Virus record (IMG/VR): IMGVR_UViG_3300035670_012130
Coordinates: 1-64,000 of that record
Reading direction: 5' to 3' (one strand)
DNA from: a virus
Length of the DNA: 64,000 bases
Part shown: positions 1 through 64,000 of the stretch, one piece after another
How the letters are laid out: every line of letters starts with the position of its first letter
How positions within the stretch are numbered: the stretch's first letter is position 1
Translations under genes and position numbers: made by a program
Notes under the pieces: generated by a model
Told to the model about the DNA's origin: nothing
What the model saw: only the letters and a program-made list of their open reading frames with translations
Database searches by the model: none

Positions 1-867
1 GCTGGTCATACAATTTACCTCAATGGAGAGAAAATTGTTACACACCTTGTTCCTTGCGGCATTCTGCATGGTGTTCCTAGTGTCATCGGTAATGGTTGTG
101 TTATCAATACGCAAAAATTATTTGACGAACTTGAGTATCTTGAAGGATTTGGATTTGACACATCGATTCTAAAGATTGCAGAAAACGCCCATATAATTAC
201 CAAAGAACATATTGACGAAGATTCCAAAGATACAACTATTGGAACAACTCGCACTGGTAATGGCCCTTGTTATAGAGACAAAGTGGCCCGTACAGGAATT
301 CGTGCCAAAGATGTACCTGAGTTAGCACCCTATCTTGTCAATATGCACGATCTAATTCATTCAGAACCGAAGAAGTTTTTAGCTGAAGGTGCTCAAGGAT
401 ATTGGCTTGATGTTGACTTTGGTGATTATCCTTATGTCACTTCTTCAAACACTGGTGTAGGAGCAGTATTAAATAATGGTTTCAATTTTATGCAAGTACG
501 GGATGTTGTCGGGGTCATCAAGTGTTATTCTACCTATGTTGGAGCTAAAGGATACCAAAAAGATGACGAGCGATTTGAGCAACTCAGAGAAATTGGTCAA
601 GAGTACGGTGCAACAACAGGGCGACCAAGACAAATCGACTGGTTAAACATCCAAGAAGTTATAACTGCATGCCAAATGAATGGTGTTACAAAGCTTAAAG
701 TCAACAAAATGGATGTTCTTCGACAAGTTGACAGTGCTTGGAATTATTACGAAAATAATATGTTGATTTCTTGTGCAAATGAAGATACATTTGTTTCTAA
801 TATTTGGAAAGAAGTTGGAATGGTACTTCCTGGTGTACACATCCAATTCCAAGGGCAACTACATTGA
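1..867 (+). CDS. purA: Adenylosuccinate synthetase family (PurA/PurZ-like), 5' truncated by window edge
   Basis: Frame 1 is open from the first base to TGA at 865-867. The visible 288 residues carry PurA landmarks in order: AGHT of the IMP loop at the very start, IGNG, the IGTT...GNGPCYRDKVAR block, EGAQG, YPYVTSSNT, ATTGRPR and the guanine-recognition motif NKMD. PurA joins IMP and aspartate using GTP. Phage PurZ paralogues do the same with dGMP to make 2-aminoadenine DNA. The C-terminus is short and ends in GQLH instead of the usual S-x-GP-x-R segment, like the compact archaeal/phage forms. The residue that separates PurA (GDEGKGK) from PurZ (GSEGKGK) lies upstream of the window, so the substrate is undecided. 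The stop overlaps the next start. Confidence 0.85.
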   Translation, partial: AGHTIYLNGEKIVTHLVPCGILHGVPSVIGNGCVINTQKLFDELEYLEGFGFDTSILKIAENAHIITKEHIDEDSKDTTIGTTRTGNGPCYRDKVARTGIRAKDVPELAPYLVNMHDLIHSEPKKFLAEGAQGYWLDVDFGDYPYVTSSNTGVGAVLNNGFNFMQVRDVVGVIKCYSTYVGAKGYQKDDERFEQLREIGQEYGATTGRPRQIDWLNIQEVITACQMNGVTKLKVNKMDVLRQVDSAWNYYENNMLISCANEDTFVSNIWKEVGMVLPGVHIQFQGQLH

Positions 868-1961
868 AATTTAAGTTGAATAAGGCAGAACATCTCTTAT
901 GTTTTGCCTTACTTAATAAAATTGAAAAATCTAAACTTTCGATGCGTGAAAACAAAACATCATCGAGTAGTCTTATTTTTCATTCTTCTGATGGCAAACT
1001 TTATGTTCAATCAGAGAACAATTTTTGCTGCTCTAAATTTTTATTAAAGAATGTCGAACCCACAGAAGATGGCACTTTTGGTTTAGACATTTCTTCTTTC
1101 TATAATGCAGTAAATAATTTTCCAACCGAAGAGATTCAATTTATCTACAATGCTGATGAAAATCTATTAATCTTTGGTAATAAAAAAACCAGAGTATCTT
1201 TGGCTTCTGCTCCTGTGGATAACTTCGCAGTAGATTTTTCAAATAATTTAGAACCATTGGATATAACTGTTGACGATTTTGTCCACAGTATAAAGATGAC
1301 TTCGTTTTCTTGTGCGCCTGATTTTGACGAACATCCTTATACTTCTATCCTATGGTTTATCGAAGATGGAAAAATTAATACTCAATCTTCTGATAAACAT
1401 AGAATTAGTGTATTTGGTAAGAAATATGAATTACAGCCATCATATCTAATTTCTAAAAATATTTCCGATATTGTTTTGTATTATGTTGAAAAAGTATCAG
1501 GTGTTGTTTTTTCTCTTCATAACAGCAAGCTTTATCTGACTTGGGATGGTGGAGAACTATTTTGCAATCTTGAGAAGAATACTTTTGAAAAAATATTCTC
1601 CAATTTCAATCAATTCTTTAGTGATGAATTTTTCTTATCTCTTGAGTTAGATAAAGATGCGCTAGTCAAGTCAGTGAAGTTTGTATCGAGCATTGCAAAT
1701 TCTCATATGATAAGCTTAAATTTGGATATCAATAAGCTTGTCATTTCAGGAAATAGTAATGAAAAGAATGCAGTGGTAGATACGATTGATATAGATAATT
1801 ATGAATTGTTCTCAGTATCGTATGTATCTTCACATTTGATTAGAGCTTTAGATTTACTTGATAGTAAGAAAATCAAAATAAATTTTATCAAGCATAACGA
1901 TTTTATTTTATTAATGTTAGAAGCTGAAAACTTTAAGCATTTATTGTTCCCAATGGATTAA
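864..1961 (+). CDS. dnaN: DNA polymerase III beta-type sliding clamp
   Basis: This encodes 365 residues, close to the usual DnaN length (about 366). The start is TTG at 864, sharing bases with the TGA of the preceding gene and preceded by AAGGG at 851-855. It gives the clamp-like N-terminus MKFKLNKAEHLL. The upstream in-frame start at 804 would overlap the PurA-like gene by 64 bases and add non-clamp sequence. The middle domain shows the clamp block with FSCAPDFDEHPYTS and then DKHRIS. The C-terminus LLFPMD corresponds to the family's ...MPMRL end. Clamps encircle DNA and tether polymerase and other partners. This is a bacterial-type clamp rather than a T4 gp45 type. It is followed after one base by a clamp-loader-like gene and then a sigma factor. 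Confidence 0.8.
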   Translation: MKFKLNKAEHLLCFALLNKIEKSKLSMRENKTSSSSLIFHSSDGKLYVQSENNFCCSKFLLKNVEPTEDGTFGLDISSFYNAVNNFPTEEIQFIYNADENLLIFGNKKTRVSLASAPVDNFAVDFSNNLEPLDITVDDFVHSIKMTSFSCAPDFDEHPYTSILWFIEDGKINTQSSDKHRISVFGKKYELQPSYLISKNISDIVLYYVEKVSGVVFSLHNSKLYLTWDGGELFCNLEKNTFEKIFSNFNQFFSDEFFLSLELDKDALVKSVKFVSSIANSHMISLNLDINKLVISGNSNEKNAVVDTIDIDNYELFSVSYVSSHLIRALDLLDSKKIKINFIKHNDFILLMLEAENFKHLLFPMD

Positions 1962-1962
1962 T

Positions 1963-2964
1963 ATGTTTCCAAGAATTTACTACGGATCAACCACATTAGC
2001 ATTGAATAAGATCAAGGAAGAATTCCCTGGTCTTATTCTTTGTTTCGATAACAATGTTGAAAAAATTATCAATAACTATTCTAAATTCTTTGATACCAAC
2101 AATATATACATTCATACTAACATTTCTAACGAAGACATTAAGCTCATTCAAGAAAAAAGTGAAAAGCTTGGAATCAAACATATCATTTTGTACGAGGATG
2201 ATAGTTTCGACGGAAGATTGTCTCTTATTGCCAAAGCTAAAAAGAATAATTTGATTTTTGACTGCAGTTATCCACTTGCGGGAGATTCAAATTCGTTAAA
2301 GCGTCATATCAATAATTTTGTCATGAAGAACAATGCAAATATAAACGGTGAGACTTTGAATCATCTTGTTGAAATTTGCCCTATTTTACGTATCAAATCA
2401 AAACAGTCTGGCAGTAAGAAAGAAATCTTATGCTATGACATTGATATTTTGTTTAAAGAATTAGAAAAGATCATTTCCTACACAGACAAAATATTTTTGC
2501 GTGATATTTCAAATGCATCTTTCAATGAAGAATGCGACATATTCGAATTTATCGACAAACTGATGAATAAAGATCTAGATTATTGCTTGACAAAAATAAA
2601 TCTTCTTATTGATTCTATGGGTGAACAAGGCTTTTTGTTAGTTCTTTTGAGTCAACTGAATTTTATGTTGGTCATATCAGAAACCAACAAGACATTTCAT
2701 CCACTAACAGAAGTGCAAGAAATTGTTGAATTACGGGATCTTTTAGGCAAGTATTTAAATGATGAATACAAAGAGTCTACATTCACTATCAAAGCTCAAA
2801 ATCCGATAAGAATTCGTATTCAATTAAGCAAAGAGAATTTATATAATCCAGCCCAGTTTTCTAAAATGATTACTATGGTAGTAGACAACATAGTTGATTT
2901 ACGCACAAATGGTTCTGTAAATCATTCTATACCTATTCTAATTTCAAAACTGGCATCTGTATAA
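1963..2964 (+). CDS. Clamp-loader delta-like protein (HolA-like)
   Basis: This 333-residue protein is about the length of DNA polymerase III delta (HolA). The C-terminal half has the delta collar-domain pattern: CDIFEFIDKLMNKDLDYCL, then a helix with LLVLLSQLNFMLVI, and near the end NPAQFSKMITMVVDNIVDLR. The N-terminal half is compatible with a degenerate ATPase-like fold without a Walker motif, as expected for delta, which opens the clamp but does not hydrolyse ATP. It begins one base after the clamp gene, which supports the assignment. Sequence similarity is weak, so this rests on length, the helical pattern and context. It could be a divergent clamp-interacting protein of another kind. Confidence 0.5.
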   Translation: MFPRIYYGSTTLALNKIKEEFPGLILCFDNNVEKIINNYSKFFDTNNIYIHTNISNEDIKLIQEKSEKLGIKHIILYEDDSFDGRLSLIAKAKKNNLIFDCSYPLAGDSNSLKRHINNFVMKNNANINGETLNHLVEICPILRIKSKQSGSKKEILCYDIDILFKELEKIISYTDKIFLRDISNASFNEECDIFEFIDKLMNKDLDYCLTKINLLIDSMGEQGFLLVLLSQLNFMLVISETNKTFHPLTEVQEIVELRDLLGKYLNDEYKESTFTIKAQNPIRIRIQLSKENLYNPAQFSKMITMVVDNIVDLRTNGSVNHSIPILISKLASV

Positions 2965-2965
2965 T
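2959..2965 (+). promoter_or_regulatory. GTATAAT element, leaderless promoter of the sigma gene
   Basis: GTATAAT at 2959-2965 is followed by exactly six T residues and then ATG at 2972, so transcription would start at or next to the start codon. There is no Shine-Dalgarno sequence. The element overlaps the TAA stop of the preceding gene. Confidence 0.6.
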
Positions 2966-2971
2966 TTTTTT

Positions 2972-3538
2972 ATGGCCGATCAGAACTACGACGAAATTAA
3001 TAAATTACTATATAAGTACAAAGCTGGTAATGAATCGGCTTTATATGAATTATATGAATTTTACAAACCTTTATTTATATCCTCAGTAAAAAGAGTAATT
3101 TATAAAGAGCCAAGATTATCTCCTTACCGTGAAGATATCTTAAGCGATACTTTGTTTGTTTTTATCAAACTTGTAGACCAATATGATCCTAAACTTTCTT
3201 ATTTTTCTTACTTTTTATCCACTAGAATTGACATAAATTTATTTCGTTATATAACTGATAAATATTTTCCAAAAGAAGAGTTAGTTGAAGAAGTAGAATT
3301 TACCGAACAATATGATGATCCGTTTAACAAAATTGACAATGTCATTTGTATACATCAAGCTTTCAAAAAATTAAATGACAAAAGTAAAGAAGTGATACAA
3401 GTATATTTCTTTGAACAATTGGATCAAAAAGAAGCATCAGAAAAATTAGGAATTACTCAAGGTGCATTTTCTAAAAGATTATCTAAAGCATTGGAACAAA
3501 TGAAAAATATATTAGGTAAAGATTTCCTTTTTGATTAA
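2972..3538 (+). CDS. Phage sigma-70 family (ECF-like) sigma factor
   Basis: This 188-residue protein has a region-2-like helical domain (about 10-95, with aromatic residues around YDPKLSYFSYFLSTRI) and a region-4 helix-turn-helix (about 150-176, EASEKLGITQGAFSKRLSKA). Length and two-domain layout match the group 4/ECF class. It would direct host RNA polymerase to phage promoters. The last residues, KDFLFD, form a short acidic-hydrophobic tail that could be a clamp-binding peptide, as known for T4 gp55 and gp33; this is inference. It follows clamp and clamp-loader genes, is preceded by a GTATAAT leaderless element, and is followed by a terminator, after which the packaging and head genes begin. 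Confidence 0.8.
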   Translation: MADQNYDEINKLLYKYKAGNESALYELYEFYKPLFISSVKRVIYKEPRLSPYREDILSDTLFVFIKLVDQYDPKLSYFSYFLSTRIDINLFRYITDKYFPKEELVEEVEFTEQYDDPFNKIDNVICIHQAFKKLNDKSKEVIQVYFFEQLDQKEASEKLGITQGAFSKRLSKALEQMKNILGKDFLFD

Positions 3539-3567
3539 TGGAATATATTTTTTGATTTCTCGTATTA

Positions 3568-3575
3568 TATAAATA
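3568..3575 (+). promoter_or_regulatory. TATAAATA, T4-late-like -10 candidate
   Basis: TATAAATA lies between the sigma gene and the first packaging-block gene, but just upstream of the terminator. The octamer is frequent by chance in DNA this AT-rich, so only its intergenic position supports it. Confidence 0.2.
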
Positions 3576-3584
3576 TGTTCCACA

Positions 3585-3622
3585 AAAACCTCTAAGACAT
3601 TATAAGTGCGTCTGGAGGTTTT
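3585..3622 (+). terminator. Terminator after the sigma gene
   Basis: AAAACCTC at 3585-3592 pairs with GAGGTTTT at 3615-3622. The inner pair AGAC/GTCT extends the stem across a small bulge, and an AT-rich tail follows. It closes the clamp/sigma block. Confidence 0.7.
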
Positions 3623-3683
3623 ATTATTTAATTAAGTCCTTTTTTATTGGTGGGGATCAAAAAATCTAAGGGAGATTAGAGAA

Positions 3684-4397
3684 GTGTCTGAAAACAACAC
3701 AAATGACATGATTTACAACTGGCGCAACGAATTACGCTCACATCATGATGGAGTTCTCGTTGTAGCTAATAGTCAAGCTCAAAAATATAAAAATCAAGGT
3801 TTCGATAAGTCTGAAGTTGTAGAGTTGCTTGCAGCTGATAATTTTGATTTGGACATTGCTGTTAGAGTTGCTTCTAAGTTGTTTGATTCTACTGAAGAAG
3901 TTGAACAAAACACTGCTGTAGAAGTTGCTGTCGTTCCAACTAAGTATTCTGACTGTGCTCCTATTATTGAAAGATCATTGACTAAATTATCTGCAAAGGA
4001 ATTCGTTAAGAGACTTTGCACTGGTCCTCATTCAATTGTCAAAACAGATGAAAAGGGATTAGGATATTGGCTAAGGCTTACAGAGGCTGCTAAGAATAAC
4101 AATGCAGGTAAGAGCCATCTACATGCATCCTTGAAGCCTTTTATCGAAGAAACATTGTTAAATAATGTTCTTTTAGCACAATCCCAAGAAGCACAAATTA
4201 AGACTGCTTCTAAAAATAAATATGTTGTATCTATGAAGAAGGGATCTGCTGAAGTTGATTTATCAAAAGCAACTTCATCAAGCGACAAATTTATTGCTGG
4301 TAATTATGTTGATTTTGGACTTGCTGATGAATTTATGGTAAAGGCTGCTGATACAGTTTCTCCATATCAAAGATTAAAAAGAGCCCTAAAAGACTAA
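3684..4397 (+). CDS. Unknown protein at the head of the packaging block
   Basis: This encodes 237 residues from a GTG start at 3684, chosen because GGGAG at 3670-3674 gives a ribosome site (spacing about 9). I do not recognise the family. The N-terminal third has a short three-helix-like stretch (GFDKSEVVELLAADNFDLDI) reminiscent of small UBA-like bundles, which is only a resemblance. It contains KTAS-type tetrapeptides, as several neighbouring virion candidates do. No membrane segment or cysteine cluster is present. It is bounded by strong terminators on both sides, so it appears to be its own transcription unit immediately before the terminase genes. A virion or packaging-associated role is inferred from context only. 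Confidence 0.6.
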   Translation: MSENNTNDMIYNWRNELRSHHDGVLVVANSQAQKYKNQGFDKSEVVELLAADNFDLDIAVRVASKLFDSTEEVEQNTAVEVAVVPTKYSDCAPIIERSLTKLSAKEFVKRLCTGPHSIVKTDEKGLGYWLRLTEAAKNNNAGKSHLHASLKPFIEETLLNNVLLAQSQEAQIKTASKNKYVVSMKKGSAEVDLSKATSSSDKFIAGNYVDFGLADEFMVKAADTVSPYQRLKRALKD

Positions 4398-4416
4398 TTT
4401 TTACTCTTAACTTTTG

Positions 4417-4442
4417 AACAAGCCGCATTTATGCGGCTTGTT
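4417..4442 (+). terminator. Terminator with perfect 12-bp stem
   Basis: AACAAGCCGCAT (4417-4428), a TT loop and ATGCGGCTTGTT (4431-4442) form a perfect hairpin followed by a T-rich run. Confidence 0.85.
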
Positions 4443-4448
4443 TGTTTT

Positions 4449-4455
4449 GTATAAC
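4449..4455 (+). promoter_or_regulatory. GTATAAC element upstream of the small terminase candidate
   Basis: GTATAAC at 4449-4455 ends 7 bases before ATG at 4463. It matches the G plus -10 hexamer class seen before other genes here, and it lies just after the terminator. Confidence 0.45.
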
Positions 4456-4462
4456 TAAAGAA

Positions 4463-5143
4463 ATGGAATCAAAAAAAGAAACTGTAGATGCACTAATTGT
4501 TCCCGATGAAGGGCCAAAAAAACCATCTAAAATGTTCAGGGATTTAAAAGAAGGCGATAAACCTTTAATGCCTCTTCCTCCTGACAATATGAGTGATATT
4601 TCGTATCCTCAATTTTTAGAACCAAGATGTGCCATTTGTACTTCACCTTTCAGAGATTTGGTAGAACACGTTTATCTTGATTCTGGTCGTAAAAATCAAT
4701 CAGTAATTAGATTTTTCCAACAGTATTTTGATGCACAGATGAACTGGATGCAAATTAATACACACATGGAACAACACTGTGATTTTAAAAAGATCTCGAC
4801 TTCGGGACTTAAGAATTACGAACAACGAGAAGAACTTATTGCTCCTTGGATTTTTCGTGAACATCATCTTGCTCTAACTGCTTTATTAGTAGAACTTGAC
4901 GATGTTAGAGGTATTGACTGCTCTAAAAACAATGATATGAAACTTAAGAGAGCAGCAATGGTAGAAAAATTAATTTCTAAAATTTTGCATCTCAAAGAAG
5001 TTAGAGATAATCAAGGCATTTACAACATTAACATTTTTGAAATCCTTGCTAAATTGCATGAAAAAATGGATTCTGAAAATGACAAAAGAATTATTAGGGA
5101 AGAAATTGTTGCCTTGAGAGAAAAGATTCAACAAGATAATTAA
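4463..5143 (+). CDS. Probable terminase small subunit
   Basis: This encodes 226 residues from ATG at 4463. An in-frame TTG at 4442 lies inside the terminator and is rejected. Residues about 55-115 resemble the zinc-helix DNA-binding domain common in phage small terminases: C-x2-C, then SPFRDLVEHVYLDSG, and a later H-x5-H-C group. The C-terminal half is helical and charged, suitable for oligomerisation. Its TAA overlaps the ATG of the large terminase (TAATG), implying translational coupling, and gene order small-then-large subunit is standard. The small subunit would recognise the packaging site and present DNA to the motor. Assignment rests on position plus the zinc-helix motif. Confidence 0.6.
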   Translation: MESKKETVDALIVPDEGPKKPSKMFRDLKEGDKPLMPLPPDNMSDISYPQFLEPRCAICTSPFRDLVEHVYLDSGRKNQSVIRFFQQYFDAQMNWMQINTHMEQHCDFKKISTSGLKNYEQREELIAPWIFREHHLALTALLVELDDVRGIDCSKNNDMKLKRAAMVEKLISKILHLKEVRDNQGIYNINIFEILAKLHEKMDSENDKRIIREEIVALREKIQQDN

Positions 5144-7254
5144 TGAGAAAACAAACCCAAGTTCCTAAATCTCCTACGGAATTAAGAAATCAATTACTTC
5201 AACAAGCTAATTCTGTCACTGCATTGTTTAAGGATACAGAGTATGCAGATGATTTTGTTGATGAAATTGCTCCTGCCACAAGATCAGAAGTTGCTCCTCC
5301 TCCCAAGCCTCCTAAGGATAGATTCAATCCTGATCAAATTGTAGATATCATCACTTTTATTGAACATCCATATTTTTGTAATCTTAAACCTTATCCTTGG
5401 CAAAAACTTATTCTTAAATGTTTTTATATGGGACAAGAAGGCAATACAAATCTTGTTATAGATGAATCTGACAACCAAGAAGATTGCAAAGGATGTGTTT
5501 GGCATTATATTCAGAAAAATGAAAACGATTTCTTAAAAGCTCGTTCAGAAGGTAGACAATTTAAGACAATTTTTAATGTTGTCAATTCACCTTGTCTCCA
5601 ATGTAAACGTCTTGATAATAAGGTCAGAGAAGAAAGATATAAATTTGCCAAAGATGAAGCTACAAACCCTGATGCTGAAAGACAAGTAGAAATATTAGAA
5701 TCAAGACCAATTATTGATGGTTTCCAAAGTGAATTTGATTTACTTTATTCTGAAGAATTTGATCCAAAATTAAGGATGCAAGTTCAAGAAAAATGCACCA
5801 AAAGATATAAATTTGAAGAATTAGTTTTAGTGCTTGGTAGACGTTCTGGAAAATCGTTCCTTGTTTCTGCTATGGCTCTTTACGAACTTTATAGATTAAT
5901 TTCTATGGGTCATCCTCAAGCAAGATATGGATTAATGGAATTTGATGAGGTTGTCCTTCTTAATGTTGCACGTAATGAAGAACAGGCTAAAAAAGCAATC
6001 TTCTCTAAAATCAAGCAAACAGTTTTAGCATCTCCTTTCTTTGCTCCTTATATTGGTAAAGATACAGAACTTGAAATGCGATTTTATACCGAACACGACA
6101 GAGAAGAGAATGTAAGAAGAAAAGAGCAGAATATCAATTTGTTTGCGGGTTCTTTGGTGCTGAGATGTGGTTCCAGTAATGCTTCTGGTCTTGTTGGTTT
6201 AACTTGTTGGTCAATCATCATGGACGAAGTTGCAGCTATGGCAGGAGACAATCCTGATTCTGGTGTTGATTATGCTCTTTATGATGATCTTAAACCATCT
6301 CTTGCTACATTCGGTAAAGATGGAAAAATGATGCTTCTTTCCAACCCTAAAGGTCCAATTGGGTTGCTTTACGATTTACATGAAAATAGACAAGAAGACC
6401 CTACCACTCTTGTTATGAGACTTCCAACTTGGCTTACTAATCCAAATATTGACAAAGAATGGTTAGATGGGCAAAAGAAAAAAGATCCTCAAGAATTTCA
6501 AATGCAATATGGAGCAGAATTTGGTGCTTCTTCATCTGATCCGATGTTTGTTTCTGATGATATAGATAGAATGTTCTCTTCTATGTCAATGGTAAAAAGA
6601 AAAGAAAGAGCTGAAGGCAATTTTGAGTATTTTTGTCATTTGGATCCAGCTCGAACTTCTGACTATTATGCTCTAGTAATTGCTCATACTGAAAATATGT
6701 ATGGACAAATTGGTCCTGATTTCAAACCATTAAAAAGAGTTGTAATTGACCATATACACTTTTGGAATCCTAAAACTAAAAATCAACCAGTTAAAGAAAG
6801 TGAAGTTGAAGATTATGTAATTGATTTACATAATAAATTTAGATTTAAACAAGTATCTATTGATCAATGGAATTCTCAATCATCTATCATAAAACTACAG
6901 TCTATGAGAGTTCCAATTGTAGAACGTCAATTCAATAAAGAATATAAAGAAAATATTTATGCAGAATTATCTCAATTAGTTCGTGATGATCGAATTGATA
7001 TATATGATATTTCTGGTGGTGAATATTATGATCAAGATAAAAAATTAATTTCTTTAAACGAAATTCAAGAAGCTAAAATACAGTTTTTGTTTTTACAAAA
7101 AAAATGGAAAGGTAAAAGATATTACATCGAAGCCCTTTCTGGATATAAAGATGATATTTGTGATGCTGTAGCTGCTGTAGCTTATGAATGCTTAACATCA
7201 AAAATTATGGTTCGATTACCTAAATCAAAAATGGTCAACCTGAATAGACGATAA
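5143..7254 (+). CDS. terL: Terminase large subunit (packaging ATPase-nuclease)
   Basis: This 703-residue protein translocates DNA into the prohead and cuts it. Visible motifs: YPWQK (about 84-88, adenine/Q-motif region), Walker A GRRSGKS (232-238), Walker B with catalytic acid IIMDE (358-362), coupling motif LLSNPKG (398-404), and nuclease acids D501 (HLDPA), D574 (SIDQW) and D670/D671/D674 (YKDDICDA). Between the Q-motif and Walker A there is an unusually long insert of about 140 residues with two C-x2-C pairs (C115/C118 and C151/C154) that could bind zinc. It is translationally coupled to the upstream probable small subunit. Confidence 0.95.
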   Translation: MRKQTQVPKSPTELRNQLLQQANSVTALFKDTEYADDFVDEIAPATRSEVAPPPKPPKDRFNPDQIVDIITFIEHPYFCNLKPYPWQKLILKCFYMGQEGNTNLVIDESDNQEDCKGCVWHYIQKNENDFLKARSEGRQFKTIFNVVNSPCLQCKRLDNKVREERYKFAKDEATNPDAERQVEILESRPIIDGFQSEFDLLYSEEFDPKLRMQVQEKCTKRYKFEELVLVLGRRSGKSFLVSAMALYELYRLISMGHPQARYGLMEFDEVVLLNVARNEEQAKKAIFSKIKQTVLASPFFAPYIGKDTELEMRFYTEHDREENVRRKEQNINLFAGSLVLRCGSSNASGLVGLTCWSIIMDEVAAMAGDNPDSGVDYALYDDLKPSLATFGKDGKMMLLSNPKGPIGLLYDLHENRQEDPTTLVMRLPTWLTNPNIDKEWLDGQKKKDPQEFQMQYGAEFGASSSDPMFVSDDIDRMFSSMSMVKRKERAEGNFEYFCHLDPARTSDYYALVIAHTENMYGQIGPDFKPLKRVVIDHIHFWNPKTKNQPVKESEVEDYVIDLHNKFRFKQVSIDQWNSQSSIIKLQSMRVPIVERQFNKEYKENIYAELSQLVRDDRIDIYDISGGEYYDQDKKLISLNEIQEAKIQFLFLQKKWKGKRYYIEALSGYKDDICDAVAAVAYECLTSKIMVRLPKSKMVNLNRR

Positions 7255-8315
7255 AGGTAAATTTTTTTATTTATAAGAACAAATCATTATGTCTAACAAT
7301 ATCAGAACAGCTCAATTTGGTGGTGTAGGCGGTGGAGGTAATGGGTCTCCCTATCAGCCTGGTGGAAGCCCTATTGGTCGTGGTGGATCAAATAGAGGTG
7401 GTCATGAGATTAATCTTTACGTAGATGAAGATGCTAGTTTTGATAAATTGCTTAGAAGAACTCATTTAGAACCAGACACAAGAGATGTTAATCTTGAGTC
7501 GAGGCTTACTCCTCAACATAAAAATTATGAAGATTTAATTCCTTATGAATTAACTCCTGAAGAAAGAATGAGAGCGAAATTTAGAGCTCAACTTCATAAT
7601 TATAAAAAATCACTCGAAAATGCTGCTTCTGACTTGATGAAAAATAGTCCAGCATATATAAAAGAACATTACAGACCTAAAGATGAACATATGATGACTA
7701 TGGAGCAATCTTTAGAAAATCGTCATAAATACAACAAAGATTATAAATATGACAGAGTTGATTACAAAGATCCTGATAAACCTTCAAGATTACATTTTGC
7801 TATATCTGACGAAGTAATTAATCGTGTTGCTGAAGATTATTCAGTAAGAAGAAGAAACAGAATTACTGATGAATATCCTGAAGAACGCAATCAATTTGAT
7901 GAAAAACAATTTTCATATGCTCCTATTGGTAAAACTCCAATATTAACTCATGGTGAAGATTTTGATGGATATATTCAGGACTTAATGACTGTTAACACTC
8001 CTGACCATGATGGTTTTATGGAGTACGAACTCAAGGATACTATTCTTACCTATCCTGATCCAGATGGTAAAGCAAATGTTCATGCACCAAAAGATATAGC
8101 TCCAAAGTCAGAAACATTAAAAGAATCAAATCCTTACATGACTACAGAACAGGCATTGAATCCCAAGAAAAAAGATACAACATATGCAGATTACATAGAT
8201 CCTACTAATAAAGAAGATAAAGGCATAGAAGAAGTTTATGATGGATCTGCTTTTTATGGAATTGGTGGACATAGCTTATAAAGGTAAGTTAAGGTTTATT
8301 TAATAAGAACAAATT
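7255..8315 (+). repeat. Repeated gene leader before 7289 and 8316
   Basis: AAAGGTAA, a T-rich spacer with TTTATTTA, and AAGAACAAAT just before the start codon occur in the same order at about 7251-7288 and 8278-8315. Neither has a standard ribosome site at normal spacing, so the shared leader may hold a promoter or an alternative translation signal. Confidence 0.4.
7289..8281 (+). CDS. Unknown virion-module protein with Gly-rich N-terminus
   Basis: This encodes 330 residues. The first 40 are glycine-rich and probably disordered; the rest is charged and rich in Asp, Lys and Tyr without a recognised domain. There are no membrane segments or cysteines. No clear Shine-Dalgarno is seen. The upstream stretch AAAGGTAA...TTTATTTATAAGAACAAATC is closely matched upstream of the next gene, suggesting a shared leader. 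Its place between terminase and portal suggests a head or neck component, but the function is not established by sequence. Confidence 0.65.
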   Translation: MSNNIRTAQFGGVGGGGNGSPYQPGGSPIGRGGSNRGGHEINLYVDEDASFDKLLRRTHLEPDTRDVNLESRLTPQHKNYEDLIPYELTPEERMRAKFRAQLHNYKKSLENAASDLMKNSPAYIKEHYRPKDEHMMTMEQSLENRHKYNKDYKYDRVDYKDPDKPSRLHFAISDEVINRVAEDYSVRRRNRITDEYPEERNQFDEKQFSYAPIGKTPILTHGEDFDGYIQDLMTVNTPDHDGFMEYELKDTILTYPDPDGKANVHAPKDIAPKSETLKESNPYMTTEQALNPKKKDTTYADYIDPTNKEDKGIEEVYDGSAFYGIGGHSL

Positions 8316-8774
8316 ATGGATGCAAAATCAATTCAAACATTAATCAAAGTCTGTTCAAGATTAGACAAAACTGGGCATTATTCAAATGCAGATAGTTTGT
8401 TTGAAAAGATTGCTCAATATTACCCTCAGCAATCAGTAACACAGTCGCCTAATGTATCTTTAGTTCCATATGAGGAGCTTGAAGAAGAATACAAACAAAA
8501 TGATTTTTGGCGACAAAAAATCAATCCTAGAAAAAGAGTACCTGAGTATCGTGACTTAGGTGGCGAGGAAGATGGACAAAATATAGAGGGTCAATTACAT
8601 GGTCCAGATAATGTTCCAGGACCAGCTTACGTAGATCCAGGTAATCCAGCATCAAGTCCTTCAATGGCGATTCATAGCGGTGATGATTTGAACGATAAGT
8701 TTTCCTGGGAAGAAACATATCAGAAAAATGTTGATGAGGGAAATTCTTGGAAAAACAGAATACCAAACAGATAA
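8316..8774 (+). CDS. Unknown small virion-module protein
   Basis: This encodes 152 residues. The N-terminus (about 1-40) looks like a helical hairpin (IQTLIKVCSRLDKTGHYSNA...). The remainder is polar and Pro/Gly/Asp-rich, probably disordered (about 85-125). No recognised family. It begins with the same AAGAACAAAT leader as the preceding gene. The context between terminase and portal suggests a morphogenesis role. Confidence 0.6.
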   Translation: MDAKSIQTLIKVCSRLDKTGHYSNADSLFEKIAQYYPQQSVTQSPNVSLVPYEELEEEYKQNDFWRQKINPRKRVPEYRDLGGEEDGQNIEGQLHGPDNVPGPAYVDPGNPASSPSMAIHSGDDLNDKFSWEETYQKNVDEGNSWKNRIPNR

Positions 8775-8785
8775 GGAATTAAATT

Positions 8786-9277
8786 ATGCCTATACCAATC
8801 AAACCAGTTCATTCTTTAGATTTACATGCAGAATTATTTGACGGACCATCAATGGAAGGTCTTGGACTTTCAGATATTCAAATTCAACTTCTTGGAGTCT
8901 CACAAGCGCCAAAGAAAATTGAAGCAGCAAAATTAAGTGAAAAGTACTTAGATATGCTTAAAACAATTGATGCCAACACTGATGAATTAGTTACTGCAGC
9001 TAGTTATGTTGCTTTACATAAAGACAGCAAAGTTTGTGGTGTACCTACTGAAATTTCTGACAATGATCTTTTAGCTCTTAAGACTGCAGGATTGCTTACT
9101 GGATATGGAAGATCTGTAGAATTAACTGAAAGAGCAAAATTAGCATTACGTGATCATTATTTAAGCACTGATAATGTTAATGAATTTAGAAAACAAAGAA
9201 CAAAAGATAGATTTGATCTTGAAGAAGCAAGAAGTGTAAAAGCATCTTCAAATAAATTTAGAAAAGTAGGTTCTTGA
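8786..9277 (+). CDS. Unknown virion-module protein ending at an in-frame TGA
   Basis: This encodes 163 residues from ATG at 8786, with AAGGA upstream. It is mostly helical with a winged-helix-like centre (DNDLLALKTAGLLTGYGRSVELTERAK), but the family is not recognised. It ends with TGA at 9275-9277, and the same reading frame continues open to 9658 with a DUF192-like domain. TGA is otherwise not used as a stop in the + strand head module, where the other genes end in TAA or TAG. The stop is followed by C (TGAC), a weak termination context. The two parts may therefore be one gene of 290 codons read through or interrupted at codon 164. Confidence 0.6.
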   Translation: MPIPIKPVHSLDLHAELFDGPSMEGLGLSDIQIQLLGVSQAPKKIEAAKLSEKYLDMLKTIDANTDELVTAASYVALHKDSKVCGVPTEISDNDLLALKTAGLLTGYGRSVELTERAKLALRDHYLSTDNVNEFRKQRTKDRFDLEEARSVKASSNKFRKVGS

Positions 9278-9658
9278 CTCACTAACAAAGAATTCCGTGA
9301 TGAATTCGATGTTAGGTTTGTAGCAGATACAGATAAATTACGTACTAAAGGTTTAATGGATGCCGAACCTTTGGATGATTATGAAGTAGCATTTTTTACT
9401 TTTGATTATCCAGATTGCTATTCATTTTGGAATAAAAATGTTTCTTTTCCACTTTCTCTAGCATTTTTGGATAAAAATTATAAGATTGTTGATATTAAAG
9501 ATATGGAAGCAGATGACCCTAAATCTGTATCTCCTGATTCGAACAGCGTTGTATTTGTTGTAGAAGCAAATAAAGGATTGTTCAAAAAATTAGGCATCGG
9601 TGTTGGAGATAAATTGTTTTTGAAGGGCAAGAAAGTAATTTTCAGTAAAAAAACATAA
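9278..9658 (+). CDS. DUF192-like domain without a visible start codon (possible TGA readthrough extension)
   Basis: Translation in frame directly after the TGA at 9275 gives the DUF192 pattern: VRFVADTDKLRTKGLM, a segment with FFTFDYPDCYSFWNKNV, PLSLAFLDKN and the closing GVGDKLFL. DUF192 (COG1430) is a small beta-rich domain of unclear function. The first ATG (9356) corresponds to the Met of the conserved GLM motif and would delete the first strand. Between 9278 and 9356 no ATG, GTG, TTG, CTG or ATT codon is in frame. Either the TGA is read through from the upstream gene, the fusion was recently broken, or there is a sequence error. The product from 9356 alone would be 100 residues. Confidence 0.6.
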   Translation, partial: LTNKEFRDEFDVRFVADTDKLRTKGLMDAEPLDDYEVAFFTFDYPDCYSFWNKNVSFPLSLAFLDKNYKIVDIKDMEADDPKSVSPDSNSVVFVVEANKGLFKKLGIGVGDKLFLKGKKVIFSKKT

Positions 9659-9736
9659 ATGGATGCATTAAAGGAATTTGAGCATTAAATTTAGAAATTT
9701 TCTTAATGTATTTTTTCTTGAGGAGAAAAATTAATT

Positions 9737-10825
9737 ATGGCAGATAGAATTTTCCCAAACAGATTTCAAGAAGATCCTCTTGATTCTGACTTGGTTTTCC
9801 AAGGAATTGACTGGGACAACTTTAACCAAAGATTAGCCGAGGCAAAAGAGCCAAAAGAGAACAAGGGTCTCAAAGCTCTTATTGATGCTATTGGTGATGA
9901 AGAAGTTGACAGATTGCAAGGCGAAGATCATGAAGATCATGAAGCTGCAATGGACCACAAGGCTGGTTGGAGCAAAGAAGCTAAGAAAGGTCTTCCAGAA
10001 GGTTTGAAAAAGTGGATGGAAGAAAACGGCAAGGGCAAGACAGCAGAATCTGATGATGAAGATTCTGAAAAGTGCCCAGATTGCGATTGTGATCCTTGCG
10101 AATGTGACGAAAAAGATAAAGGTCCTATGAAGAGAAAAGGCCCTAAGTCTAAGTCTGAAAAGAAAGCATTCCATTTCAATCATGCATCACAATTGTCTGC
10201 TGAAGCAGTAGAAGCTGCAATCGCTGCTGGCGATGAAGATCTCAAGGATGCTATTCTTGCTGCTCGCCATGAAAGAAGAGTAAGATTGGCTGGCAAGATT
10301 GAGCGCCAAGTTCAAGCACAACAAGAAACCAATTTAAAGCTTGCACAAAGAAGAGCTTACAGAGAAGCATTGGTTCAAAAAGTTGCTGCAAAGATGGAAG
10401 ATGATAAAGAAGCATCTATGGACAAAACTTGCGAAAAATGTGGCGAGAAGTATGCTGGCAAGGATTGCGAAGCATGTGGATATGCATCATCTGATTCAGA
10501 AATGAAAGAAGCTAAAGCATTCTCATCTGCTGCAAGACAAGCATTTGCTGCTAAGGCAATTGCAGAAGGTTTCCCAGTTGAATATGTAAATGCTAGATTA
10601 GGTGAAACATCAGCTCCTGCAGTTGACAAATTGTCCGATATCAAAAATGTTCTTGCTTCTGATCTTGAAACCAATGTAAAGGTTGCTGCAGCTTCTTCGA
10701 TGATCAAAGTTGCAACACTTTCAGACGCAGACTATTCCAGAATTATTGATTACTGGAAGAACGAACTCGGTTATGGTGATCAAGAGTGGATTGATGCACT
10801 CTTCACTAAGAAATACGACAAGTAA
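9737..10825 (+). CDS. Unknown virion-module protein with two cysteine clusters
   Basis: This encodes 362 residues with a GAGGAG ribosome site. There is an acidic, His-rich stretch (about 54-75), a Cys cluster CPDCDCDPCEC (113-123), a basic linker, a long helical region (about 150-222), and a C-x2-C...C-x2-C zinc-ribbon-like unit (232-247). The C-terminus again contains KVAA-type repeats and a small helical domain. No known family. A terminator-like hairpin follows. A head-assembly role is likely from position only. Confidence 0.65.
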   Translation: MADRIFPNRFQEDPLDSDLVFQGIDWDNFNQRLAEAKEPKENKGLKALIDAIGDEEVDRLQGEDHEDHEAAMDHKAGWSKEAKKGLPEGLKKWMEENGKGKTAESDDEDSEKCPDCDCDPCECDEKDKGPMKRKGPKSKSEKKAFHFNHASQLSAEAVEAAIAAGDEDLKDAILAARHERRVRLAGKIERQVQAQQETNLKLAQRRAYREALVQKVAAKMEDDKEASMDKTCEKCGEKYAGKDCEACGYASSDSEMKEAKAFSSAARQAFAAKAIAEGFPVEYVNARLGETSAPAVDKLSDIKNVLASDLETNVKVAAASSMIKVATLSDADYSRIIDYWKNELGYGDQEWIDALFTKKYDK

Positions 10826-10848
10826 TAATTACACTCCTCAAGATGATG

Positions 10849-10871
10849 GTCCCAGGGCTCTGCCCTGGGAC
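10849..10871 (+). terminator. GC-rich hairpin after the cysteine-cluster gene
   Basis: GTCCCAGGGC (10849-10858), loop TCT, GCCCTGGGAC (10862-10871) form a perfect 10-bp stem. No U-tract follows, so it may be a weak terminator, a processing signal or an RNA-stability element. Confidence 0.5.
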
Positions 10872-10903
10872 ATTCTTGAAAAGTAAGAGCAGGAAATACA
10901 AAC

Positions 10904-11719
10904 ATGAGCAGATTTAGAAAAGTATCAGAAATCGAAAACATTCCATCATTTTTGGAAAAGAGATTTATTGGCGCTCAAGTTGAAGTTGAAGAAGATCCAT
11001 ACGCTGAGTTAAAGAGAAATTCAACTGCAAATAGACAATCAATTTCTAAACAAAATATTGGTTTTACAAAAGAAGCTAACACAATCAACAAATCTTGGGA
11101 AAAGATTCAAGGTGCATCTACTTATCAAGATCTAAGAGACACCACAATTGAAGATAGAATTCTTTCACAAGATTTTGGTGCTATTAGAAGAGCTGGTTCA
11201 CAATTTGATCAAGGTGAAAATGCAAGAACAACTACAAGTGGATTAAAAGCATTTTCGGCAGATGAATATATGAATGCTATGCTTTCAAGGTCAGCATCTA
11301 TTTTCAACCCAGATATGATTGCAATTTCAGAAGAATTCTTAAATTCACAATCTTCAACTAGTGAACAATCAATTATTGAAAATCAAAGAGCAAGAGAAGC
11401 TAAAGCATCTCGTCATAAAGCTTGGGAAGAAAGCCAAATCAATAACTTGAGACAATCTTCAGTTGTTTCATCAAGAGCACATTCTATCTTAAGAACATCT
11501 TCAGACAATGAATTCAATTCAACATTTGGAATGATTGATCCATCTGCTCTGGACAATCGTGAGTCAATGAGAATTGCTAATCAAGAGAAGATTAGAAACG
11601 AAAGAATGGCAATCAAGAAAAATATACAAAGTGATATGAACAACAAAGCTCAATCAAGAGCAAAAACTATTAATGAAATTTATAATAGTATTGACATAAA
11701 CTTTGATGATATTGATTAA
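10904..11719 (+). CDS. Unknown helical virion-module protein
   Basis: This encodes 271 residues, Ser/Asn/Glu-rich with long predicted helices, no cysteines and no membrane segment. AGCAGGAAA upstream serves as a ribosome site. Low-complexity polar composition suggests a scaffold or core component, but no family is recognised. The stop TAA overlaps the next ATG (TAATG). Confidence 0.6.
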   Translation: MSRFRKVSEIENIPSFLEKRFIGAQVEVEEDPYAELKRNSTANRQSISKQNIGFTKEANTINKSWEKIQGASTYQDLRDTTIEDRILSQDFGAIRRAGSQFDQGENARTTTSGLKAFSADEYMNAMLSRSASIFNPDMIAISEEFLNSQSSTSEQSIIENQRAREAKASRHKAWEESQINNLRQSSVVSSRAHSILRTSSDNEFNSTFGMIDPSALDNRESMRIANQEKIRNERMAIKKNIQSDMNNKAQSRAKTINEIYNSIDINFDDID

Positions 11720-12705
11720 TGGATAAACTGTCTCAAATTCAACCGCCTTTAGCCTCGAATCCTGCCAATGGAATAAATAATATTCCATTAAACGGTGAGA
11801 ATGTTGAAGGTGTTACTAAAAACGAAATGAGGCAGTTGATGAATAAAATTAAATCTGCTAGTGAAAACTTTGCTGAATTTTCAAATGAAGTAACGTTGAT
11901 AGCAGACAGAGTGCAAGATAATAACTTGAGACATCAACTATATAAATTATCTAAAGCACTTATTATGTCCAATGACAATAGAACCAGAACAAAAGATCCA
12001 ATTACTCAAGAATTAGATCCAAGCTATATAGATATAGCAAATAAGATTGAACAAACTTATTTATCCGAGGCTAAGAACGTGTACAACAATTCCAAAACAG
12101 CACAGGTCAAAAAGAAAAAGAAAACTAGAGGCAATCCATTCCGTGTTTTAATGGGTAAAGTGGGTAAATTGCTTGATCACGGTGTCGAAAAAAACGATAT
12201 TGTAAGATACATTTCAAAGCTCAAGTATTGGAATAAAGAAACAATTGAACGTGCTGTTGATATTGTTAAAGAATATAACAAAAAATTAGAGCAAGGCAAA
12301 AATAAAGACGAAAAACCAGAAAAAAAAGCAAATGTTGTTGATCTAGATAAATTGGTAAAAAAAGATCAAGAAGTAAAAGAAGAAAAAGAAGATCTTAAGA
12401 AAACTGTTAAAAAAATCAATGACACAGGCGAAGTTGATGAAGCCAAAAAAGATGCCAAAGTCAAAACTGCTGCCTTGAATTACGATTCAAAACCAAACTT
12501 TGAAAAAAGATCTACCGCCGAATTAATTATGAGAGCTTGTTTCCTTATGGATTTACAAGATTATTCTAAAACAACTAAGCAAGGTGATTTTAAAGATGCT
12601 GCTGATAAGAAAGGCGTTAGCGAAGAATTAAAGCAAATTAGAGCAGCTCTTGCCGATAGAGGTTTTGATAAAGAAGAATTATCAAATTTAGGATTGGGTA
12701 AATAA
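11719..12705 (+). CDS. Unknown Lys/Glu-rich virion-module protein
   Basis: This encodes 328 residues. The N-terminal part (about 30-120) is helical. A basic patch KKKKKTRG follows, then a helix with RYISKLKYWNKETIERAVDIV, a highly charged Lys/Glu coiled-coil-like region (about 190-250) and a C-terminal helical domain. It is translationally coupled to the previous gene. The family is not recognised; a core/scaffold or DNA-contacting role is possible given the basic patch. Confidence 0.6.
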   Translation: MDKLSQIQPPLASNPANGINNIPLNGENVEGVTKNEMRQLMNKIKSASENFAEFSNEVTLIADRVQDNNLRHQLYKLSKALIMSNDNRTRTKDPITQELDPSYIDIANKIEQTYLSEAKNVYNNSKTAQVKKKKKTRGNPFRVLMGKVGKLLDHGVEKNDIVRYISKLKYWNKETIERAVDIVKEYNKKLEQGKNKDEKPEKKANVVDLDKLVKKDQEVKEEKEDLKKTVKKINDTGEVDEAKKDAKVKTAALNYDSKPNFEKRSTAELIMRACFLMDLQDYSKTTKQGDFKDAADKKGVSEELKQIRAALADRGFDKEELSNLGLGK

Positions 12706-12707
12706 TT

Positions 12708-14369
12708 ATGGATAAAGGATATAAAATCAAAGCAACATACGAGACTCACGATCCTAATAAAATTCAAGAGATTATGGACAAAAAACCATTGATTGGCGGT
12801 ACAGGATTACTCAGCATGCTTCAAGATACCCTTTCTGGACTTGGAGATGGTGATTCTATGCCAATGTCTTCTCCTTTTCACGTTTTAGATATGAATGATT
12901 TTGGTGATGATCCAGTAATTTCAGCATTTAGAAATATGGGTGGCCCTGAACATATTGTCAAAGTTGTCGCTCTCCCTGAAAAAGAAGCACATCATCATTT
13001 ACATCACGCTTTTAGTAAACTCAATAATATCAAATTAGCAGAAGAAAGAAATACTCTTCGTTATGCCTATATGGCTTTACAAAACTTTTTAAATAAAGAT
13101 AATGAAGCAGCCAGATTAGAAAGAGTTGCATATAAAACTACAGATAAATCTGCTGGATATTGGCAAATTGAAGCCATCAATACTTTAGACAAGCTTGCAA
13201 AATTTACATCAACTTCATTGAGAATTGCCAAACTTGAAAAAGCTAGAAATGTTGTGTTGTCAGGTGATAAATTGCAAACAACCAAAGTTGCAAATTATTT
13301 ACACAACTGGTATTCAGAAGTTACACCAAAAGAAAACAGAAGAGTAGCATATACATCTTTATTTACTCAGGCAAATGAACCATTTTTACTTTGCCCTAAA
13401 GGTAAATTCCAAGGTTATAAAGCTCCAATTCCTATGGAAATTTCTAAGTGTCGTGAAAATTGTATTGACTCAAGAATTGATAAAGAAGGTCATGTCACTT
13501 GTGCATATCAAGATTGGCTCAAAGTAGCATTCCAATCTCATGATGAAGTTATGGCAAGATTAGATGTTCATAAGCATCCAGACAATGAAGCTAATGCCCT
13601 TGAACTCAAAGAAGGTGAAAGATCCAAAAAACTTACAGAAGGTGAAATTGGATTTGAAGCTAGATTTGATAATTCAGACAGAGGCGCAAATAAAATCAGA
13701 GGCAAACAAAATGTCGATGATTCTAGAGAAAAACAATTGTCCGATGCAAAACAATCTGCTTACGGTCATCAACAAGGCGATAAGCCAGTTATGCGCCCAA
13801 AACAAGCTCAAACTGACTCAAATAAAACAATAGATTCTCAATTACCAAGAAAAGATCAAAAGGGCACTGATTATCTTGAAATGCTTTTGAGAAGATTGAA
13901 CAATAAAGAATCTGAAACAGAAGAGACAAGAGAAGAACAGCTTGACTCTGATGGTCTTTACACTCATCGTGGCGAAATGGAAGAATCTTACGCTGATCAA
14001 TTAAACGTTGATGCCAAAAATCCCATCAATTACAGAGATGAATTGAACAAGGATAAAGATGAGCCAAAAGATTCAATTATTCATCAATTAGATAAAAACA
14101 TCACTGCTTCTAAAAAAGAAATGAATCAAGAACAAATCCTTTCTGAAACTAGAAAGAAAAATGTTGTTGATGTTTCTAGAGATGAACAATTAGAAGACAG
14201 AAGACATAATTCTAAAATCACAAAAAACATCGAAGCTCTTCTAGATGAAGATGATGAAGATAGCTTTGGACATCAATTTTCAGAAGAAGATCTCAAGAGA
14301 TTTGCTGAAGAACTCGGATTAGATTATGTAATGGAATCTAAAAGAGAAGAATACGACGATGTGGTATAA
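12708..14369 (+). CDS. Unknown virion-module protein with repeated R-E-x-Q-L motifs
   Basis: This encodes 553 residues. The N-terminal half is ordered and includes a His cluster (95-100) and a four-Cys unit (C229, C248, C252, C265; SKCRENC...CAYQDWL) that could bind zinc or Fe-S. The C-terminal 220 residues are polar and repeat a short motif: REKQL (340-344), REEQL (408-412), ADQL (429-432), RDEQL (491-495) and looser copies. The same motif occurs in the protease polyprotein at 17416 and as MENQL in the next gene, so it may be a shared docking or processing signal. The 3' end overlaps the next gene by 11 bases. Confidence 0.65.
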   Translation: MDKGYKIKATYETHDPNKIQEIMDKKPLIGGTGLLSMLQDTLSGLGDGDSMPMSSPFHVLDMNDFGDDPVISAFRNMGGPEHIVKVVALPEKEAHHHLHHAFSKLNNIKLAEERNTLRYAYMALQNFLNKDNEAARLERVAYKTTDKSAGYWQIEAINTLDKLAKFTSTSLRIAKLEKARNVVLSGDKLQTTKVANYLHNWYSEVTPKENRRVAYTSLFTQANEPFLLCPKGKFQGYKAPIPMEISKCRENCIDSRIDKEGHVTCAYQDWLKVAFQSHDEVMARLDVHKHPDNEANALELKEGERSKKLTEGEIGFEARFDNSDRGANKIRGKQNVDDSREKQLSDAKQSAYGHQQGDKPVMRPKQAQTDSNKTIDSQLPRKDQKGTDYLEMLLRRLNNKESETEETREEQLDSDGLYTHRGEMEESYADQLNVDAKNPINYRDELNKDKDEPKDSIIHQLDKNITASKKEMNQEQILSETRKKNVVDVSRDEQLEDRRHNSKITKNIEALLDEDDEDSFGHQFSEEDLKRFAEELGLDYVMESKREEYDDVV

Positions 14370-14892
14370 GCAAGTTTTAGCCCAAGTTGGCGGTGGTGTA
14401 AATTTTACAGGAACAGATAATATTGATTCTGAAAATACTTTTGAAATTGACAAAATCAAAGATGTAGATGATAAGCCAGTAGGACTTTATGATGAGCTTG
14501 CTGGCATATTGGAAAAAATGGGCAAAACACTTGATGAATATTATAATATGAATCAAGAACAACAAAAAGAAGTTTGGGATCTTTTAGTCAATCGCCCACA
14601 TAGAATGAATATGGACAACAATGGTCAATTTATTGTTTCTCCTCAATCTGCATCTATTGAAGCACGTAGACATTCTCCGTATCATGATAGCCCTGAAGAA
14701 ACTTCTATGGAAAATCAATTAGAAGGATCTAGACAGCAAAATAATAACAGAGATCCTCAAAGTATGTCTTCCATAGAAAAAGGTAACAGTTTTCAGCATT
14801 TCAACAATGGCGAGGGTTATTATCAAGCAATTAAGGGCAAACAAGATCCAATTCTTTTTGGGAATAAACCTTCTAATCAAACTTGGTATTAA
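14359..14892 (+). CDS. Unknown protein immediately upstream of the portal
   Basis: This encodes 177 residues from ATG at 14359, overlapping the previous gene by 11 bases. A short helical segment (about 40-78, YDELAGILEKMGKTLDEYY) is followed by a Gln/Asn/Ser-rich, probably disordered tail that contains MENQLEGSR, a variant of the E-x-Q-L motif in the neighbours. No known family. Its position suggests a portal or head-vertex partner. Confidence 0.55.
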   Translation: MWYKQVLAQVGGGVNFTGTDNIDSENTFEIDKIKDVDDKPVGLYDELAGILEKMGKTLDEYYNMNQEQQKEVWDLLVNRPHRMNMDNNGQFIVSPQSASIEARRHSPYHDSPEETSMENQLEGSRQQNNNRDPQSMSSIEKGNSFQHFNNGEGYYQAIKGKQDPILFGNKPSNQTWY

Positions 14893-14903
14893 TTTTTAGA
14901 ACG

Positions 14904-14910
14904 GTATAAT
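14904..14910 (+). promoter_or_regulatory. GTATAAT element, leaderless promoter of the portal gene
   Basis: GTATAAT at 14904-14910 ends 7 bases before ATG at 14918; no Shine-Dalgarno is present. Confidence 0.6.
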
Positions 14911-14917
14911 ATATGTT

Positions 14918-17290
14918 ATGGCAAATAGAACATCATTGGCTTCTGCTATCAGAACAGCAGCAACACAAGTATCAGGAGCAACAACCCCAACATCAACTGT
15001 AGACAAAAATTATGCTAGTAGCAGAATTGGTCTTGGCTTAGGACCCAGTGTTACAAGAACTGCAAGCATAAACACGGTAACTACATCACCAAATTTCTAT
15101 TCGCCTTTCTTAACTCCATCATCTTTTCAGATCCCAAATGCTCGTCGTGAAGTTTATCTTTGGGCAAACTGGTGGAGAAATAACGAGCCGAAAATTGCTG
15201 CAGCCATCAATTTCTATACTAATTATCCTTTCTCTGGTTGGAAATTAGAATGTTCTTCATCTTATGTCAAAGATTATTTTGAAAAGTTAGTAGAATCACT
15301 TAATTTTCAAAAGTGGCTTCCAGAGATTTCCAAAACTTATCATTTATTGGGCGACTCTTTTGTATTACTTTCACTTGATTGTCCTCATTGTCACGGTTCA
15401 AACTGGGATAACGACAAAAATCAAGAATGTGAGCATGATGGCGCCACATGGAAATCCATTTCAATTTTAAATCCAGATTCTGTGATTAAGAGTCCAGGAA
15501 TGATTGATCAGCCTGGTAGTTATGCTTATAGACCATCTGCAGAAGAAATCAGAATTGTCAACGAAAGACATCCAAAAGAAATCTACGACAAAATACCTGA
15601 TGATATTAAAAAAATGATTATGCAAGGTAATCCTATAAAGCTTAATCCAATTTCTATTCATCATTTTAAATATGGATCAAACCCATGGGAAGATTATGGA
15701 ATTTCTATGATCAGACCATTGTTCCCAATTTTGACCTATAAAGATAAATTACGCCAAGCTCAATATATGATTGCCGAACGTCTCATCTTGCCAATCAAGG
15801 TTGTAAAAATTGGTAGTGATACAAGACCGGCATCTCAAGAAGATATTGATAATGTCCAGGATGAATTAGCATCTATTGCAAATGACCCTAACTTGACTCT
15901 TGTTACTCACCACAACTTTGATCTCGAATGGTATGGAGCAACAGGTAAAATACACCCTCTTACTGGTGAGTTCGAATTAATTGAACAAGAAATTTTAGAT
16001 GGTGTAATGTTAAATAAAGCTCTTTTAAATGGCGAAGGTCCAACTTACGGAAACGCTCAAGTTGGTCTTCTTGCTATGGCTCAAAGATTGGAAACATTTA
16101 GAAGAGAAGTTGCACACTGGATTGAACAAAATGTTTTTATGCCAGTAGCTAAATGGAATGGCTTTGTAATTGAAGGTGAAAGAGGACAGGACGAATTAGT
16201 TTATCCTAAAATTAAATTCGATGATCTTCAATTGCGTGATGATACTGGTAAGTTGCAAATGCTTGTTACTGCAAATCAAAACGGTGTTATTTCTAATGTT
16301 TCTCTTATCGAAGCCTTTGGCTTAGATTCTGATCAAGAAATTGAAAGATTAAGATTCGAACAAGGTGCAAACTTTGTTAACGATCAATCTTTTGGCACCC
16401 CTAACATTTCTTTAAGTTTTCAAAGCGGAGGAGTTACAGGACAAGGTTTTGGAGCTGGATCTCCTGATGCAACTGGTGGTATGGGTGCTCCTCCTCCAGC
16501 AGATTTAGCAGTCGGTGGTGCTGCCACACCTCCTGCCGGTGGAGCAATTCCTCCAGCTCCAGCCCCTGGCGCAGCAGCCCCTACTGCTTCAGTTATGACA
16601 AAAAACTATAAATTAGCAAGCTCTGTCATAAATGAAATTTACGATGAAAGAATCAATGCTAAGAATTCTAGTGTTAGAACCGCAAGTAAAAGAATAAAGT
16701 CTGCAGCTCATGAAGGATTCTTAATGTCATTGACTCCAGTTACAGGAAGAGGCTCGCTTGGTCCACTACCTAGTGAATACGATGGTTTGTTTGGTTCATT
16801 ACAAATGCCTCTTTGTGGTGGAGATAATTCTCATCCACTAAACAATTATGCATTAGAAGAATTTTATCATTATGCAAATAATGAGAATGAATCTATCAAG
16901 AGATATGCCAAAAAGAAAATAGATGTCACTCAACAGCCAAAAATGTTTACTAGTTTAGAGAAAAAACTTTATGGTTTGACTATGTCGTTAAATATGCCAT
17001 TTCCACTTTATGCACAATATTCAGCTGGACCAACGATGGATTATCAATTAGATGCTGCTATTCCTAACCTTAAGATAGGAATTGAAGCTGATGGTGAAAT
17101 TTGGCATAACAACCCTGACAAAATAGCAAAAGATAAGCGAAGAGATTCAGAATTAGCTGCAAATGGATGGATTATTATCAGATTTACTGACAAAGAAATT
17201 AATGATCACCCTCAAGATTGTTTAAATGTTTTGATAAAAGCTATCAAAAAGCGAACAGGTATGGGTGATGGAAATTCGGAATATCTATAA
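14918..17290 (+). CDS. Portal protein fused to a C-terminal Vsr/DUF559-like nuclease domain
   Basis: This encodes 790 residues. Residues about 70-500 are portal-like: the WANWWRNNEPKIAAAINFY stretch at 82-100, a stem/crown region with LRQAQYMIAERLILPI, and the EGPTYGNAQVGLLAMAQRLETF segment. A CPHC...CEH group (155-173) is inserted. A Gly/Pro/Ala linker (about 505-557) follows. Residues about 676-780 match the DUF559/Vsr nuclease pattern: SLEKKL (679-684), LDAAIP (711-716), IEADGEIWH (722-730) and GWIIIRF (750-756), giving candidate catalytic D712, E723 and D725. Portals form the dodecameric DNA gate; a nuclease-fold appendage is unusual. It might be inactive, released by the phage protease, or act in genome processing. 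Confidence 0.85.
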   Translation: MANRTSLASAIRTAATQVSGATTPTSTVDKNYASSRIGLGLGPSVTRTASINTVTTSPNFYSPFLTPSSFQIPNARREVYLWANWWRNNEPKIAAAINFYTNYPFSGWKLECSSSYVKDYFEKLVESLNFQKWLPEISKTYHLLGDSFVLLSLDCPHCHGSNWDNDKNQECEHDGATWKSISILNPDSVIKSPGMIDQPGSYAYRPSAEEIRIVNERHPKEIYDKIPDDIKKMIMQGNPIKLNPISIHHFKYGSNPWEDYGISMIRPLFPILTYKDKLRQAQYMIAERLILPIKVVKIGSDTRPASQEDIDNVQDELASIANDPNLTLVTHHNFDLEWYGATGKIHPLTGEFELIEQEILDGVMLNKALLNGEGPTYGNAQVGLLAMAQRLETFRREVAHWIEQNVFMPVAKWNGFVIEGERGQDELVYPKIKFDDLQLRDDTGKLQMLVTANQNGVISNVSLIEAFGLDSDQEIERLRFEQGANFVNDQSFGTPNISLSFQSGGVTGQGFGAGSPDATGGMGAPPPADLAVGGAATPPAGGAIPPAPAPGAAAPTASVMTKNYKLASSVINEIYDERINAKNSSVRTASKRIKSAAHEGFLMSLTPVTGRGSLGPLPSEYDGLFGSLQMPLCGGDNSHPLNNYALEEFYHYANNENESIKRYAKKKIDVTQQPKMFTSLEKKLYGLTMSLNMPFPLYAQYSAGPTMDYQLDAAIPNLKIGIEADGEIWHNNPDKIAKDKRRDSELAANGWIIIRFTDKEINDHPQDCLNVLIKAIKKRTGMGDGNSEYL

Positions 17291-17317
17291 TTGAATAATA
17301 GTTTGTCACTGTACAAT

Positions 17318-17341
17318 AAACCCGTCGATTTCGACGGGTTT
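17318..17341 (+). terminator. Terminator after the portal gene
   Basis: AAACCCGTCGA (17318-17328), TT loop and TCGACGGGTTT (17331-17341) form a perfect 11-bp stem with an AT-rich tail. Confidence 0.8.
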
Positions 17342-17415
17342 AAATTTTACAGGTTTTAATATGTTAAAAATAGAACAAATCCTATTGATAACTTTATTTT
17401 TTAAGGATTGAAAAT

Positions 17416-20400
17416 ATGTACAAGGTTGCAAAAGGAGGAGCTATTACAATAAATAGTTTCCTCAACGAAAATGACCGAAATATAGCTAGAGATTATATTA
17501 TTAAGACTGCTTCATCAAATATGAGAGAAGCTGCAAAAATCGGTCTTCAATCTCTCTACGCTGATCCAAAAGAAGTCCTAGAAAAATACAAAGATTTCGA
17601 CATTGTTAAAGAAATGCAGGCTCGTAAAGGTGCAAAACTTTTATGGGTTAGAGCCAGAGCAATTGATGCTGACGTGGTTAATGCTAATGGTGACCTTTTC
17701 TCTAAAGAAGAATTACTTAAAGAAGTTGAAATTAAAGGCAAAAAAATCCCATCTTATAAAACATTTGAAGGTGTGCCAATTTATACAAACCACAAAAATG
17801 ATGATATTGAACAAGCAAAAGGAATGGTTGTATATGCTGAATGGGATGAAGAAGAAGACTGTGTTTATTGTACTTTCTTTGTAGATGAAGAGGCTTATCC
17901 AGATATTGCAAGAAATATTCGCACTGGTGTTATCCACGATGTTTCAATGGGCGCTAGTGTTGAATGGGGTGTTTGTTCAGTCTGTGGAAATAAAGCATAT
18001 ACCGAAAGAGATTATTGTGATCACCTCAAGAGATATAAAGGAAAAATTTACCCTGAATCTGGCAAAAAAGCATACGAAAAGAACTACGGTGTAAAGTTTA
18101 TTGAATTGAGCTGTGTGGGCGATGGTGCTTTTGAATCTTGCGAAATCCAAGAAATCTATGATGTAGACGATGTTCTTGATGCTGCAATGAATTTAGAAAA
18201 GAAAGCTAATGAAATTTCAGCTAATATAGTTTTAGCATTACAAGGATCTCCTCAAGAATCTTCATCTAGAACAGAATACGAAAATTGTCTAAGAGTAGCA
18301 AATTCTACAGCAAAAACTGCAGTAAGATTAGCACAACAAGCTGGTACTCTTGTAGGTGGTCCATTATTAGCTGGGGCTGGGGCAAATCAAAATTCAACTG
18401 TTCAAGCCGTTTTGACAGCACTTGGTATAGACCCTGCCTCTGGATTAAATATACTAGACTTGATTAATTTATCATTGAACTTCTTGGAAGTTGCAGTGAT
18501 GAATATGTTTGCAAGAAAAGACAATGTTGACTTAGGGCACGTAGGTAAAGTCACCAAATCAATGGCTGAACTCCAATCTACTATGCAAGATATGATCGAT
18601 GATGGAATTGATGTTGGTTCTGGACAAAGACCTCAACAAATCAATCAACCTCAAAATATGCAACAAGGACAAGCACCACAAGCTTCTCCAATGAATGCCA
18701 ATATTGGTTTGGCAAATTATGCGCCTACCGAATCTGTTGGAAAAATAATGGATCTTACTTATTCTGGAGATCAAGGCAGCCAAGTTGGAGGCGGTGTTGC
18801 ATTAGCCTCCAGCGTTCATAATTTGGTATGGGCTTCAAGAGATGGTAAAAGAGAAGTTTTTGCTAGTGCTCAAAACGGTTCATCTTCCAATAAAATTCTG
18901 AATTTGACACAAAGTATTTTAAATTTAAAAGAAAATTTAAATAATAGTACACAAATTCAAAAAAGTATTGATAATGTCATTAGAATTGCTAATGAAAGAA
19001 GCAAAAATATAAAAACAAATACGCCTTTCGTGGCGGGGAGCAGAAATCAAATGGATCACTTTGCAAAGATTGCATCAGAGCAAAGAAAAAAACTTGCTGC
19101 TGCAGTTACAATCGATTTTAAAGTCGAAGACAATGCAGGTAATAGAGTTGTTCTTTCTACTGATGGTTCAATCACAGGTTACACAAATGGAAAAAGAACT
19201 GCTTGGGAACCTATCCTTAATGAAAACCAACTTGGTTTGATGGAAAATGGACAAGGTACAAGAGTTGCTGCTGAATTGCTTAAAGATTATTCACAATTTG
19301 TCAAGACAGCTTTGCTTGATGTTAAAGAAAGACTTGATGACAGAGAAAAGCAACTTGATGAAGTTAGAAGTGGTGAATCATATGATAATTTACACGAAGG
19401 TGTTAAGTCAAAAAACACTGGGGTTGTCAATGAAGTTCGTGAAAAACAATTAGCACCAAAGCAAACTGGATCAAGCCAAGATGCAGTAACAGAAATTCTT
19501 CTCGGCGACGCTGGGCTTTATGGCAGAAGAGTTAAAGATGAAGAAGTACGTAAATCTTTGACCCAGCTTGTTGATGAAGTTACTCACGGAGTTCCAACTG
19601 AAGTTTTAGAAAAACAATTATCAAACCATCGTGCGGAAGGTTCTGCTAATGCAACTGAAATTATGACAGCAACAATAACTGCATTAGGCAAAGCTGTTAT
19701 CTCTTCATTGGAAACACCAAAGACAATTGTTAGAGTTGCTCAAACTTTAGCCCAAGAACCAATGCTTCCAGAAATGATTGGAACTGCTGCTGCAGGTACT
19801 GAAATGGAAGCAGACAAGGCAGAAAAGACAGACTTCTTTGGCGGAGACGCAACACCAGAAAATTCTGTGTCTGCTGTTCTTAAGCAATTAGGTGCTGCTG
19901 TTACTTCTGAAATTACTGCAAAAGATCTTGCTGATGCTCTTTCAGTTGCAGTTGAAGAAGGTGAAATGACCAAGGAAGGCGTTTCAAGAATTGCCGAACT
20001 TCTCATGGGTCAAGCAAACGTACCTGATGAAGGTTTAGATGTTGAGACTGCCCCTTCAAAGACTGAAGAACTAAAGTCTGCTCTTATGTCAGCTGTAGAT
20101 GCTGATGCTGATCTCATTTCTAAAGATGATCTTAAATCAGCAATTTCTGCTATGGCTATGTCTTCAAAAGAAACTGGAACTACTCCTGATGAAGTAGTTG
20201 ATTCTGTAGATGCTATGCCAGAAAAGCAATTGATGGCTGCTATTGATAGAGCAAAGACAGCTACTGCAACTGATGGAAGATTGAGAGCAAGAGCAAGAAG
20301 AGAATTCTGGGGTGTCAAGACTGCATCCACAAAGAACATTTCTGATAACGTTGTTGGCTGGTTAGCAGATTACTCAACAAACTTTGGAATTAGCACAAGA

Positions 20401-21552
20401 AGAATTGCAAAAGCTGCAAAGAGGCTTTGTGAAGAATTTGAAGTTGCTGAAAAGTTAGTTGCTAAGGCAGTAATTGCTTCTGAAAGAACAGCTGGAATGA
20501 CTGTTACTCAAAGTAAATCTGACTGTATTAGATTTATGTGTAGAGCTGAAGATTTAGATGGTGTACAACCTAGCGACAGCAATTTTGATGAATCATTTAA
20601 GCAAAAGGCAATTGAAGTTTTGCAAGGACATGGATTCCAAGTTGACCCAGGAACATTCTCATTTACAGACCTAATTGTTTCTGAAAATGGAGATGTTACT
20701 GCAACAGTTTCAACATCTTCTTCAAAAACATTCAAGACTGATGAAGAACATGGCGAAATGAATGCTGAAGAAGGCGTTGAAATGCCTGTTATTATGACCG
20801 AAGGTGCTAGAATTGCTAGAAAGAATAGAAGAGACAGTATTTTAGCAAAATATGCACAAGTTGCTCCAGGGATGGGTGCTCCTGCTCCTGCTGGACCTGC
20901 GGCTGGTCCAGTTGATCCAGGTTTAGGTGCTGGTGCCCCTGCTGGTGGTGATTTAGGAATTTCATCACTTACTGGTGGTGCTGATATGAATGAGTCAGCT
21001 GATATGGATGCTATTGCAGAACCAGGCGAAAAGAAGCCTTGGGGTTCAGTCTGCCCAGTTTGTGGCTCTGATGATGTTAATATTTCTGAGTCAAATGCTG
21101 ACTGTCAAAGCTGTGGTACTACTTACAAAATTCTTCAACAAATTGAACTAGTTTCAATGGGAGATAAGGGTAAGTCTTCACCTGAAGAAGAACCAATGGG
21201 ACTTGGACCAGATACAGGTTTAGGTGCAGCTACAGCTCCTACAGAAATGCCACCTGCTGCTCCTGCTGCCCCTGGAATGGGTCCTGTTGCTTCTGATATC
21301 AGAACAATGGTTAGATTATCAGCTACAGTCGATTCTGATGTTTATCTGAAGACTGCATTGCCTTCGTTTGACAGAACTGCAGAATCAATGCTTCCTGTGG
21401 GTATGGTTTGTCCATCTTGCGGAAATAGAGAAGCACATAAAGTCAAGAATAATACATTCTGCTATAAGTGTGGAAATTATTCAAGAACAACTGTACAAGC
21501 CTCAAAGAAAGATCCATCAAAGCTTGATGTGTCCATTACTTGGATAGATTAA
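17416..21552 (+). CDS. Head maturation protease domain in a 1378-residue polyprotein
   Basis: ATG at 17416 follows AAGGATT. Residues about 70-250 look like a prohead serine protease: WVRARAIDADVVNANGD, candidate catalytic His126 (YTNHKND) and Ser177 (HDVSMGAS), then a C187/C190/C201/H203 zinc-like group and ELSCVGDGAF. The following 1100 residues are far longer than usual proteases. They include hydrophobic helices (about 295-370), REKQL repeats (four copies around 19350-20230), an Ala/Ser-rich helical region, Pro/Gly/Ala linkers and two zinc ribbons near the end (CPVCGS...CQSCG and CPSCGN...CYKCG). This suggests a protease joined to scaffold/core sequence that may be self-processed. It is the only protease candidate in the head module. 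Confidence 0.7.
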   Translation: MYKVAKGGAITINSFLNENDRNIARDYIIKTASSNMREAAKIGLQSLYADPKEVLEKYKDFDIVKEMQARKGAKLLWVRARAIDADVVNANGDLFSKEELLKEVEIKGKKIPSYKTFEGVPIYTNHKNDDIEQAKGMVVYAEWDEEEDCVYCTFFVDEEAYPDIARNIRTGVIHDVSMGASVEWGVCSVCGNKAYTERDYCDHLKRYKGKIYPESGKKAYEKNYGVKFIELSCVGDGAFESCEIQEIYDVDDVLDAAMNLEKKANEISANIVLALQGSPQESSSRTEYENCLRVANSTAKTAVRLAQQAGTLVGGPLLAGAGANQNSTVQAVLTALGIDPASGLNILDLINLSLNFLEVAVMNMFARKDNVDLGHVGKVTKSMAELQSTMQDMIDDGIDVGSGQRPQQINQPQNMQQGQAPQASPMNANIGLANYAPTESVGKIMDLTYSGDQGSQVGGGVALASSVHNLVWASRDGKREVFASAQNGSSSNKILNLTQSILNLKENLNNSTQIQKSIDNVIRIANERSKNIKTNTPFVAGSRNQMDHFAKIASEQRKKLAAAVTIDFKVEDNAGNRVVLSTDGSITGYTNGKRTAWEPILNENQLGLMENGQGTRVAAELLKDYSQFVKTALLDVKERLDDREKQLDEVRSGESYDNLHEGVKSKNTGVVNEVREKQLAPKQTGSSQDAVTEILLGDAGLYGRRVKDEEVRKSLTQLVDEVTHGVPTEVLEKQLSNHRAEGSANATEIMTATITALGKAVISSLETPKTIVRVAQTLAQEPMLPEMIGTAAAGTEMEADKAEKTDFFGGDATPENSVSAVLKQLGAAVTSEITAKDLADALSVAVEEGEMTKEGVSRIAELLMGQANVPDEGLDVETAPSKTEELKSALMSAVDADADLISKDDLKSAISAMAMSSKETGTTPDEVVDSVDAMPEKQLMAAIDRAKTATATDGRLRARARREFWGVKTASTKNISDNVVGWLADYSTNFGISTRRIAKAAKRLCEEFEVAEKLVAKAVIASERTAGMTVTQSKSDCIRFMCRAEDLDGVQPSDSNFDESFKQKAIEVLQGHGFQVDPGTFSFTDLIVSENGDVTATVSTSSSKTFKTDEEHGEMNAEEGVEMPVIMTEGARIARKNRRDSILAKYAQVAPGMGAPAPAGPAAGPVDPGLGAGAPAGGDLGISSLTGGADMNESADMDAIAEPGEKKPWGSVCPVCGSDDVNISESNADCQSCGTTYKILQQIELVSMGDKGKSSPEEEPMGLGPDTGLGAATAPTEMPPAAPAAPGMGPVASDIRTMVRLSATVDSDVYLKTALPSFDRTAESMLPVGMVCPSCGNREAHKVKNNTFCYKCGNYSRTTVQASKKDPSKLDVSITWID

Positions 21553-21559
21553 TATTTAT

Positions 21560-21590
21560 AAATAGTGAGGGAAAAAATCCCTCACTATTT
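21560..21590 (+). terminator. Terminator after the protease polyprotein
   Basis: AAATAGTGAGGGA (21560-21572), loop of five A, TCCCTCACTATTT (21578-21590): a perfect 13-bp stem followed by TCTTT. Confidence 0.85.
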
Positions 21591-21639
21591 TCTTTAAAAA
21601 AGGTGTAAAAACAATTTATCTAGAAGTTAAAAAAAAGTT

Positions 21640-21647
21640 TATAAATA
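21640..21647 (+). promoter_or_regulatory. TATAAATA, T4-late-like promoter candidate
   Basis: TATAAATA lies downstream of a strong terminator and 59 bases upstream of ATG 21707, a sensible promoter position. It has no G before the hexamer, so it differs from the GTATAAT class. Chance occurrence is possible in AT-rich DNA. Confidence 0.35.
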
Positions 21648-21706
21648 ACTAATTTATAGATTCTTTGATAAAAGATTTTATTTTTATTAAGGGAAGCAGC
21701 ATAAAA

Positions 21707-23377
21707 ATGAACAAAAATTCGAATAGAGCCAATCAGGAAAGATTTGCAGCAATGAAATTAGCTGAAATCAATGCAACTGATAAGGAAGATCTTATGAACT
21801 GCGCTTCCGACATGGAAAAGACAGCATCTTTGGATGCCAATGAAGCTGTCGTTGTCGCAAAAGCAATTAGAGCAAAATATCTTCCAAACATTGCAAGACA
21901 AGCTGGTCTTGATGTTTCAAATTTAGACCTTGATCATGGCAAAGAGACTGTTGACTTCGCAAACGATGAATCTGACGATGAAGACGATGATATGGAATTT
22001 CACCACTTTGAGAGTGATGAAGATTCAGAAGATGTAGATGATGATGACATGTCTGATGAAGACATGGATGACGAAGACGAAGTAGAAGATAGTGATGATG
22101 TCGCCACTTTTGAGATTGAAGTTCCCGCTGATATGGTTGACCAAGCACAAAAAGCTGTGCAAGAGGCGCTAGATAATCTTCTTGGCGGAGATGATGATTC
22201 TGACGAAGATGATGATGAAGATATCACCCATTTTAATGATGACGAAGATGATATGGATTCAGAAGATGAGTCAGATGATGACGAAGATGAAGAAACACAA
22301 TTTATGAAAAAAAGCAACGAGGTTAGATCAATGACTAAACAAGCATTGGCTGAGCGCAAGGCACAGAGAGAAGCTCTCTTGAGAAGAGCAGAAAGAGAAG
22401 AAATTCTCATGAAGATTGCTTCAGAAGAAGAGACTTATCCAGCGTCAGCCTCCTTTAAGTATAACGAAGATTTAGTTGATATGCACGGGGAAGTTGAATA
22501 TCCAAGCATGACTATGGAAAGCAGTGAAGGAAACTCACTCAAGGAACAAAACCCAACTTGGGCTGAACAAAAAGTTCCTACAATGAATCCTGATTCATTA
22601 GAATTTCCTTCAGTAACAAAGCCTAGCAAGTTTGAAGGTTCTGGAGATGGCTCATTAGAGTATACAGTTGATTGGAACAAATTAGAGAATCCTTCTGAAG
22701 GACTTGAAGATGCTGATCAACCTGAGATTCCAACACAAATGCCTTCAATGCCACATAAGACCACCAGAACAGTTGGTGCTTCTGCTGAACACGATGTTGA
22801 ATGCACCGCTTGCGGAACATCAATGAGAATGACAGAAGCAGCTATGGAAGATCCTAACACAAGATGTGCAAATAAGGAATGTCCTACAAATGCTGAATCT
22901 GAAGATCACAAAGAAGTTGAAGCACAAAATGTTGATACAAGACAACATGTTAACACTCAAAAGAAGATTAATGACACTCAAGTAGAATTGGATAATGCTT
23001 TCCAAACTGTAAATGAACTCAAAAAATCTTCTGTTGATGTAGCAAGAATTAAGACTTCTTACAGTTGTGCAACAAAATTAGCTTTAGCTGGAATTATTAC
23101 CTCTGATGAAGTTGATTCATATGCAGAACAAATGATCAATGATGGTCTCAAGTCTGATTCAATGATCAGACAAACCAAACTCTTACTTAAGTCCGCACAG
23201 TCTTCAACTGAAAGAGTTGCAGCAGCTGCAGCTGAAAGAATGAGCACTAGAACCGCTTCAACATTGGGCGTATCTACATCTCCTGCATTAAGTGGTGGTT
23301 TATCCGCTAATAGTGCAGCTCTTGACATTCAAGGCGCACTTAAGGGCACTTGGACAATGCCAAACATCGAAGACTAA
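21707..23377 (+). CDS. Acidic scaffold-like protein with zinc ribbon
   Basis: This encodes 556 residues from ATG 21707, chosen over an upstream TTG at 21665; GGGAAG at 21691-21696 is a possible ribosome site. The N-terminal helical part carries EKTAS. Residues about 85-210 are extremely rich in Asp and Glu in two blocks flanking a short ordered segment (FEIEVPADMVDQAQKAVQEAL). A basic helical part follows, then a zinc-ribbon-like unit near residue 364 (C-x2-C...C-x4-C) and a helical C-terminus. Acidity, low complexity and position between the protease and capsid genes suggest an internal scaffold or core protein. No family identity is claimed. Confidence 0.65.
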   Translation: MNKNSNRANQERFAAMKLAEINATDKEDLMNCASDMEKTASLDANEAVVVAKAIRAKYLPNIARQAGLDVSNLDLDHGKETVDFANDESDDEDDDMEFHHFESDEDSEDVDDDDMSDEDMDDEDEVEDSDDVATFEIEVPADMVDQAQKAVQEALDNLLGGDDDSDEDDDEDITHFNDDEDDMDSEDESDDDEDEETQFMKKSNEVRSMTKQALAERKAQREALLRRAEREEILMKIASEEETYPASASFKYNEDLVDMHGEVEYPSMTMESSEGNSLKEQNPTWAEQKVPTMNPDSLEFPSVTKPSKFEGSGDGSLEYTVDWNKLENPSEGLEDADQPEIPTQMPSMPHKTTRTVGASAEHDVECTACGTSMRMTEAAMEDPNTRCANKECPTNAESEDHKEVEAQNVDTRQHVNTQKKINDTQVELDNAFQTVNELKKSSVDVARIKTSYSCATKLALAGIITSDEVDSYAEQMINDGLKSDSMIRQTKLLLKSAQSSTERVAAAAAERMSTRTASTLGVSTSPALSGGLSANSAALDIQGALKGTWTMPNIED

Positions 23378-23411
23378 TAGTCTTAAAAAATACTAAGGAG
23401 AAAATAATTAA

Positions 23412-24068
23412 ATGGCTATTCGTGCATTAAATACACTCGTAGTTGCAAACTACAATACAGCTGCTTCTGCTTCATGGCTTGCAGGTGATGCTCTTTACCT
23501 TCAATCTGATGGTACTGTTGCAGCAGCTTACAGAGCAGGTAGTGGTTTTACTACAATCACTCAACAATTAGGTAAATTTGTTGGTTTCTCTGCTGATGAT
23601 ACAGCAAGAACTGGCAATACTATGATCCTTGCCGATCCTGTTGGATCTTCATATACTGACGCTTCTGGCGTTCTTCAAGCAAATAACAACGGTTTTTACG
23701 TTGTTTCAAAGAGAGCAATTGGCGACTTTTTAGCTGAGAACGTAAATGGTGTAACCAACCCAACAGCTGGATCTTCTGGATATGAAGGCCCAAGAAGAGG
23801 CGTTGGTGTTTTCAACACCCCAGGTGCTCAATTCATCACTGATAGATTTGCTGGAACTGCTTCTTCAACCATCACCACCGACGGTGGTTCTTGGACTCCT
23901 GCTGTAGGAGATCTTCTTACAATTGCTGCTGCATCTGGTAATGCTGGCAAGCTTGTATTATTAGATCCTGCTGCATTAGGAACTGATGGTATTGTTGTTG
24001 GTAGAGTTGATTCTTATGATTCTGCTGCAGGCTTATTGTACTTTACTCAATTGAGTTCAACAGGCTAG
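23412..24068 (+). CDS. Probable capsid decoration protein, copy 1
   Basis: This encodes 218 residues with a strong AAGGAG ribosome site. It is beta-rich and Gly/Ala/Thr/Ser-rich without Cys, consistent with a surface-exposed virion protein made in quantity. It is closely similar to the gene at 24258: the first 16 residues are the same and the central block from VGFSADDTARTGN to VFNTPG is almost unchanged, while the last third diverges. Position immediately upstream of the major capsid gene supports a decoration or cement role; this is inference, and a head-fibre role is also possible. It ends in TAG. Confidence 0.65.
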   Translation: MAIRALNTLVVANYNTAASASWLAGDALYLQSDGTVAAAYRAGSGFTTITQQLGKFVGFSADDTARTGNTMILADPVGSSYTDASGVLQANNNGFYVVSKRAIGDFLAENVNGVTNPTAGSSGYEGPRRGVGVFNTPGAQFITDRFAGTASSTITTDGGSWTPAVGDLLTIAAASGNAGKLVLLDPAALGTDGIVVGRVDSYDSAAGLLYFTQLSSTG

Positions 24069-24071
24069 TAA

Positions 24072-24091
24072 ACATCTTTAGTTAAAGATGT
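24072..24091 (+). terminator. Hairpin between the tandem decoration genes
   Basis: ACATCTTTA (24072-24080), GT, TAAAGATGT (24083-24091): perfect 9-bp stem without a T-tract, directly after the TAG of copy 1. It may attenuate or protect transcripts. The rest of the 189-base gap holds two further small inverted repeats (ACTTTG 24185-24190 with CAAAGT 24204-24209; GAGAAA 24218-24223 with TTTCTC 24228-24233). Confidence 0.4.
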
Positions 24092-24257
24092 AATTGTCAA
24101 AATAGTACAAATGATCGTCAGAAATACATCAATTAAATGGTTCTTGGAAATCCTAATGGGTAAACAAGTTTTGGCATTATGTGTACTTTGAATGGCTTTC
24201 AATCAAAGTCAAAAACCGAGAAATAAATTTCTCAACAAATAATTAGGAGATAAAACA

Positions 24258-24911
24258 ATGGCTATTCGTGCATTAAACACACTCGTAGTTGCAAACTACA
24301 ATACAGCTTCAGATGCTTCGTTTTTAGCTGGTGACGCACTTTATGTTAAGTCTGACGGTACTGTTGCTGCAGCTTACAGATCATTGAGTGCTTTCAATAC
24401 CCTTGCAAAGCAATTAGGTACATTTGTTGGATTTTCAGCTGATGATACTGCAAGAACTGGCAATACCATGATTCTTGCCGATCCAGTTGGATCTTCATAC
24501 ACTGATGCATCTGGTGTTCTTCAAACAAATAACAACGGCTTTTACGTTGTTTCAAAGAGAGCAATTGGTGATTTCTTAGCTGAAAACGTCAATGGTGTAA
24601 CAAACCCAACTGCAGGTTCTTCTGGATATGAAGGACCAAGAAGAGGTGTTGGAGTTTTCAATACCCCTGGTGGTCAATTTGTAACTGATAGATGGGTATC
24701 TACTGGTTCCACATCGGTCACTTTAGACGGTGCTTCTGGTTCCTGGACCCCTGCTGCAGGTGATCTTCTTACAGTTGCTGGAGCTTCTGGCAATGCAGGT
24801 AAGCTTACCAGATTGGGTACTGTTGGAACTGATGGTGTTATCGTCGGTAGAGTAGATTCTTATGATTCTGCTTCTGGTCTTATTTACTTCACACAACTTA
24901 GTGGAGTCTAA
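24258..24911 (+). CDS. Probable capsid decoration protein, copy 2
   Basis: This encodes 217 residues, a paralogue of the preceding gene with the same N-terminus (MAIRALNTLVVANYN). Most differences lie in residues 17-55 and in the C-terminal third, where it has WVSTGSTSVTLDGAS instead of FAGTASSTITTDG. Ribosome site AGGAG at 24245-24249. Two copies with a conserved core and variable end suggest duplication followed by diversification of an exposed surface, or two positions on the capsid lattice. No match to a named family is claimed. Confidence 0.65.
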   Translation: MAIRALNTLVVANYNTASDASFLAGDALYVKSDGTVAAAYRSLSAFNTLAKQLGTFVGFSADDTARTGNTMILADPVGSSYTDASGVLQTNNNGFYVVSKRAIGDFLAENVNGVTNPTAGSSGYEGPRRGVGVFNTPGGQFVTDRWVSTGSTSVTLDGASGSWTPAAGDLLTVAGASGNAGKLTRLGTVGTDGVIVGRVDSYDSASGLIYFTQLSGV

Positions 24912-24945
24912 TCGGTTTGGAATGTTTTAAGGAGAATTAATTAAA

Positions 24946-25800
24946 ATGTCAATGATTAAAAGAAACACAAATGAGCAAAGAGAATCCATTATTGCAATGG
25001 CTCTCGAGACTCCAGAGGGACGCACAGCATTGGCTCAAGCTATGGTTGAGCCAATCAAGACCTCCCTCATGTACCAAGCCATCGGTCGCAAGCTTTTGAT
25101 GGTTGATGAGCTCCCACAAGGCGCTCTTGCTCGCTACGAGAGAGACGTTGCAGTTAAGTCATACGTCATTCCTAAGCGTGGTGCTGTTCCTACTGCAGAA
25201 GTTGAGGCTGAAGAGCTTCTCGTTCCTACAGTTGAATTAGCTGCACATCCACAAATTCGCTTGAACGAAATTCGCCAAAGAAGATTCTACATTGTCGATA
25301 GAGCTCAAGTTCGTGCTAAGGACTCCCTTCAAAGACAAGAAGATACCGAAGTCTTCAAGGTTATCAATGCTGGCGTTCCAACTGACCAAGCAATTTCCGT
25401 TTCCGGTACTCTCCAACCAGAGAACGTCAACCTTGCGTTGACCCTCATTGAAGAGCACGAGTTGATCGGTGCTAAGGTTGTTCTTCACCCACAACGCTAT
25501 AAGGATATCAGAAACTGGGGTAAGGAATTCTTCGATGAGGCAACTCAAAGAGACATCCTTATGACTGGTCTCTACGGACACATTTATTCCGCTGACATCC
25601 ACGTTTCCACAATGGTTCCTAAGAACAGCGTTTACGTTCTCGCACCTGCCCAATTCGTTGGTGCAATGCCAGTTCGCCAAGACATCACTGTCCTCCCAGC
25701 AGACGATCCAAAGAGACTTAGACTCGGATGGGTTGTTTACGAAGAGCTCGGTTTTGCTCTTATCAATGACTATGCAGTTTCAAGAATTACCGTAAGCTAA
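24946..25800 (+). CDS. Major capsid protein (HK97-fold type)
   Basis: This encodes 284 residues with an AAGGAG ribosome site. The pattern fits a short HK97-fold capsid protein without a delta domain: an N-terminal arm, then SLMYQAIGRKLLMVDELPQG, an E-loop-like basic/acidic stretch (YVIPKRGAVPTAEVEAEEL), a helical spine region, and a C-terminal strand set ending NDYAVSRITVS. Codon choice is visibly richer in C and G at third positions (for example CTC, GCC, AAG, CGC) than in neighbours, as expected for the most abundant protein. It sits at the end of the head module and is followed by a strong terminator. Confidence 0.8.
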   Translation: MSMIKRNTNEQRESIIAMALETPEGRTALAQAMVEPIKTSLMYQAIGRKLLMVDELPQGALARYERDVAVKSYVIPKRGAVPTAEVEAEELLVPTVELAAHPQIRLNEIRQRRFYIVDRAQVRAKDSLQRQEDTEVFKVINAGVPTDQAISVSGTLQPENVNLALTLIEEHELIGAKVVLHPQRYKDIRNWGKEFFDEATQRDILMTGLYGHIYSADIHVSTMVPKNSVYVLAPAQFVGAMPVRQDITVLPADDPKRLRLGWVVYEELGFALINDYAVSRITVS

Positions 25801-25816
25801 TTCTAAACTAGTCAGT

Positions 25817-25850
25817 AAAAAAGGAGAGTTGATTTCAACTCTCCTTTTTT
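25817..25850 (+). terminator. Terminator after the major capsid gene
   Basis: AAAAAAGGAGAGTTGA (25817-25832), TT, TCAACTCTCCTTTTTT (25835-25850): perfect 16-bp stem ending in six T. It separates the head module from the carbohydrate island. Confidence 0.95.
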
Positions 25851-25863
25851 CATTTAAATAATG

Positions 25864-25870
25864 GTAAAAT
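25864..25870 (+). promoter_or_regulatory. GTAAAAT element, leaderless promoter of the rfbH-like gene
   Basis: GTAAAAT ends exactly 6 bases before ATG 25877, with no ribosome site. It starts the first block of the carbohydrate island. Confidence 0.55.
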
Positions 25871-25876
25871 TATTGT

Positions 25877-27190
25877 ATGACTAAAGAAGAATTACTAAAA
25901 TTAGTTGAAAATTATATTATAAGTGAACCAAGCAAAAAATGGAGACCTGGCAAAGATCATGTTCATTACGCTGGTCCTTATTTTGATCACACTGAAATTG
26001 TTAGATCAGTCTCTACATTATTGGATGGCTGGTTAGTATTGGGTGCTGAAGCTTACAAAGCTGAAAAGAAATTAGCGTCATTATTTGGCAAAAATCATGC
26101 GTTATTGACTAACTCAGGTAGTAGCAGCAACCTTCTCATGATGTCTGCACTTAAGTCAAAAAGATACCTCAATTTACCTGAAGGTACAAAGGTTTTGACA
26201 CCTATTGCTGGATTTCCTACAACTATTAATCCTATTTTTCAATGTGGATTCAAGCCTGTTTTTGTAGATATTACTTTAGATGGCTTGAATTTAAATTTAG
26301 ATGATGTTGAAGCTACATTACAAGCAGATCCAGAAATCAAAATTATTACATTTGCTCATGTTTTAGGAAATCCACCTGACATGTACAGATTATTAGATAT
26401 TATTGATCACTATGGTTTAATTTTATTAGAAGATTGTTGTGATGCTTTGGGTTCAACTTTTGACGGTAATCCTTTGGGCAGTTTTGGAACAATGGCTTCT
26501 TGTTCATTTTACCCAGCTCATCATATTACTTGTGGAGAAGGCGGACTGGTTGTTTGTAATGATGATAATTTAGAAAGAGTAATTCGTTCTATTCGTGATT
26601 GGGGACGTGGCTGTTTCTGCATTGGTAAGCAAAATATCACTGAGTGTGGTGCTTGTAATAAAAGATTTTCTGAATGGCTGCCTAGTATCCCGGGAGAAGT
26701 TTTTGATCACAAGTATGTCTATGAAGAAATTGGATACAACTTAAAGCCAATTGAAGTTCAAGCTAGTATGTTATTAGCTCAAATTGATAAACTCGGTGAA
26801 ATTAAAAAACTACGACAGAGAAATCATAGACTATTAACTGAAGTATTTGCAAAGTACGAAGAATATTTTGTTCTTCCAGTAGCTCAAAAAAACTCAGATG
26901 TAAACTGGTTTGCTTTTCCGATTACGGTTAAAGATAATGCGCCTTTTAAGAGAAGTGATCTTTGTCAATATTTTGAATCACATAAAATTCAAACTAGACC
27001 ATACTTTGCTGGCAATATTTTAATGCAACCAGCTTATAGTCATTTAGTAGGAGATATGGATCTTAGTGATTTCCCAGTAGCTAAAAAAATTACTACAGAC
27101 ACATTTTTCTTGGGCACTTCACCAGTAATAACTGAAGAGCAGATTGCATACATTGGTGAAGTTTTAGATAGCTTTATGAACAAAGATTAG
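25877..27190 (+). CDS. rfbH: CDP-4-keto-6-deoxyglucose 3-dehydrase (E1, RfbH/DdhC type)
   Basis: This 437-residue protein has a DegT/AspC-fold sequence with the RfbH hallmarks. The Schiff-base lysine of sugar aminotransferases is replaced by histidine in YPAHHITCGEGG (H215/H216), so PMP is used without a lysine. The cysteine set C246, C248, C257 and C260 followed by NKRF matches the [2Fe-2S] ligands of E1. Further conserved pieces are DHKYVYEEIGYNLK and PVFVDI. E1 with its reductase removes the C3 hydroxyl of CDP-4-keto-6-deoxyglucose, giving 3,6-dideoxy sugars. No CDP-glucose synthase (RfbF), 4,6-dehydratase (RfbG) or E3 reductase is seen in the window, so substrate or partners may come from the host or from outside. 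Confidence 0.85.
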   Translation: MTKEELLKLVENYIISEPSKKWRPGKDHVHYAGPYFDHTEIVRSVSTLLDGWLVLGAEAYKAEKKLASLFGKNHALLTNSGSSSNLLMMSALKSKRYLNLPEGTKVLTPIAGFPTTINPIFQCGFKPVFVDITLDGLNLNLDDVEATLQADPEIKIITFAHVLGNPPDMYRLLDIIDHYGLILLEDCCDALGSTFDGNPLGSFGTMASCSFYPAHHITCGEGGLVVCNDDNLERVIRSIRDWGRGCFCIGKQNITECGACNKRFSEWLPSIPGEVFDHKYVYEEIGYNLKPIEVQASMLLAQIDKLGEIKKLRQRNHRLLTEVFAKYEEYFVLPVAQKNSDVNWFAFPITVKDNAPFKRSDLCQYFESHKIQTRPYFAGNILMQPAYSHLVGDMDLSDFPVAKKITTDTFFLGTSPVITEEQIAYIGEVLDSFMNKD

Positions 27191-27208
27191 TGTTAAAGAA
27201 CTAATAGA

Positions 27209-27215
27209 GTATAAG
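27209..27215 (+). promoter_or_regulatory. GTATAAG element before the ThDP gene
   Basis: GTATAAG ends 7 bases before ATG 27223; no ribosome site. A weaker member of the leaderless class. Confidence 0.4.
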
Positions 27216-27222
27216 AATTAGT

Positions 27223-29010
27223 ATGTCTATAGAGAATAATTATATAGTTTCAGATCACATCGCAGAGTGGTTGGAAAATCACGAAATATCTGTGGTATTT
27301 GGAATTATTGGATCTGCTAATTCTTATATTTTTGATTCAATAATAAGAAGAGGATACACTAAAATTATATATATGCATCACGAACAAGCTGTTGCTATGG
27401 CTGCTGGTGCATACTATCGTACAAGTGGAAAGATTTCAGTTGCTATTGTTACTGCTGGTGGTGGCGCCTCTAATGCTATCACTGGAGTATTGAGTAATTG
27501 GGCTGATTCAATACCTTGTATCGTTATGTCTGGACAAGAATCTACAAAATATATTGAACAACATGAACACCTAAGAATGTATGGTACTCAGGGTTTTGAT
27601 GTAGTAAATATGGTTCAAAAAATCACCAAATTTGCCCAGATAGTAGATAAGCCAAGCGAGATTATTCTTTCTCTTGATAAAGCATATAAAATAGCTTTAT
27701 CTGGTAGGCAGGGTCCAGTTTGGCTTGATCTGCCTATGGATGTGCAATCTACAAAAATAAACAAATCAGAATTATTACCCAGTGAAACAGAATATTCTGA
27801 AGATTCAGACATTGACCTGAACTATCTTATTGAATTGATGAACGTATCTGAAAAACCCGTAATTTTAGCTGGACATGGGATTCGATTATCAAAGTCAATA
27901 AATGAATTCAACTGTCTGGTTTCTAAGTTTCAAATTCCTATATTGCATTCTTGGTCAGCAATTGATGTCATTTCAAGTGATAATCCTCTTAATTTTGGGT
28001 GCCCGGGGATTTATGGGCAGAGAGTTGCTAATTTTATAATTCAAAATTGTGATTTATTAATTGTAATTGGAAGCCGTCTAGCATTACCTCAAACAAGTTA
28101 TAACATTGATAATTTTGCTCCTAATGCTAAAATTGTTATGATCAATAATGACGAAAATGAATTAAATAAACATTCTCGCTATGAAATTAAAATAAATTCT
28201 GATTGCAAAAAATTTATTGAATCTTTGATGCTTTATTCGCCTGATTCTTATAAACCTGAGTGGGTAGACAAATGCAATTTTTATAAGCAAGAATTCCCTT
28301 TGATTGAAGATTGCCATTTGAAAGACAATGAAAATTTTGACAATTCATATGTGTTTATTAATCAAATATCTCAGATTTTGGATGATGATCATATTATTGT
28401 CATAGGTCAAGGAACGCCTTTACCTTGTGCTCATCAAGCTCTTTTTCACAAAAGTAATCAAACAATATTTGCATCTAATGGATTAGGAGAAATGGGCAAT
28501 GGACTTCCTTCTGCTATTGGCGCTGCAATAGCTTCTCCTGAAAAGAAAATAATTCTTTTTGACGGTGATGGGAGCTCTATGATGAATTTACAAGAAATGC
28601 AAACTTTGATAGGGTACAACATTCCATTAAAAATTGTCATTTTTAATAATGATGGATATTTGTTTATCAAGCATACACAGAAGATGTTATTTGAAGGAAG
28701 ATACACTGGAGTTGATGCTGAAACTGGAGTATCTCTTCCTAAATTTTCTAAAATTGCTAATGCATTCGGAATTGAATATTTCAGCAGTGTTGACAATAAT
28801 GTTCAAGAATTTCTAAATTTTGAAAGATGCGCAATATACGAAATCTTCATGAACCCAGAACAAGATTTAGTTCCAAAAGTTAAAGGTATAATGACAGAGA
28901 GTGGATTTTTATCACCACCAATCGAAGATATGTCGCCACTATTACCTTTAGAAACTATACAAAAATGCATGACAAAGGTTAATAAAATTTCTTATGAGAT
29001 AAGATCATGA
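27223..29010 (+). CDS. Acetolactate synthase-like ThDP enzyme (possible YerE-type sugar acetyl transfer)
   Basis: This encodes 595 residues with the full PYR-central-PP layout. Catalytic Glu54 is in MHHEQAVAMAAGAYYR. TAGGGASNAITGV follows. The PP-domain ThDP motif GDGSS...NNDGY begins near residue 447. Such enzymes decarboxylate pyruvate and transfer a two-carbon unit. Next to an rfbH-type dehydrase, the known parallel is YerE of Yersinia, which adds acetyl to CDP-3,6-dideoxy-4-keto-glucose to form yersiniose. That role is inferred from neighbourhood. It ends with ATGA overlapping the aldolase gene, so it is in an operon with the next four genes. A split homologue lies at 41703-43458. Confidence 0.75.
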   Translation: MSIENNYIVSDHIAEWLENHEISVVFGIIGSANSYIFDSIIRRGYTKIIYMHHEQAVAMAAGAYYRTSGKISVAIVTAGGGASNAITGVLSNWADSIPCIVMSGQESTKYIEQHEHLRMYGTQGFDVVNMVQKITKFAQIVDKPSEIILSLDKAYKIALSGRQGPVWLDLPMDVQSTKINKSELLPSETEYSEDSDIDLNYLIELMNVSEKPVILAGHGIRLSKSINEFNCLVSKFQIPILHSWSAIDVISSDNPLNFGCPGIYGQRVANFIIQNCDLLIVIGSRLALPQTSYNIDNFAPNAKIVMINNDENELNKHSRYEIKINSDCKKFIESLMLYSPDSYKPEWVDKCNFYKQEFPLIEDCHLKDNENFDNSYVFINQISQILDDDHIIVIGQGTPLPCAHQALFHKSNQTIFASNGLGEMGNGLPSAIGAAIASPEKKIILFDGDGSSMMNLQEMQTLIGYNIPLKIVIFNNDGYLFIKHTQKMLFEGRYTGVDAETGVSLPKFSKIANAFGIEYFSSVDNNVQEFLNFERCAIYEIFMNPEQDLVPKVKGIMTESGFLSPPIEDMSPLLPLETIQKCMTKVNKISYEIRS

Positions 29011-29690
29011 ACTTAACTTTGCAAACCATTCCTTCACCTGTTATATCAGAAATACTTTCAGATTCAAAACTTGATGGTATCGTTTTAGATACCGAGCATG
29101 GATGTTTCAATAATGAAACACTCTATAGTTGTATTCAAGTTATAACTCTATCAAATAAAAAATGCTTTGTTAGATTGACAGATTTCAATAAACAATTAAT
29201 TAGGATGTGCCTTGATGCTGGAGTTGATGGATTAATTTTTTCAACAATAGAAGATGAAAGCATAGCTTATAAGATTATCTATTATTGTAATTTTCCATCA
29301 AAATATGGCCAAAGAGGTTGCGGATTAGTTAGAGATAATAAATGGGGAAAATTACCTTTAGATCAAAAAAAACCAATTATTATTGCTCAAATTGAAACAA
29401 GTCAGGCCGTAGAAAATCTTGATAGCTTATTGAATGTACCCTTCGATTATTTCATAATTGGTCCATATGATTTATCATCTTCATTGGGTAAAGCTGGTGA
29501 TTTTGAATTCAAAACTTTCAAGAATTATATCGATATTATTTATAATAAAATTTCTCTTGATAAGTTAGGTTTATTTCTCCCTACTTTTGAGAATATGCAG
29601 ACATTATCTTTAGAAAAAAGACCAAAGTTGCTTATTTGGGGGATGGATACAAATTTTATCATTGACAGTATTGAAAGGATAAAAATATGA
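29007..29690 (+). CDS. HpcH/HpaI-family aldolase
   Basis: This encodes 227 residues. Family marks: GIVLDTEHG (about 24-32), CFVRL, DAGVDGLIFSTIE (metal/phosphate region), QIETSQAVENLD (metal-binding Glu) and IGPYDLSSSLG. These class II aldolases make or cleave 2-keto-3-deoxy acids with pyruvate as donor. ATGA overlaps on both sides place it between the ThDP enzyme and a second aldolase homologue. In this setting it may lengthen or trim a sugar skeleton with pyruvate; the true substrate is unknown. Confidence 0.75.
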   Translation: MNLTLQTIPSPVISEILSDSKLDGIVLDTEHGCFNNETLYSCIQVITLSNKKCFVRLTDFNKQLIRMCLDAGVDGLIFSTIEDESIAYKIIYYCNFPSKYGQRGCGLVRDNKWGKLPLDQKKPIIIAQIETSQAVENLDSLLNVPFDYFIIGPYDLSSSLGKAGDFEFKTFKNYIDIIYNKISLDKLGLFLPTFENMQTLSLEKRPKLLIWGMDTNFIIDSIERIKI

Positions 29691-30430
29691 ATGATTTGTT
29701 AGATAAACTTCGAGAAATTTCTAATCTTTACGGAGTTATTGGTATCAAGCAATCTTTTGAAGATGAAGGTGCATTACTAGAAGATGTTATTTCTGTCAGG
29801 CGAATTACTGAACTTTGTAATCTTTTATCTTTTGTGAAAGTGGGAGGTTGTGAAGCTAATACAGATATATACAACTGCCTCAAAATAGGTATAAATGGAA
29901 TTATTGCGCCTATGGTTGAAACACCTTTTGCAGTATCGAAATTTATGGATTGTTATGATAAAAAAGCACAATATTTTGTTGTTATAGAATCAAAAACTGC
30001 TTATGAAAACATTGATGACATTTTATCTATAGCTCATAATAAGTTGACAGGAATCATAGTAGGAAGATCAGACTTATCCAAATCATACAACTTGAATAAA
30101 AGTGAAGCTGACAGTGATTTTATACTTTCAATTACAGAAAATATTTTTGTAAAAGCAAAAAAGTATAATCTTTTGACTACATTAGGTGGTAATGTTTCTG
30201 TAAAAAGTTCAAAATTTATTGAAAAAATGTATCACCTTAATTTATTAAACAGAGTTGAAACTCGTAATGTTGTTATAGATTTAAACAACAATAATGTTAA
30301 TAAAATTGATTCAGTTATTCAAGAAGCAATAAACTTTGAAATTTTGCTTTTGAGAAATAAACTTCAAAATAGTTCTGCATTGATTGAAGACTATAAACGA
30401 AGAATTGATTTATTGAGCTCTAGAAAATAA
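29687..30430 (+). CDS. Second HpcH/HpaI-like aldolase homologue
   Basis: This encodes 247 residues. It retains the TIM-barrel pattern of the family: KVGGCEANTDI, GINGIIAPMVETPFAVSKF, VVIESKTAYENIDDI (metal-binding Glu) and GIIVGRSDLSKS. It differs strongly from the preceding gene, and the usual early D-x-E-H motif is not obvious, so it may have another activity or be a partner subunit. The C-terminal 40 residues form a probable coiled coil. It overlaps neighbours by ATGA and TAATG. Confidence 0.65.
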   Translation: MNDLLDKLREISNLYGVIGIKQSFEDEGALLEDVISVRRITELCNLLSFVKVGGCEANTDIYNCLKIGINGIIAPMVETPFAVSKFMDCYDKKAQYFVVIESKTAYENIDDILSIAHNKLTGIIVGRSDLSKSYNLNKSEADSDFILSITENIFVKAKKYNLLTTLGGNVSVKSSKFIEKMYHLNLLNRVETRNVVIDLNNNNVNKIDSVIQEAINFEILLLRNKLQNSSALIEDYKRRIDLLSSRK

Positions 30431-31602
30431 TGAATAGATTTGAGAATTTAAAAAAAATTATTCAAGGCCAAAATTGTTTTAAGATGATTTGTGGTGCTGG
30501 AAACGAAGATACAAAACAGGTCAAAAAACTTGCTTTTGTTTATACTTTAGCTGGTACAAAAATTTTAGATGTTTCAGCAAATGTAGATGTAGTTAAAGCT
30601 GCAGTAGAAGGAATTAATTTAGCTTTTGATTATAGCTCGATTTTAGGAATTACCTTAGACACTAAACCTTATATTATGGTGAGTATTGGTATGCCAGGAG
30701 ATCATCATGTAAGAAAATCTTATATTGATCCTTACAAATGTATAGGATGTACTTTGTGTATTCCTGTTTGTCCAACTGATGCTATACCAAAGAATTTTGT
30801 CAAAGAATTAGATGTTTTCAAGCAATTAAATGGTTCTTTTGACGAACCTGATAGCTCTAAAGAAATTGTAATCAAAGATTTGTGTATTGGTTGTGGTAAA
30901 TGCAGCAATATTTGTCCCAAAGATGACATTATTTCATATAGACATAGCTTTAGAGAACTTTCTATTTTATTACCTCAATGTATGGAAGCAGGAGCAGAAC
31001 TTTTTGAGCTTCATGCTGCTGTAGGTGAAGATGATATTACTCTTCAAGAATGGAAGTTGATTTCTGAGATAAACAAAGAAAACTATAACTCAATGTGTTT
31101 AGACAGATTGAATCTTGGAAATTTAAAACTTGAACATAGAATTGACGAAGCTAGAAAAATTTCTGGCGACAAAATCATGGTACAAGCAGATGGCTATCCA
31201 ATGAGTGGTGGAGAAGATGACTATAACACTACTTTGCAAGCTGTTTCTTGTGCAGATGTTATAAACAAAAAATTCAACATGAAATTGAATAAGAAAAGAG
31301 AGATTGATATTTTAGGTAAAGAAAAAATCTCTGCTAAAAAAATCTACAAGTCTGCATCTGATCAATCAGTAATTCCAATCTTAATTTCTGGCGGGACAAA
31401 CTCATATTCTAAAGAATTAGCAAATTTATCAGGAGTAAGAATAAACGGTGTATCCATTGGTACATATGCTAGAGATCTTGTTGAAAAGTTTATTATAGAA
31501 GAGAATTTTTGGGATGATCATGATTTAATCAAATCCGCTTATTTAGCTGCTAGTGAATTAGTGATTAAGAGTAATAGGGTTTATGATGAAGAAAAAAGAT
31601 AG
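30430..31602 (+). CDS. LdpA-like protein with two [4Fe-4S] ferredoxin motifs
   Basis: This encodes 390 residues. The N-terminal segment MICGAGNEDTKQVKKLAFVY with LAGTKILDVSA closely follows the LdpA pattern. Two ferredoxin clusters follow: C104/C107/C110 with C114-P, and C152/C155/C158 with C162-P. The C-terminal half reads as a barrel-like domain (LFELHAAVGEDD, IMVQADGYPMSGGEDDY, PILISGGTN). LdpA is best known as a redox-sensing Fe-S protein affecting the cyanobacterial clock, and relatives occur elsewhere. In this operon it could donate electrons, for example to the Fe-S dehydrase RfbH in place of an E3 reductase; this is inference. Confidence 0.7.
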   Translation: MNRFENLKKIIQGQNCFKMICGAGNEDTKQVKKLAFVYTLAGTKILDVSANVDVVKAAVEGINLAFDYSSILGITLDTKPYIMVSIGMPGDHHVRKSYIDPYKCIGCTLCIPVCPTDAIPKNFVKELDVFKQLNGSFDEPDSSKEIVIKDLCIGCGKCSNICPKDDIISYRHSFRELSILLPQCMEAGAELFELHAAVGEDDITLQEWKLISEINKENYNSMCLDRLNLGNLKLEHRIDEARKISGDKIMVQADGYPMSGGEDDYNTTLQAVSCADVINKKFNMKLNKKREIDILGKEKISAKKIYKSASDQSVIPILISGGTNSYSKELANLSGVRINGVSIGTYARDLVEKFIIEENFWDDHDLIKSAYLAASELVIKSNRVYDEEKR

Positions 31603-31966
31603 TTATGTTATTGCTGTAGATTTTGATGGAACTCTCTGTGAATACGCTTTTCCTAAAATTGGAGAGCAAAAGCAACATCACAAAGAACTTTTGAATTTAT
31701 TAATTGCAATGAGACAAAAAGGTCATAAACTAATTCTTTGGACTTGTCGTGGTGATAATGACGAATATCCTTGTTTAACAGAAGCCATCATGTGGTGTAA
31801 AAATCAAGGACTCGAGTTTGATGCAATAAATGAAAATATTATTGGAACTAAAAAACTTTCTGGTCCTAGTCCAAAAGTTGTAGCTGATTTTTATTTAGAC
31901 GACAAAGCATTAGTTTTTAATGATGAAAGTTTTATAAACACAATAAAATTTATTGAATCTATATAA
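31583..31966 (+). CDS. HAD-like hydrolase (BT0820-like)
   Basis: This encodes 127 residues overlapping the end of the preceding gene by 20 bases. The motif DFDGTLCEY (about 12-20) gives the nucleophile Asp and acid Asp. ILWTCRGD supplies the second motif, and ADFYLDDKA the acidic motif. Small HADs of this type are sugar-phosphate or nucleotide phosphatases and occur in phages and carbohydrate clusters. It is the last gene of the first island block and probably removes a phosphate from an intermediate, substrate unknown. Confidence 0.75.
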   Translation: MMKKKDSYVIAVDFDGTLCEYAFPKIGEQKQHHKELLNLLIAMRQKGHKLILWTCRGDNDEYPCLTEAIMWCKNQGLEFDAINENIIGTKKLSGPSPKVVADFYLDDKALVFNDESFINTIKFIESI

Positions 31967-31992
31967 AAAAGATGCCATTTGGCCTCTTTTTT
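31965..31992. terminator. Bidirectional terminator between convergent blocks
   Basis: AAAAAAGATGCCA (31965-31977) pairs with TGGCCTCTTTTTT (31980-31992) with one mismatch. It has A/T runs on both sides, between the HAD gene and the leftward DUF962 gene. Confidence 0.8.
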
Positions 31993-31994
31993 AT

Positions 31995-32285
31995 TTAAAA
32001 TGGAACTTTACCTCTAAGTATATCCCACAGCATTATCCAATCACTAATTTTTGCTTTCACTGGATCTTTGAATGCAGCTGGTTGATTTTTTTCAAAGAAA
32101 TAATGACCAGACCATGCAAAAGGGTAAACAACAAATGGTGTTAGCAATAAGAACCAATAATATCCAAACTTCAAACAAAAAACAACCCACAAAATAGTCA
32201 TGAATTGTCCTAATACATGTAATCTTCTGCAAATCTTATTTTGATGCAGAGTAAGATACATCTCATAATATTCTTTCATATTCAT
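31995..32285 (-). CDS. DUF962/Mpo1-like small membrane protein
   Basis: This encodes 96 residues from ATG at 32285 (ATGA overlap with the kinase stop); a longer in-frame extension to 32327 lies inside the kinase gene. The pattern LTLHQNKICRRLHVLGQ, two hydrophobic segments (about 25-60), then SGHYFFEKNQPAAF matches DUF962, the yeast Mpo1 family, with the conserved His residues. Mpo1 is an Fe-dependent dioxygenase of 2-hydroxy fatty acids in the ER membrane; bacterial members are little studied. It is odd in a phage and may modify lipid at the membrane, or be a passenger of the transferred carbohydrate operon. Confidence 0.7.
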   Translation of the reverse strand: MNMKEYYEMYLTLHQNKICRRLHVLGQFMTILWVVFCLKFGYYWFLLLTPFVVYPFAWSGHYFFEKNQPAAFKDPVKAKISDWIMLWDILRGKVPF

Positions 32286-33052
32286 ATAGTACAAACTCCT
32301 AATTTTTGAACAACTTTGGTAGCACATTCTTGAGCAAATTTAATTGCTAAGTCAATGTCATTAGTTCTTGAAAATTCACATGTCAATGCAGAGATGAATG
32401 TATCTCCAGCGCCAGACATATCTTTGCAGTTGACTCTTTCAACTGGAAACATTTTACCTTGAAATTCACATCCTTTATCAGAATGAGTTATTATCAACTT
32501 GTTATATAGATTTAAATTATCAATAGTGTGTTTGGTTTTATCGAATTCAACATGGTTTATCTTAATAAAATCACAAGAAGTGCACCATGTTCCTAAAATT
32601 TTCTTAGTATCAAGAAAAACATTTTTATTATGATGACTGATTTCCCAAATATGATCTTCTGACAAAAACCCCTTACAATAATCACTTATTATTATAGAAT
32701 CGTAATGTACTCCATCATAAAAATTGTCAATAATTTCTTCAATAACTTCAAAATTTAATGCAGAGACTTTTTGTTCTTCATCCACTCTTATCAGGAGACT
32801 ATTAGTACGCTCATCTACTAATCTGGTCTTAACAATATTTTCTGGTTGAGTTATAAGAGTTACTTTTGCACCAATAGCTTCAATATTTGCTTTTACATTC
32901 AGTGCCATACCACCATTTAATTTTGTTTCAATAGGATTGAATACTGGAGCTGGACCTTCTGGAGCTAATCTAGGTACATGTCCATATGTAAAAACATCAG
33001 TACAAGAATCTCCTATCACTAGAATGTTGATATGATTATATAATTCTTTCAT
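32282..33052 (-). CDS. PfkB-family sugar kinase (HldE/RfaE N-terminal type)
   Basis: This encodes 256 residues. N-terminal ILVIGDSCTDVFTYG and APVFNP resemble heptose-7-phosphate kinase. NGGMALNVKANIEAIGAKV is the family glycine motif, and MSGAGDTFISAL holds the catalytic Asp and anion hole. HldE1-type kinases phosphorylate D-glycero-manno-heptose 7-phosphate at C1. It is somewhat shorter than HldE1 (about 310) and lacks the fused nucleotidyltransferase, so the sugar substrate is uncertain. It overlaps the RmlC-like gene by 4 bases and DUF962 by ATGA. Confidence 0.75.
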   Translation of the reverse strand: MKELYNHINILVIGDSCTDVFTYGHVPRLAPEGPAPVFNPIETKLNGGMALNVKANIEAIGAKVTLITQPENIVKTRLVDERTNSLLIRVDEEQKVSALNFEVIEEIIDNFYDGVHYDSIIISDYCKGFLSEDHIWEISHHNKNVFLDTKKILGTWCTSCDFIKINHVEFDKTKHTIDNLNLYNKLIITHSDKGCEFQGKMFPVERVNCKDMSGAGDTFISALTCEFSRTNDIDLAIKFAQECATKVVQKLGVCTI

Positions 33053-33558
33053 AATAATAGTGTATTTTTATCTCTTTCAGATAAAATTGGATTATCTGAT
33101 ATCCAATTTATACCTATTTTGGGATCAGACCAATAAACAGATTTTTGATCTTTCACATCAGGATAATCACCATCATAACTCCACTTATAGTGAAAAATAG
33201 CTTTATCACTCAGAACTAAATGGCCATTCAAAAATCCTGGAGGAACAAGTACGCTCAATTTTTCCTTACTATCAGCATCTAAAATAAAATCAGTCCAAGA
33301 TAAATATTCAGAACATTCTTTGTCAAAATTTACAATAACTAATTGAATTTTTCCATATAAACAAGTAATTAATTTCCACGATTTATCAGTATGCAAACCT
33401 CTCAATACATTTTTATTAGAAGTAGCTACCTTGTCATGATTGAAATTCAATGAAGCAGTGTCGCTGTCTTTCCATATGGTAAACAATTCACCACGTTCAT
33501 CAATAAATGAATCTTTGGTAAAAACTGTCACTCCGGAAAGACAATCAACTCTAGCCAT
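33049..33558 (-). CDS. RmlC-like dTDP-sugar 3,5-epimerase
   Basis: This encodes 169 residues of cupin sequence with RmlC marks: FIDERGELFTIW, NVLRGLHTD (H56, the catalytic base position), KLITCLYGKIQLVIVN, VPPGFLNGHLVLSDKA and YWSDPKIGINW...ILSERD. RmlC epimerises C3 and C5 of dTDP-4-keto-6-deoxyglucose; relatives act at one centre. The usual GFAHGF around the second His reads GFLNGH here, so specificity may be altered. It overlaps the ColD-like gene by 8 bases. Confidence 0.8.
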   Translation of the reverse strand: MARVDCLSGVTVFTKDSFIDERGELFTIWKDSDTASLNFNHDKVATSNKNVLRGLHTDKSWKLITCLYGKIQLVIVNFDKECSEYLSWTDFILDADSKEKLSVLVPPGFLNGHLVLSDKAIFHYKWSYDGDYPDVKDQKSVYWSDPKIGINWISDNPILSERDKNTLLL

Positions 33559-34720
33559 TTAATACCTCAAGAAGTTTGGTAATTTTTTCTTTTTCAAGCC
33601 CTGGATAATTGCCTATGTACCAAGAAAAATTATGTAAATGTTCAATATTTGGAAAGTTAGAAAAATCATTATAAATAGACTTGAAAAATGGTTGCCTCAT
33701 TTGATTTCCACCACCAGAAAGTCCACGTCTAAATTCAATTCCATTATTTCTAAGCTTTCTTTCAACTTCATTACGTTTTGTAAAATCAGCGTCTTTCAAG
33801 ATTACAATAAAAGCGTAGTTACAATTTCCTTCAGTATTTAAGGCGATATGATACTTTTCAGGATCTAAATTCGAGATAAATATATCAAAATTTTCTCTTC
33901 TTTCTTGATTTTTATTATCTAGTTTTTTGAGCTGTGAAAGTCCAATTACAGCATTAATTTCTGTGCTTCTAAAATTGTGTGCTGGACGTAAGAAAATAAA
34001 GTCAGGATTTAAATCAGGATTGTCCATTGCTATTGAAATCTTCATGGAATCACTAGTCATTTCTCTAGTCATTCCATGTGATCGTAATGCCCTGCAAATT
34101 TGATAAAACTCCCAATTATTAGTAGAAATCATCCCGCCTTCAATTGTGGACATATGGTGAGCAAAATAAAAACTGAAATTACTTGCGAATCCAAAATTAC
34201 CCACTTTACATCCTTGGAAAGTTGTGCCGTGAGATTCGCATACATCTTCAATTAGTAGAATATTTTTTTGTTCACAGATTTCTAAAAGCTCATCTGTAAG
34301 ACCATTGATACCTAACACATGTGTAAGAAAAATAGCTTTAGTATTTTCAGTAATTGCATCTTTCAACTTATCAATATCAAATGACAAATTGGTAAAATTA
34401 ACGTCAACAAAAACTAATTTATGACCAGCAAATAAGACGGAAGAAATGTCTGAAATCCAAGTTAAAGGTGGAACAATAATTTCACCTTCACCAATTAAAT
34501 GTGATATGGCAAGCATTGTTAATTCATTAGCTGATGCTCCTGAATTTACAAATAAATTATATTTTGTTCCAAGCCATTCGCCCCAAGACTTTTCAAATTC
34601 GGCAACCTTAGGTCCATTTGTCAATTTTGGAATTGCGTCTTGAGACAAAAAATCTATTACAGAATTTATATCTTCTTTGTCAATATTATCATTCATCAAT
34701 GGCAAGAAAAATTTATTCAT
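33551..34720 (-). CDS. ColD-like PLP-dependent 4-keto-6-deoxysugar 3-dehydratase
   Basis: ATG at 34720 gives 389 residues, the length of ColD; a longer start at 34753 overlaps the E1-beta gene. The DegT fold is clear: FVNSGASANELTM, PPLTWISD, LLIEDVCESHGTTF. The lysine position is histidine in FYFAHHMSTIEGG (H188/H189), which in ColD (His188) gives a one-enzyme, Fe-S-free dehydratase that removes the C3 hydroxyl of GDP-4-keto-6-deoxymannose. No cysteine cluster is present, separating it from RfbH. It is preceded by a two-subunit ThDP enzyme and followed by an RmlC-like epimerase, an arrangement suited to further elaboration of the 3-deoxy product. Confidence 0.8.
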   Translation of the reverse strand: MNKFFLPLMNDNIDKEDINSVIDFLSQDAIPKLTNGPKVAEFEKSWGEWLGTKYNLFVNSGASANELTMLAISHLIGEGEIIVPPLTWISDISSVLFAGHKLVFVDVNFTNLSFDIDKLKDAITENTKAIFLTHVLGINGLTDELLEICEQKNILLIEDVCESHGTTFQGCKVGNFGFASNFSFYFAHHMSTIEGGMISTNNWEFYQICRALRSHGMTREMTSDSMKISIAMDNPDLNPDFIFLRPAHNFRSTEINAVIGLSQLKKLDNKNQERRENFDIFISNLDPEKYHIALNTEGNCNYAFIVILKDADFTKRNEVERKLRNNGIEFRRGLSGGGNQMRQPFFKSIYNDFSNFPNIEHLHNFSWYIGNYPGLEKEKITKLLEVLNG

Positions 34721-34721
34721 T

Positions 34722-35258
34722 TTATTTCTCGTTATAAAAATCGCCCCATTCAACTAAAATTGTCGGCCTATTGTCTGTACGCAAATATGCATATTGATAA
34801 GCTTCAAATATTTGATTAGGCTCATCCAATCTAATTATATCTACAAAATCACACATTGCTTTGAAACCACCTGTAAAATCAGCAATATGTTGATGTTGAG
34901 GATGTAATGGTCTTTGAGATCCAATCGATGTTCTTATGATGATTTTAGGCGTGTATCCACCATCAGACATAACTTTGATTTTATCTACATGATTTACAAG
35001 TTGATTAGCAGCAAGTAATAGAAAATTCCAACGAGGATATAGCGAAACTGGAACAGTGCCATTAAGTGCTATTCCCAATGTAATTCCCATTTGCATATCT
35101 TCATTTACAGGCATTTCTAAAAGTTTGCTTTTATCAATACCGCTAAGAGTATTTGTCATTGCAGTACCTGGATATTCAACAGCTTGACCAAGAAACAATG
35201 TGTCTTGTTGAGCACCAAGCCATTCCATAGATCTTTTTAATTCATCGAAATATTTCAT
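34722..35258 (-). CDS. ThDP enzyme E1 beta-like subunit (transketolase C-terminal type)
   Basis: This encodes 178 residues: FLGQAVEYPGTAMTNTLSGI, ...EMPVNEDMQMGITLGIALNG (Glu of NED is the ThDP-activating residue) and LYPRWNFLLLAANQLVNHVDKIKVMS. These match the PYR domain of 2-oxoacid dehydrogenase E1 beta/transketolase. The C-terminal ferredoxin-like domain of ordinary E1 beta (about 320 residues) is missing, so this is a minimal PYR subunit. It overlaps the alpha-like gene by 1 base, so the two should form one enzyme transferring a two-carbon or acyl unit, likely on a sugar. No E2 or E3 gene is nearby. Confidence 0.75.
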   Translation of the reverse strand: MKYFDELKRSMEWLGAQQDTLFLGQAVEYPGTAMTNTLSGIDKSKLLEMPVNEDMQMGITLGIALNGTVPVSLYPRWNFLLLAANQLVNHVDKIKVMSDGGYTPKIIIRTSIGSQRPLHPQHQHIADFTGGFKAMCDFVDIIRLDEPNQIFEAYQYAYLRTDNRPTILVEWGDFYNEK

Positions 35259-35863
35259 TAAAATTGGATCCTTTTTCCAGCTCCAGCATGTGGATATTTA
35301 GATTGATAACTGTAATAAATAATCTTTTTTTCGTTGCAATTGAATGCCAAAGTGTCAGAATTCCAAACTTTTCTAGTATCTGTGCAAACTGACTTGTTAT
35401 TGTCTTCAACTACAAATGTGATTGGTAAATCATGATTCAAGGCATATTTATAATTTTCAAAAAATGTACCTGTTTCTGAAGCCATATCACCAACAAAACA
35501 CCAAACATGATTTGTTTGATTTTTTCTTTTTATATCAAGTGCGACACCAGTGGCAATTGGGATGCTTCCAGTTACAATAGCTGAAGAATAAATGTTGTAA
35601 TCAGGATAGCAAAGTGTAATTGATTTTCCGCTAACTATATCTGCCATAAGGCGTTCTTGAGGAACGCCTTTGAGCAAACACTGGTAATGAGATCGCCAAG
35701 TGCAAAAAATCCAATCTTCATCTTTGACATTATTGAAAACTTCAATAATTTGCTTTTCATTACCATCGTAAAGATGAACTGGCGACTTGATTACTCCACT
35801 GTTGAATGTTTCAGCAACTTTTGTTTCAAAATCTACGAGTTCTTCGGGCGTATATTTTTTCAT
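35258..35863 (-). CDS. ThDP enzyme E1 alpha-like subunit (PP domain)
   Basis: This encodes 201 residues. FCTWRSHYQCLLKGV corresponds to the R-S/D-H loop of E1 alpha. FVGDMASETGTFFENYKYA with VVEDNN forms the ThDP pyrophosphate/Mg motif (GD...N-N). It is shorter than E1 alpha of pyruvate dehydrogenase (about 330-360). It overlaps the SDR upstream by ATGA and the beta-like subunit downstream by 1 base. Together they would make a small alpha2beta2 ThDP enzyme dedicated to this sugar block; the substrate is unknown. Confidence 0.75.
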   Translation of the reverse strand: MKKYTPEELVDFETKVAETFNSGVIKSPVHLYDGNEKQIIEVFNNVKDEDWIFCTWRSHYQCLLKGVPQERLMADIVSGKSITLCYPDYNIYSSAIVTGSIPIATGVALDIKRKNQTNHVWCFVGDMASETGTFFENYKYALNHDLPITFVVEDNNKSVCTDTRKVWNSDTLAFNCNEKKIIYYSYQSKYPHAGAGKRIQF

Positions 35864-36819
35864 TTATTTAAGTAATTCTCTTGATACCATGCAACAGTTT
35901 TTTCAATACCTTCTTGAAAGGTAAATTGAGGCTGAAAACCCAATTCAGTTGTAATTCTTTCAGTGCTAACCATTCTAAAAGGAATGGTTGTAGGTTTAGA
36001 ATTATCCCAAACAATTTCAGGTGTTTTACCAGTAGCTAATAAAATCGAGTCTAAAATTTCACCAATTGTGATTGTTTTGCCCATTCCAACATTGTATGGT
36101 CTCATTGGAGTGCCTTTTTCAAGTACCAACAAAGCTGCATTAACAACATCTTCAACATACAAGAAATCTCTTACAACATCAGGACTACCCCAAGCTGTAA
36201 ATGGGTTTTCATCTGTAAGCACTCTGTTGATTAAAGCTGGAACAACATGACAGGTTTTGGTATCAAAATTATCATAAGGTCCAAAAATTGCTGTACCTCT
36301 AGTGAGCATAATTTCTAAGTCAGAAAATTTTGAAACATGCTCCATAAGCTTTTCACGGTATCTACGCATCCATCCATAGCCGTAATATGCTTTGTAAGGC
36401 TCATCGTCCCAATATTCTTCTTCAGTGATTGGATAACGTCTGTCTGGATATCCTGTTGAACTATTTAAGTCAAGGAATCTTTTTACGCCAGTCTTATTAC
36501 AAGCATCAAGCACATTTCCCAAAACATTAATGTTTTGAATAGAAATTTGTATATCAGTAGGGACAGTAGAAGGATGAGCAATATTTCCTCCACTGTGAAT
36601 GACATAATCAGCACCATCAACTAACTTGATACAATCATCCAAGTTTGTCAAATCACAAAATGGCATGACAGTAATATTTTCAACTTTTGTTTGCAAAGGT
36701 TTGTGATGAATGTGAGTAAAAACATTTGCACCACGCTTCACAAGCCCCTCAATATAATTGCTGCCTAAAAATCCACTACCACCAGTTACAACTACTTTTT
36801 TACCTTCAAAAAAACTCAT
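35860..36819 (-). CDS. NAD(P)-dependent SDR epimerase/dehydratase with YxxxR
   Basis: This encodes 319 residues of extended SDR: TGGSGFLGSNYIEGL (nucleotide-binding glycines), DYVIHSGGNIAHPST, LDLNSSTGYPDRRYP (Ser), then YYGYGWMRRYREKLME. Aligned with the usual Y-G-W-S-K-R, the catalytic lysine is arginine (Y-G-W-M-R). VVRDFLYVEDVVNAAL and YNVGMGKTITIGE are standard substrate-domain motifs. Closest in look to GDP-fucose-synthase/epimerase proteins. The adjacent SDR lacks the Tyr instead. A canonical ribosome site (TTGAGG) lies upstream. Confidence 0.75.
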   Translation of the reverse strand: MSFFEGKKVVVTGGSGFLGSNYIEGLVKRGANVFTHIHHKPLQTKVENITVMPFCDLTNLDDCIKLVDGADYVIHSGGNIAHPSTVPTDIQISIQNINVLGNVLDACNKTGVKRFLDLNSSTGYPDRRYPITEEEYWDDEPYKAYYGYGWMRRYREKLMEHVSKFSDLEIMLTRGTAIFGPYDNFDTKTCHVVPALINRVLTDENPFTAWGSPDVVRDFLYVEDVVNAALLVLEKGTPMRPYNVGMGKTITIGEILDSILLATGKTPEIVWDNSKPTTIPFRMVSTERITTELGFQPQFTFQEGIEKTVAWYQENYLNK

Positions 36820-36828
36820 TTTTTAACC

Positions 36829-37800
36829 TCAATGATTTACAAATACATTATAGCGCTGATCGATAGAATTTTTATTATTCTTAAACCATTCAGTTACTAT
36901 TTGAATTCCATCCGATAAAGATGTGCGAGACTTGATACCATAACTTTCTGCTCTTTCAGTAGACATGATTCTGATAGCATCTCCATTTGGTTTATCTGAC
37001 ATCCATTTGACTTCTAAATTTTTTCCTGAGTGTTTCACAACCATTTCAACCACCTCTTTGATTGTAAATCCTTTGCCAGATCCAAGATTAATAGGCTCAG
37101 TGACTCGTTTTTCAACACATTGAATCATAGCACTAGCTACGTCATCAGCAAAGATAAAATCTCTAATTGGAGTTCCATCTCCCCAAACTTCCAAAACATC
37201 ATTTTCTTGAGCTTTTCTAATTAGTGAAGGAACAACCATGGAATTAACTGGGTTGAAATTATCGTATTTTCCAAAAATATTAGCTGGTCTTACGATAGAA
37301 ATATTATTAGATCCATATTGAATTGCATATGCTTCAGCTTGCAATTCTCCTATTCTTTTAGCCCAGCCAGCAAACTTATCGTTTGGTGATGGAAAAGTTT
37401 TCCAAACGTCATCTTCGTAAAAAACATCTGCTGGAGAATACACACCAACCGAACTTGTATACAAATACCACTTTACATTAGTTTTTCTAGCAGCTTCCAT
37501 CATATTTGTGTTAAATTGAAGCATTGGAACCATAAAATCTGCTGGTTGCTCTGCGCAAGCTTTGGGTGATCCTTTGACTCCGATAATATTAAAAACATAA
37601 TCTTTATCTTTGCAAATTTCTTCACAAACATCCAAATATCTCAAGTCTCCTTTGGTGTACTTCACTTCAGGCTCAAGATCTGCAGGTTTATGCAAATCAG
37701 CAATTTCAACTTCTGCCCCAAGACTTAAGAGCTTTGAAACTAAAGCTCTTCCTACCATACCTGCTCCGCCAGTCACTAAAACTTTTTGGTTATTAAACAT
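36829..37800 (-). CDS. NAD(P)-dependent SDR epimerase/dehydratase with altered Tyr
   Basis: This encodes 323 residues. VTGGAGMVGRALVSKLL is the Rossmann motif; the active-site region reads YTSSVGVYSP and DKFAGWAKRIGELQAEAY. The position of catalytic Tyr in Y-x3-K is Ala (A-G-W-A-K), with Phe just before. VRPANIFGKYDNFNP and PIRDFIFADDVASAM follow. It is homologous to the next SDR in the operon (35860-36819), whose Lys is changed. Such proteins may use another acid/base or work as a pair. AGGA precedes the start. Confidence 0.7.
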   Translation of the reverse strand: MFNNQKVLVTGGAGMVGRALVSKLLSLGAEVEIADLHKPADLEPEVKYTKGDLRYLDVCEEICKDKDYVFNIIGVKGSPKACAEQPADFMVPMLQFNTNMMEAARKTNVKWYLYTSSVGVYSPADVFYEDDVWKTFPSPNDKFAGWAKRIGELQAEAYAIQYGSNNISIVRPANIFGKYDNFNPVNSMVVPSLIRKAQENDVLEVWGDGTPIRDFIFADDVASAMIQCVEKRVTEPINLGSGKGFTIKEVVEMVVKHSGKNLEVKWMSDKPNGDAIRIMSTERAESYGIKSRTSLSDGIQIVTEWFKNNKNSIDQRYNVFVNH

Positions 37801-37808
37801 TTTATTTC

Positions 37809-38747
37809 CTATAAATTGGTGAAATCTTTATTTTTGAAATTCGAAATCATTTTGTATGCGCTTAGAAGTTCTTGTATTCCAGCATCTAATGAATAATCGC
37901 AATACCATCCTGTTTTTTCAATCTTTTCATTTGAAACAATATAATTACGTTTATCAAAATCTTCTTTAAACTGTTCCTCAATGATAACTAAATTAGGAAC
38001 GTACTCTTTGACTTTTTGAGCGAGTTGAAGCTTTGACATATTTGCAGAAGTAAGGCCTACATTGAAAGCATTGTTGTTGCAAGTTTCATAATTTTCTATC
38101 AAATGAAGAAAAGCTTTTGCCACATCCCTGACATGAACATAGTTTCTCAAAAAATGTGATTCAAAAAGAACTAAAAATTCATCAGTGAAAGCTCTGTAAA
38201 CAAAGTCATTGACAAGTAGATCCATTCTTTGTCTGTAGGAAACTCCAAATACTGTAGCAAGTCTTAATGAAATTCCATTACCTGATTCTAAAACACGCTT
38301 TTCAGCATCGCATTTTGTTTTTGCATAAAGAGAAAGAGGATTGAATGGACTTTCTTCTGTGATGATTGTTTCAGAACTTCCATATTGAGAATTTGTATTA
38401 GGAACTAACAATTTCTGACTTGGCTGAATTATCTCAAGGATGTTTTTAATTTGTTGATAATTTACAGCAACTGTTAGATCTGGATCTTTTTTACACGCTG
38501 GCATTCCTACAATAGCAGCTAAAGGAATAACGATGTCATGAGTTTCTACCAGACCACTAAGAAGTTTGGTATCTCGCACATCGCCAACAATAAGATTGAA
38601 ATTTTTATTATGACAAAACTGAGTTAAGGATAACTGTTTGTATGTCAAGTTGTCTAAAACAGTAACTGAATAGTCTTTAGACAGTAAAACTTCAGTAAGA
38701 ATAGAACCAAGGTATCCAGCTCCACCTGTTATTAATACTTTTTTCAT
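37809..38747 (-). CDS. NAD-dependent SDR epimerase/dehydratase (GalE-like)
   Basis: This encodes 312 residues with intact motifs: ITGGAGYLGSILTEVLL, DNLTYKQ, IPLAAIVGMPACK, a Thr/Ser position in VPNTNSQYGSS, and YAKTK (Y-x3-K). FLRNYVHVRDVAKAFLH and NAFNVGLTSANMSK complete the substrate domain. It is the first gene of the leftward block (SDR-SDR-SDR-E1alpha-E1beta-ColD-RmlC-PfkB-DUF962). The sugar substrate cannot be deduced. It has a GTATAAT element upstream and no ribosome site. Confidence 0.8.
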   Translation of the reverse strand: MKKVLITGGAGYLGSILTEVLLSKDYSVTVLDNLTYKQLSLTQFCHNKNFNLIVGDVRDTKLLSGLVETHDIVIPLAAIVGMPACKKDPDLTVAVNYQQIKNILEIIQPSQKLLVPNTNSQYGSSETIITEESPFNPLSLYAKTKCDAEKRVLESGNGISLRLATVFGVSYRQRMDLLVNDFVYRAFTDEFLVLFESHFLRNYVHVRDVAKAFLHLIENYETCNNNAFNVGLTSANMSKLQLAQKVKEYVPNLVIIEEQFKEDFDKRNYIVSNEKIEKTGWYCDYSLDAGIQELLSAYKMISNFKNKDFTNL

Positions 38748-38755
38748 ATAAGATA

Positions 38756-38762
38756 ATTATAC
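38756..38762 (-). promoter_or_regulatory. GTATAAT element of the leftward island block
   Basis: On the minus strand GTATAAT ends 8 bases before the ATG at 38747. It is half of a divergent pair with 38798-38804. Confidence 0.55.
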
Positions 38763-38797
38763 CAACGATTGATTTGCGATATAGTTTTATTTTGATG

Positions 38798-38804
38798 GTA
38801 TAAA
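38798..38804 (+). promoter_or_regulatory. GTATAAA element of the rightward glycosyltransferase block
   Basis: GTATAAA ends exactly 6 bases before ATG 38811; there is no ribosome site. The 63-base gap 38748-38810 holds both divergent starts. Confidence 0.55.
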
Positions 38805-38810
38805 TTAGAT

Positions 38811-39599
38811 ATGAATGTGATAGTAAATTACAATTGGGGTGATAAACATACATTTTCTTTGTCCCACAAACTATATCTTGAAGGCCTTGCAAAGATCAAT
38901 TGTTATAAACTTATTATAGTTTATGATATGAGTGAAGAGACGATTGATAAACTAAAGACTATTTACGACCATGTTGAAGTCATACCAAAACCAGATTCAC
39001 ATTTCACTTCATTTTACACAATTTACAAAACTGTAGAAAAATATTGCTCTCATTGTGATTTGTTTTTATATACTGATTCACATGATGTTATTTTTCAATC
39101 AGATCCTTTTGAATATCTTTCTAAATTTGATGAAGAAATTTTCTTAACTTCTCCAGGTTTTAAAGTAAAGGATCAATGGCCAGACCGAAATTGGCATGAA
39201 TATTTTAATAAATCAACTAGCAAAAAAGTAGATTTCTGGGAAGATAAAGTTTTGAATGGTGGAATAACTGCTGGAAAAGTTCAAGCAATACTCAATTTCT
39301 ATGCATTTGCAACTGCTAATTTAAACAGAAATGGTTGTCATATTGTAGATCAAACCGTATATTTATATTTTTATCATCTGATGAAAGACAGAGGTAATGT
39401 TAGAATTTTTGATACCAGAAATGATAATTTTGTGTATCACTGTCAAAATGAGCATTTTTTTGATCGCCCAGAAAATCCCAATGTTATAAACGGAAAAATA
39501 TACACTGAGTCTGGTGAGTTATATTGTATTTGGCATCAATGGGATGATATTGGATACTCGGCTAATTTAGATGAGAAAGGTAATGTTTACATTAAATGA
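38811..39599 (+). CDS. GT-A-like glycosyltransferase
   Basis: This encodes 262 residues. It shows a GT-A style order: N-terminal strand VIVNYNWGD, a DxD-like metal motif region DLFLYTDSHDVIFQSDPF (about 83-100), VLNGGITAGK, VDQTVYLYF and a terminal IWHQWDD. The same plan recurs at 39596 and 45829, so the phage has three paralogues. It would transfer a nucleotide-activated sugar, plausibly the island's product, to a glycan or protein. The ATGA overlap links it to the next gene. Confidence 0.65.
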   Translation: MNVIVNYNWGDKHTFSLSHKLYLEGLAKINCYKLIIVYDMSEETIDKLKTIYDHVEVIPKPDSHFTSFYTIYKTVEKYCSHCDLFLYTDSHDVIFQSDPFEYLSKFDEEIFLTSPGFKVKDQWPDRNWHEYFNKSTSKKVDFWEDKVLNGGITAGKVQAILNFYAFATANLNRNGCHIVDQTVYLYFYHLMKDRGNVRIFDTRNDNFVYHCQNEHFFDRPENPNVINGKIYTESGELYCIWHQWDDIGYSANLDEKGNVYIK

Positions 39600-40309
39600 A
39601 TATAATATTTGCGGTTATAAGAAATCCAGAATTTGTGATAAATAATAAATATACCTCATTCATTAATTCACTTAAAAATTTGTCTGAGACATCTAAAATT
39701 GTTTTAATAAATGCAAGTTCAAAAGAAATTAAACTAGATCGTGCTAATATTGAAGTTTTGAATACTACTGCAATGGCTTCAGATTTAAACATTTATGGAG
39801 CAATTTCAGGATACTTGAATCAGTACCAAAATGACGAAAATGATTATGTTGCGATCTGTAACGTAGAAAATATATTGTTTACTCGTGATCCTTTATTGTT
39901 TCTAAAGCATTTTGATAAAGATCTATATTTTTATAGTTTGAGCCATATCAATAACGAAAGTACTCAAATAAAATCAGATTATGAGAATTTTGTAAAAACC
40001 TGTAATTTTTATATGGGAAATGATTTCGATTCTTTATCAATTGGTACTCATTTCTTTGGCGGTAAATTATCAGCTATGAAAGCATTGTTATTAACATTGT
40101 TTTTGAATGTCAACAGAAACTCAGCCAATACAATTACCTCTCAAGCTGTTTTGTCTTATGTTCACAAGCACTTTTATAATTTATTCAAAGTTCAAATGTT
40201 TACAAATCAATTTTGCATGCTTGTAGATGATAAAAGCAAGGCTGAGTCTATTTTAGACGATGAAGAATTATCTAAAAAACAATATGCAGTAATATACTTT
40301 ACCAGCTAA
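39596..40309 (+). CDS. Degenerate GT-A-like protein
   Basis: This encodes 237 residues, paralogous in layout to 38811: DDYVAICNVENILFTRDPLLFL occupies the place of YTDSHDVIFQSDPF, but the acidic metal-binding residues are changed (NVEN). SIGTHFFGGK replaces NGGITAGK. The loss suggests reduced or absent transferase activity, perhaps a partner of the upstream enzyme. Its 3' end overlaps the convergent gene at 40299 by 11 bases. Confidence 0.6.
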   Translation: MNIIFAVIRNPEFVINNKYTSFINSLKNLSETSKIVLINASSKEIKLDRANIEVLNTTAMASDLNIYGAISGYLNQYQNDENDYVAICNVENILFTRDPLLFLKHFDKDLYFYSLSHINNESTQIKSDYENFVKTCNFYMGNDFDSLSIGTHFFGGKLSAMKALLLTLFLNVNRNSANTITSQAVLSYVHKHFYNLFKVQMFTNQFCMLVDDKSKAESILDDEELSKKQYAVIYFTS

Positions 40310-40700
40310 TTTCCCAATCTTTGAAATCAGCTGCTAAACAATCAATTTTATAATCTTTTCTACCGCCAACGACTTCTTGAATTTTGTTTTTGGCGGTATT
40401 TCTTATTCCATTTAATCCATGTGTCAATTCGAGATTATTCCCATCTTTAATGCCTTTGCGATAATTGGTTTCATTATGCCAAATATGTAAATTCATCTGA
40501 GAAAGAACTACTATAGCTCTAATTACTTGAGCATCAACTATTGCGTTATTTTCGTCTAAATGTGCTTGTATATCATGAACTATAGATGCTATTTCTTCAG
40601 CATATTCACTTTTATGATCTGTAATAAAAACTTCCTTAAGTTGAACTATAGAAAGTCTGTCAATTAATTCCGAAAGAGTTGGTAAATATTTGCGATTCAT
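40299..40700 (-). CDS. Unknown small helical protein
   Basis: This encodes 133 residues, all helical in appearance, with LSELIDRLSIVQLKEVF near the start and a QMNLHIWHNETNYR motif in the middle. No family is claimed. It is the only leftward gene in this stretch. It starts from its own GTATAAT element, back to back with the RmlB-like gene, and collides with the end of 39596-40309. Confidence 0.6.
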   Translation of the reverse strand: MNRKYLPTLSELIDRLSIVQLKEVFITDHKSEYAEEIASIVHDIQAHLDENNAIVDAQVIRAIVVLSQMNLHIWHNETNYRKGIKDGNNLELTHGLNGIRNTAKNKIQEVVGGRKDYKIDCLAADFKDWEISW

Positions 40701-40707
40701 ATCTTGA

Positions 40708-40714
40708 ATTATAC
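40708..40714 (-). promoter_or_regulatory. GTATAAT element (minus strand)
   Basis: On the minus strand GTATAAT ends 7 bases before ATG 40700. The 41-base gap 40701-40741 holds two divergent leaderless promoters. Confidence 0.6.
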
Positions 40715-40728
40715 CTTGCTAAATGCAC

Positions 40729-40735
40729 GTATAAT
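40729..40735 (+). promoter_or_regulatory. GTATAAT element of the RmlB-like gene
   Basis: GTATAAT ends exactly 6 bases before ATG 40742. The stretch CGTATAATATTTTTATGAA is repeated exactly before the gene at 45829. Confidence 0.65.
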
Positions 40736-40741
40736 ATTTTT

Positions 40742-41695
40742 ATGAAAATTGTATACATAACAGGTTGTTTAGGATTTATTGGAAGACATGTGGCTCTATC
40801 TTGTCTGGAAAAGGGGTGGTATGTATATGGAATTGACAAATGTACTTACGCATCTGACATTAATTTATTGAGTGAATTTAATAAATATAAAAATTTCAAC
40901 TTTCAGCAAATTGATATCTGTTCTTTAGATAGGTTGGTAGATTGTGATTATTTCATAAACGTAGCAGCAGAAACGCATGTAGATAATTCTATTAGAAAAA
41001 GTGATGATTTTATTCATTCAAATATTAATGGAGTTTACAATATATTAGAATTACTTAAAAACTACAAAAAAGAAGGCTATGTAACACCTACATTTTTACA
41101 TTTTAGCACTGATGAAGTTTATGGTGATATTACTGATGGAGCGCATATAGAAACTGATTTATTAAGGCCTTCTAATCCTTATTCAGCTACCAAAGCAGCA
41201 GCTGATCAACTCATCACTGCTTGGTCTAGAACTTATGATTTGCCATATGTTATTGTTAGACCCACTAATAATTATGGATGCGGTCAATATGTTGAAAAGC
41301 TAATTCCCAAAGCCTGTAAATTTTTATCATTAGGAAGGAAAATTCCATTACACAACAATGGAACACCAACCCGAAATTGGCTGCATGCTAAAGATACAGC
41401 TAAAGCAGTAATGACTATAGTTGAATCAGATGTAAAAAATGAAATTTATAATATTGCTGGTGGATTTGAACAATCTAACCTTGATACTGTTCACAAAATT
41501 ATCAAAGAGTTTTACCCAGGCAGTGTCTTTGAAACAGAAGATTACATAAATTTCAATGTTCATAGACCAGGACAAGATGTAAGATATGCTCTTGATGATT
41601 CGAAGATAAGAGCATTGGGTTGGAAGCCTGAATGTGTGTTTGATGAAGAAATTAAAGAAATAGTAAAATACTATAAAGAAAATTTTGTATGGTAA
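40742..41695 (+). CDS. dTDP-glucose 4,6-dehydratase-like SDR (RmlB type)
   Basis: ATG 40742 gives 317 residues starting at the Rossmann strand (MKIVYITGCLGFIGRH). Longer start 40679 would read back into the divergent gene. RmlB marks: NVAAETHVDNSI, FLHFSTDEVYGDI (T-D-E catalytic triad), SNPYSATKAAADQLI (Y-x3-K), RPTNNYG and RNWLHAKDTAKAV. It would oxidise and dehydrate a nucleotide hexose to the 4-keto-6-deoxy form, which is the entry intermediate for both 3-dehydratases. The usual N-terminal TGGAGFIG reads TGCLGFIG. Confidence 0.8.
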   Translation: MKIVYITGCLGFIGRHVALSCLEKGWYVYGIDKCTYASDINLLSEFNKYKNFNFQQIDICSLDRLVDCDYFINVAAETHVDNSIRKSDDFIHSNINGVYNILELLKNYKKEGYVTPTFLHFSTDEVYGDITDGAHIETDLLRPSNPYSATKAAADQLITAWSRTYDLPYVIVRPTNNYGCGQYVEKLIPKACKFLSLGRKIPLHNNGTPTRNWLHAKDTAKAVMTIVESDVKNEIYNIAGGFEQSNLDTVHKIIKEFYPGSVFETEDYINFNVHRPGQDVRYALDDSKIRALGWKPECVFDEEIKEIVKYYKENFVW

Positions 41696-41702
41696 TTATC
41701 AA

Positions 41703-42719
41703 ATGAAAGTAAATGATTACATTGCTGAAAGATTGTATCAAGAGGGTATTAGACACGTTTTTGGCATAATGGGTGGTGGAGCTGCTGGTATAAATGATGG
41801 TTTTATCAGAAGCAAAATTGAATACATTTGTTTTCATCATGAACAAGGTGCTTCGAATGCAGCTTTGGCTTATAGCAAGTCCAAAAATCAGATTTCAGTT
41901 GTTAACCCTACCACTGGATGCGGAGGATTAAATTGTGTAACTTCTCTAGTGTCAGCCTTTCAAGATAGTGTGCCTTTATTATTTATATCAGGTAATTATC
42001 GACTTCAAGAGACTACCAGATATCTTAATAAAACTAAAAACATAAGCTTGAGAAAATTTGGTTTACAAGAGCATGATATTATTGAACATGTCAAGTATGC
42101 TACAAAGTTTTTTGCATTTATAGAAGACAAGAACGATGTTCCAATGGTCCTTGAAAAAGCAATTCAAAAATGTGTTAATGACAGACCTGGACCTTGCTGG
42201 ATTGATATTCCTTCTGATATTCAAACCCAAGAAATCGATAATAGTTTTTTATTTCCAAATATTGAAACTGAAAAAAAAATTTTAAACAAAACTTATATTG
42301 AAGAATTTTTCAGTATTTTAAATAATAGCAAGAGACCATTGATTTTGTTAGGTTCAGGGATAAATATTTCTGATTGTAAACAAGAAGTAATTGATTTTAT
42401 TGAATTGAATCAAATTCCAACAGTCAGTACATTTTCTGCAAAAAATATTTTGCCTTTTGATCACAAATTAAGTATTGGCACTATTGGAATAAAAGGAAGT
42501 AGAGCTGGAAATTTTGCTTTACAAAATTGTGATCTGTTAATTGCTTTAGGTTGTTCATTAAATTCATCACATACGGGATATGATAAAAAACTATTCTCAC
42601 CAAAATCCAAAAAAATCTTGGTAAATATTGATGAGAATGATTATTTGAAAAATAATGTAGATTTTGATCTATTTATAAAAAAAGACTTAAAAGGCTTCTT
42701 AAATGACATCAAGAATTGA
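41703..42719 (+). CDS. ThDP enzyme, N-terminal half (PYR and central domains) of a split acetolactate-synthase-like protein
   Basis: ATG 41703 gives 338 residues homologous to the first half of the ThDP enzyme at 27223: GIRHVFGIMGGGAAG, FHHEQGASNAALAY with the catalytic Glu, FQDSVPLLFISGN, GPCWIDIPSDIQ, and a central domain with NCDLLIALGCSLN. It stops at TGA 42717-42719 just before the PP domain, which is encoded by the next ORF in the +1 frame with a 17-base overlap. The TGA is followed by C. Two separate subunits or a frameshifted single chain are both possible. Confidence 0.75.
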   Translation: MKVNDYIAERLYQEGIRHVFGIMGGGAAGINDGFIRSKIEYICFHHEQGASNAALAYSKSKNQISVVNPTTGCGGLNCVTSLVSAFQDSVPLLFISGNYRLQETTRYLNKTKNISLRKFGLQEHDIIEHVKYATKFFAFIEDKNDVPMVLEKAIQKCVNDRPGPCWIDIPSDIQTQEIDNSFLFPNIETEKKILNKTYIEEFFSILNNSKRPLILLGSGINISDCKQEVIDFIELNQIPTVSTFSAKNILPFDHKLSIGTIGIKGSRAGNFALQNCDLLIALGCSLNSSHTGYDKKLFSPKSKKILVNIDENDYLKNNVDFDLFIKKDLKGFLNDIKN

Positions 42720-43458
42720 CTGGATTGAAAAGTGTAATTATTGGAAAGAAAAATGGCCTTTGTATACAGATTGTTTCATTGATGACAATGATGGAATAAA
42801 TTTATATACAATAATTGAGACTATAAATAATTGCTCTAACACCAAAGACATTTTGATGACTGACGCTGGTTCTGCAAATTATGTTTGTTGCCAAAATTTA
42901 AAATTAAAAAAAGATCAAAAATTTATTTTTCCTGCAGCTCAAGGTGATATGGGATTTTGTATACCTGCTTGTGTTGGAGCCCAATTGGCAAATCCTGACC
43001 ATAATATAATTGCAATTATTGGAGATGGCAGTTTTCAAACAAATATTCAGGAACTTGCTTCTATAAAAGCAATAAAATCTAATTCTAAAATTGTAGTTTT
43101 GAACAATGAAGGCTATCTAAGTATTAGAAACACACAAAGTAAATTTTTTAATGGAAATGTCTATGGTGAATCTAAAAGTACAGGCTTATGGTTTCCTGAT
43201 CTTAAAAAAATTGCTACAGCATATGAATTCGAATATTTCAGAATCGAAAGTAATAAAGATTTAGTTGATATTTTTGAAAACGAACTTCACAGTGAAAAAC
43301 CAATTATTTTTGACATCAAATGCAAATATTCTCAAGATGTAATACCAACTTCAGCTTTAAAAATAGATAAAAATTCAGGTAAAAAAATTCAATGTGGCTT
43401 AGATGACATGTATCCTTTCATGAGCGATGAAGAGCATTCAAAAGAGATGTTATATTGA
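42703..43458 (+). CDS. ThDP enzyme, C-terminal half (PP domain)
   Basis: This encodes 251 residues beginning MTSRIDWIEKCNYW, which aligns with PEWVDKCNFY inside the intact homologue at 27223. FPAAQGDMGFCIPACVG, IIGDGSFQTNIQELASI and VVLNNEGYLSI form the ThDP-Mg binding PP domain. AAAAGG about 10 bases before ATG 42703 could initiate it independently, which favours a natural two-gene split. The last codons overlap the next start (TGATG). Confidence 0.75.
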   Translation: MTSRIDWIEKCNYWKEKWPLYTDCFIDDNDGINLYTIIETINNCSNTKDILMTDAGSANYVCCQNLKLKKDQKFIFPAAQGDMGFCIPACVGAQLANPDHNIIAIIGDGSFQTNIQELASIKAIKSNSKIVVLNNEGYLSIRNTQSKFFNGNVYGESKSTGLWFPDLKKIATAYEFEYFRIESNKDLVDIFENELHSEKPIIFDIKCKYSQDVIPTSALKIDKNSGKKIQCGLDDMYPFMSDEEHSKEMLY

Positions 43459-44249
43459 TGAATATACTAATTACTGGTGGAGAAGGCTATGTTGCCTCAA
43501 ACTTATATAAGAACCTTGAATCAAGTTATAATTTAACTACAATTTCAAGAAAAGATTTAGATTTGACTATTTCTTCAGAGGTAAATGCTTTTTTTGAAAA
43601 TAAATTTTTCGACATTGTTTTTCATTGTGCTGTATGTGGAGGTAGCAGGTTAAAATTAGATAGTTATTATGAAATGGATAATAATTTGAAAATGTATTAT
43701 AATCTACATCAATTAAAAGATAAGCATTTCAAAAAATTTATCACATTTGGTTCAGGTGCAGAAACACACTCATCTCATACTCCTTATGGATTGAGCAAAC
43801 ATGTAATAGCTCAATCCATCTCTGAAACTGAGAACTTTTATAATCTTGTAATTTTTGCTCTTTTTGATTCAAGTGAATGGGAATCTAGATTTATAAAAGC
43901 AAATATTTTACGTTACATAAATAAAGATTCTATAATTATTCACCAAGATAAATACATGGATTTTTTTTACATGAATGATTTTATAAAAGTAATAAAATAC
44001 TATATTGAAAATCAAAGCTGCCCAAAATCAATTAATTTTTCATACGGTGAATCAACAAAACTTTCAGACATTGCAAAAAAAATCAACAATCTAAATAATT
44101 ATAAAGTTGATATTTGTATAGAAAATCAAGAAATTGCACCAAGCTATTGTGGAGATTATAATTTGGATGCATTGAATATTAATTTCGATGGCTTATACAA
44201 TGGCATTGAAAAAGTTTTTGATGAAATAAATTCTGCAAATTACAAATAA
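43458..44249 (+). CDS. SDR-family NAD(P)-dependent sugar epimerase/reductase
   Basis: This encodes 263 residues from ATG 43458, whose A is shared with the preceding TGA. ITGGEGYVASNLYKNL is the nucleotide motif. FHCAVCGGSRLK, a Ser in FGSGAETHSS and YGLSK (Y-x3-K) are present. The substrate domain is reduced. Similar in plan to GDP-fucose synthase/RmlD reductases. It lies directly after the split ThDP enzyme, so it may reduce the branched keto product; in the yersiniose pathway a reductase follows YerE. Confidence 0.7.
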   Translation: MNILITGGEGYVASNLYKNLESSYNLTTISRKDLDLTISSEVNAFFENKFFDIVFHCAVCGGSRLKLDSYYEMDNNLKMYYNLHQLKDKHFKKFITFGSGAETHSSHTPYGLSKHVIAQSISETENFYNLVIFALFDSSEWESRFIKANILRYINKDSIIIHQDKYMDFFYMNDFIKVIKYYIENQSCPKSINFSYGESTKLSDIAKKINNLNNYKVDICIENQEIAPSYCGDYNLDALNINFDGLYNGIEKVFDEINSANYK

Positions 44250-44258
44250 TAAAAATAA

Positions 44259-44265
44259 GTATAAT
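44259..44265 (+). promoter_or_regulatory. GTATAAT element of the FkbM-like gene
   Basis: GTATAAT ends exactly 6 bases before ATG 44272; no ribosome site. Confidence 0.6.
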
Positions 44266-44271
44266 GTAAAT

Positions 44272-44928
44272 ATGTCTAGATTTGATACAGATTTAATTTT
44301 CAAGATTGATGAAAAATGGTTTTGGCGTAAAGATGATTACAATTTGAAGACCTACAATGGCCTTTCAAGTGAGACAGATCTACTCAAAGTTGTTCAACCC
44401 TATCTCAAAGGTAAAAAAGTCGTAGTTCAAGCTGGTGGAAATTGTGGTATGCAAGTTGTTAAATTTGCAGAATTTTTTGATACAGTTTACACTTTTGAAC
44501 CTGATCCTATTAATTTTCATTGTTTAGTTAACAATTTGCCATATGATAATGTAATAAAATTCCAGTGTTGTCTGGGCGATTCTCATAAAATGGTTTCAAT
44601 GACTACTTTGCCCAATGAAATAGGTGGTTTTTATGTCAATGAAAATTTGGGTACAACTCCTACACTTAGAGTTGATGATTTGAATTTAACTTACTGTGAT
44701 TTTTTACAGCTTGATGTTGAGGGTTATCAACTTTATGCACTTAAAGGTGCTATAAACACAATCAAGAAATTCCATCCAGTTATTAGTGTTGAATTTGATT
44801 GGGCTTTTAGATATAATCACAGCACATCTGATATTAGAAATTTTTTAGCAAGCTTAGGCTACGAAAAAGTCGAGTCTTACACAACTGATCATATTTATAT
44901 TTATAAAAATCTTTCATTTAGTTTATGA
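44272..44928 (+). CDS. FkbM-family methyltransferase
   Basis: This encodes 218 residues. SAM-binding motif I reads VVVQAGGNCGMQVVKFA; VYTFEPDPINFHCLVNN, then TPTLRVDDLNLTYCDFLQLDVEGYQLYALKGA are the typical FkbM motifs. It probably O-methylates a sugar or glycan made by the island. ATGA overlap with the following SDR. Confidence 0.8.
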   Translation: MSRFDTDLIFKIDEKWFWRKDDYNLKTYNGLSSETDLLKVVQPYLKGKKVVVQAGGNCGMQVVKFAEFFDTVYTFEPDPINFHCLVNNLPYDNVIKFQCCLGDSHKMVSMTTLPNEIGGFYVNENLGTTPTLRVDDLNLTYCDFLQLDVEGYQLYALKGAINTIKKFHPVISVEFDWAFRYNHSTSDIRNFLASLGYEKVESYTTDHIYIYKNLSFSL

Positions 44929-45821
44929 AAATATTAATTACAGGTGCTGGTGGTTTTTTAGGATCAAATATTTGCAATTTGCTATCTAAAAAGCATGAAA
45001 TTTTAGCTATATCTAGAAATTTTGAAAAACTAAATAGAGAAAGTAATATAATCTGTCATAAATTAGATATGGCAGATTATAATCTTTTAAAAGAACAAGT
45101 GCAAAATTTTATTCCAGAAGTAGTAATTCATTGCGCATGGATGGGCGGAAATTCTTCTAGAGACATTAATGAACTGTGGCAAGCAGATAACATCATTTAC
45201 AGCAATGAACTTCTTAAGTTTTGCTCATCTCTAGGGATTAGACATTTTATAGGATTTGGATCTTCTGCTGAGTATGGAAATCATTTATGCAAACTAAATG
45301 AACTCACAGTTTGTAAACCTACAACCATGTACGGTATTACTAAGAATTCATTTAGACACATAGCAGAGAATTATTGTGAATCTAATAATATCAATTTCAG
45401 TTGGGTAAGACCAGTTTTTACTTATGGTCCAAGAGATGTTGAGACAAGACTAATTCCTAAAGCTATTATATCTTTTTTGAAAAACCAAGATCTTGTATTG
45501 AATAAATGTTCAGCCGTAGTAGATTATTTATTTGTTGAAGATTTTTGTAAAGCCATACAATGCATTGTTGAACAAGAAATAATTGGAGATTTTACCATAT
45601 CTTCTGATGATGAAATTAATATAAAAAAATTAGTTGAAATGATTTATGAAAAAATTAATTCTAAATCTAATTTAATTTTTGATGAAAGTAAACCTGATTA
45701 CAGCCATCAATATGTTTGTGGTTCATCAGAAAAATTAAAATCTTTGTCTGATTGGCGCCCGCTGATTTCTTTAGAGAATGGTTTAGATAAAACCATTTCC
45801 TACTTTGAAAAGTTCGTATAA
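44925..45821 (+). CDS. SDR-family NAD(P)-dependent sugar epimerase/dehydratase
   Basis: This encodes 298 residues. ITGAGGFLGSNICNLL, VVIHCAWMGGN, FGSSAEYGNH and YGITK (Y-x3-K) give a complete extended SDR. VRPVFTYGPRD and VVDYLFVEDFCKAI follow. It overlaps the methyltransferase gene by ATGA. The substrate is unknown; the family includes epimerases and 4-ketoreductases of deoxy sugars. Confidence 0.75.
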   Translation: MKILITGAGGFLGSNICNLLSKKHEILAISRNFEKLNRESNIICHKLDMADYNLLKEQVQNFIPEVVIHCAWMGGNSSRDINELWQADNIIYSNELLKFCSSLGIRHFIGFGSSAEYGNHLCKLNELTVCKPTTMYGITKNSFRHIAENYCESNNINFSWVRPVFTYGPRDVETRLIPKAIISFLKNQDLVLNKCSAVVDYLFVEDFCKAIQCIVEQEIIGDFTISSDDEINIKKLVEMIYEKINSKSNLIFDESKPDYSHQYVCGSSEKLKSLSDWRPLISLENGLDKTISYFEKFV

Positions 45822-45822
45822 T
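45816..45822 (+). promoter_or_regulatory. GTATAAT element of the last glycosyltransferase gene
   Basis: GTATAAT ends exactly 6 bases before ATG 45829 and overlaps the TAA of the preceding gene. The surrounding 19 bases are identical to those before 40742. Confidence 0.65.
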
Positions 45823-45828
45823 ATTTTT

Positions 45829-46638
45829 ATGAATAATCTTTTGCTAAATTTTCTAGATGGTAATCGCATACTCGAATCAATTGATGCAGATATATACCTT
45901 GCATCATTATCAAAACACAAAACATTTAAAAAACTTGTATGTGTTTACAATGTTGATTCCGAGCAAATCAAAAAACTTGAGAAGTATTATGATTATGTAA
46001 TACCAGTTGAAAAAGGATTAACACCAATAAACTTTTGCTATTTAGCTTATTATAATTGGCTTTGTGAAAATGGCAAAGATTTCAAGTATGTAATGCATTG
46101 CGATATGCGTGATGTTGTAATTCAAAAAGATCCATTTGAATTTATGGAAAATCATCCAGATAAAGAACTATTTTTAGTTTGTGAAGGAATGAAAATTAAA
46201 GAGAATGATTGCAACAAAATGTGGCATGACTGGGTTTTAAATACAATAATTTACAATAAAGAAACCTACGATGATTCTTATGTTTTGAATGGAGGAACAT
46301 ATGGTGGGAAAACAAATGCTTTTCTAAATTACTGTACATTGATACTCACAGCAATGAATAGAAAGTTCCATTATATTATTCCAGATCAAGCTATGTTGGG
46401 TTATTTATATAGACAATTAAGTCAAAATCCAAATGTTATGCTAACTCATCCTATGACAGATACTTTTTGTGCAACTGGCGAGGCAATAAAAAGAGATAAC
46501 GTTGATGTTTATTTTGACGGTACAAATGTCTGCAATCAATTAGGGGAAAAGTATTGTTTATTCCATCAATGGGATAGAACTGAGGTGGCTGAACTGTTAA
46601 GAAATAAGTTTAAAAATACTTTGTCATTCAGCCTTTAA
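45829..46638 (+). CDS. GT-A-like glycosyltransferase
   Basis: ATG 45829 gives 269 residues. YVMHCDMRDVVIQKDPF (metal motif region), VLNGGTYGGK, IPDQAMLGYLY and a terminal FHQWD match the paralogue at 38811 with acidic residues intact. It is the last gene of the island and meets the leftward tail genes with a 4-base overlap and no visible terminator. It probably transfers the island's sugar. Confidence 0.7.
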   Translation: MNNLLLNFLDGNRILESIDADIYLASLSKHKTFKKLVCVYNVDSEQIKKLEKYYDYVIPVEKGLTPINFCYLAYYNWLCENGKDFKYVMHCDMRDVVIQKDPFEFMENHPDKELFLVCEGMKIKENDCNKMWHDWVLNTIIYNKETYDDSYVLNGGTYGGKTNAFLNYCTLILTAMNRKFHYIIPDQAMLGYLYRQLSQNPNVMLTHPMTDTFCATGEAIKRDNVDVYFDGTNVCNQLGEKYCLFHQWDRTEVAELLRNKFKNTLSFSL

Positions 46639-47222
46639 CCTAATTCTCGTTCTATATCAATATCAAGATCTGCAGCTGTTTCAGGTTTAGCTTCATTTTT
46701 AGTAGCTAAAATAAGTTGAATAGTTTCAAACTCTTTCATACTCAAGTTAGAAAATTCATCTTTACTCATAGAAACTAAACCTCGTGTCATATAGTCTATT
46801 TCAACAACTAGTGGTGGCACGGGGTAAGTTTCTGTATCATTTGGGTTGTAATATTTTTTTGTCGCAACATAATAAAAGTTAGCTTCATCAGCATTCAAAT
46901 ATAGATAATTCTGATATTCAACCCACAACTTTTCTACAATCTGATAGTCTAGCTTTTCTAATAATGAGATTTCGAATTCAGGCATATAATCTATGTTAGT
47001 ACTTGTGTCATACGCTCTTAATATTGCTAAATTTAAAATCTCTCTTTTTTCAAATTCAGAATTTTGATAAACTATATTATCTTTTTTTCTAAATGATTTG
47101 GCATCTATCAACAAGCCTTCTTTCCAAGTTATTTCTCTAACTATAAACTTTACAGTATCTATCGTGATGATATGAGTTCTGTTTGATTTAATTTTATCGT
47201 AAAATTCAATAAATTCTTTCAT
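46635..47222 (-). CDS. Unknown tail-module protein (possible assembly chaperone)
   Basis: This encodes 195 residues. ITIDTVKFIVREITWKEGL at the start followed by a helical, acidic body (ILNLAIL, LEKLDYQIVEKLW) and a Glu/Asp-rich tail resembles tail assembly chaperones in composition and in lying beside tail genes. There is no strong sequence signature, and no frameshift companion is seen. It is the last gene of the leftward tail block, 1-base overlap with 47222-48463. Confidence 0.45.
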   Translation of the reverse strand: MKEFIEFYDKIKSNRTHIITIDTVKFIVREITWKEGLLIDAKSFRKKDNIVYQNSEFEKREILNLAILRAYDTSTNIDYMPEFEISLLEKLDYQIVEKLWVEYQNYLYLNADEANFYYVATKKYYNPNDTETYPVPPLVVEIDYMTRGLVSMSKDEFSNLSMKEFETIQLILATKNEAKPETAADLDIDIERELG

Positions 47223-48463
47223 TATAAAAATTCTGATACTCTAGTATTTGATAAACCATTAAAAGCTGTAAATTCTGTCAATCTTGCAGTAAAATTATAT
47301 TCAATAAAATATCCAGAACCAGGACTAATTGTTATTGTAGGTTGTTGCCAATCTACATTTTTCATACTGTAGAAAAATACACTTCCAAAGTACAAGGTCA
47401 AAGCAGATGCATTTGTTTGAATAAATCCATAATTTTGAGGACTAAATAGTTTTAATGATCCAGTAACTCTTCTATTGCTTAATGATGCAAATCTTGGTCC
47501 AGCAATATCATAAAATTCGTACAAATTATTTCCAAATGAGTAACCAGGATAGGTGAACGTAAAGTCTATAGATTGTTGAATTGACAAAGACATGTTGACG
47601 ATTTTATGCACTGGCATACTATTTGAATTGTAGGAATTTTGAACAGCTTTGGCAAAATCTTTAAAAGCATTATTTCCTGTAAATAAGCCTGGATAAAAGG
47701 CGCAATCAGAAAGATTTATTGCTCTATACTTGTCTTGAAAATTATTTGATTCATCAGTATTTAGTTGATTATCCAATTCGTTTATTGTCTTCATTTTTAT
47801 ATAATTGTTATTTAAAAATGGTCTATAAACAGTAATATTATCTGGAGATATGACAGATCTACCTCCGACTAACGAGCATGAAATTTCTACATCACCAAGT
47901 TGATTTAAGCCATCTACGCTTATTTGAAAATTACTTACAAAAGCAGGCCCAAAAGATTTGTGTGTTGGAATACTTGAGCAAAAAAGTAACGGATAAAGCG
48001 GTATATAAGAAGCTCTATACATTATAATTTCTGCAGAATATTGTTGATTTACATTAGTAGATAATATTGGGTTAAAAGAAAAGTTTCCTGAATATTGATA
48101 ATTTGTAAATGTTGGATGATTTAATGCAGCTAGACCTGAAAAATTTTGAATTGGTTGATATACATTGTCGCCAGCATTATCAGTGAAATTAGAACAATAT
48201 AATGGTTTATATTCGTTAGAAAATCTTTTAGTAAAATAAAACCCTTGTGAAGCTCGATTTGACATATTTGCGCTTAGCAAATATAAATCCCATAAATGAG
48301 ATCTTGAACCAGTGGTGTTTTTGGCAACTCTGTATCCACCAAATGATTTTAACTGTTGAGTATATAAACCTGTCGATGAAAAAGGAGCCAGTTCGCAAAC
48401 ATATATATTATGTCCTGATGCTGGGTAAACTCCATTTATGACATTGTTTATAATATCTGGCAT
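47222..48463 (-). CDS. Probable tail/baseplate structural protein
   Basis: This encodes 413 beta-rich residues, rich in Asn, Ser, Tyr and Phe. The C-terminal part (VTGSLKLFSPQNYG to TISPGSGYFIEYNF) has a beta layout also seen in the neighbouring 498-codon gene (KISGSLTYTGPIKPW...), suggesting related tail-tube or baseplate folds. No named family can be assigned. The GGCGG before ATG gives the ribosome site. Confidence 0.55.
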   Translation of the reverse strand: MPDIINNVINGVYPASGHNIYVCELAPFSSTGLYTQQLKSFGGYRVAKNTTGSRSHLWDLYLLSANMSNRASQGFYFTKRFSNEYKPLYCSNFTDNAGDNVYQPIQNFSGLAALNHPTFTNYQYSGNFSFNPILSTNVNQQYSAEIIMYRASYIPLYPLLFCSSIPTHKSFGPAFVSNFQISVDGLNQLGDVEISCSLVGGRSVISPDNITVYRPFLNNNYIKMKTINELDNQLNTDESNNFQDKYRAINLSDCAFYPGLFTGNNAFKDFAKAVQNSYNSNSMPVHKIVNMSLSIQQSIDFTFTYPGYSFGNNLYEFYDIAGPRFASLSNRRVTGSLKLFSPQNYGFIQTNASALTLYFGSVFFYSMKNVDWQQPTITISPGSGYFIEYNFTARLTEFTAFNGLSNTRVSEFL

Positions 48464-48850
48464 TTATTTTCCGCCTGTCATTTCCAACCATTTTTTTGAT
48501 AAGGCTTTCACTAATTCGTATCTAATCATATTTACATTATGGGGATCTGGATAATAAGTTTCTACATTTTCCCCTTCTATAATCTTAATTACAGAAAAGA
48601 AATTTGTAATGATGTTTTTGCAAAGCACTGATGTTCGCAATAAAGGATTACCAGTTACAGAATTGATAATTGTAGCTTCTTCTATAATATTCGACATATC
48701 GGAAAAGTTTCTTCCTTTGACATCACAAGAAATCAAACATTTTCCGTTCGGATCAATCTTATAACAAAGTATTTCACCATCTTCGTTTTTAATGATGTTA
48801 CAATTTAATTTTAATTCAAATCTTTTTCCAGCGTCTACAAAAATACTCAT
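48464..48850 (-). CDS. Unknown small tail-module protein
   Basis: This encodes 128 residues, with a mixed beta N-terminus and helical C-terminus (MIRYELVKALSKKWLEM) and several scattered cysteines. AGGAA precedes the ATG. It sits between two structural genes and overlaps the upstream one by 1 base. The function is unknown. Confidence 0.55.
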   Translation of the reverse strand: MSIFVDAGKRFELKLNCNIIKNEDGEILCYKIDPNGKCLISCDVKGRNFSDMSNIIEEATIINSVTGNPLLRTSVLCKNIITNFFSVIKIIEGENVETYYPDPHNVNMIRYELVKALSKKWLEMTGGK

Positions 48851-50322
48851 TAATAAATTCCTGTTGATTTCAATACTGGGTCAAATGTATAATTCTGAGT
48901 AGCAACTGAAAAATTTACTTTATTTTTTTGGTATTCCATTCTAGAGTGTTCTTGAGAATCAGTTGACCATACAACTTCAGGTAGTTCTAACTTTATTGGC
49001 CCCATATCAAAAGTTATACCGTCATTATTGATGCTACTTGGTCCAGACAGAAATTCAACCATCGCCCAAGGTTTAATAGGACCTGTGTATGTAAGTGACC
49101 CTGATATTTTACGTCCTTCTGAATAGTACCCATATGGTAAAGAATTTTTAAAGAAGTTTTGTTTTGAATCACTACTTTTTGAATTTAATGTAAAAATAGG
49201 TTTCAAATTATTTTCTATACTTATATCCATCTCAGTGACATATATACTATCTAATTTTGATTGTTGAAATCCTCTGAATAACTTTGAGTCAATCATGGTT
49301 CCAAGACCAAACAACCCGTATTCTGGAGCACTTTTATAAACTCTTGTATTGAAACCATTTAATATATAACTTGGTTTTTTCTTAAAATAACTTTCAACGA
49401 TTGAAGTAAAATTATTATATAGTTGAACTTGATATGTTCGGTCAACATTCAAAACTTTCAAGTCAATGTAAGCTATTATTTGTTCTCCAGGCTTAAAATT
49501 AATAGCAAACTTATCAACAAGACAACCACTTAATAATCCTTGTTTCAATGTAAATAACGAAAATGATGCTTCTCTGCCAGTAGATTGAGGATAAGCTGAA
49601 ATATATGATGTATCTCTATTAAAAGAAGTATTTATTCCAGCCCCTATGGTAAGTAATCTATTTGTTTTATCAATACCAGTTATTTCGATTAAGTCATAAT
49701 ATGAATTATTGTCAGATTTAATTTTTGCTTCAAATGGTAAATCTAAACCCATAAATTCAGCTATATTATCAATATACAACTGCGTTGATCCAACTCCTAT
49801 AACTGAGGAGTTGTCTGTAGTAAATCTTCCTATAAATGAAGTTGGTGAACCCTTGAATGCTTGAATACAATAATCAAAAAAAGCAGCAAGAGAAAAATCT
49901 AAATATCCCCAACTATCTACTTTAAAAGGATAGGTAAAACTTACATTATATTCTTTGGGGCCTAATTGAAATGTATTAGGGTTTGCTCCTTCACCAGCAT
50001 ATCTCTGACCAGCATCTGCTTCTTGCGCTCCACGTATATTAAAGTTGTCAATTGAAAAAAGATAATTTGAATTTATATTACTGAAAGATAAATTAAAATC
50101 TGGATCTTCAGAATACTCTCTGGACAAAACAAACAAATCATAATAACCTGTTTCAAAAGCTGGAGCGTATAATTGCGAACTAAAGTTATTGTATGCTTCT
50201 TTATATAAATACTGGTTCGGAACAGATTCTGAGCTTCCAATACTAGAGGCTAATATTGTTTGATCAACAGCAAAAGAATTAACATTTGATTTTATTGAAC
50301 TTGCACGAATACTTTTTCTCAT
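48850..50322 (-). CDS. Probable tail/baseplate structural protein
   Basis: ATG 50322 (490 residues) is preferred over an in-frame TTG at 50346 because ATAGG lies just upstream and no gene overlap results. The protein is beta-rich with Phe/Tyr/Ser/Asn bias: FSIDNFNIRG-like segments, GPKEYNVSFTYPF, and a C-terminal part with SGSLTYTGPIKPWAMVEFLSG. It shares layout with 47222-48463. Tail-tube, baseplate or distal tail roles are all possible. Confidence 0.55.
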   Translation of the reverse strand: MRKSIRASSIKSNVNSFAVDQTILASSIGSSESVPNQYLYKEAYNNFSSQLYAPAFETGYYDLFVLSREYSEDPDFNLSFSNINSNYLFSIDNFNIRGAQEADAGQRYAGEGANPNTFQLGPKEYNVSFTYPFKVDSWGYLDFSLAAFFDYCIQAFKGSPTSFIGRFTTDNSSVIGVGSTQLYIDNIAEFMGLDLPFEAKIKSDNNSYYDLIEITGIDKTNRLLTIGAGINTSFNRDTSYISAYPQSTGREASFSLFTLKQGLLSGCLVDKFAINFKPGEQIIAYIDLKVLNVDRTYQVQLYNNFTSIVESYFKKKPSYILNGFNTRVYKSAPEYGLFGLGTMIDSKLFRGFQQSKLDSIYVTEMDISIENNLKPIFTLNSKSSDSKQNFFKNSLPYGYYSEGRKISGSLTYTGPIKPWAMVEFLSGPSSINNDGITFDMGPIKLELPEVVWSTDSQEHSRMEYQKNKVNFSVATQNYTFDPVLKSTGIY

Positions 50323-50329
50323 ATAAAAC

Positions 50330-52780
50330 CTATGGCGTAGTTTCAATAGTTATAAGATCATAAATATCCCATAAAATTGGACCGTTATTAATTCTTGTTA
50401 AGTTTGTACCTGGAGTGACATAAGCATCAATGACTCTATCAAATAACTGTAAATCATTTCCTAAGGCGAATCTTTGATTTCTAGAAGTTCCTTTTGGCAC
50501 TGTAGTCGTTAATGTTGTAGGTTCTCCATTTTCACCATTTTGTGCGATTACAGTTACTACCAAATCATTCTTTATAGTTTGATCGTCAGTTGTGGCAATT
50601 CCAGTGGTTGATCCGTTAAAAACTACATTAGAAGTAGATAAATCTTCAACATAAGGGACATATGCTGAAATTCTACTAGGCTGTAAAGCTATTCTGTTGG
50701 TTAACTTTATTCCACGTCTTAATATTTCGCCTGATATATTGCCATCATCAAGATAACCTCTAAATTTATAAAAAGCGGTTCCACCTGTTCCAGTCCAAGA
50801 TGTTCCATTATTGATGGATGTTAATCCTTGACCAGAACTGCCTGAAATTATTCTGGTATATAAACTTGTGGACCCAAGACCTGTAGTGAAATCTGATGGC
50901 TTGTCTATTACTAGCCAGTAGGATGAACCTTGTTCTAAGTTAGCTCCTGTTCTAAATTTTATAGTATATTCGTTAGTGCCTTGTTGTATATCAGAATTTC
51001 TTATAACTGATGCGCTAGTGAGCATTCCATTAGGAGTTGGTGTTGAGCCTGTTGCTGAAAATATTGATATAGATATGCCTGTTGTACCTGAGCCTGTTGT
51101 TTGACCTCCAGCAGTATACTTAAATTTAAGTGTTACTCCTCCGATGAAACAATCTTCATTAGGTGTAATTTTAAAAGCTGTAAGTCCATTATTTAATATC
51201 AAATCAGTATCATCTGTAACTGTTGTCATCGTGTTGTAAGATGGATATTGTATTTCGTTTATATTAGTTAATTTTCTTTCAATTATATCACTACTTAGTT
51301 GCGGTTTTTTGTAAACATTATAAAAAAGTGGATTTGTAATTCCTGCGCCAGTCCAAGTTAACTCTACAAGATAATTGTTTGATGTAAAATTAGATGATAC
51401 TAAATTACTGTAAACTGGTATACTTTCTACATACTCATCTGTAGATATATTGTAAACTATTGTCACTCCATAAATTTGAGTGCCCGATGAAAGCGAAGAT
51501 ATATAGTTAGAACAAGGTATGACTTGATTCGTTAATCCTGTGGCAGCTACTGAATTATCACTTCCTATAGCTGCATTGTAAGTTATCAAGTCTCCTCTAA
51601 AAATTGCAAATGTATGTTGAGTATCAGAACCTATTGTTTGATAGTAAGCTTTTGCGAAATTATATGGTAGCTCAAATCTTTCAAGTCCACTAAATGATGT
51701 GCCTTTAGAATAAAATTCAGTTTTTCTGAAAGGTTGTGTTGCTAAAAGCTCTCTATTTGTCAATCCTGAATTTGAAGATTCCGTGCTCAAGTATCTGTAA
51801 ACTGCAGAAACAGTATTTCTTATGTAATCATTTGATTTATATGTTGATAATGCGTCATTTGCTTCATTACAACTTTGAATTATCAAGCTTTTATCAGAAG
51901 AATCTCCTAGTATTTGATACGTTGATATATCAGTTGGCATATCTACAATCGTTCTGGTCAATCCCGTACCAGAATCTACTACTACTGGGTCTTCAGGGTT
52001 TTTAACCATTACTTTACTGATTGGCAACCAGCTTTGTGGTAATGGAGGAAAATAATCAAATGTATTGACATTTTCTGAACTTTCTAAAACTGGAAAACCA
52101 GTTATATATTTTACTCTTGGTTGAAAAAGAAATGTTACTGGATTGTCTAGATAGTATGTAGCTGGTAATGTTCCAAAAGAAGATCCATTGTAATATGATG
52201 GATCTACCACTAAACCTGTGAGATCATCAGTAACATTTGAAAAAGTAATTAAGTAATTTCCTACAAAAGCTTGTAGAGGAAATCCAAGATTTACAGCAAT
52301 TGATGCATCTTTTACTAGCAATATTGAAGTTCCAGCTAAGCAAGTGTCGCTAACTGTAGTTGCCCAAGTTTGAGTAGCTTTTTGTGCTTCTGAAATAGGC
52401 AATCCTAAAGTAACGCCATATTTATAACTTGCTCCAAAGCCTCCAGTAGAATAGTTTTTTGACCATTCTTTCCTTAGGGGTATTTTTTGTGGCTGTAAAC
52501 TAATTACTGATCCATTGTAAGCTAATTGTCCACTTCTTACAGTTACATAATAAGGGTCATATGTTATATCATAAGTTGTTTCGCAGCCTAATGGAGCTGT
52601 TTCTAAGATTCCAAAATATGGCAATCCTGTATTAGCCATAGATAGCAAGTTATTAATTTCAAAAATAGAAGAGCCAGGAGTTTCCACGTCTCCAATGCCA
52701 TAACTTAAAGCATCGTAAATATTGCCCACTGTTTTTGTTAATTCAAGAACTATTTCTTCTACTTTTGATGAAATTGCCAT
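50330..52780 (-). CDS. Large tail/baseplate protein with sugar-binding-like domain
   Basis: This encodes 816 residues. The N-terminal region (about 1-30, LELTKTVGNIYDALSYG) is helical; the rest is beta-rich and Ser/Thr/Gly-rich. Near residue 534 a block begins AFKITPNEDCFIGGVTLKF and ends YWLVIDKPSDF, a jelly-roll-like module with an equivalent in the giant neighbour (near residue 990). Such modules often bind carbohydrate or serve as spacers in fibres. A TATAAATA sequence lies on the minus strand at 52787-52794, 6 bases upstream of the start. Confidence 0.6.
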   Translation of the reverse strand: MAISSKVEEIVLELTKTVGNIYDALSYGIGDVETPGSSIFEINNLLSMANTGLPYFGILETAPLGCETTYDITYDPYYVTVRSGQLAYNGSVISLQPQKIPLRKEWSKNYSTGGFGASYKYGVTLGLPISEAQKATQTWATTVSDTCLAGTSILLVKDASIAVNLGFPLQAFVGNYLITFSNVTDDLTGLVVDPSYYNGSSFGTLPATYYLDNPVTFLFQPRVKYITGFPVLESSENVNTFDYFPPLPQSWLPISKVMVKNPEDPVVVDSGTGLTRTIVDMPTDISTYQILGDSSDKSLIIQSCNEANDALSTYKSNDYIRNTVSAVYRYLSTESSNSGLTNRELLATQPFRKTEFYSKGTSFSGLERFELPYNFAKAYYQTIGSDTQHTFAIFRGDLITYNAAIGSDNSVAATGLTNQVIPCSNYISSLSSGTQIYGVTIVYNISTDEYVESIPVYSNLVSSNFTSNNYLVELTWTGAGITNPLFYNVYKKPQLSSDIIERKLTNINEIQYPSYNTMTTVTDDTDLILNNGLTAFKITPNEDCFIGGVTLKFKYTAGGQTTGSGTTGISISIFSATGSTPTPNGMLTSASVIRNSDIQQGTNEYTIKFRTGANLEQGSSYWLVIDKPSDFTTGLGSTSLYTRIISGSSGQGLTSINNGTSWTGTGGTAFYKFRGYLDDGNISGEILRRGIKLTNRIALQPSRISAYVPYVEDLSTSNVVFNGSTTGIATTDDQTIKNDLVVTVIAQNGENGEPTTLTTTVPKGTSRNQRFALGNDLQLFDRVIDAYVTPGTNLTRINNGPILWDIYDLITIETTP

Positions 52781-52781
52781 T

Positions 52782-53636
52782 TTATATATTTATACTCAAC
52801 TCTGTTGTTAGATAAGATAAAAGTCTGGTTGGTAATAAAATGCCCGTGCTTTGCCAATATGATGTAAAATCAGGCTCCCAAGTTGAACTACCAACCCAAT
52901 TTGAAATAATATCTTTGGTTAAATTTTTCTGTGTATTATATTGTTCTGAAATTAATGCATAATTTCTTATGATTGATGAAACTACTATTCTTGAAATATT
53001 CTCTTCTGTGTAGCCAAAATAACCTCTTGGCAATCTTTCGTCTATCAATTTGAAAAACACTCTTGAGTTTTTAATTGTCTGATCATAGTAAGAAACATCT
53101 GCAATAAATTTATATAATTCTAAATCATAAGTTTTATCTGTTGTGAAAGATAATTCTTGTGAAGTTCTAATAATTTCCTCAGCAGTATCGATATCTATGT
53201 CCTTACTGATAATCAAAGGGCTGCCATTTGGGTCATTTATGGGTCTAGCTAATGAAAAGATTAGTTCTTCTCCATCAACACTGTCCGAGGATAAAAATAC
53301 TTTTCCAAATATGTATCCATCAGACATTGTGTCAATATTTCCCAATACTTCTTGGACTGTATATCCTTGTTCATTTCCGGTGGGAAGCTCAACATTAGTA
53401 GTTGATAAAACTGTTTTAACTAATCCTTTCCCAAAACTCAAAACATCAAGAACCATATTGTAATTTTGAGATTTTATTGCTGATAGTCCGTAAAGCAATT
53501 GCAAATTACGTTCTACAGTATTATATGACAAAGCATATTCTTGTGAAGCTAATGCCATATCAACTGTTTTTTCTGTTTGATCAAGAGCAAGCACTAAATT
53601 ATTCATTGTGACTGCTGACGCATAATTCATTGCCAT
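52782..53636 (-). CDS. Unknown tail-module protein
   Basis: This encodes 284 residues. The N-terminal 80 are helical (ALDQTEKTVDMALASQEYAL, VERNLQLLYGL); the remainder is mixed. There are no cysteines or membrane segments. TAATG overlap with the giant gene upstream and 1-base spacing to the next suggest a complex with both, perhaps a baseplate wedge or fibre connector. No family is recognised. Confidence 0.55.
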   Translation of the reverse strand: MAMNYASAVTMNNLVLALDQTEKTVDMALASQEYALSYNTVERNLQLLYGLSAIKSQNYNMVLDVLSFGKGLVKTVLSTTNVELPTGNEQGYTVQEVLGNIDTMSDGYIFGKVFLSSDSVDGEELIFSLARPINDPNGSPLIISKDIDIDTAEEIIRTSQELSFTTDKTYDLELYKFIADVSYYDQTIKNSRVFFKLIDERLPRGYFGYTEENISRIVVSSIIRNYALISEQYNTQKNLTKDIISNWVGSSTWEPDFTSYWQSTGILLPTRLLSYLTTELSINI

Positions 53637-56600
53637 TATTTGTTCCTAATCACAATCTTGTCAGTAATGGGGAAACCATAATATTGATCATTGATTTCTT
53701 CCAGAGATTTACCAACAACTAAGTATGTTATATTTTCAATTTTTTCACTATCAATAAGTATTGGGCTTACTGATACATCTTGATAGAAAGAATTATCAAC
53801 TTCTTGCCATGATGACGTACCAGTCTTTCTCCATTCTAATTTCAAATTGTGTAAATTTTGATAATTGTTAAATTGTAATTCTAATGTTATTGGCTGTGAA
53901 CTTCCTGTAGCAACGTAAGATGTTGTGAATGAAGTAGAAGAAGTATTATTCCAATCGCTTATGTATGGATTATCTTCATTATTTATATAAAATTTTACAC
54001 CACCATTTGTAGTCACTCTAAAGTCAAAAGTTGCGCCTAATGAGGAAAGGGCTGTAAAATCTCCGACTGAATACCCATTGAAATAATTTGTCTGTCCTAA
54101 TCCGCCAAAATTATCGAAATCAAGATTATGATGAGCTGATGTTAAATCACTCATTTCATTGCTGTCTAATTCGAGATAATTCCAGGAAGATTTCTTATAC
54201 CATTGAGTAATCCAAGTGGGCGATTTATCAAGCTTTATATAAGTAGTTTGAAGCTGATTGTCAACATTATATTTAAGATACAAGTGGATATCATTTGCTC
54301 TCTTGATAAATCTATTAGTGTTATCACCAAAGTAATGAGTATTAGCTGAACCTGACAAATTATTACTTAGATAAACTTTATATAAGCCATTTGTTGAATC
54401 ATATGTCAAATTAGTTATGGCTGTACCGCTTGATAAAACGCTTGAAGTAACTGCTATACCAACCATAACAGAAGGGTCAAAGTTTTCTTCTGGTATATAA
54501 AGTAAATTTGTTCCAGAAGTTCCAGTAGCTCCAACTGCAACCACTCTAGATACAAATGATCTAGGATAAATATAGAGTTGAGATGGAGTAAATAAATTTT
54601 GATTATTTACTGTCCAAAATTCATCTAAATAGTAATCAGTATCGTTTGATCTGGTTTTATTAGGTGCTGGCATAATAAGAGAAGAATAATTAAAATCTCT
54701 ATTGAATCCAGCATAAATTTCACTATCTAACCCGAAGAATTCTACAAATGGTGTGCCTGTAGAAGCAGTCCAAGAATATCCATCGTAAAAAGCCATATTG
54801 GATGCAGTTGGAGTGGAGGACTCTTGTATCTGCAATCTTAGGTCATATTTGATTACATAACTTTGATTATCACTTGTTCCAGCGCTTCCAGATAATGTCA
54901 TCACGGAAGAAGAACCTATAGAAGCAATCTCATACCAAGTAGAAATATCACCAGATAAAGTACTACCAAATCCTATAGAAGCATACTTTTGATATTTATT
55001 GAAATCAGCCATTGTATCTGTAGATGGATTGTAAAGTCCACTTACTGCTGTTCCACTTACACTAACTAATCCAAGTGTTTTAGCATCATAATTAGGTGGA
55101 TTTGTATTTGATTCAAACACAATCCAGTATGTTCTGTCTTTTGTAAGTGAATAGTTCACATAAAAATAAACATCATCTAGAACGTTCTTTATAGTTGTAT
55201 AGAAAACTTTAGAACCAGTAATGAGCTTTGCATTTGGAAGGCTATTGTAATTGTCCCAAATACTTATTTGAATATAAGCATCAGGATTATTGCAAATAGC
55301 TAAACTTTGTAATCTAATTTTTAAAGATTTTATATCTTGATATTCGTTTGGTGTAATTTTAAAAGCAAATTTATTGTAATTTAAACTCTTATAATTACCC
55401 TTAGTAGTTTGGTTTATATTTGTAGCATCAACTATTGATATTTGTTGTTTGTAGATGTTTTCAAGACTATTGATTGAAGAGTCTGAAGTTGAATATCCGG
55501 CAATTGAAACAACGAAAGAATCAGACCTTAAATCTAAAATATTTTGCGCTGTGAAAATTTTGTTATCTTTTTCAGCTCCAACTACTTCATCGTAATTAGA
55601 AATCCAATGTTTACTTCTGCTGTATGCATAATTAGAAACAGTCATACCCATTTCTTTGATAGTGGAGAATGTGTTTGGAAATTGACTAGAATCTGGAGTA
55701 TAGAAAGATTTAGTTAATTCATAATCACTAACACTGTCTTGAATTTCCGCTTCTGTGATATTAGGATTTGTTGATTTTAAGTTAGTTATAAAGTCTGATT
55801 TAGTTTGTTTTGTAGAATCTGTAGGCTGAACTTGCTTTGTTAATATTGCTCTGCTTTCGCCCATTTGCATATTAGGAATGATTGCAGCACTTCCATAAAG
55901 TCTGTATTCTTCCATTGAGTTGAAAGTACCAGGCGCATAATTATCTCTTTCTGTTTGTGTACCTTGCTTAAAATATCCAGAAGTTGTTAAATTTTTGTTT
56001 TGTCTGTTCAAATATTCGTCATCTGTAATTAAGAATTTTGAAGAATTTAACTTTATATTTTTAATTAATTTATCACTATTAGCATTTTGAAACACAATTG
56101 AAAAAGCATAATCTTTTGTCAATTTTGTTCCTGTTGTTTCTTGATCTAATAAATCTGGAATGTTTGACACTTCTTGGTAAAACTCAAATTCTGTATCACT
56201 TTCAAAATTGATGTCATTAAGTTTCATTCCATTTTCATCATATTTAAAAACGATTTTTGTTGGAGGAGTTGATAGCCAAGAAATCATTGCATTTGCGCCA
56301 GATTCTTCAACTTCAATATTGATAGGTTCAGTTTCTAATGGACTATTTTTAATACCATATGTTTGACTATCTACTGCAGCTTTATAATTTTCCTCAAGAG
56401 TCAAATAAGTATCTGTAATGATTGAAAGCACTTGACCATATAAAATTGTGCCATCAGAGCTATAAAGATAATCGCCCTCAGTTATTTCTTTTGTGAACTT
56501 AGAAGAACTACCAATTACAACATTATTACCTGAAGATATAGTAATTTTTCCAGAACCTTTTGTTGTTTGATAATTAGATTTTAATGCTGGAGCTATTGGA

Positions 56601-58339
56601 TATTTTAATAAATTATGTAGTAGCTTTGTTTTCTTGAAGCTATTGTTCTTGATATCTGCATAGCTACTTGTTCCATATGATTTGAAATTTGAGAATGGAG
56701 CAACTAAATCTGCACCTAATTTATCGTAAATATTTTTGTATTCATCGCTTCTGGTAAATGTAGTCATTGAAATAACATCTTGCAAGGTGTCATTGATCAA
56801 ATTACTATCACCTATTGGAGGAACAGCAAAATTATCCGCACTTCTTTTTATGTAAACAATAGATGCGCTGTTCAAATTGTATGTTGTATTTGATTTACTC
56901 TTTATTGTCCCAGAAGTTTTGAATGATGGATAAGAAAGAATCATCTTAGCAACAATGTCATAATCCTTGTCGATTGTTGGATAATTCTTGAAATCTTCCC
57001 AATCTACGGGAACAGATTCTTGAGGCATAGCTTTTCCAAAAAATAAATAAAAGTCTATGTCCCCGTTTTCATATTGATTCCCAGAAATAATGTTCTTAGT
57101 AGCTAATAAAACAGGCAGATACTCAAAAGAACTCAAAGACACATAGTTTGCTAAAGAATTTGTATCTCCGTATGCACTAAATGTTTCTGGATACAAATAT
57201 CTAAATGGCTCTACTGTTGTTATGTAATCACCATCATAATATTTCTGATTAGTCTTGCTTCTTGAAAAAAGATAAATATTAGTATCATTTACACCTGTTT
57301 TTTCAAATGCAATATAATTTTGAATATCTTTTTGTAAATAGGTCTTTCTTGGATAAATATTCCAATCAGATGACAAATTACTTGAGTTGAAAGTGATTGC
57401 AGTTCCAGAAGTATATGTTGGGTAAGATGTGAAGAAATTTGTATCGTGAGTATCCCAATAAAAGGCTAAATGATACCAATAATCTGCAGTCCAAGATGCT
57501 GGTGTTTTTACTTTAAATAAATAATGATCTTTGATTGTGTCTGTTGTTGAACCAGTAGAAGATACTTCAGATACATCATAAGCAAGGTAAGTAAGAGCTA
57601 ATCCTGCCATACTTCCTCCAAGTGAGAAAGTGGATCCTATACCTTGTGTTTTTAAGTAAATGTGAGAAGCAATACCAAGATCTTTTGGTGTGTTTGAAAG
57701 TGGATTTATAAATTGTGCGCCTTCAAAATAAGACTTTGGAATTAGGATATGCGCTTCGTTGTTTGATACTGTTCCTGTATTTTTGACAGAAATCCATCTT
57801 GAAGAATTAAATAAATTAACTCTTTGATATAAACTACCATCCCATCTTACAGGATAGTCGTAGTTTGTTCTTTCCGATCCATCCCCAGGCTCAGAATTGA
57901 TATTATAAATTATGTAAGATGTATTAGCATTACCAGCAGCATTGTAAGGAGGGACGAAATATTGCCAAGCATTGTAATCCCAAACGCCCCAACCTTCAGT
58001 CGATGGTGGGTTGTAATATTGAGGAGTCCAACCACCAGTATTGGCAAAACTGGCAACTTTTTGATCTACTATATATTGACCACCTTGAAAACCAAATGAA
58101 ATATTCTCTATAGCATCAAAAGTTTGATAAGGCTTGGTTGTTAATCCTTGCGGTGTTTTTCCAGCTAAATCATAATCGTGAAAAATTGTTGAGCCTCTAA
58201 ACTTGACAGCTATTCTTTCATAATCCAAATAATAACCGTGTTTCAGAGACAAATCACCAACCAAATCTTTGTAGGCATATTTAGCTTTGCCGATTTGATT
58301 GATGATAAATTCGAGACCTTTTTTGGATACGAGACTCAT
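53636..58339 (-). CDS. Giant tail fibre/baseplate protein with PA14-like domain
   Basis: This 1567-residue protein is the largest in the window. It is beta-rich, with many Tyr/Asn/Ser/Thr residues and few cysteines. Features: a helical start (about 1-25), a lectin/laminin-like region with WTADYWYHLAFYWDTHD (about 280), a KITPNE jelly-roll-like module near 990 shared with the 816-residue neighbour, and a PA14-like domain at about 1400-1530 (ATFDFRVTTNGGVKFYINNE...LKLEWRKTGTSSW). PA14 domains bind glycans. This is a strong candidate for host-surface recognition. It is coupled (TAATG) to 52782-53636. Confidence 0.65.
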   Translation of the reverse strand: MSLVSKKGLEFIINQIGKAKYAYKDLVGDLSLKHGYYLDYERIAVKFRGSTIFHDYDLAGKTPQGLTTKPYQTFDAIENISFGFQGGQYIVDQKVASFANTGGWTPQYYNPPSTEGWGVWDYNAWQYFVPPYNAAGNANTSYIIYNINSEPGDGSERTNYDYPVRWDGSLYQRVNLFNSSRWISVKNTGTVSNNEAHILIPKSYFEGAQFINPLSNTPKDLGIASHIYLKTQGIGSTFSLGGSMAGLALTYLAYDVSEVSSTGSTTDTIKDHYLFKVKTPASWTADYWYHLAFYWDTHDTNFFTSYPTYTSGTAITFNSSNLSSDWNIYPRKTYLQKDIQNYIAFEKTGVNDTNIYLFSRSKTNQKYYDGDYITTVEPFRYLYPETFSAYGDTNSLANYVSLSSFEYLPVLLATKNIISGNQYENGDIDFYLFFGKAMPQESVPVDWEDFKNYPTIDKDYDIVAKMILSYPSFKTSGTIKSKSNTTYNLNSASIVYIKRSADNFAVPPIGDSNLINDTLQDVISMTTFTRSDEYKNIYDKLGADLVAPFSNFKSYGTSSYADIKNNSFKKTKLLHNLLKYPIAPALKSNYQTTKGSGKITISSGNNVVIGSSSKFTKEITEGDYLYSSDGTILYGQVLSIITDTYLTLEENYKAAVDSQTYGIKNSPLETEPINIEVEESGANAMISWLSTPPTKIVFKYDENGMKLNDINFESDTEFEFYQEVSNIPDLLDQETTGTKLTKDYAFSIVFQNANSDKLIKNIKLNSSKFLITDDEYLNRQNKNLTTSGYFKQGTQTERDNYAPGTFNSMEEYRLYGSAAIIPNMQMGESRAILTKQVQPTDSTKQTKSDFITNLKSTNPNITEAEIQDSVSDYELTKSFYTPDSSQFPNTFSTIKEMGMTVSNYAYSRSKHWISNYDEVVGAEKDNKIFTAQNILDLRSDSFVVSIAGYSTSDSSINSLENIYKQQISIVDATNINQTTKGNYKSLNYNKFAFKITPNEYQDIKSLKIRLQSLAICNNPDAYIQISIWDNYNSLPNAKLITGSKVFYTTIKNVLDDVYFYVNYSLTKDRTYWIVFESNTNPPNYDAKTLGLVSVSGTAVSGLYNPSTDTMADFNKYQKYASIGFGSTLSGDISTWYEIASIGSSSVMTLSGSAGTSDNQSYVIKYDLRLQIQESSTPTASNMAFYDGYSWTASTGTPFVEFFGLDSEIYAGFNRDFNYSSLIMPAPNKTRSNDTDYYLDEFWTVNNQNLFTPSQLYIYPRSFVSRVVAVGATGTSGTNLLYIPEENFDPSVMVGIAVTSSVLSSGTAITNLTYDSTNGLYKVYLSNNLSGSANTHYFGDNTNRFIKRANDIHLYLKYNVDNQLQTTYIKLDKSPTWITQWYKKSSWNYLELDSNEMSDLTSAHHNLDFDNFGGLGQTNYFNGYSVGDFTALSSLGATFDFRVTTNGGVKFYINNEDNPYISDWNNTSSTSFTTSYVATGSSQPITLELQFNNYQNLHNLKLEWRKTGTSSWQEVDNSFYQDVSVSPILIDSEKIENITYLVVGKSLEEINDQYYGFPITDKIVIRNK

Positions 58340-58341
58340 TT

Positions 58342-59118
58342 TTAATATGCAGTTGTTGGTACATTATCTGGACCAAAATAAATTTGTCTAACTAATTCTT
58401 TAGCACTAATTGTAATGGTGCCACTTCTGAAAAGTTGTTTTCCTGTAGCATCATCTGAAGATTTATTGTCATTGCAAAGTACATCGTAAAGCATTCTTAC
58501 GGGTTCTACATTATCTGCTTGCATTCTTAAAATGTTATTTTTTGCTTTAGTTGGTAAATTTGCAATAGTTGTGCCAGCTCCAACATCGTTATACATTCTG
58601 ATAAACGCTTCTGCTGCTTTACCTGAATCTGGTAAAGATGGGGCTGCCAAGTTTGCTGGATGAGTTTCTGACCAAAGGGTATTAAACTCATTTGTTACTG
58701 TTGATGCGTAAGAACTCAATATATCATTATGATCTACAGTAAAATGTGCTGGAGAAAGTGTAAACTTTTCGCAAATAGGGCAAATATCAACTACCCATAT
58801 TCTTCTATGCTTTCTCAATATTGATAAAATTATTCTTGTTGCTTCTTGCGTGACTCTCTCGGTAGTTTCTATATTATCAGCACCTACATTAATTTCTATA
58901 TTAACATTGTGTTCGAATTCTTGTAATCCAAAAGATATATCTTTGAGTGGAGAGCTTGCACCTTTAAAAACTATTGATATTGCATTAGGTCTTACAGCAG
59001 CTTCTCCAATAAAAAATCCAGTAACAGGTCTATCAAAAATTACTGCTTCACCTTTAGCATTTTTAGGCAACTCGTAGAATAAAATGCCTCTTAAGGTATC
59101 GTAAACTCGTTCAAGCAT
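58342..59118 (-). CDS. Probable tail completion/terminator-type connector protein
   Basis: This encodes 258 residues. The first half follows the pattern of tail terminator or neck proteins: FFIGEAAVRPNAISIVFKG, FGLQEFEHNVNIEINVGAD, then a helix and ILRKHRRIWVVDICPIC. A helical C-terminal half follows. It lies between a Gp36-like connector and the fibre gene, consistent with joining head and tail. The assignment is by pattern and context. Confidence 0.55.
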   Translation of the reverse strand: MLERVYDTLRGILFYELPKNAKGEAVIFDRPVTGFFIGEAAVRPNAISIVFKGASSPLKDISFGLQEFEHNVNIEINVGADNIETTERVTQEATRIILSILRKHRRIWVVDICPICEKFTLSPAHFTVDHNDILSSYASTVTNEFNTLWSETHPANLAAPSLPDSGKAAEAFIRMYNDVGAGTTIANLPTKAKNNILRMQADNVEPVRMLYDVLCNDNKSSDDATGKQLFRSGTITISAKELVRQIYFGPDNVPTTAY

Positions 59119-59127
59119 TTATTTCAC

Positions 59128-59622
59128 CTATTGACTTTGGCCTTTTGAACGCTTGCCTTCTGTTGGGTTATTTACCACTCCACGTAAGGTAGATCTAACA
59201 AATCTATCTCCACGAGTGTTTCTCTGACCGAATAATCTAATTTCACCATTTTGAATTCTTACAATTTCATTTTGAGCAAAATCAAATCTTACTTTTTGAG
59301 CTTCAGAATATTGTGGGTCTGCTCCTTGAAGTGCTTGCATGTAATACATTTGAGCAGCAAGAATAGCGCAAATTACAGGTACAGGGTGTGGATATGAAAC
59401 ATCACCACCAATATTTACTTGTTTCAAAGGAACATCATACATAGTGGCAAGATTAGCATCAATTTCAGCTGATGCTTGTTGAATGAAGAAGTCTAAGTTT
59501 ATATTTGAAGCTGATTCTGGAGTAGGATTTCTGAAGTTAGGAATAGGATTGTCACCCTCAGTTACAACGTTGGGCGGAAGATATTGCTTGACATCATTTG
59601 TTGTGCAGTAAGAACGTGGCAT
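59128..59622 (-). CDS. Head-tail connector (Mu Gp36/DUF1320-like)
   Basis: This encodes 164 residues. YCTTNDVKQYLPP at the start, then IQQASAEIDANLATMYDVPL, a helix with PVICAILAAQMYYMQAL, and EIVRIQNGEIRLFGQ match the helical connector family of Mu Gp36/HK97 gp6-type proteins. It forms the ring beneath the portal. A basic tail follows. It overlaps the PHP-like gene by 1 base. Confidence 0.7.
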   Translation of the reverse strand: MPRSYCTTNDVKQYLPPNVVTEGDNPIPNFRNPTPESASNINLDFFIQQASAEIDANLATMYDVPLKQVNIGGDVSYPHPVPVICAILAAQMYYMQALQGADPQYSEAQKVRFDFAQNEIVRIQNGEIRLFGQRNTRGDRFVRSTLRGVVNNPTEGKRSKGQSQ

Positions 59623-60302
59623 TATACTACTCCTGTGTTTGGCTTTAAATATTTTGGTGTATATTCGACACCTTGATCACCTTGTATCAATCCCATTTCT
59701 TGTGCGTCTTGTCTTCGAACTAGAGTAAAAACATTAGAATTATCAAGATCATTTGCTGAAGTTGCACCTGAGTTTACAAATCTTGGAAAGTCAATATCTA
59801 CATCTCTGTATCCACCTGATTTAGCATTGAAAATTTCAACACCATCAGGAGCAAATTTACTTCCTTGTAATCTGTTTAATGTTTGAGCTAATTTTGAGTT
59901 TACATTAGTTGCTAAAACAAAACCATTATTATCATGAACAAATCCACAAGCTTTATCAATGGATAAATTTCTAGGCACAGGTTTGGACAGATTATAGATA
60001 TACAACTCTTCTTTACCAGTACAAATATAAGTCTGACCAGAAGCAACAACAATATCCATTTGTTGCTCTTGAGCCATTTGTTTAGCCCTTAATCCGACAA
60101 CTGGAGTATCAGGTGAAAGAATTCCAACGATATCCAAACCGTTAATGATAGCTGATGTGAGAATTGATTTGATAGTAGAGTTTAAATAATCTTCGTTTGA
60201 AAAAGCTTCTTCTTTGTCAATAAAAACGCACAAATCTATCCTTAACACATTTTTTCTTAGAGCTGTGCATTCTTTTGCTATGTGATACCAAGAGCGTTCC
60301 AT
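59622..60302 (-). CDS. PHP-fold-like protein with lost metal ligands
   Basis: This encodes 226 residues. The order of motifs follows PHP phosphoesterases: LRIDLCVFI (normally DLHxHT), a helix, INGLDIVGILSPDTPVVG (normally GLDxIAITDHN), AQEQQMDIVVASGQTYICTG (normally the G-x-E strand) and LYIYNL. The His/Asp/Glu metal ligands are replaced, so it is probably non-catalytic and structural. It lies beside the connector gene; role in the neck is inferred. A TATTTT sequence 7 bases before ATG 60302 may be its leaderless -10. Confidence 0.5.
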   Translation of the reverse strand: MERSWYHIAKECTALRKNVLRIDLCVFIDKEEAFSNEDYLNSTIKSILTSAIINGLDIVGILSPDTPVVGLRAKQMAQEQQMDIVVASGQTYICTGKEELYIYNLSKPVPRNLSIDKACGFVHDNNGFVLATNVNSKLAQTLNRLQGSKFAPDGVEIFNAKSGGYRDVDIDFPRFVNSGATSANDLDNSNVFTLVRRQDAQEMGLIQGDQGVEYTPKYLKPNTGVV

Positions 60303-60336
60303 AATAAAGAAAATACTAGGTATCGAGCTTCTTTAC

Positions 60337-60873
60337 CTATCTTTTGTTTCCGCAGTCAGGGCAGAACTTTTCCAATCCAAGGAACTTGAAGCCACATTCA
60401 ATACAGAATTTTGCTAGTTGTGCTGTTCCACACTTGAGACAAAATTTAGCATCAAGTGGCAAAACATATAAGCATTCAGAATTAGAACATTCTTTGTGAT
60501 GCTTTTCAATTCTATTACGTTCAGTGGTGCCATCCATTTCATCAAGCTCAGAGATTAAGTTTGCAATATTAACTGCGTTGGGGGTAACTGATGGCTGATG
60601 TTGTACTTCCTCTTGCATTTCAGGTTCAGATGGCTTCAATATAGGTTGTTTTTCTGCCCATTTTTGAAATTCTGGGCTATCGAAAAGACTTTGCTTTGGT
60701 TCTGCGCTAACATCCCCAAATTCATTGATTTTTAGGTCAATTTCACGTTCAGTCATTTCCATCTCATCCCCAAGCACTGTATGTCCAAACTTATTGACTT
60801 TTGGCTTGGGGAGATCTTCACGATGGGGATTGGTGAAAGAATGTCGTAAAGCTTTGATCTGATCGTCGTCCAT
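60337..60873 (-). CDS. Double zinc-ribbon protein
   Basis: This encodes 178 residues. The N-terminal 120 are polar and probably disordered (QSLFDSPEFQKW, Glu/Pro-rich). The C-terminus holds consecutive ribbons: C-x4-C then FCLKCG, and FCIECG then FCPDCG. Such double ribbons usually mediate protein contacts. It starts from a GTAAAAT leaderless element. The function is unknown; it is unusual in a tail/neck block. Confidence 0.65.
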   Translation of the reverse strand: MDDDQIKALRHSFTNPHREDLPKPKVNKFGHTVLGDEMEMTEREIDLKINEFGDVSAEPKQSLFDSPEFQKWAEKQPILKPSEPEMQEEVQHQPSVTPNAVNIANLISELDEMDGTTERNRIEKHHKECSNSECLYVLPLDAKFCLKCGTAQLAKFCIECGFKFLGLEKFCPDCGNKR

Positions 60874-60879
60874 AAACTA

Positions 60880-60886
60880 ATTTTAC
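60880..60886 (-). promoter_or_regulatory. GTAAAAT element, leaderless promoter (minus strand)
   Basis: On the minus strand GTAAAAT ends exactly 6 bases before ATG 60873. Confidence 0.5.
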
Positions 60887-60889
60887 AGT

Positions 60890-61345
60890 CTATTGCTTCT
60901 TTTTGTCATCTCTTCTTTCGTATTTGAAGCTAACAACCTCGAATGAATTTGATTCTGGTTCGTCTCCAGCAGCAAATTCTTTAGCGGTGTCTGAATGATT
61001 TTCAATTGCTTGTAAGATCTTGCTCATCAATTGTGTGTCTGGAATTGGTCCATTGTGCTTAGCCTTAATTTCCACCGCAAAGCTGTGTACTGTTCCATCA
61101 TCGCTTACTACATTTACGTTTGGACGTGGTTTTGCAAATGTTTCTATTTTTGGATGCATTCCGTTGTCGATGGTTGAATTCTCTGATTCCATAGGTGTAC
61201 TACTTCCCATATCAAAAACAGCATCGTTAATTTTTTCTCCCATCTCTGGGTTTATTTGTGCTACTTTAGTCCTAATGTCGTCCAAAACTCTTATCACTCT
61301 GTTCATTTCTTTCATCCTTCTAGCTTTCTCTTTTTTTACACCCAT
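60890..61345 (-). CDS. Unknown small protein
   Basis: This encodes 151 residues. It has a basic helical N-terminus (GVKKEKARRMKEMNRVIRVL) and a mixed C-terminal domain (HSFAVEIKAKHNGPIPDTQLM, FEVVSFKYERRDDKK). No family is recognised. It is preceded by the AT-rich gap 61346-61461. Confidence 0.55.
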   Translation of the reverse strand: MGVKKEKARRMKEMNRVIRVLDDIRTKVAQINPEMGEKINDAVFDMGSSTPMESENSTIDNGMHPKIETFAKPRPNVNVVSDDGTVHSFAVEIKAKHNGPIPDTQLMSKILQAIENHSDTAKEFAAGDEPESNSFEVVSFKYERRDDKKKQ

Positions 61346-61461
61346 TAATAATGGGAATTAATATTTAATATTAAAATGATTATTAACGTTAATCTTTAAA
61401 AGAAAATTATTAATTTTAAAATTTTAAGTTTAATTGTTGCTTTATTAAGCAGCAGAACAAT
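61346..61461. other. AT-rich intergenic gap with inverted repeats
   Basis: This 116-base gap contains a perfect palindrome ATTAACGTTAAT (61382-61393) and an interrupted repeat TTAATATT-T-AATATTAA just upstream. It could hold a promoter for 61345 and the end of the 62571 transcript. No canonical GTATAAT element or strong terminator was found. Confidence 0.4.
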
Positions 61462-62571
61462 TTATCCTCCAGTACCAATATTCCAGATATATCTGAAAAA
61501 TCTACTTCTTCCTCCAGGCATGTTAAATTCTGGTACAACTACTGATCTAATTCCAGGATAAGTAGCAATTGGTAATTTTTCTAACATTTTTTCAAAATCT
61601 TCTTTGTACATGGTTGCTGATTGTCTTATATCATCTGTAATTCTTGCATCTGGATCTTCAATAAGTAGTCTTCTTTGTCTATTTGTAAGACTTGTAAGCA
61701 AGCTTCTGAGAATGTAATATGCAGCACCGTACACTAATGCAGGATCATAATAGTAAGGAGCTGAGGAAACCGTTTGATATTTACTTGCACCAGGTTGAGA
61801 ATTTATTGTTTGTAATGCCATGTACAAACTGCTATTCATATGGTCATTTGTAATCATTTTTATGCTGTAAGATACTAAAACATTATCATAACTATGAATT
61901 TCAACAGGATCACCATTATTATCAATAAAATAGATATTTCCCATAAAATCATATTTCACCATTAAACCATCTGGATAGTTGTTTCCATCTGTGTATTGCG
62001 ACTCATAGCCATCTCTATTTTTGATAATTGGATCATATGTGGTATTGATGGTTGAATAAATAGGAACGGTTTCTGACAATTGAATTAATGGATCTCTATC
62101 TCCTTGATTAGATGGACCTGAAATTCTCACTTCTGGTTTTGGTACAGAATTCCAAAAAGAAAATGCTACAGAACCCACACTTCTATTTCTTCTAAAAATA
62201 ACTTCTTCGTCGTAAATAGGAATGTTCAAAAGATGCTCTAATTCATATCTTAAACTGCTTTTTACAAGTAATTCATCCCCTAGCATTGGAGATGAAGTAT
62301 TTAGTACATTTCCGTTCGAATCTACTTCTTGAATCCTATAGTAGTCTGAAGGAGACCCATTACCATCAACGCCTTCATTTGTTGGAAATGGCACTGTTGC
62401 TATAGTTGTGTAAGTGCCTTCAAAATTAGAGCTTTTTTGAATTTTATAAAAGGCAACATTTTGTGCTCCAGATCTTTCCCATTCAATAAAGATTCCTGGA
62501 TATGATGGCTGAGTATTGTAATAAACTAAAGTACTATTAGTAAAAGATTGAGCTGAAAAATCGTTTGCCAT
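61462..62571 (-). CDS. Neck/tail structural protein with FN3-like N-terminus
   Basis: This encodes 369 residues with GGGGAG before ATG. Residues about 15-90 follow an Ig/fibronectin-III strand order (GIFIEWERSGAQNVAFYKI, YTTIATVPF, DYYRIQEVDSNG). The C-terminal half is helical, with LVYGAAYYILRSLLTSLTNRQRRLL and a final GGRSRFFRYIWNIG. A structural role at the head-tail junction is likely from position; the family is not named. Confidence 0.55.
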   Translation of the reverse strand: MANDFSAQSFTNSTLVYYNTQPSYPGIFIEWERSGAQNVAFYKIQKSSNFEGTYTTIATVPFPTNEGVDGNGSPSDYYRIQEVDSNGNVLNTSSPMLGDELLVKSSLRYELEHLLNIPIYDEEVIFRRNRSVGSVAFSFWNSVPKPEVRISGPSNQGDRDPLIQLSETVPIYSTINTTYDPIIKNRDGYESQYTDGNNYPDGLMVKYDFMGNIYFIDNNGDPVEIHSYDNVLVSYSIKMITNDHMNSSLYMALQTINSQPGASKYQTVSSAPYYYDPALVYGAAYYILRSLLTSLTNRQRRLLIEDPDARITDDIRQSATMYKEDFEKMLEKLPIATYPGIRSVVVPEFNMPGGRSRFFRYIWNIGTGG

Positions 62572-62582
62572 ATTTTCTCCCC

Positions 62583-62619
62583 AAAAAAATAAAGGCCACC
62601 CGACTGGATAGCCTTTATT
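62583..62619 (-). terminator. Terminator after the 62638-63420 gene (minus strand)
   Basis: AATAAAGGC (62588-62596) pairs with GCCTTTATT (62611-62619). Read on the minus strand the stem is followed by a T-run (62589-62583). Confidence 0.8.
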
Positions 62620-62637
62620 CAGTCTAGATTAAACTTT

Positions 62638-63420
62638 CTAAACTCTTCTAATTGAGCCCTCTTCTCCATCACCCATATCAGCTTCTAAATCAATTGCATC
62701 GGCAATTGCATCATAGCCATCATCACCATTATCATCATAATTGAAGTCTGCCCCTGCTACTCTTCTATCACGATTATAATTTGTCATTTCAACTTCTCTG
62801 ACTGAGGATCCCTTGATTGCATCACTTGGAGGTTCTGCTACGAATGCTCTTCCTCTTGTTTCTACGCCAGATACTGAACTATTTGCATCAAGATTTTTTT
62901 GTTGAGCTAGCAACTGATTGATAATTCCTGGGTTTCTCTGCACTCTTTCAGCAAATTGCTCTACTGATAAGTCTTCACCTTGTAATTCTGCTTGTGTTTG
63001 AGCAATATCCAAAGCCATTGCGTAAGAGAGTGAATCATTAGCATATCCAGCTGTTGTTACGTTATTTTTATTCGAATAAGCTTTTTCGGCATCAATACTT
63101 TCAGCTTCAATAGTCTTTCCTTCAACATCTACAGTTCGAAGATTGTTAGTGCTTTGTTGTTTGAGTAGCTCTTTTTTGCCCTTAATAGCTGCTCTTTCTT
63201 CAATAGAATCAAATTGGTCTGGAGTTATTTTTCTTAACAAGCCAAGTCTGAGAGAATTTCTTAAGTCTTTTGATGCTTTAACAACTTTAGGATCTTCCCA
63301 AGTTAAGTCAATAGCTTGAAGAGGACCAAAGTTCAATCTAATATCGCTTACATAATGTGGTCCAAGAGTAACATTTTGCACGATAAATGATTCTGGTTCT
63401 TGATTTACACTTTCATTCAT
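62638..63420 (-). CDS. Unknown acidic virion-module protein
   Basis: This encodes 260 residues with AAGGAT before ATG. The N-terminal 60 form an ordered motif (FIVQNVTLGPHYVSDIRLNFGPLQAIDLTWEDPKV broken over strands). The middle is helical with charged residues, and the C-terminus is Asp-rich (YDDNGDDGYDAIADAIDLEADMGD). No family. It is cotranscribed with the FmdB-like gene 4 bases upstream and ends at a terminator. Confidence 0.55.
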   Translation of the reverse strand: MNESVNQEPESFIVQNVTLGPHYVSDIRLNFGPLQAIDLTWEDPKVVKASKDLRNSLRLGLLRKITPDQFDSIEERAAIKGKKELLKQQSTNNLRTVDVEGKTIEAESIDAEKAYSNKNNVTTAGYANDSLSYAMALDIAQTQAELQGEDLSVEQFAERVQRNPGIINQLLAQQKNLDANSSVSGVETRGRAFVAEPPSDAIKGSSVREVEMTNYNRDRRVAGADFNYDDNGDDGYDAIADAIDLEADMGDGEEGSIRRV

Positions 63421-63423
63421 ATT

Positions 63424-63768
63424 TTAATCCTTTTTATTCACAGGTAAAGATGTTATACCGTCCAATCCTTCTTTTCCGGTCCAATACTCGTTTGATTTAG
63501 CTTCTCTTGAATTTGGATCATAAGAATTTTTCCTAACAGATTTTTGATCTTTGACAAATTCTGTCATTTGTTTTCTTTTGACTGTGGTGCCAAATTGTTT
63601 TTCTTTTGCAGTTAGTCCCTCTTGAACATTAAAACTGTTAAAAACTCTTTTAGCTTCTCCTACACCACAAGGGCAAGGAATTTTAGGTTGATATTCACTA
63701 AAAGAAAGAGATATTGTGAATGTTTTAGGTTCAGATGAGCATTCACATAAGTATTCGTATCTAGGCAT
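63424..63768 (-). CDS. FmdB-like zinc-ribbon protein
   Basis: This encodes 114 residues. MPRYEYLCEC...IPCPCG-EAKRVF is the N-terminal single-ribbon pattern of the FmdB family (normally MP-x-Y-x-Y-x-C-x2-C...CP-x-C). The rest is basic and probably disordered. Family members are small putative regulatory or assembly proteins. Upstream TAAAAA ends 6 bases before ATG; it lacks the G of the main promoter class. Confidence 0.65.
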   Translation of the reverse strand: MPRYEYLCECSSEPKTFTISLSFSEYQPKIPCPCGVGEAKRVFNSFNVQEGLTAKEKQFGTTVKRKQMTEFVKDQKSVRKNSYDPNSREAKSNEYWTGKEGLDGITSLPVNKKD

Positions 63769-63846
63769 ATTTTATTTTTAATTGGTTGAGATATACAGGT
63801 ATTTGTACAATATCTTACGAAATCTTATAAAAGGAGTACTCAAAAA

Positions 63847-64000
63847 ATGAGTTCAGAAATTACAGACGCAGGAACAACCCATCATATGTATTGTGTTAAG
63901 TGCAGAACTATGGTTATGGTTTCCGCTCCTAAAAAAATTGTTATGAAGAGTAGCAGACACGCACTTCAAGGCAAATGTCCTCACTGTTCAACATCTACTT
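63847..64000 (+). CDS. DUF5679-like small zinc protein, 3' truncated by window edge
   Basis: ATG 63847 follows AAAAGGAG. The visible 51 residues read MYCVKCRTMVMV near the start and GKCPHCST near the edge, giving two C-x2-C pairs around a basic strand, as in DUF5679-type proteins. It is transcribed divergently from the FmdB-like gene. The function is unknown. The gap 63769-63846 shows no GTATAAT element on the plus strand. Confidence 0.65.
   Translation, partial: MSSEITDAGTTHHMYCVKCRTMVMVSAPKKIVMKSSRHALQGKCPHCSTST

Follow-up and report, generated by a model that had tools for sequence, protein, structure and literature searches.

An LdpA-like iron-sulfur protein in a phage sugar operon and a candidate cassette for sugar-acid synthesis

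Results

The window analysed here is a stretch of 64,000 nucleotides, the first part of the virus record IMGVR_UViG_3300035670_012130, which is 106,125 bases long and may itself be a fragment. Terminase, portal and major head protein genes identify the source as a phage. Between positions 25877 and 31966 of the plus strand a single gene run encodes an RfbH/E1-type nucleotide-sugar 3-dehydratase (25877-27190), a ThDP enzyme of the YerE/JanthE type, TPP1 (27223-29010), the HpcH/HpaI aldolase AldA (29007-29690), the HpcH/HpaI-superfamily barrel AldB (29687-30430), an LdpA-like Fe-S protein with two clusters (30430-31602) and a BT0820-like HAD phosphatase (31583-31966; NF046079 80.6 bits, below the cut-off of 165; PDB entry 2obb 64 bits). 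A terminator-like hairpin with a T run, read in the sequence at 25820-25850 (plus strand), separates the major head protein gene from RfbH. The frames of AldA, AldB and the LdpA-like protein (227, 247 and 390 residues) are all open and overlap one another by 1-4 bp. An earlier note on this DNA had described two aldolase-type frames and an LdpA-like Fe-S frame in a phage operon with RfbH, and the frames, their family matches and the phage genes bear this out. That description needs correcting in that the HAD gene is also part of the RfbH-ThDP-AldA-AldB-LdpA unit.

Further along the plus strand lie an RmlB-like nucleotide-sugar 4,6-dehydratase (40679-41695; TIGR01181 301 bits, below the cut-off of 365) and an SDR reductase (43455-44249; Pfam Epimerase 59.5 bits). 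The first is a usual neighbour of viral RfbH, with a BLAST match in 72 of the 80 RfbH-anchored loci listed, other epimerases counted; the second is a frequent one, matched in 48 of those 80.

RfbH scored 440.9 bits against the NF011936 equivalog, over its cut-off of 423. Aligned to 3bcx it retains the E1 catalytic histidine, in the motif FYPAHHIT, and has C188, C246, C248 and C260 at the E1 cluster positions, invariant in 13 aligned sequences. Taken together these features make it a member of the RfbH/E1 family. The gene rfbH already appears among viral metabolic genes in a passage of PMC10653327.

The earlier note had seen no E3 reductase, and the search of the 106-kb record, possibly a fragment, agrees: neither Fer2 nor NAD_binding_1 found a match across its 106,125 bases. 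The note's further suggestion was that the LdpA-like protein substitutes for E3 and passes electrons to RfbH. Its two 4Fe-4S motifs, its place in one gene run with an E1-type RfbH and the missing E3 are what such a role would lead one to expect, and 15 of the 26 virus records with an LdpA-like gene do hold an E1-type RfbH, 13 of these lying outside our 80 RfbH-anchored loci. However, the other 11 LdpA virus records have no E1-type RfbH (in one, G023, LdpA is truncated, and several are short fragments), nor do the four cellular stretches with an LdpA-like gene show one. Conversely, of the 80 RfbH-anchored loci listed, which were kept from at least 591 RfbH relatives, 78 have no LdpA; 12 virus records with both genes, besides the window's own, fall outside these 80. 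It was found in none of the 31 listed loci of at least 21 kb. NAD_binding_1 exceeded its cut-off in 0 of 50 RfbH-anchored records, with a single sub-threshold match of 12.8 bits, so having no E3 is normal for these viruses, whether or not they carry LdpA. The LdpA-like protein itself has no Fer2, FAD or NAD domain match and so lacks the domains of an E3. A single LdpA virus (locus L018, genome G011) has an E3-type reductase near LdpA, a FAD/NAD reductase frame that overlaps HAD; LdpA is retained there although the dehydratase lacks the E1 cluster cysteines, a link between reductase and LdpA seen in this one virus. On this co-occurrence (15 of 26, 2 of 80 and 0 of 50, the RfbH loci being part of at least 591 relatives) we rejected the LdpA-like protein as the E3, a role that now seems hardly credible.

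Residues 9-355 of the LdpA-like protein align with positions 8-322 of the 360 in the NF045992 LdpA model. The score of 130 bits lies below the equivalog cut-off of 450, and the Pfam LdpA_C score of 21.3 bits falls just under the gathering threshold of 22.2, but the match to most of the model and two 4Fe-4S motifs place the protein in the LdpA family. All 24 relatives scanned match LdpA models (best E for NF045992 6.5e-44), and all 24 match LdpA_C at E ≤0.01, the best at 1.9e-18. The motifs, C104/107/110/114 and C152/155/158/162, are invariant in 24 aligned sequences and matched by Pfam Fer4; they lie within residues 98-170 (30721-30939, plus strand), after barrel strand 3 of the predicted secondary structure. 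The predicted model (pLDDT 85; 65-89 per ten-residue block in the ferredoxin insert) is a (beta/alpha)8 barrel into which a two-cluster ferredoxin is inserted. Among the best 60 PDB sequence matches the top ones fall in ferredoxin-type proteins. The best 50 rows of the fold search hold barrels at Z 15.6-17.2, mostly sugar-phosphate and aldolase-type, and with so many at nearly equal Z no single enzyme is picked out. K18, C21, D47, D91, H93, E193, H195, C223, D225, R226, Q252, D254 and N324 are invariant polar residues in or just after the predicted barrel strands. This set, together with the nearest folds, makes the protein look enzyme-like. Its usual company, AldB and a HAD phosphatase, suggests a previously unrecognised enzyme of unusual surface-sugar synthesis, not an electron carrier for RfbH.

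In cyanobacteria LdpA provides input to the clock. By analogy the LdpA-like protein might serve the sugar enzymes without catalysis, as a redox sensor or an assembly factor; its family relation to LdpA across most of its length fits that, and part of PMC5520375 describes LdpA as redox-sensing. The invariance of the polar residues at the barrel strands, and the company of AldB and HAD in viral and cellular genomes alike, make us think such a role quite unlikely.

The LdpA-like gene occurs beside sugar genes in phages, Pelagibacteraceae and a Chloroflexi-labelled metagenome-assembled genome (MAG). The window protein shares the architecture of cyanobacterial LdpA (NF045992; Pfam LdpA_C and LdpA_Fe-S-bd) over most of its length, but differs in score and in hosts. 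With 130 of 450 bits, and cellular relatives in Pelagibacteraceae and that MAG, the hint of a cyanobacterial origin in the earlier note is weak. As excerpted, a survey of 11,264 genomes places LdpA in Cyanobacteria only (PMC5520375). We found no relatives in named phages (E 1e-3) or plasmids (E 1e-10). Counting the seed genomes, matches came from 2 of 297 genomes in the family of the Pelagibacteraceae genome G025, 1 of 398 in its phylum and 1 of 400 in the phylum of G024, so the gene is rare in these bacterial samples. A Lentisphaerae candidate (L011) was left out, as only residues 102-175, the ferredoxin part, matched. The contig of L008/L036 may be misbinned, its neighbours resembling the capsule locus of another group. 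Our literature search gave nothing on LdpA with Pelagibacter and, by paper titles, no phage LdpA.

AldA (47.9 bits) and AldB (35.5 bits) both exceed the Pfam HpcH_HpaI cut-off of 25. AldA keeps D28-x-E30-H31, R56, E130 and D155 in columns invariant across nine sequences; H31, R56, E130 and D155 we take to be the catalytic H, R, E and D of class II HpcH/HpaI enzymes, which places AldA in that class. AldB has no invariant histidine in 23 aligned sequences, and lacks the HpaI-type catalytic histidine of class II. It keeps E101 and D129 in all 23, a pair that we assume to be metal ligands. Its predicted model (pLDDT 92) is closest to SbnG (Z 18.9) and HpaI (Z 18.3), which share the fold and the E101/D129 pair but are only 13-21% identical to AldB and have the histidine that it is missing. 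Of the "two aldolases" in the earlier note, then, the family assignment stands for both, but AldB may not be an aldolase.

Of 29 loci, 25 have AldB immediately upstream of LdpA (cut short by the contig end in L021) and 27 have HAD immediately downstream, a grouping that is not chance. The exceptions for AldB are L001, L012, L015 and the divergent L029, which also lacks HAD. In the 22 loci measured, AldB-LdpA spacing ranges from -14 to +25 bp and LdpA-HAD spacing from -83 to +5 bp. The AldB proteins adjoining LdpA form one supported clade (SH-aLRT 97, 25 rows), including that of L030, which retains AldB and a ThDP enzyme but only a remnant of LdpA and no cassette HAD; LdpA is thus dispensable in L030. 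The partner within about 3.5 kb is never of both types: 16 of the 29 loci have a YerE-like ThDP enzyme, 11 have a CMP-ulosonate-type cytidylyltransferase and the other two are cut by contig ends. The loci include near-copies (L013/L024, L020/L021/L022, L025/L027), and absences are weak as virus records may be fragments. On the LdpA tree, a quick one without cyanobacterial LdpA and with two long rows (L029, L023), the partner changed at least five times by parsimony, at least two of these changes being forced by well-supported branches. Both partner types use 2-oxo acids.

The three genes might instead be bystanders, a block of surface-sugar genes held together by transfer with no shared pathway. 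The gene content of viral sugar loci is indeed highly varied. However, the genes abut or overlap in the loci measured, and the partner pattern survives the partner switches. The distances of the AldB, LdpA and HAD proteins correlate only moderately (r 0.57-0.65), weak evidence since relatedness alone could produce this. We consider this explanation improbable.

Outside the LdpA-linked clade, seven AldB relatives lie near an AroB-related frame and an SDR gene (family models were run on the pair in L065, where the AroB-related frame scored 318.7 bits against TIGR04425, below the cut-off of 400). This AroB-related phospholyase module is like the cassette in that its AldB relatives adjoin RfbH and ThDP genes in viral loci, but an SDR and a cyclase replace LdpA and HAD, and its AldB proteins come from other clades. 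We propose that it is a second way of removing the phosphate and reducing the product.

In the CMP class, the genes next to the cassette in L004 and L036 exceeded the cut-off of KdsB subfamily models (266 and 270 bits against 255). KdsB-like proteins fell below the kdsB equivalog (128 and 134 against 155.2), and the three PseF-like proteins tested reached 60-73 bits against 205.7, so the substrate class is unsure. NeuB or KdsA-type genes do not lie beside the cassette; one contig, L037, has NeuB about 8 kb away. Seven of the eight CMP-class virus records gave no match to NeuB, and the same seven none to KdsA/DAHP synthase. Genome G303, from the family of G025, has the cassette and a PseF-like gene with no NeuB match. 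Against a NeuB/KdsA-independent route, G021 has a KdsA-like match; NeuB is found elsewhere in G024, G025 and G026, and DAHP_synth_1 matched in all four cellular genomes.

TPP1 has three TPP domains and matches 8rph in the PDB with 501 bits, the next sequence scoring 257, which makes it YerE-like. In a section of PMC12188165, 8rph is JanthE, and an extract of PMC12247030 has the relative ErwE using 4-hydroxy-2-oxo acids. AldA (57-63% identity) is present in all six LdpA loci with a close TPP1 (at least 60%), window included. HpcH/HpaI aldolases make products of the 4-hydroxy-2-oxo-acid type. The pyruvate-based chain extension put forward in the earlier note is thus supported by inference, from TPP1's closeness to JanthE and ErwE's substrates. 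The ThDP enzyme of the window could also use plain pyruvate; in L042 an enzyme 51% identical to TPP1 occurs with no AldA.

As an alternative, AldB, LdpA and HAD might yield an unusual aldehyde or deoxy sugar, to which AldA or another enzyme would add a pyruvate unit to give the 2-oxo acid. AldA-like genes adjoin the ThDP enzyme in the window and in L014, L016, L018, L020 and L022, and in L004, L028 and L036 they separate HAD from the KdsB-like gene, as such an order of events would predict. However, eight of the 11 CMP-class loci have no AldA beside the cassette, and with no adjoining NeuB or KdsA either, the ulosonate in these loci would have to come from AldB. We therefore regard this alternative as unlikely.

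Discussion

We suggest that AldB, LdpA and HAD form a mobile cassette making a 2-oxo-3-deoxy sugar acid, which feeds either a ThDP or a CMP-class consumer, and put the probability of this a little below even, at about 0.45. We found no description of such a cassette in the literature searched. The analysis shows gene content, gene order, the pattern of partners and a predicted architecture of barrel plus ferredoxin, whereas every step of the chemistry is inferred. AldB would join pyruvate or PEP to a sugar phosphate, giving a phosphorylated 2-oxo-3-deoxy acid. The LdpA-like barrel enzyme, served by its own two-cluster ferredoxin, would reduce or deoxygenate this product, and HAD would take off the phosphate. 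A cytidylyltransferase, PseF- or KdsB-like, would then activate the product to a CMP-ulosonate in the CMP class.

In the ThDP class, to which the window belongs, the YerE/JanthE-like enzyme would decarboxylate the 2-oxo acid, or an acid extended by AldA, and transfer the acyl unit to the keto sugar that the 4,6-dehydratase and RfbH produce. The branched dideoxy sugar formed would probably remodel the host surface. RfbH would take its electrons from host ferredoxin or flavodoxin systems; SpnQ, in a passage of PMC8987622, draws on ferredoxin or flavodoxin reductase pairs.

The KDO and nonulosonic acid pathways follow a KdsA-KdsC-KdsB or NeuB-NeuA logic. The CMP class resembles them in having a carbon-bond enzyme, a HAD phosphatase and a cytidylyltransferase in a row, but AldB and LdpA occupy the place of NeuB or KdsA, neither of which was matched in seven of the eight virus records. 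With the YerE, ErwE and JanthE pathways, as outlined in part of PMC12247030, the window shares a YerE-like ThDP enzyme, a nucleotide-sugar 3-dehydratase and SDR genes. It differs in being phage-encoded, with no E3 found, two HpcH/HpaI proteins and an LdpA-like protein.

A wider reading, which we hold as doubtful, is that the LdpA family is a new kind of (beta/alpha)8 reductase with a fused ferredoxin, working in sugar-acid synthesis, carried around by phages and related to the LdpA of the clock, with AldB and HAD completing a NeuB- and KdsA-independent route to ulosonates.

A stand-in E3 in viral RfbH operons need no longer be sought. Should ulosonic acids or ThDP donors be its product, the cassette would add an iron-sulfur step to bacterial surface-sugar synthesis. 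LdpA-family proteins would gain an enzymatic role that is testable outside the clock, and phages would be seen to exchange one precursor module between two types of sugar pathway.

Results

The source record has 106,125 bases, of which the window is bases 1-64000, and carries phage head genes. In the window, six consecutive plus-strand genes follow that for the major head protein, with a terminator-like hairpin in between: RfbH (25877..27190), a ThDP enzyme of the YerE/JanthE type (TPP1, 27223..29010), the HpcH/HpaI-family proteins AldA (29007..29690) and AldB (29687..30430), an LdpA-like protein (30430..31602) and a HAD phosphatase (31583..31966). Adjacent near-duplicate genes of ~218 aa (23412-24068 and 24258-24911) lie 5' of the head protein gene. 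RfbH keeps the E1 catalytic histidine and has cysteine at the four cluster positions. As neither Fer2 nor NAD_binding_1 matched anywhere in the 106,125-base record, the earlier note's observation that no reductase partner (E3) of RfbH is visible stands.

The ThDP enzyme scored 501 bits against JanthE (8rph, so named in PMC12188165) and 257 bits against the next PDB sequence. PMC12247030 gives pyruvate as a substrate of YerE and a preference for 4-hydroxy-2-oxo acids in ErwE, which is of the JanthE type. AldA, at 57-63% identity, is present in every LdpA locus with a ThDP enzyme that shares 60% or more identity with TPP1 (six loci, counting the window). In the RfbH set, one such enzyme is cut by the contig end (L054), and one locus with a 51% identical enzyme has no AldA (L042). 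AldA retains, in alignment, the residues of the HpaI catalytic motif. The predicted AldB model (pLDDT 92) is nearest in fold to SbnG (Z 18.9) and HpaI (Z 18.3).

The window holds further genes of these kinds. A second ThDP enzyme is divided between two overlapping genes, the first for the N and middle domains (41685-42719) and the second for the C domain (42703-43458). The same split recurs in ten other loci (L040, L062, L064, L066, L067, L071, L078, L093, L095 and L108), which suggests a conserved two-gene arrangement and not a frameshift. Two minus-strand ORFs at 34722-35863 resemble the halves of an alpha-keto-acid dehydrogenase or transketolase (E1_dh, Transket_pyr), possibly a third ThDP system of this phage. 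A second DegT-family protein (33551-34753), with histidine replacing the usual lysine (FYFAHH) and no E1 cysteine pattern, is a candidate ColD-like dehydratase.

AldB, LdpA and HAD form a cassette. Near-full LdpA is present in 29 loci, 25 of them viral and 4 cellular. AldB is the gene immediately 5' of LdpA in 25 (exceptions L001, L012, L015 and L029) and HAD the gene immediately 3' in 27 (exceptions L029 and L035, the latter at a contig end), with intergenic spacing of -83 to +25 bp in the 22 loci measured. Locus L030 counts against LdpA being necessary: it has only a remnant of LdpA and has lost the HAD of the cassette, but AldB and the ThDP gene are retained. At L030 9989-10667 the remnant is an 83-aa ORF that resembles LdpA in its first part; a HAD-like ORF of a different type comes next.

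Within about 3.5 kb of the cassette, 16 of the 29 loci have a ThDP enzyme, 11 have a CMP-ulosonate-type cytidylyltransferase, none has both, and in two (L021, L035) the contig end cuts the partner region. In record G016 a cytidylyltransferase lies about 8 kb from the cassette, and there is a NeuB elsewhere. On an LdpA tree built by a quick method, with two long rows and no cyanobacterial sequences, parsimony requires five or more changes of partner, of which two or more are forced by well-supported branches. NeuB and KdsA/DAHP-synthase matches are both absent from seven of eight CMP-class virus records; the exception, G021, has both at one place, NeuB at the cut-off (22.2 vs 22.1 bits). In the family of the Pelagibacteraceae genome G025, the possibly incomplete genome G303 has the cassette followed by a PseF-like gene, no NeuB match, and one DAHP_synth_1 match on a different contig. 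L034, from a genome in the same family, has at 12276-15655 the cassette, then PseF-like, HisF-like, HisH-like and WbuX amidotransferase genes, a set suggesting an amidino-type sugar.

The LdpA-like protein is predicted (pLDDT 85, pTM 0.81) to be a (beta/alpha)8 barrel with a ferredoxin inserted after strand 3, its invariant polar residues in or just after the barrel strands. The best folds among the matches listed are mostly sugar-phosphate and aldolase-type barrels, with Z scores (15.6-17.2) too even for any single reaction to be assigned. It is a family relative of LdpA and not LdpA itself: all 24 relatives scanned match LdpA models, but this protein reaches 130 bits on the LdpA model against a cut-off of 450.

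Discussion

The earlier note had proposed that the LdpA-like protein could stand in for E3. Relatives fetched for this protein and for RfbH argue against this. The LdpA-like gene was present in 26 virus records (truncated in one, G023). Of these, 15 have an E1-type RfbH (618 bits or more), five have weaker DegT-family matches alone (63-268 bits) and six have none. Conversely, the LdpA-like gene occurs in two of 80 RfbH-anchored loci, both in records already found by the LdpA search, and in none of the 31 loci that span 21 kb or more; the 80 were kept from at least 591 confirmed RfbH relatives, and 12 fetched records holding both genes, besides the window's, lie outside them. NAD_binding_1 exceeded its cut-off in none of the 50 records scanned, of which 48 came from the RfbH search (one sub-threshold match, 12.8 bits), and in one of 24 LdpA records. 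Viral RfbH without viral E3 is therefore the rule in these samples, with or without LdpA, though the samples are small and include several near-copies, some records may be incomplete, and database absences are weak. PMC8987622 shows with SpnQ that enzymes of this kind can be supplied by a ferredoxin or flavodoxin reductase pair.

The single exception is one virus (L018/G011), with the gene order RmlB-like, ThDP, AldA, AldB, LdpA, HAD, FAD/NAD reductase, SDR. Its sole RfbH-like protein has the catalytic histidine but lacks cysteine at every cluster position, so the reductase cannot serve an E1-type cluster of that protein; it may serve LdpA. In locus L039, the source of that one NAD_binding_1 match among the LdpA records, a 240-aa FAD/NAD reductase gene (3618-4340) overlaps the cassette HAD gene.

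Some of the RfbH loci that lack LdpA have AldB relatives together with an SDR and an AroB-related ORF (in L065 the ORF scores 318.7 bits on TIGR04425, below the cut-off of 400). LdpA-adjacent AldB forms one supported clade (SH-aLRT 97; 25 rows, including L030 with its truncated LdpA), outside which fall seven AroB-linked AldB and two from L001 and L015. This may reflect alternative routes for handling a phosphorylated product of the aldolase, one with a cyclase and an SDR, the other with LdpA and HAD. In RfbH virus locus L061, an FMN-dependent dehydrogenase gene (13638-14831) precedes ThDP and aldolase genes.

For the cassette, whose gene content, gene order and partner pattern were observed directly, we infer every reaction. 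The product would be a 2-oxo-3-deoxy sugar acid, with the LdpA-like protein providing the redox step. In the CMP class this acid would be activated; in the ThDP class the acid, or its AldA-extended form, would supply the acyl unit of a branched dideoxy sugar. As one survey reports LdpA exclusively from Cyanobacteria (PMC5520375), relatives of LdpA in phages and Pelagibacteraceae are unexpected.
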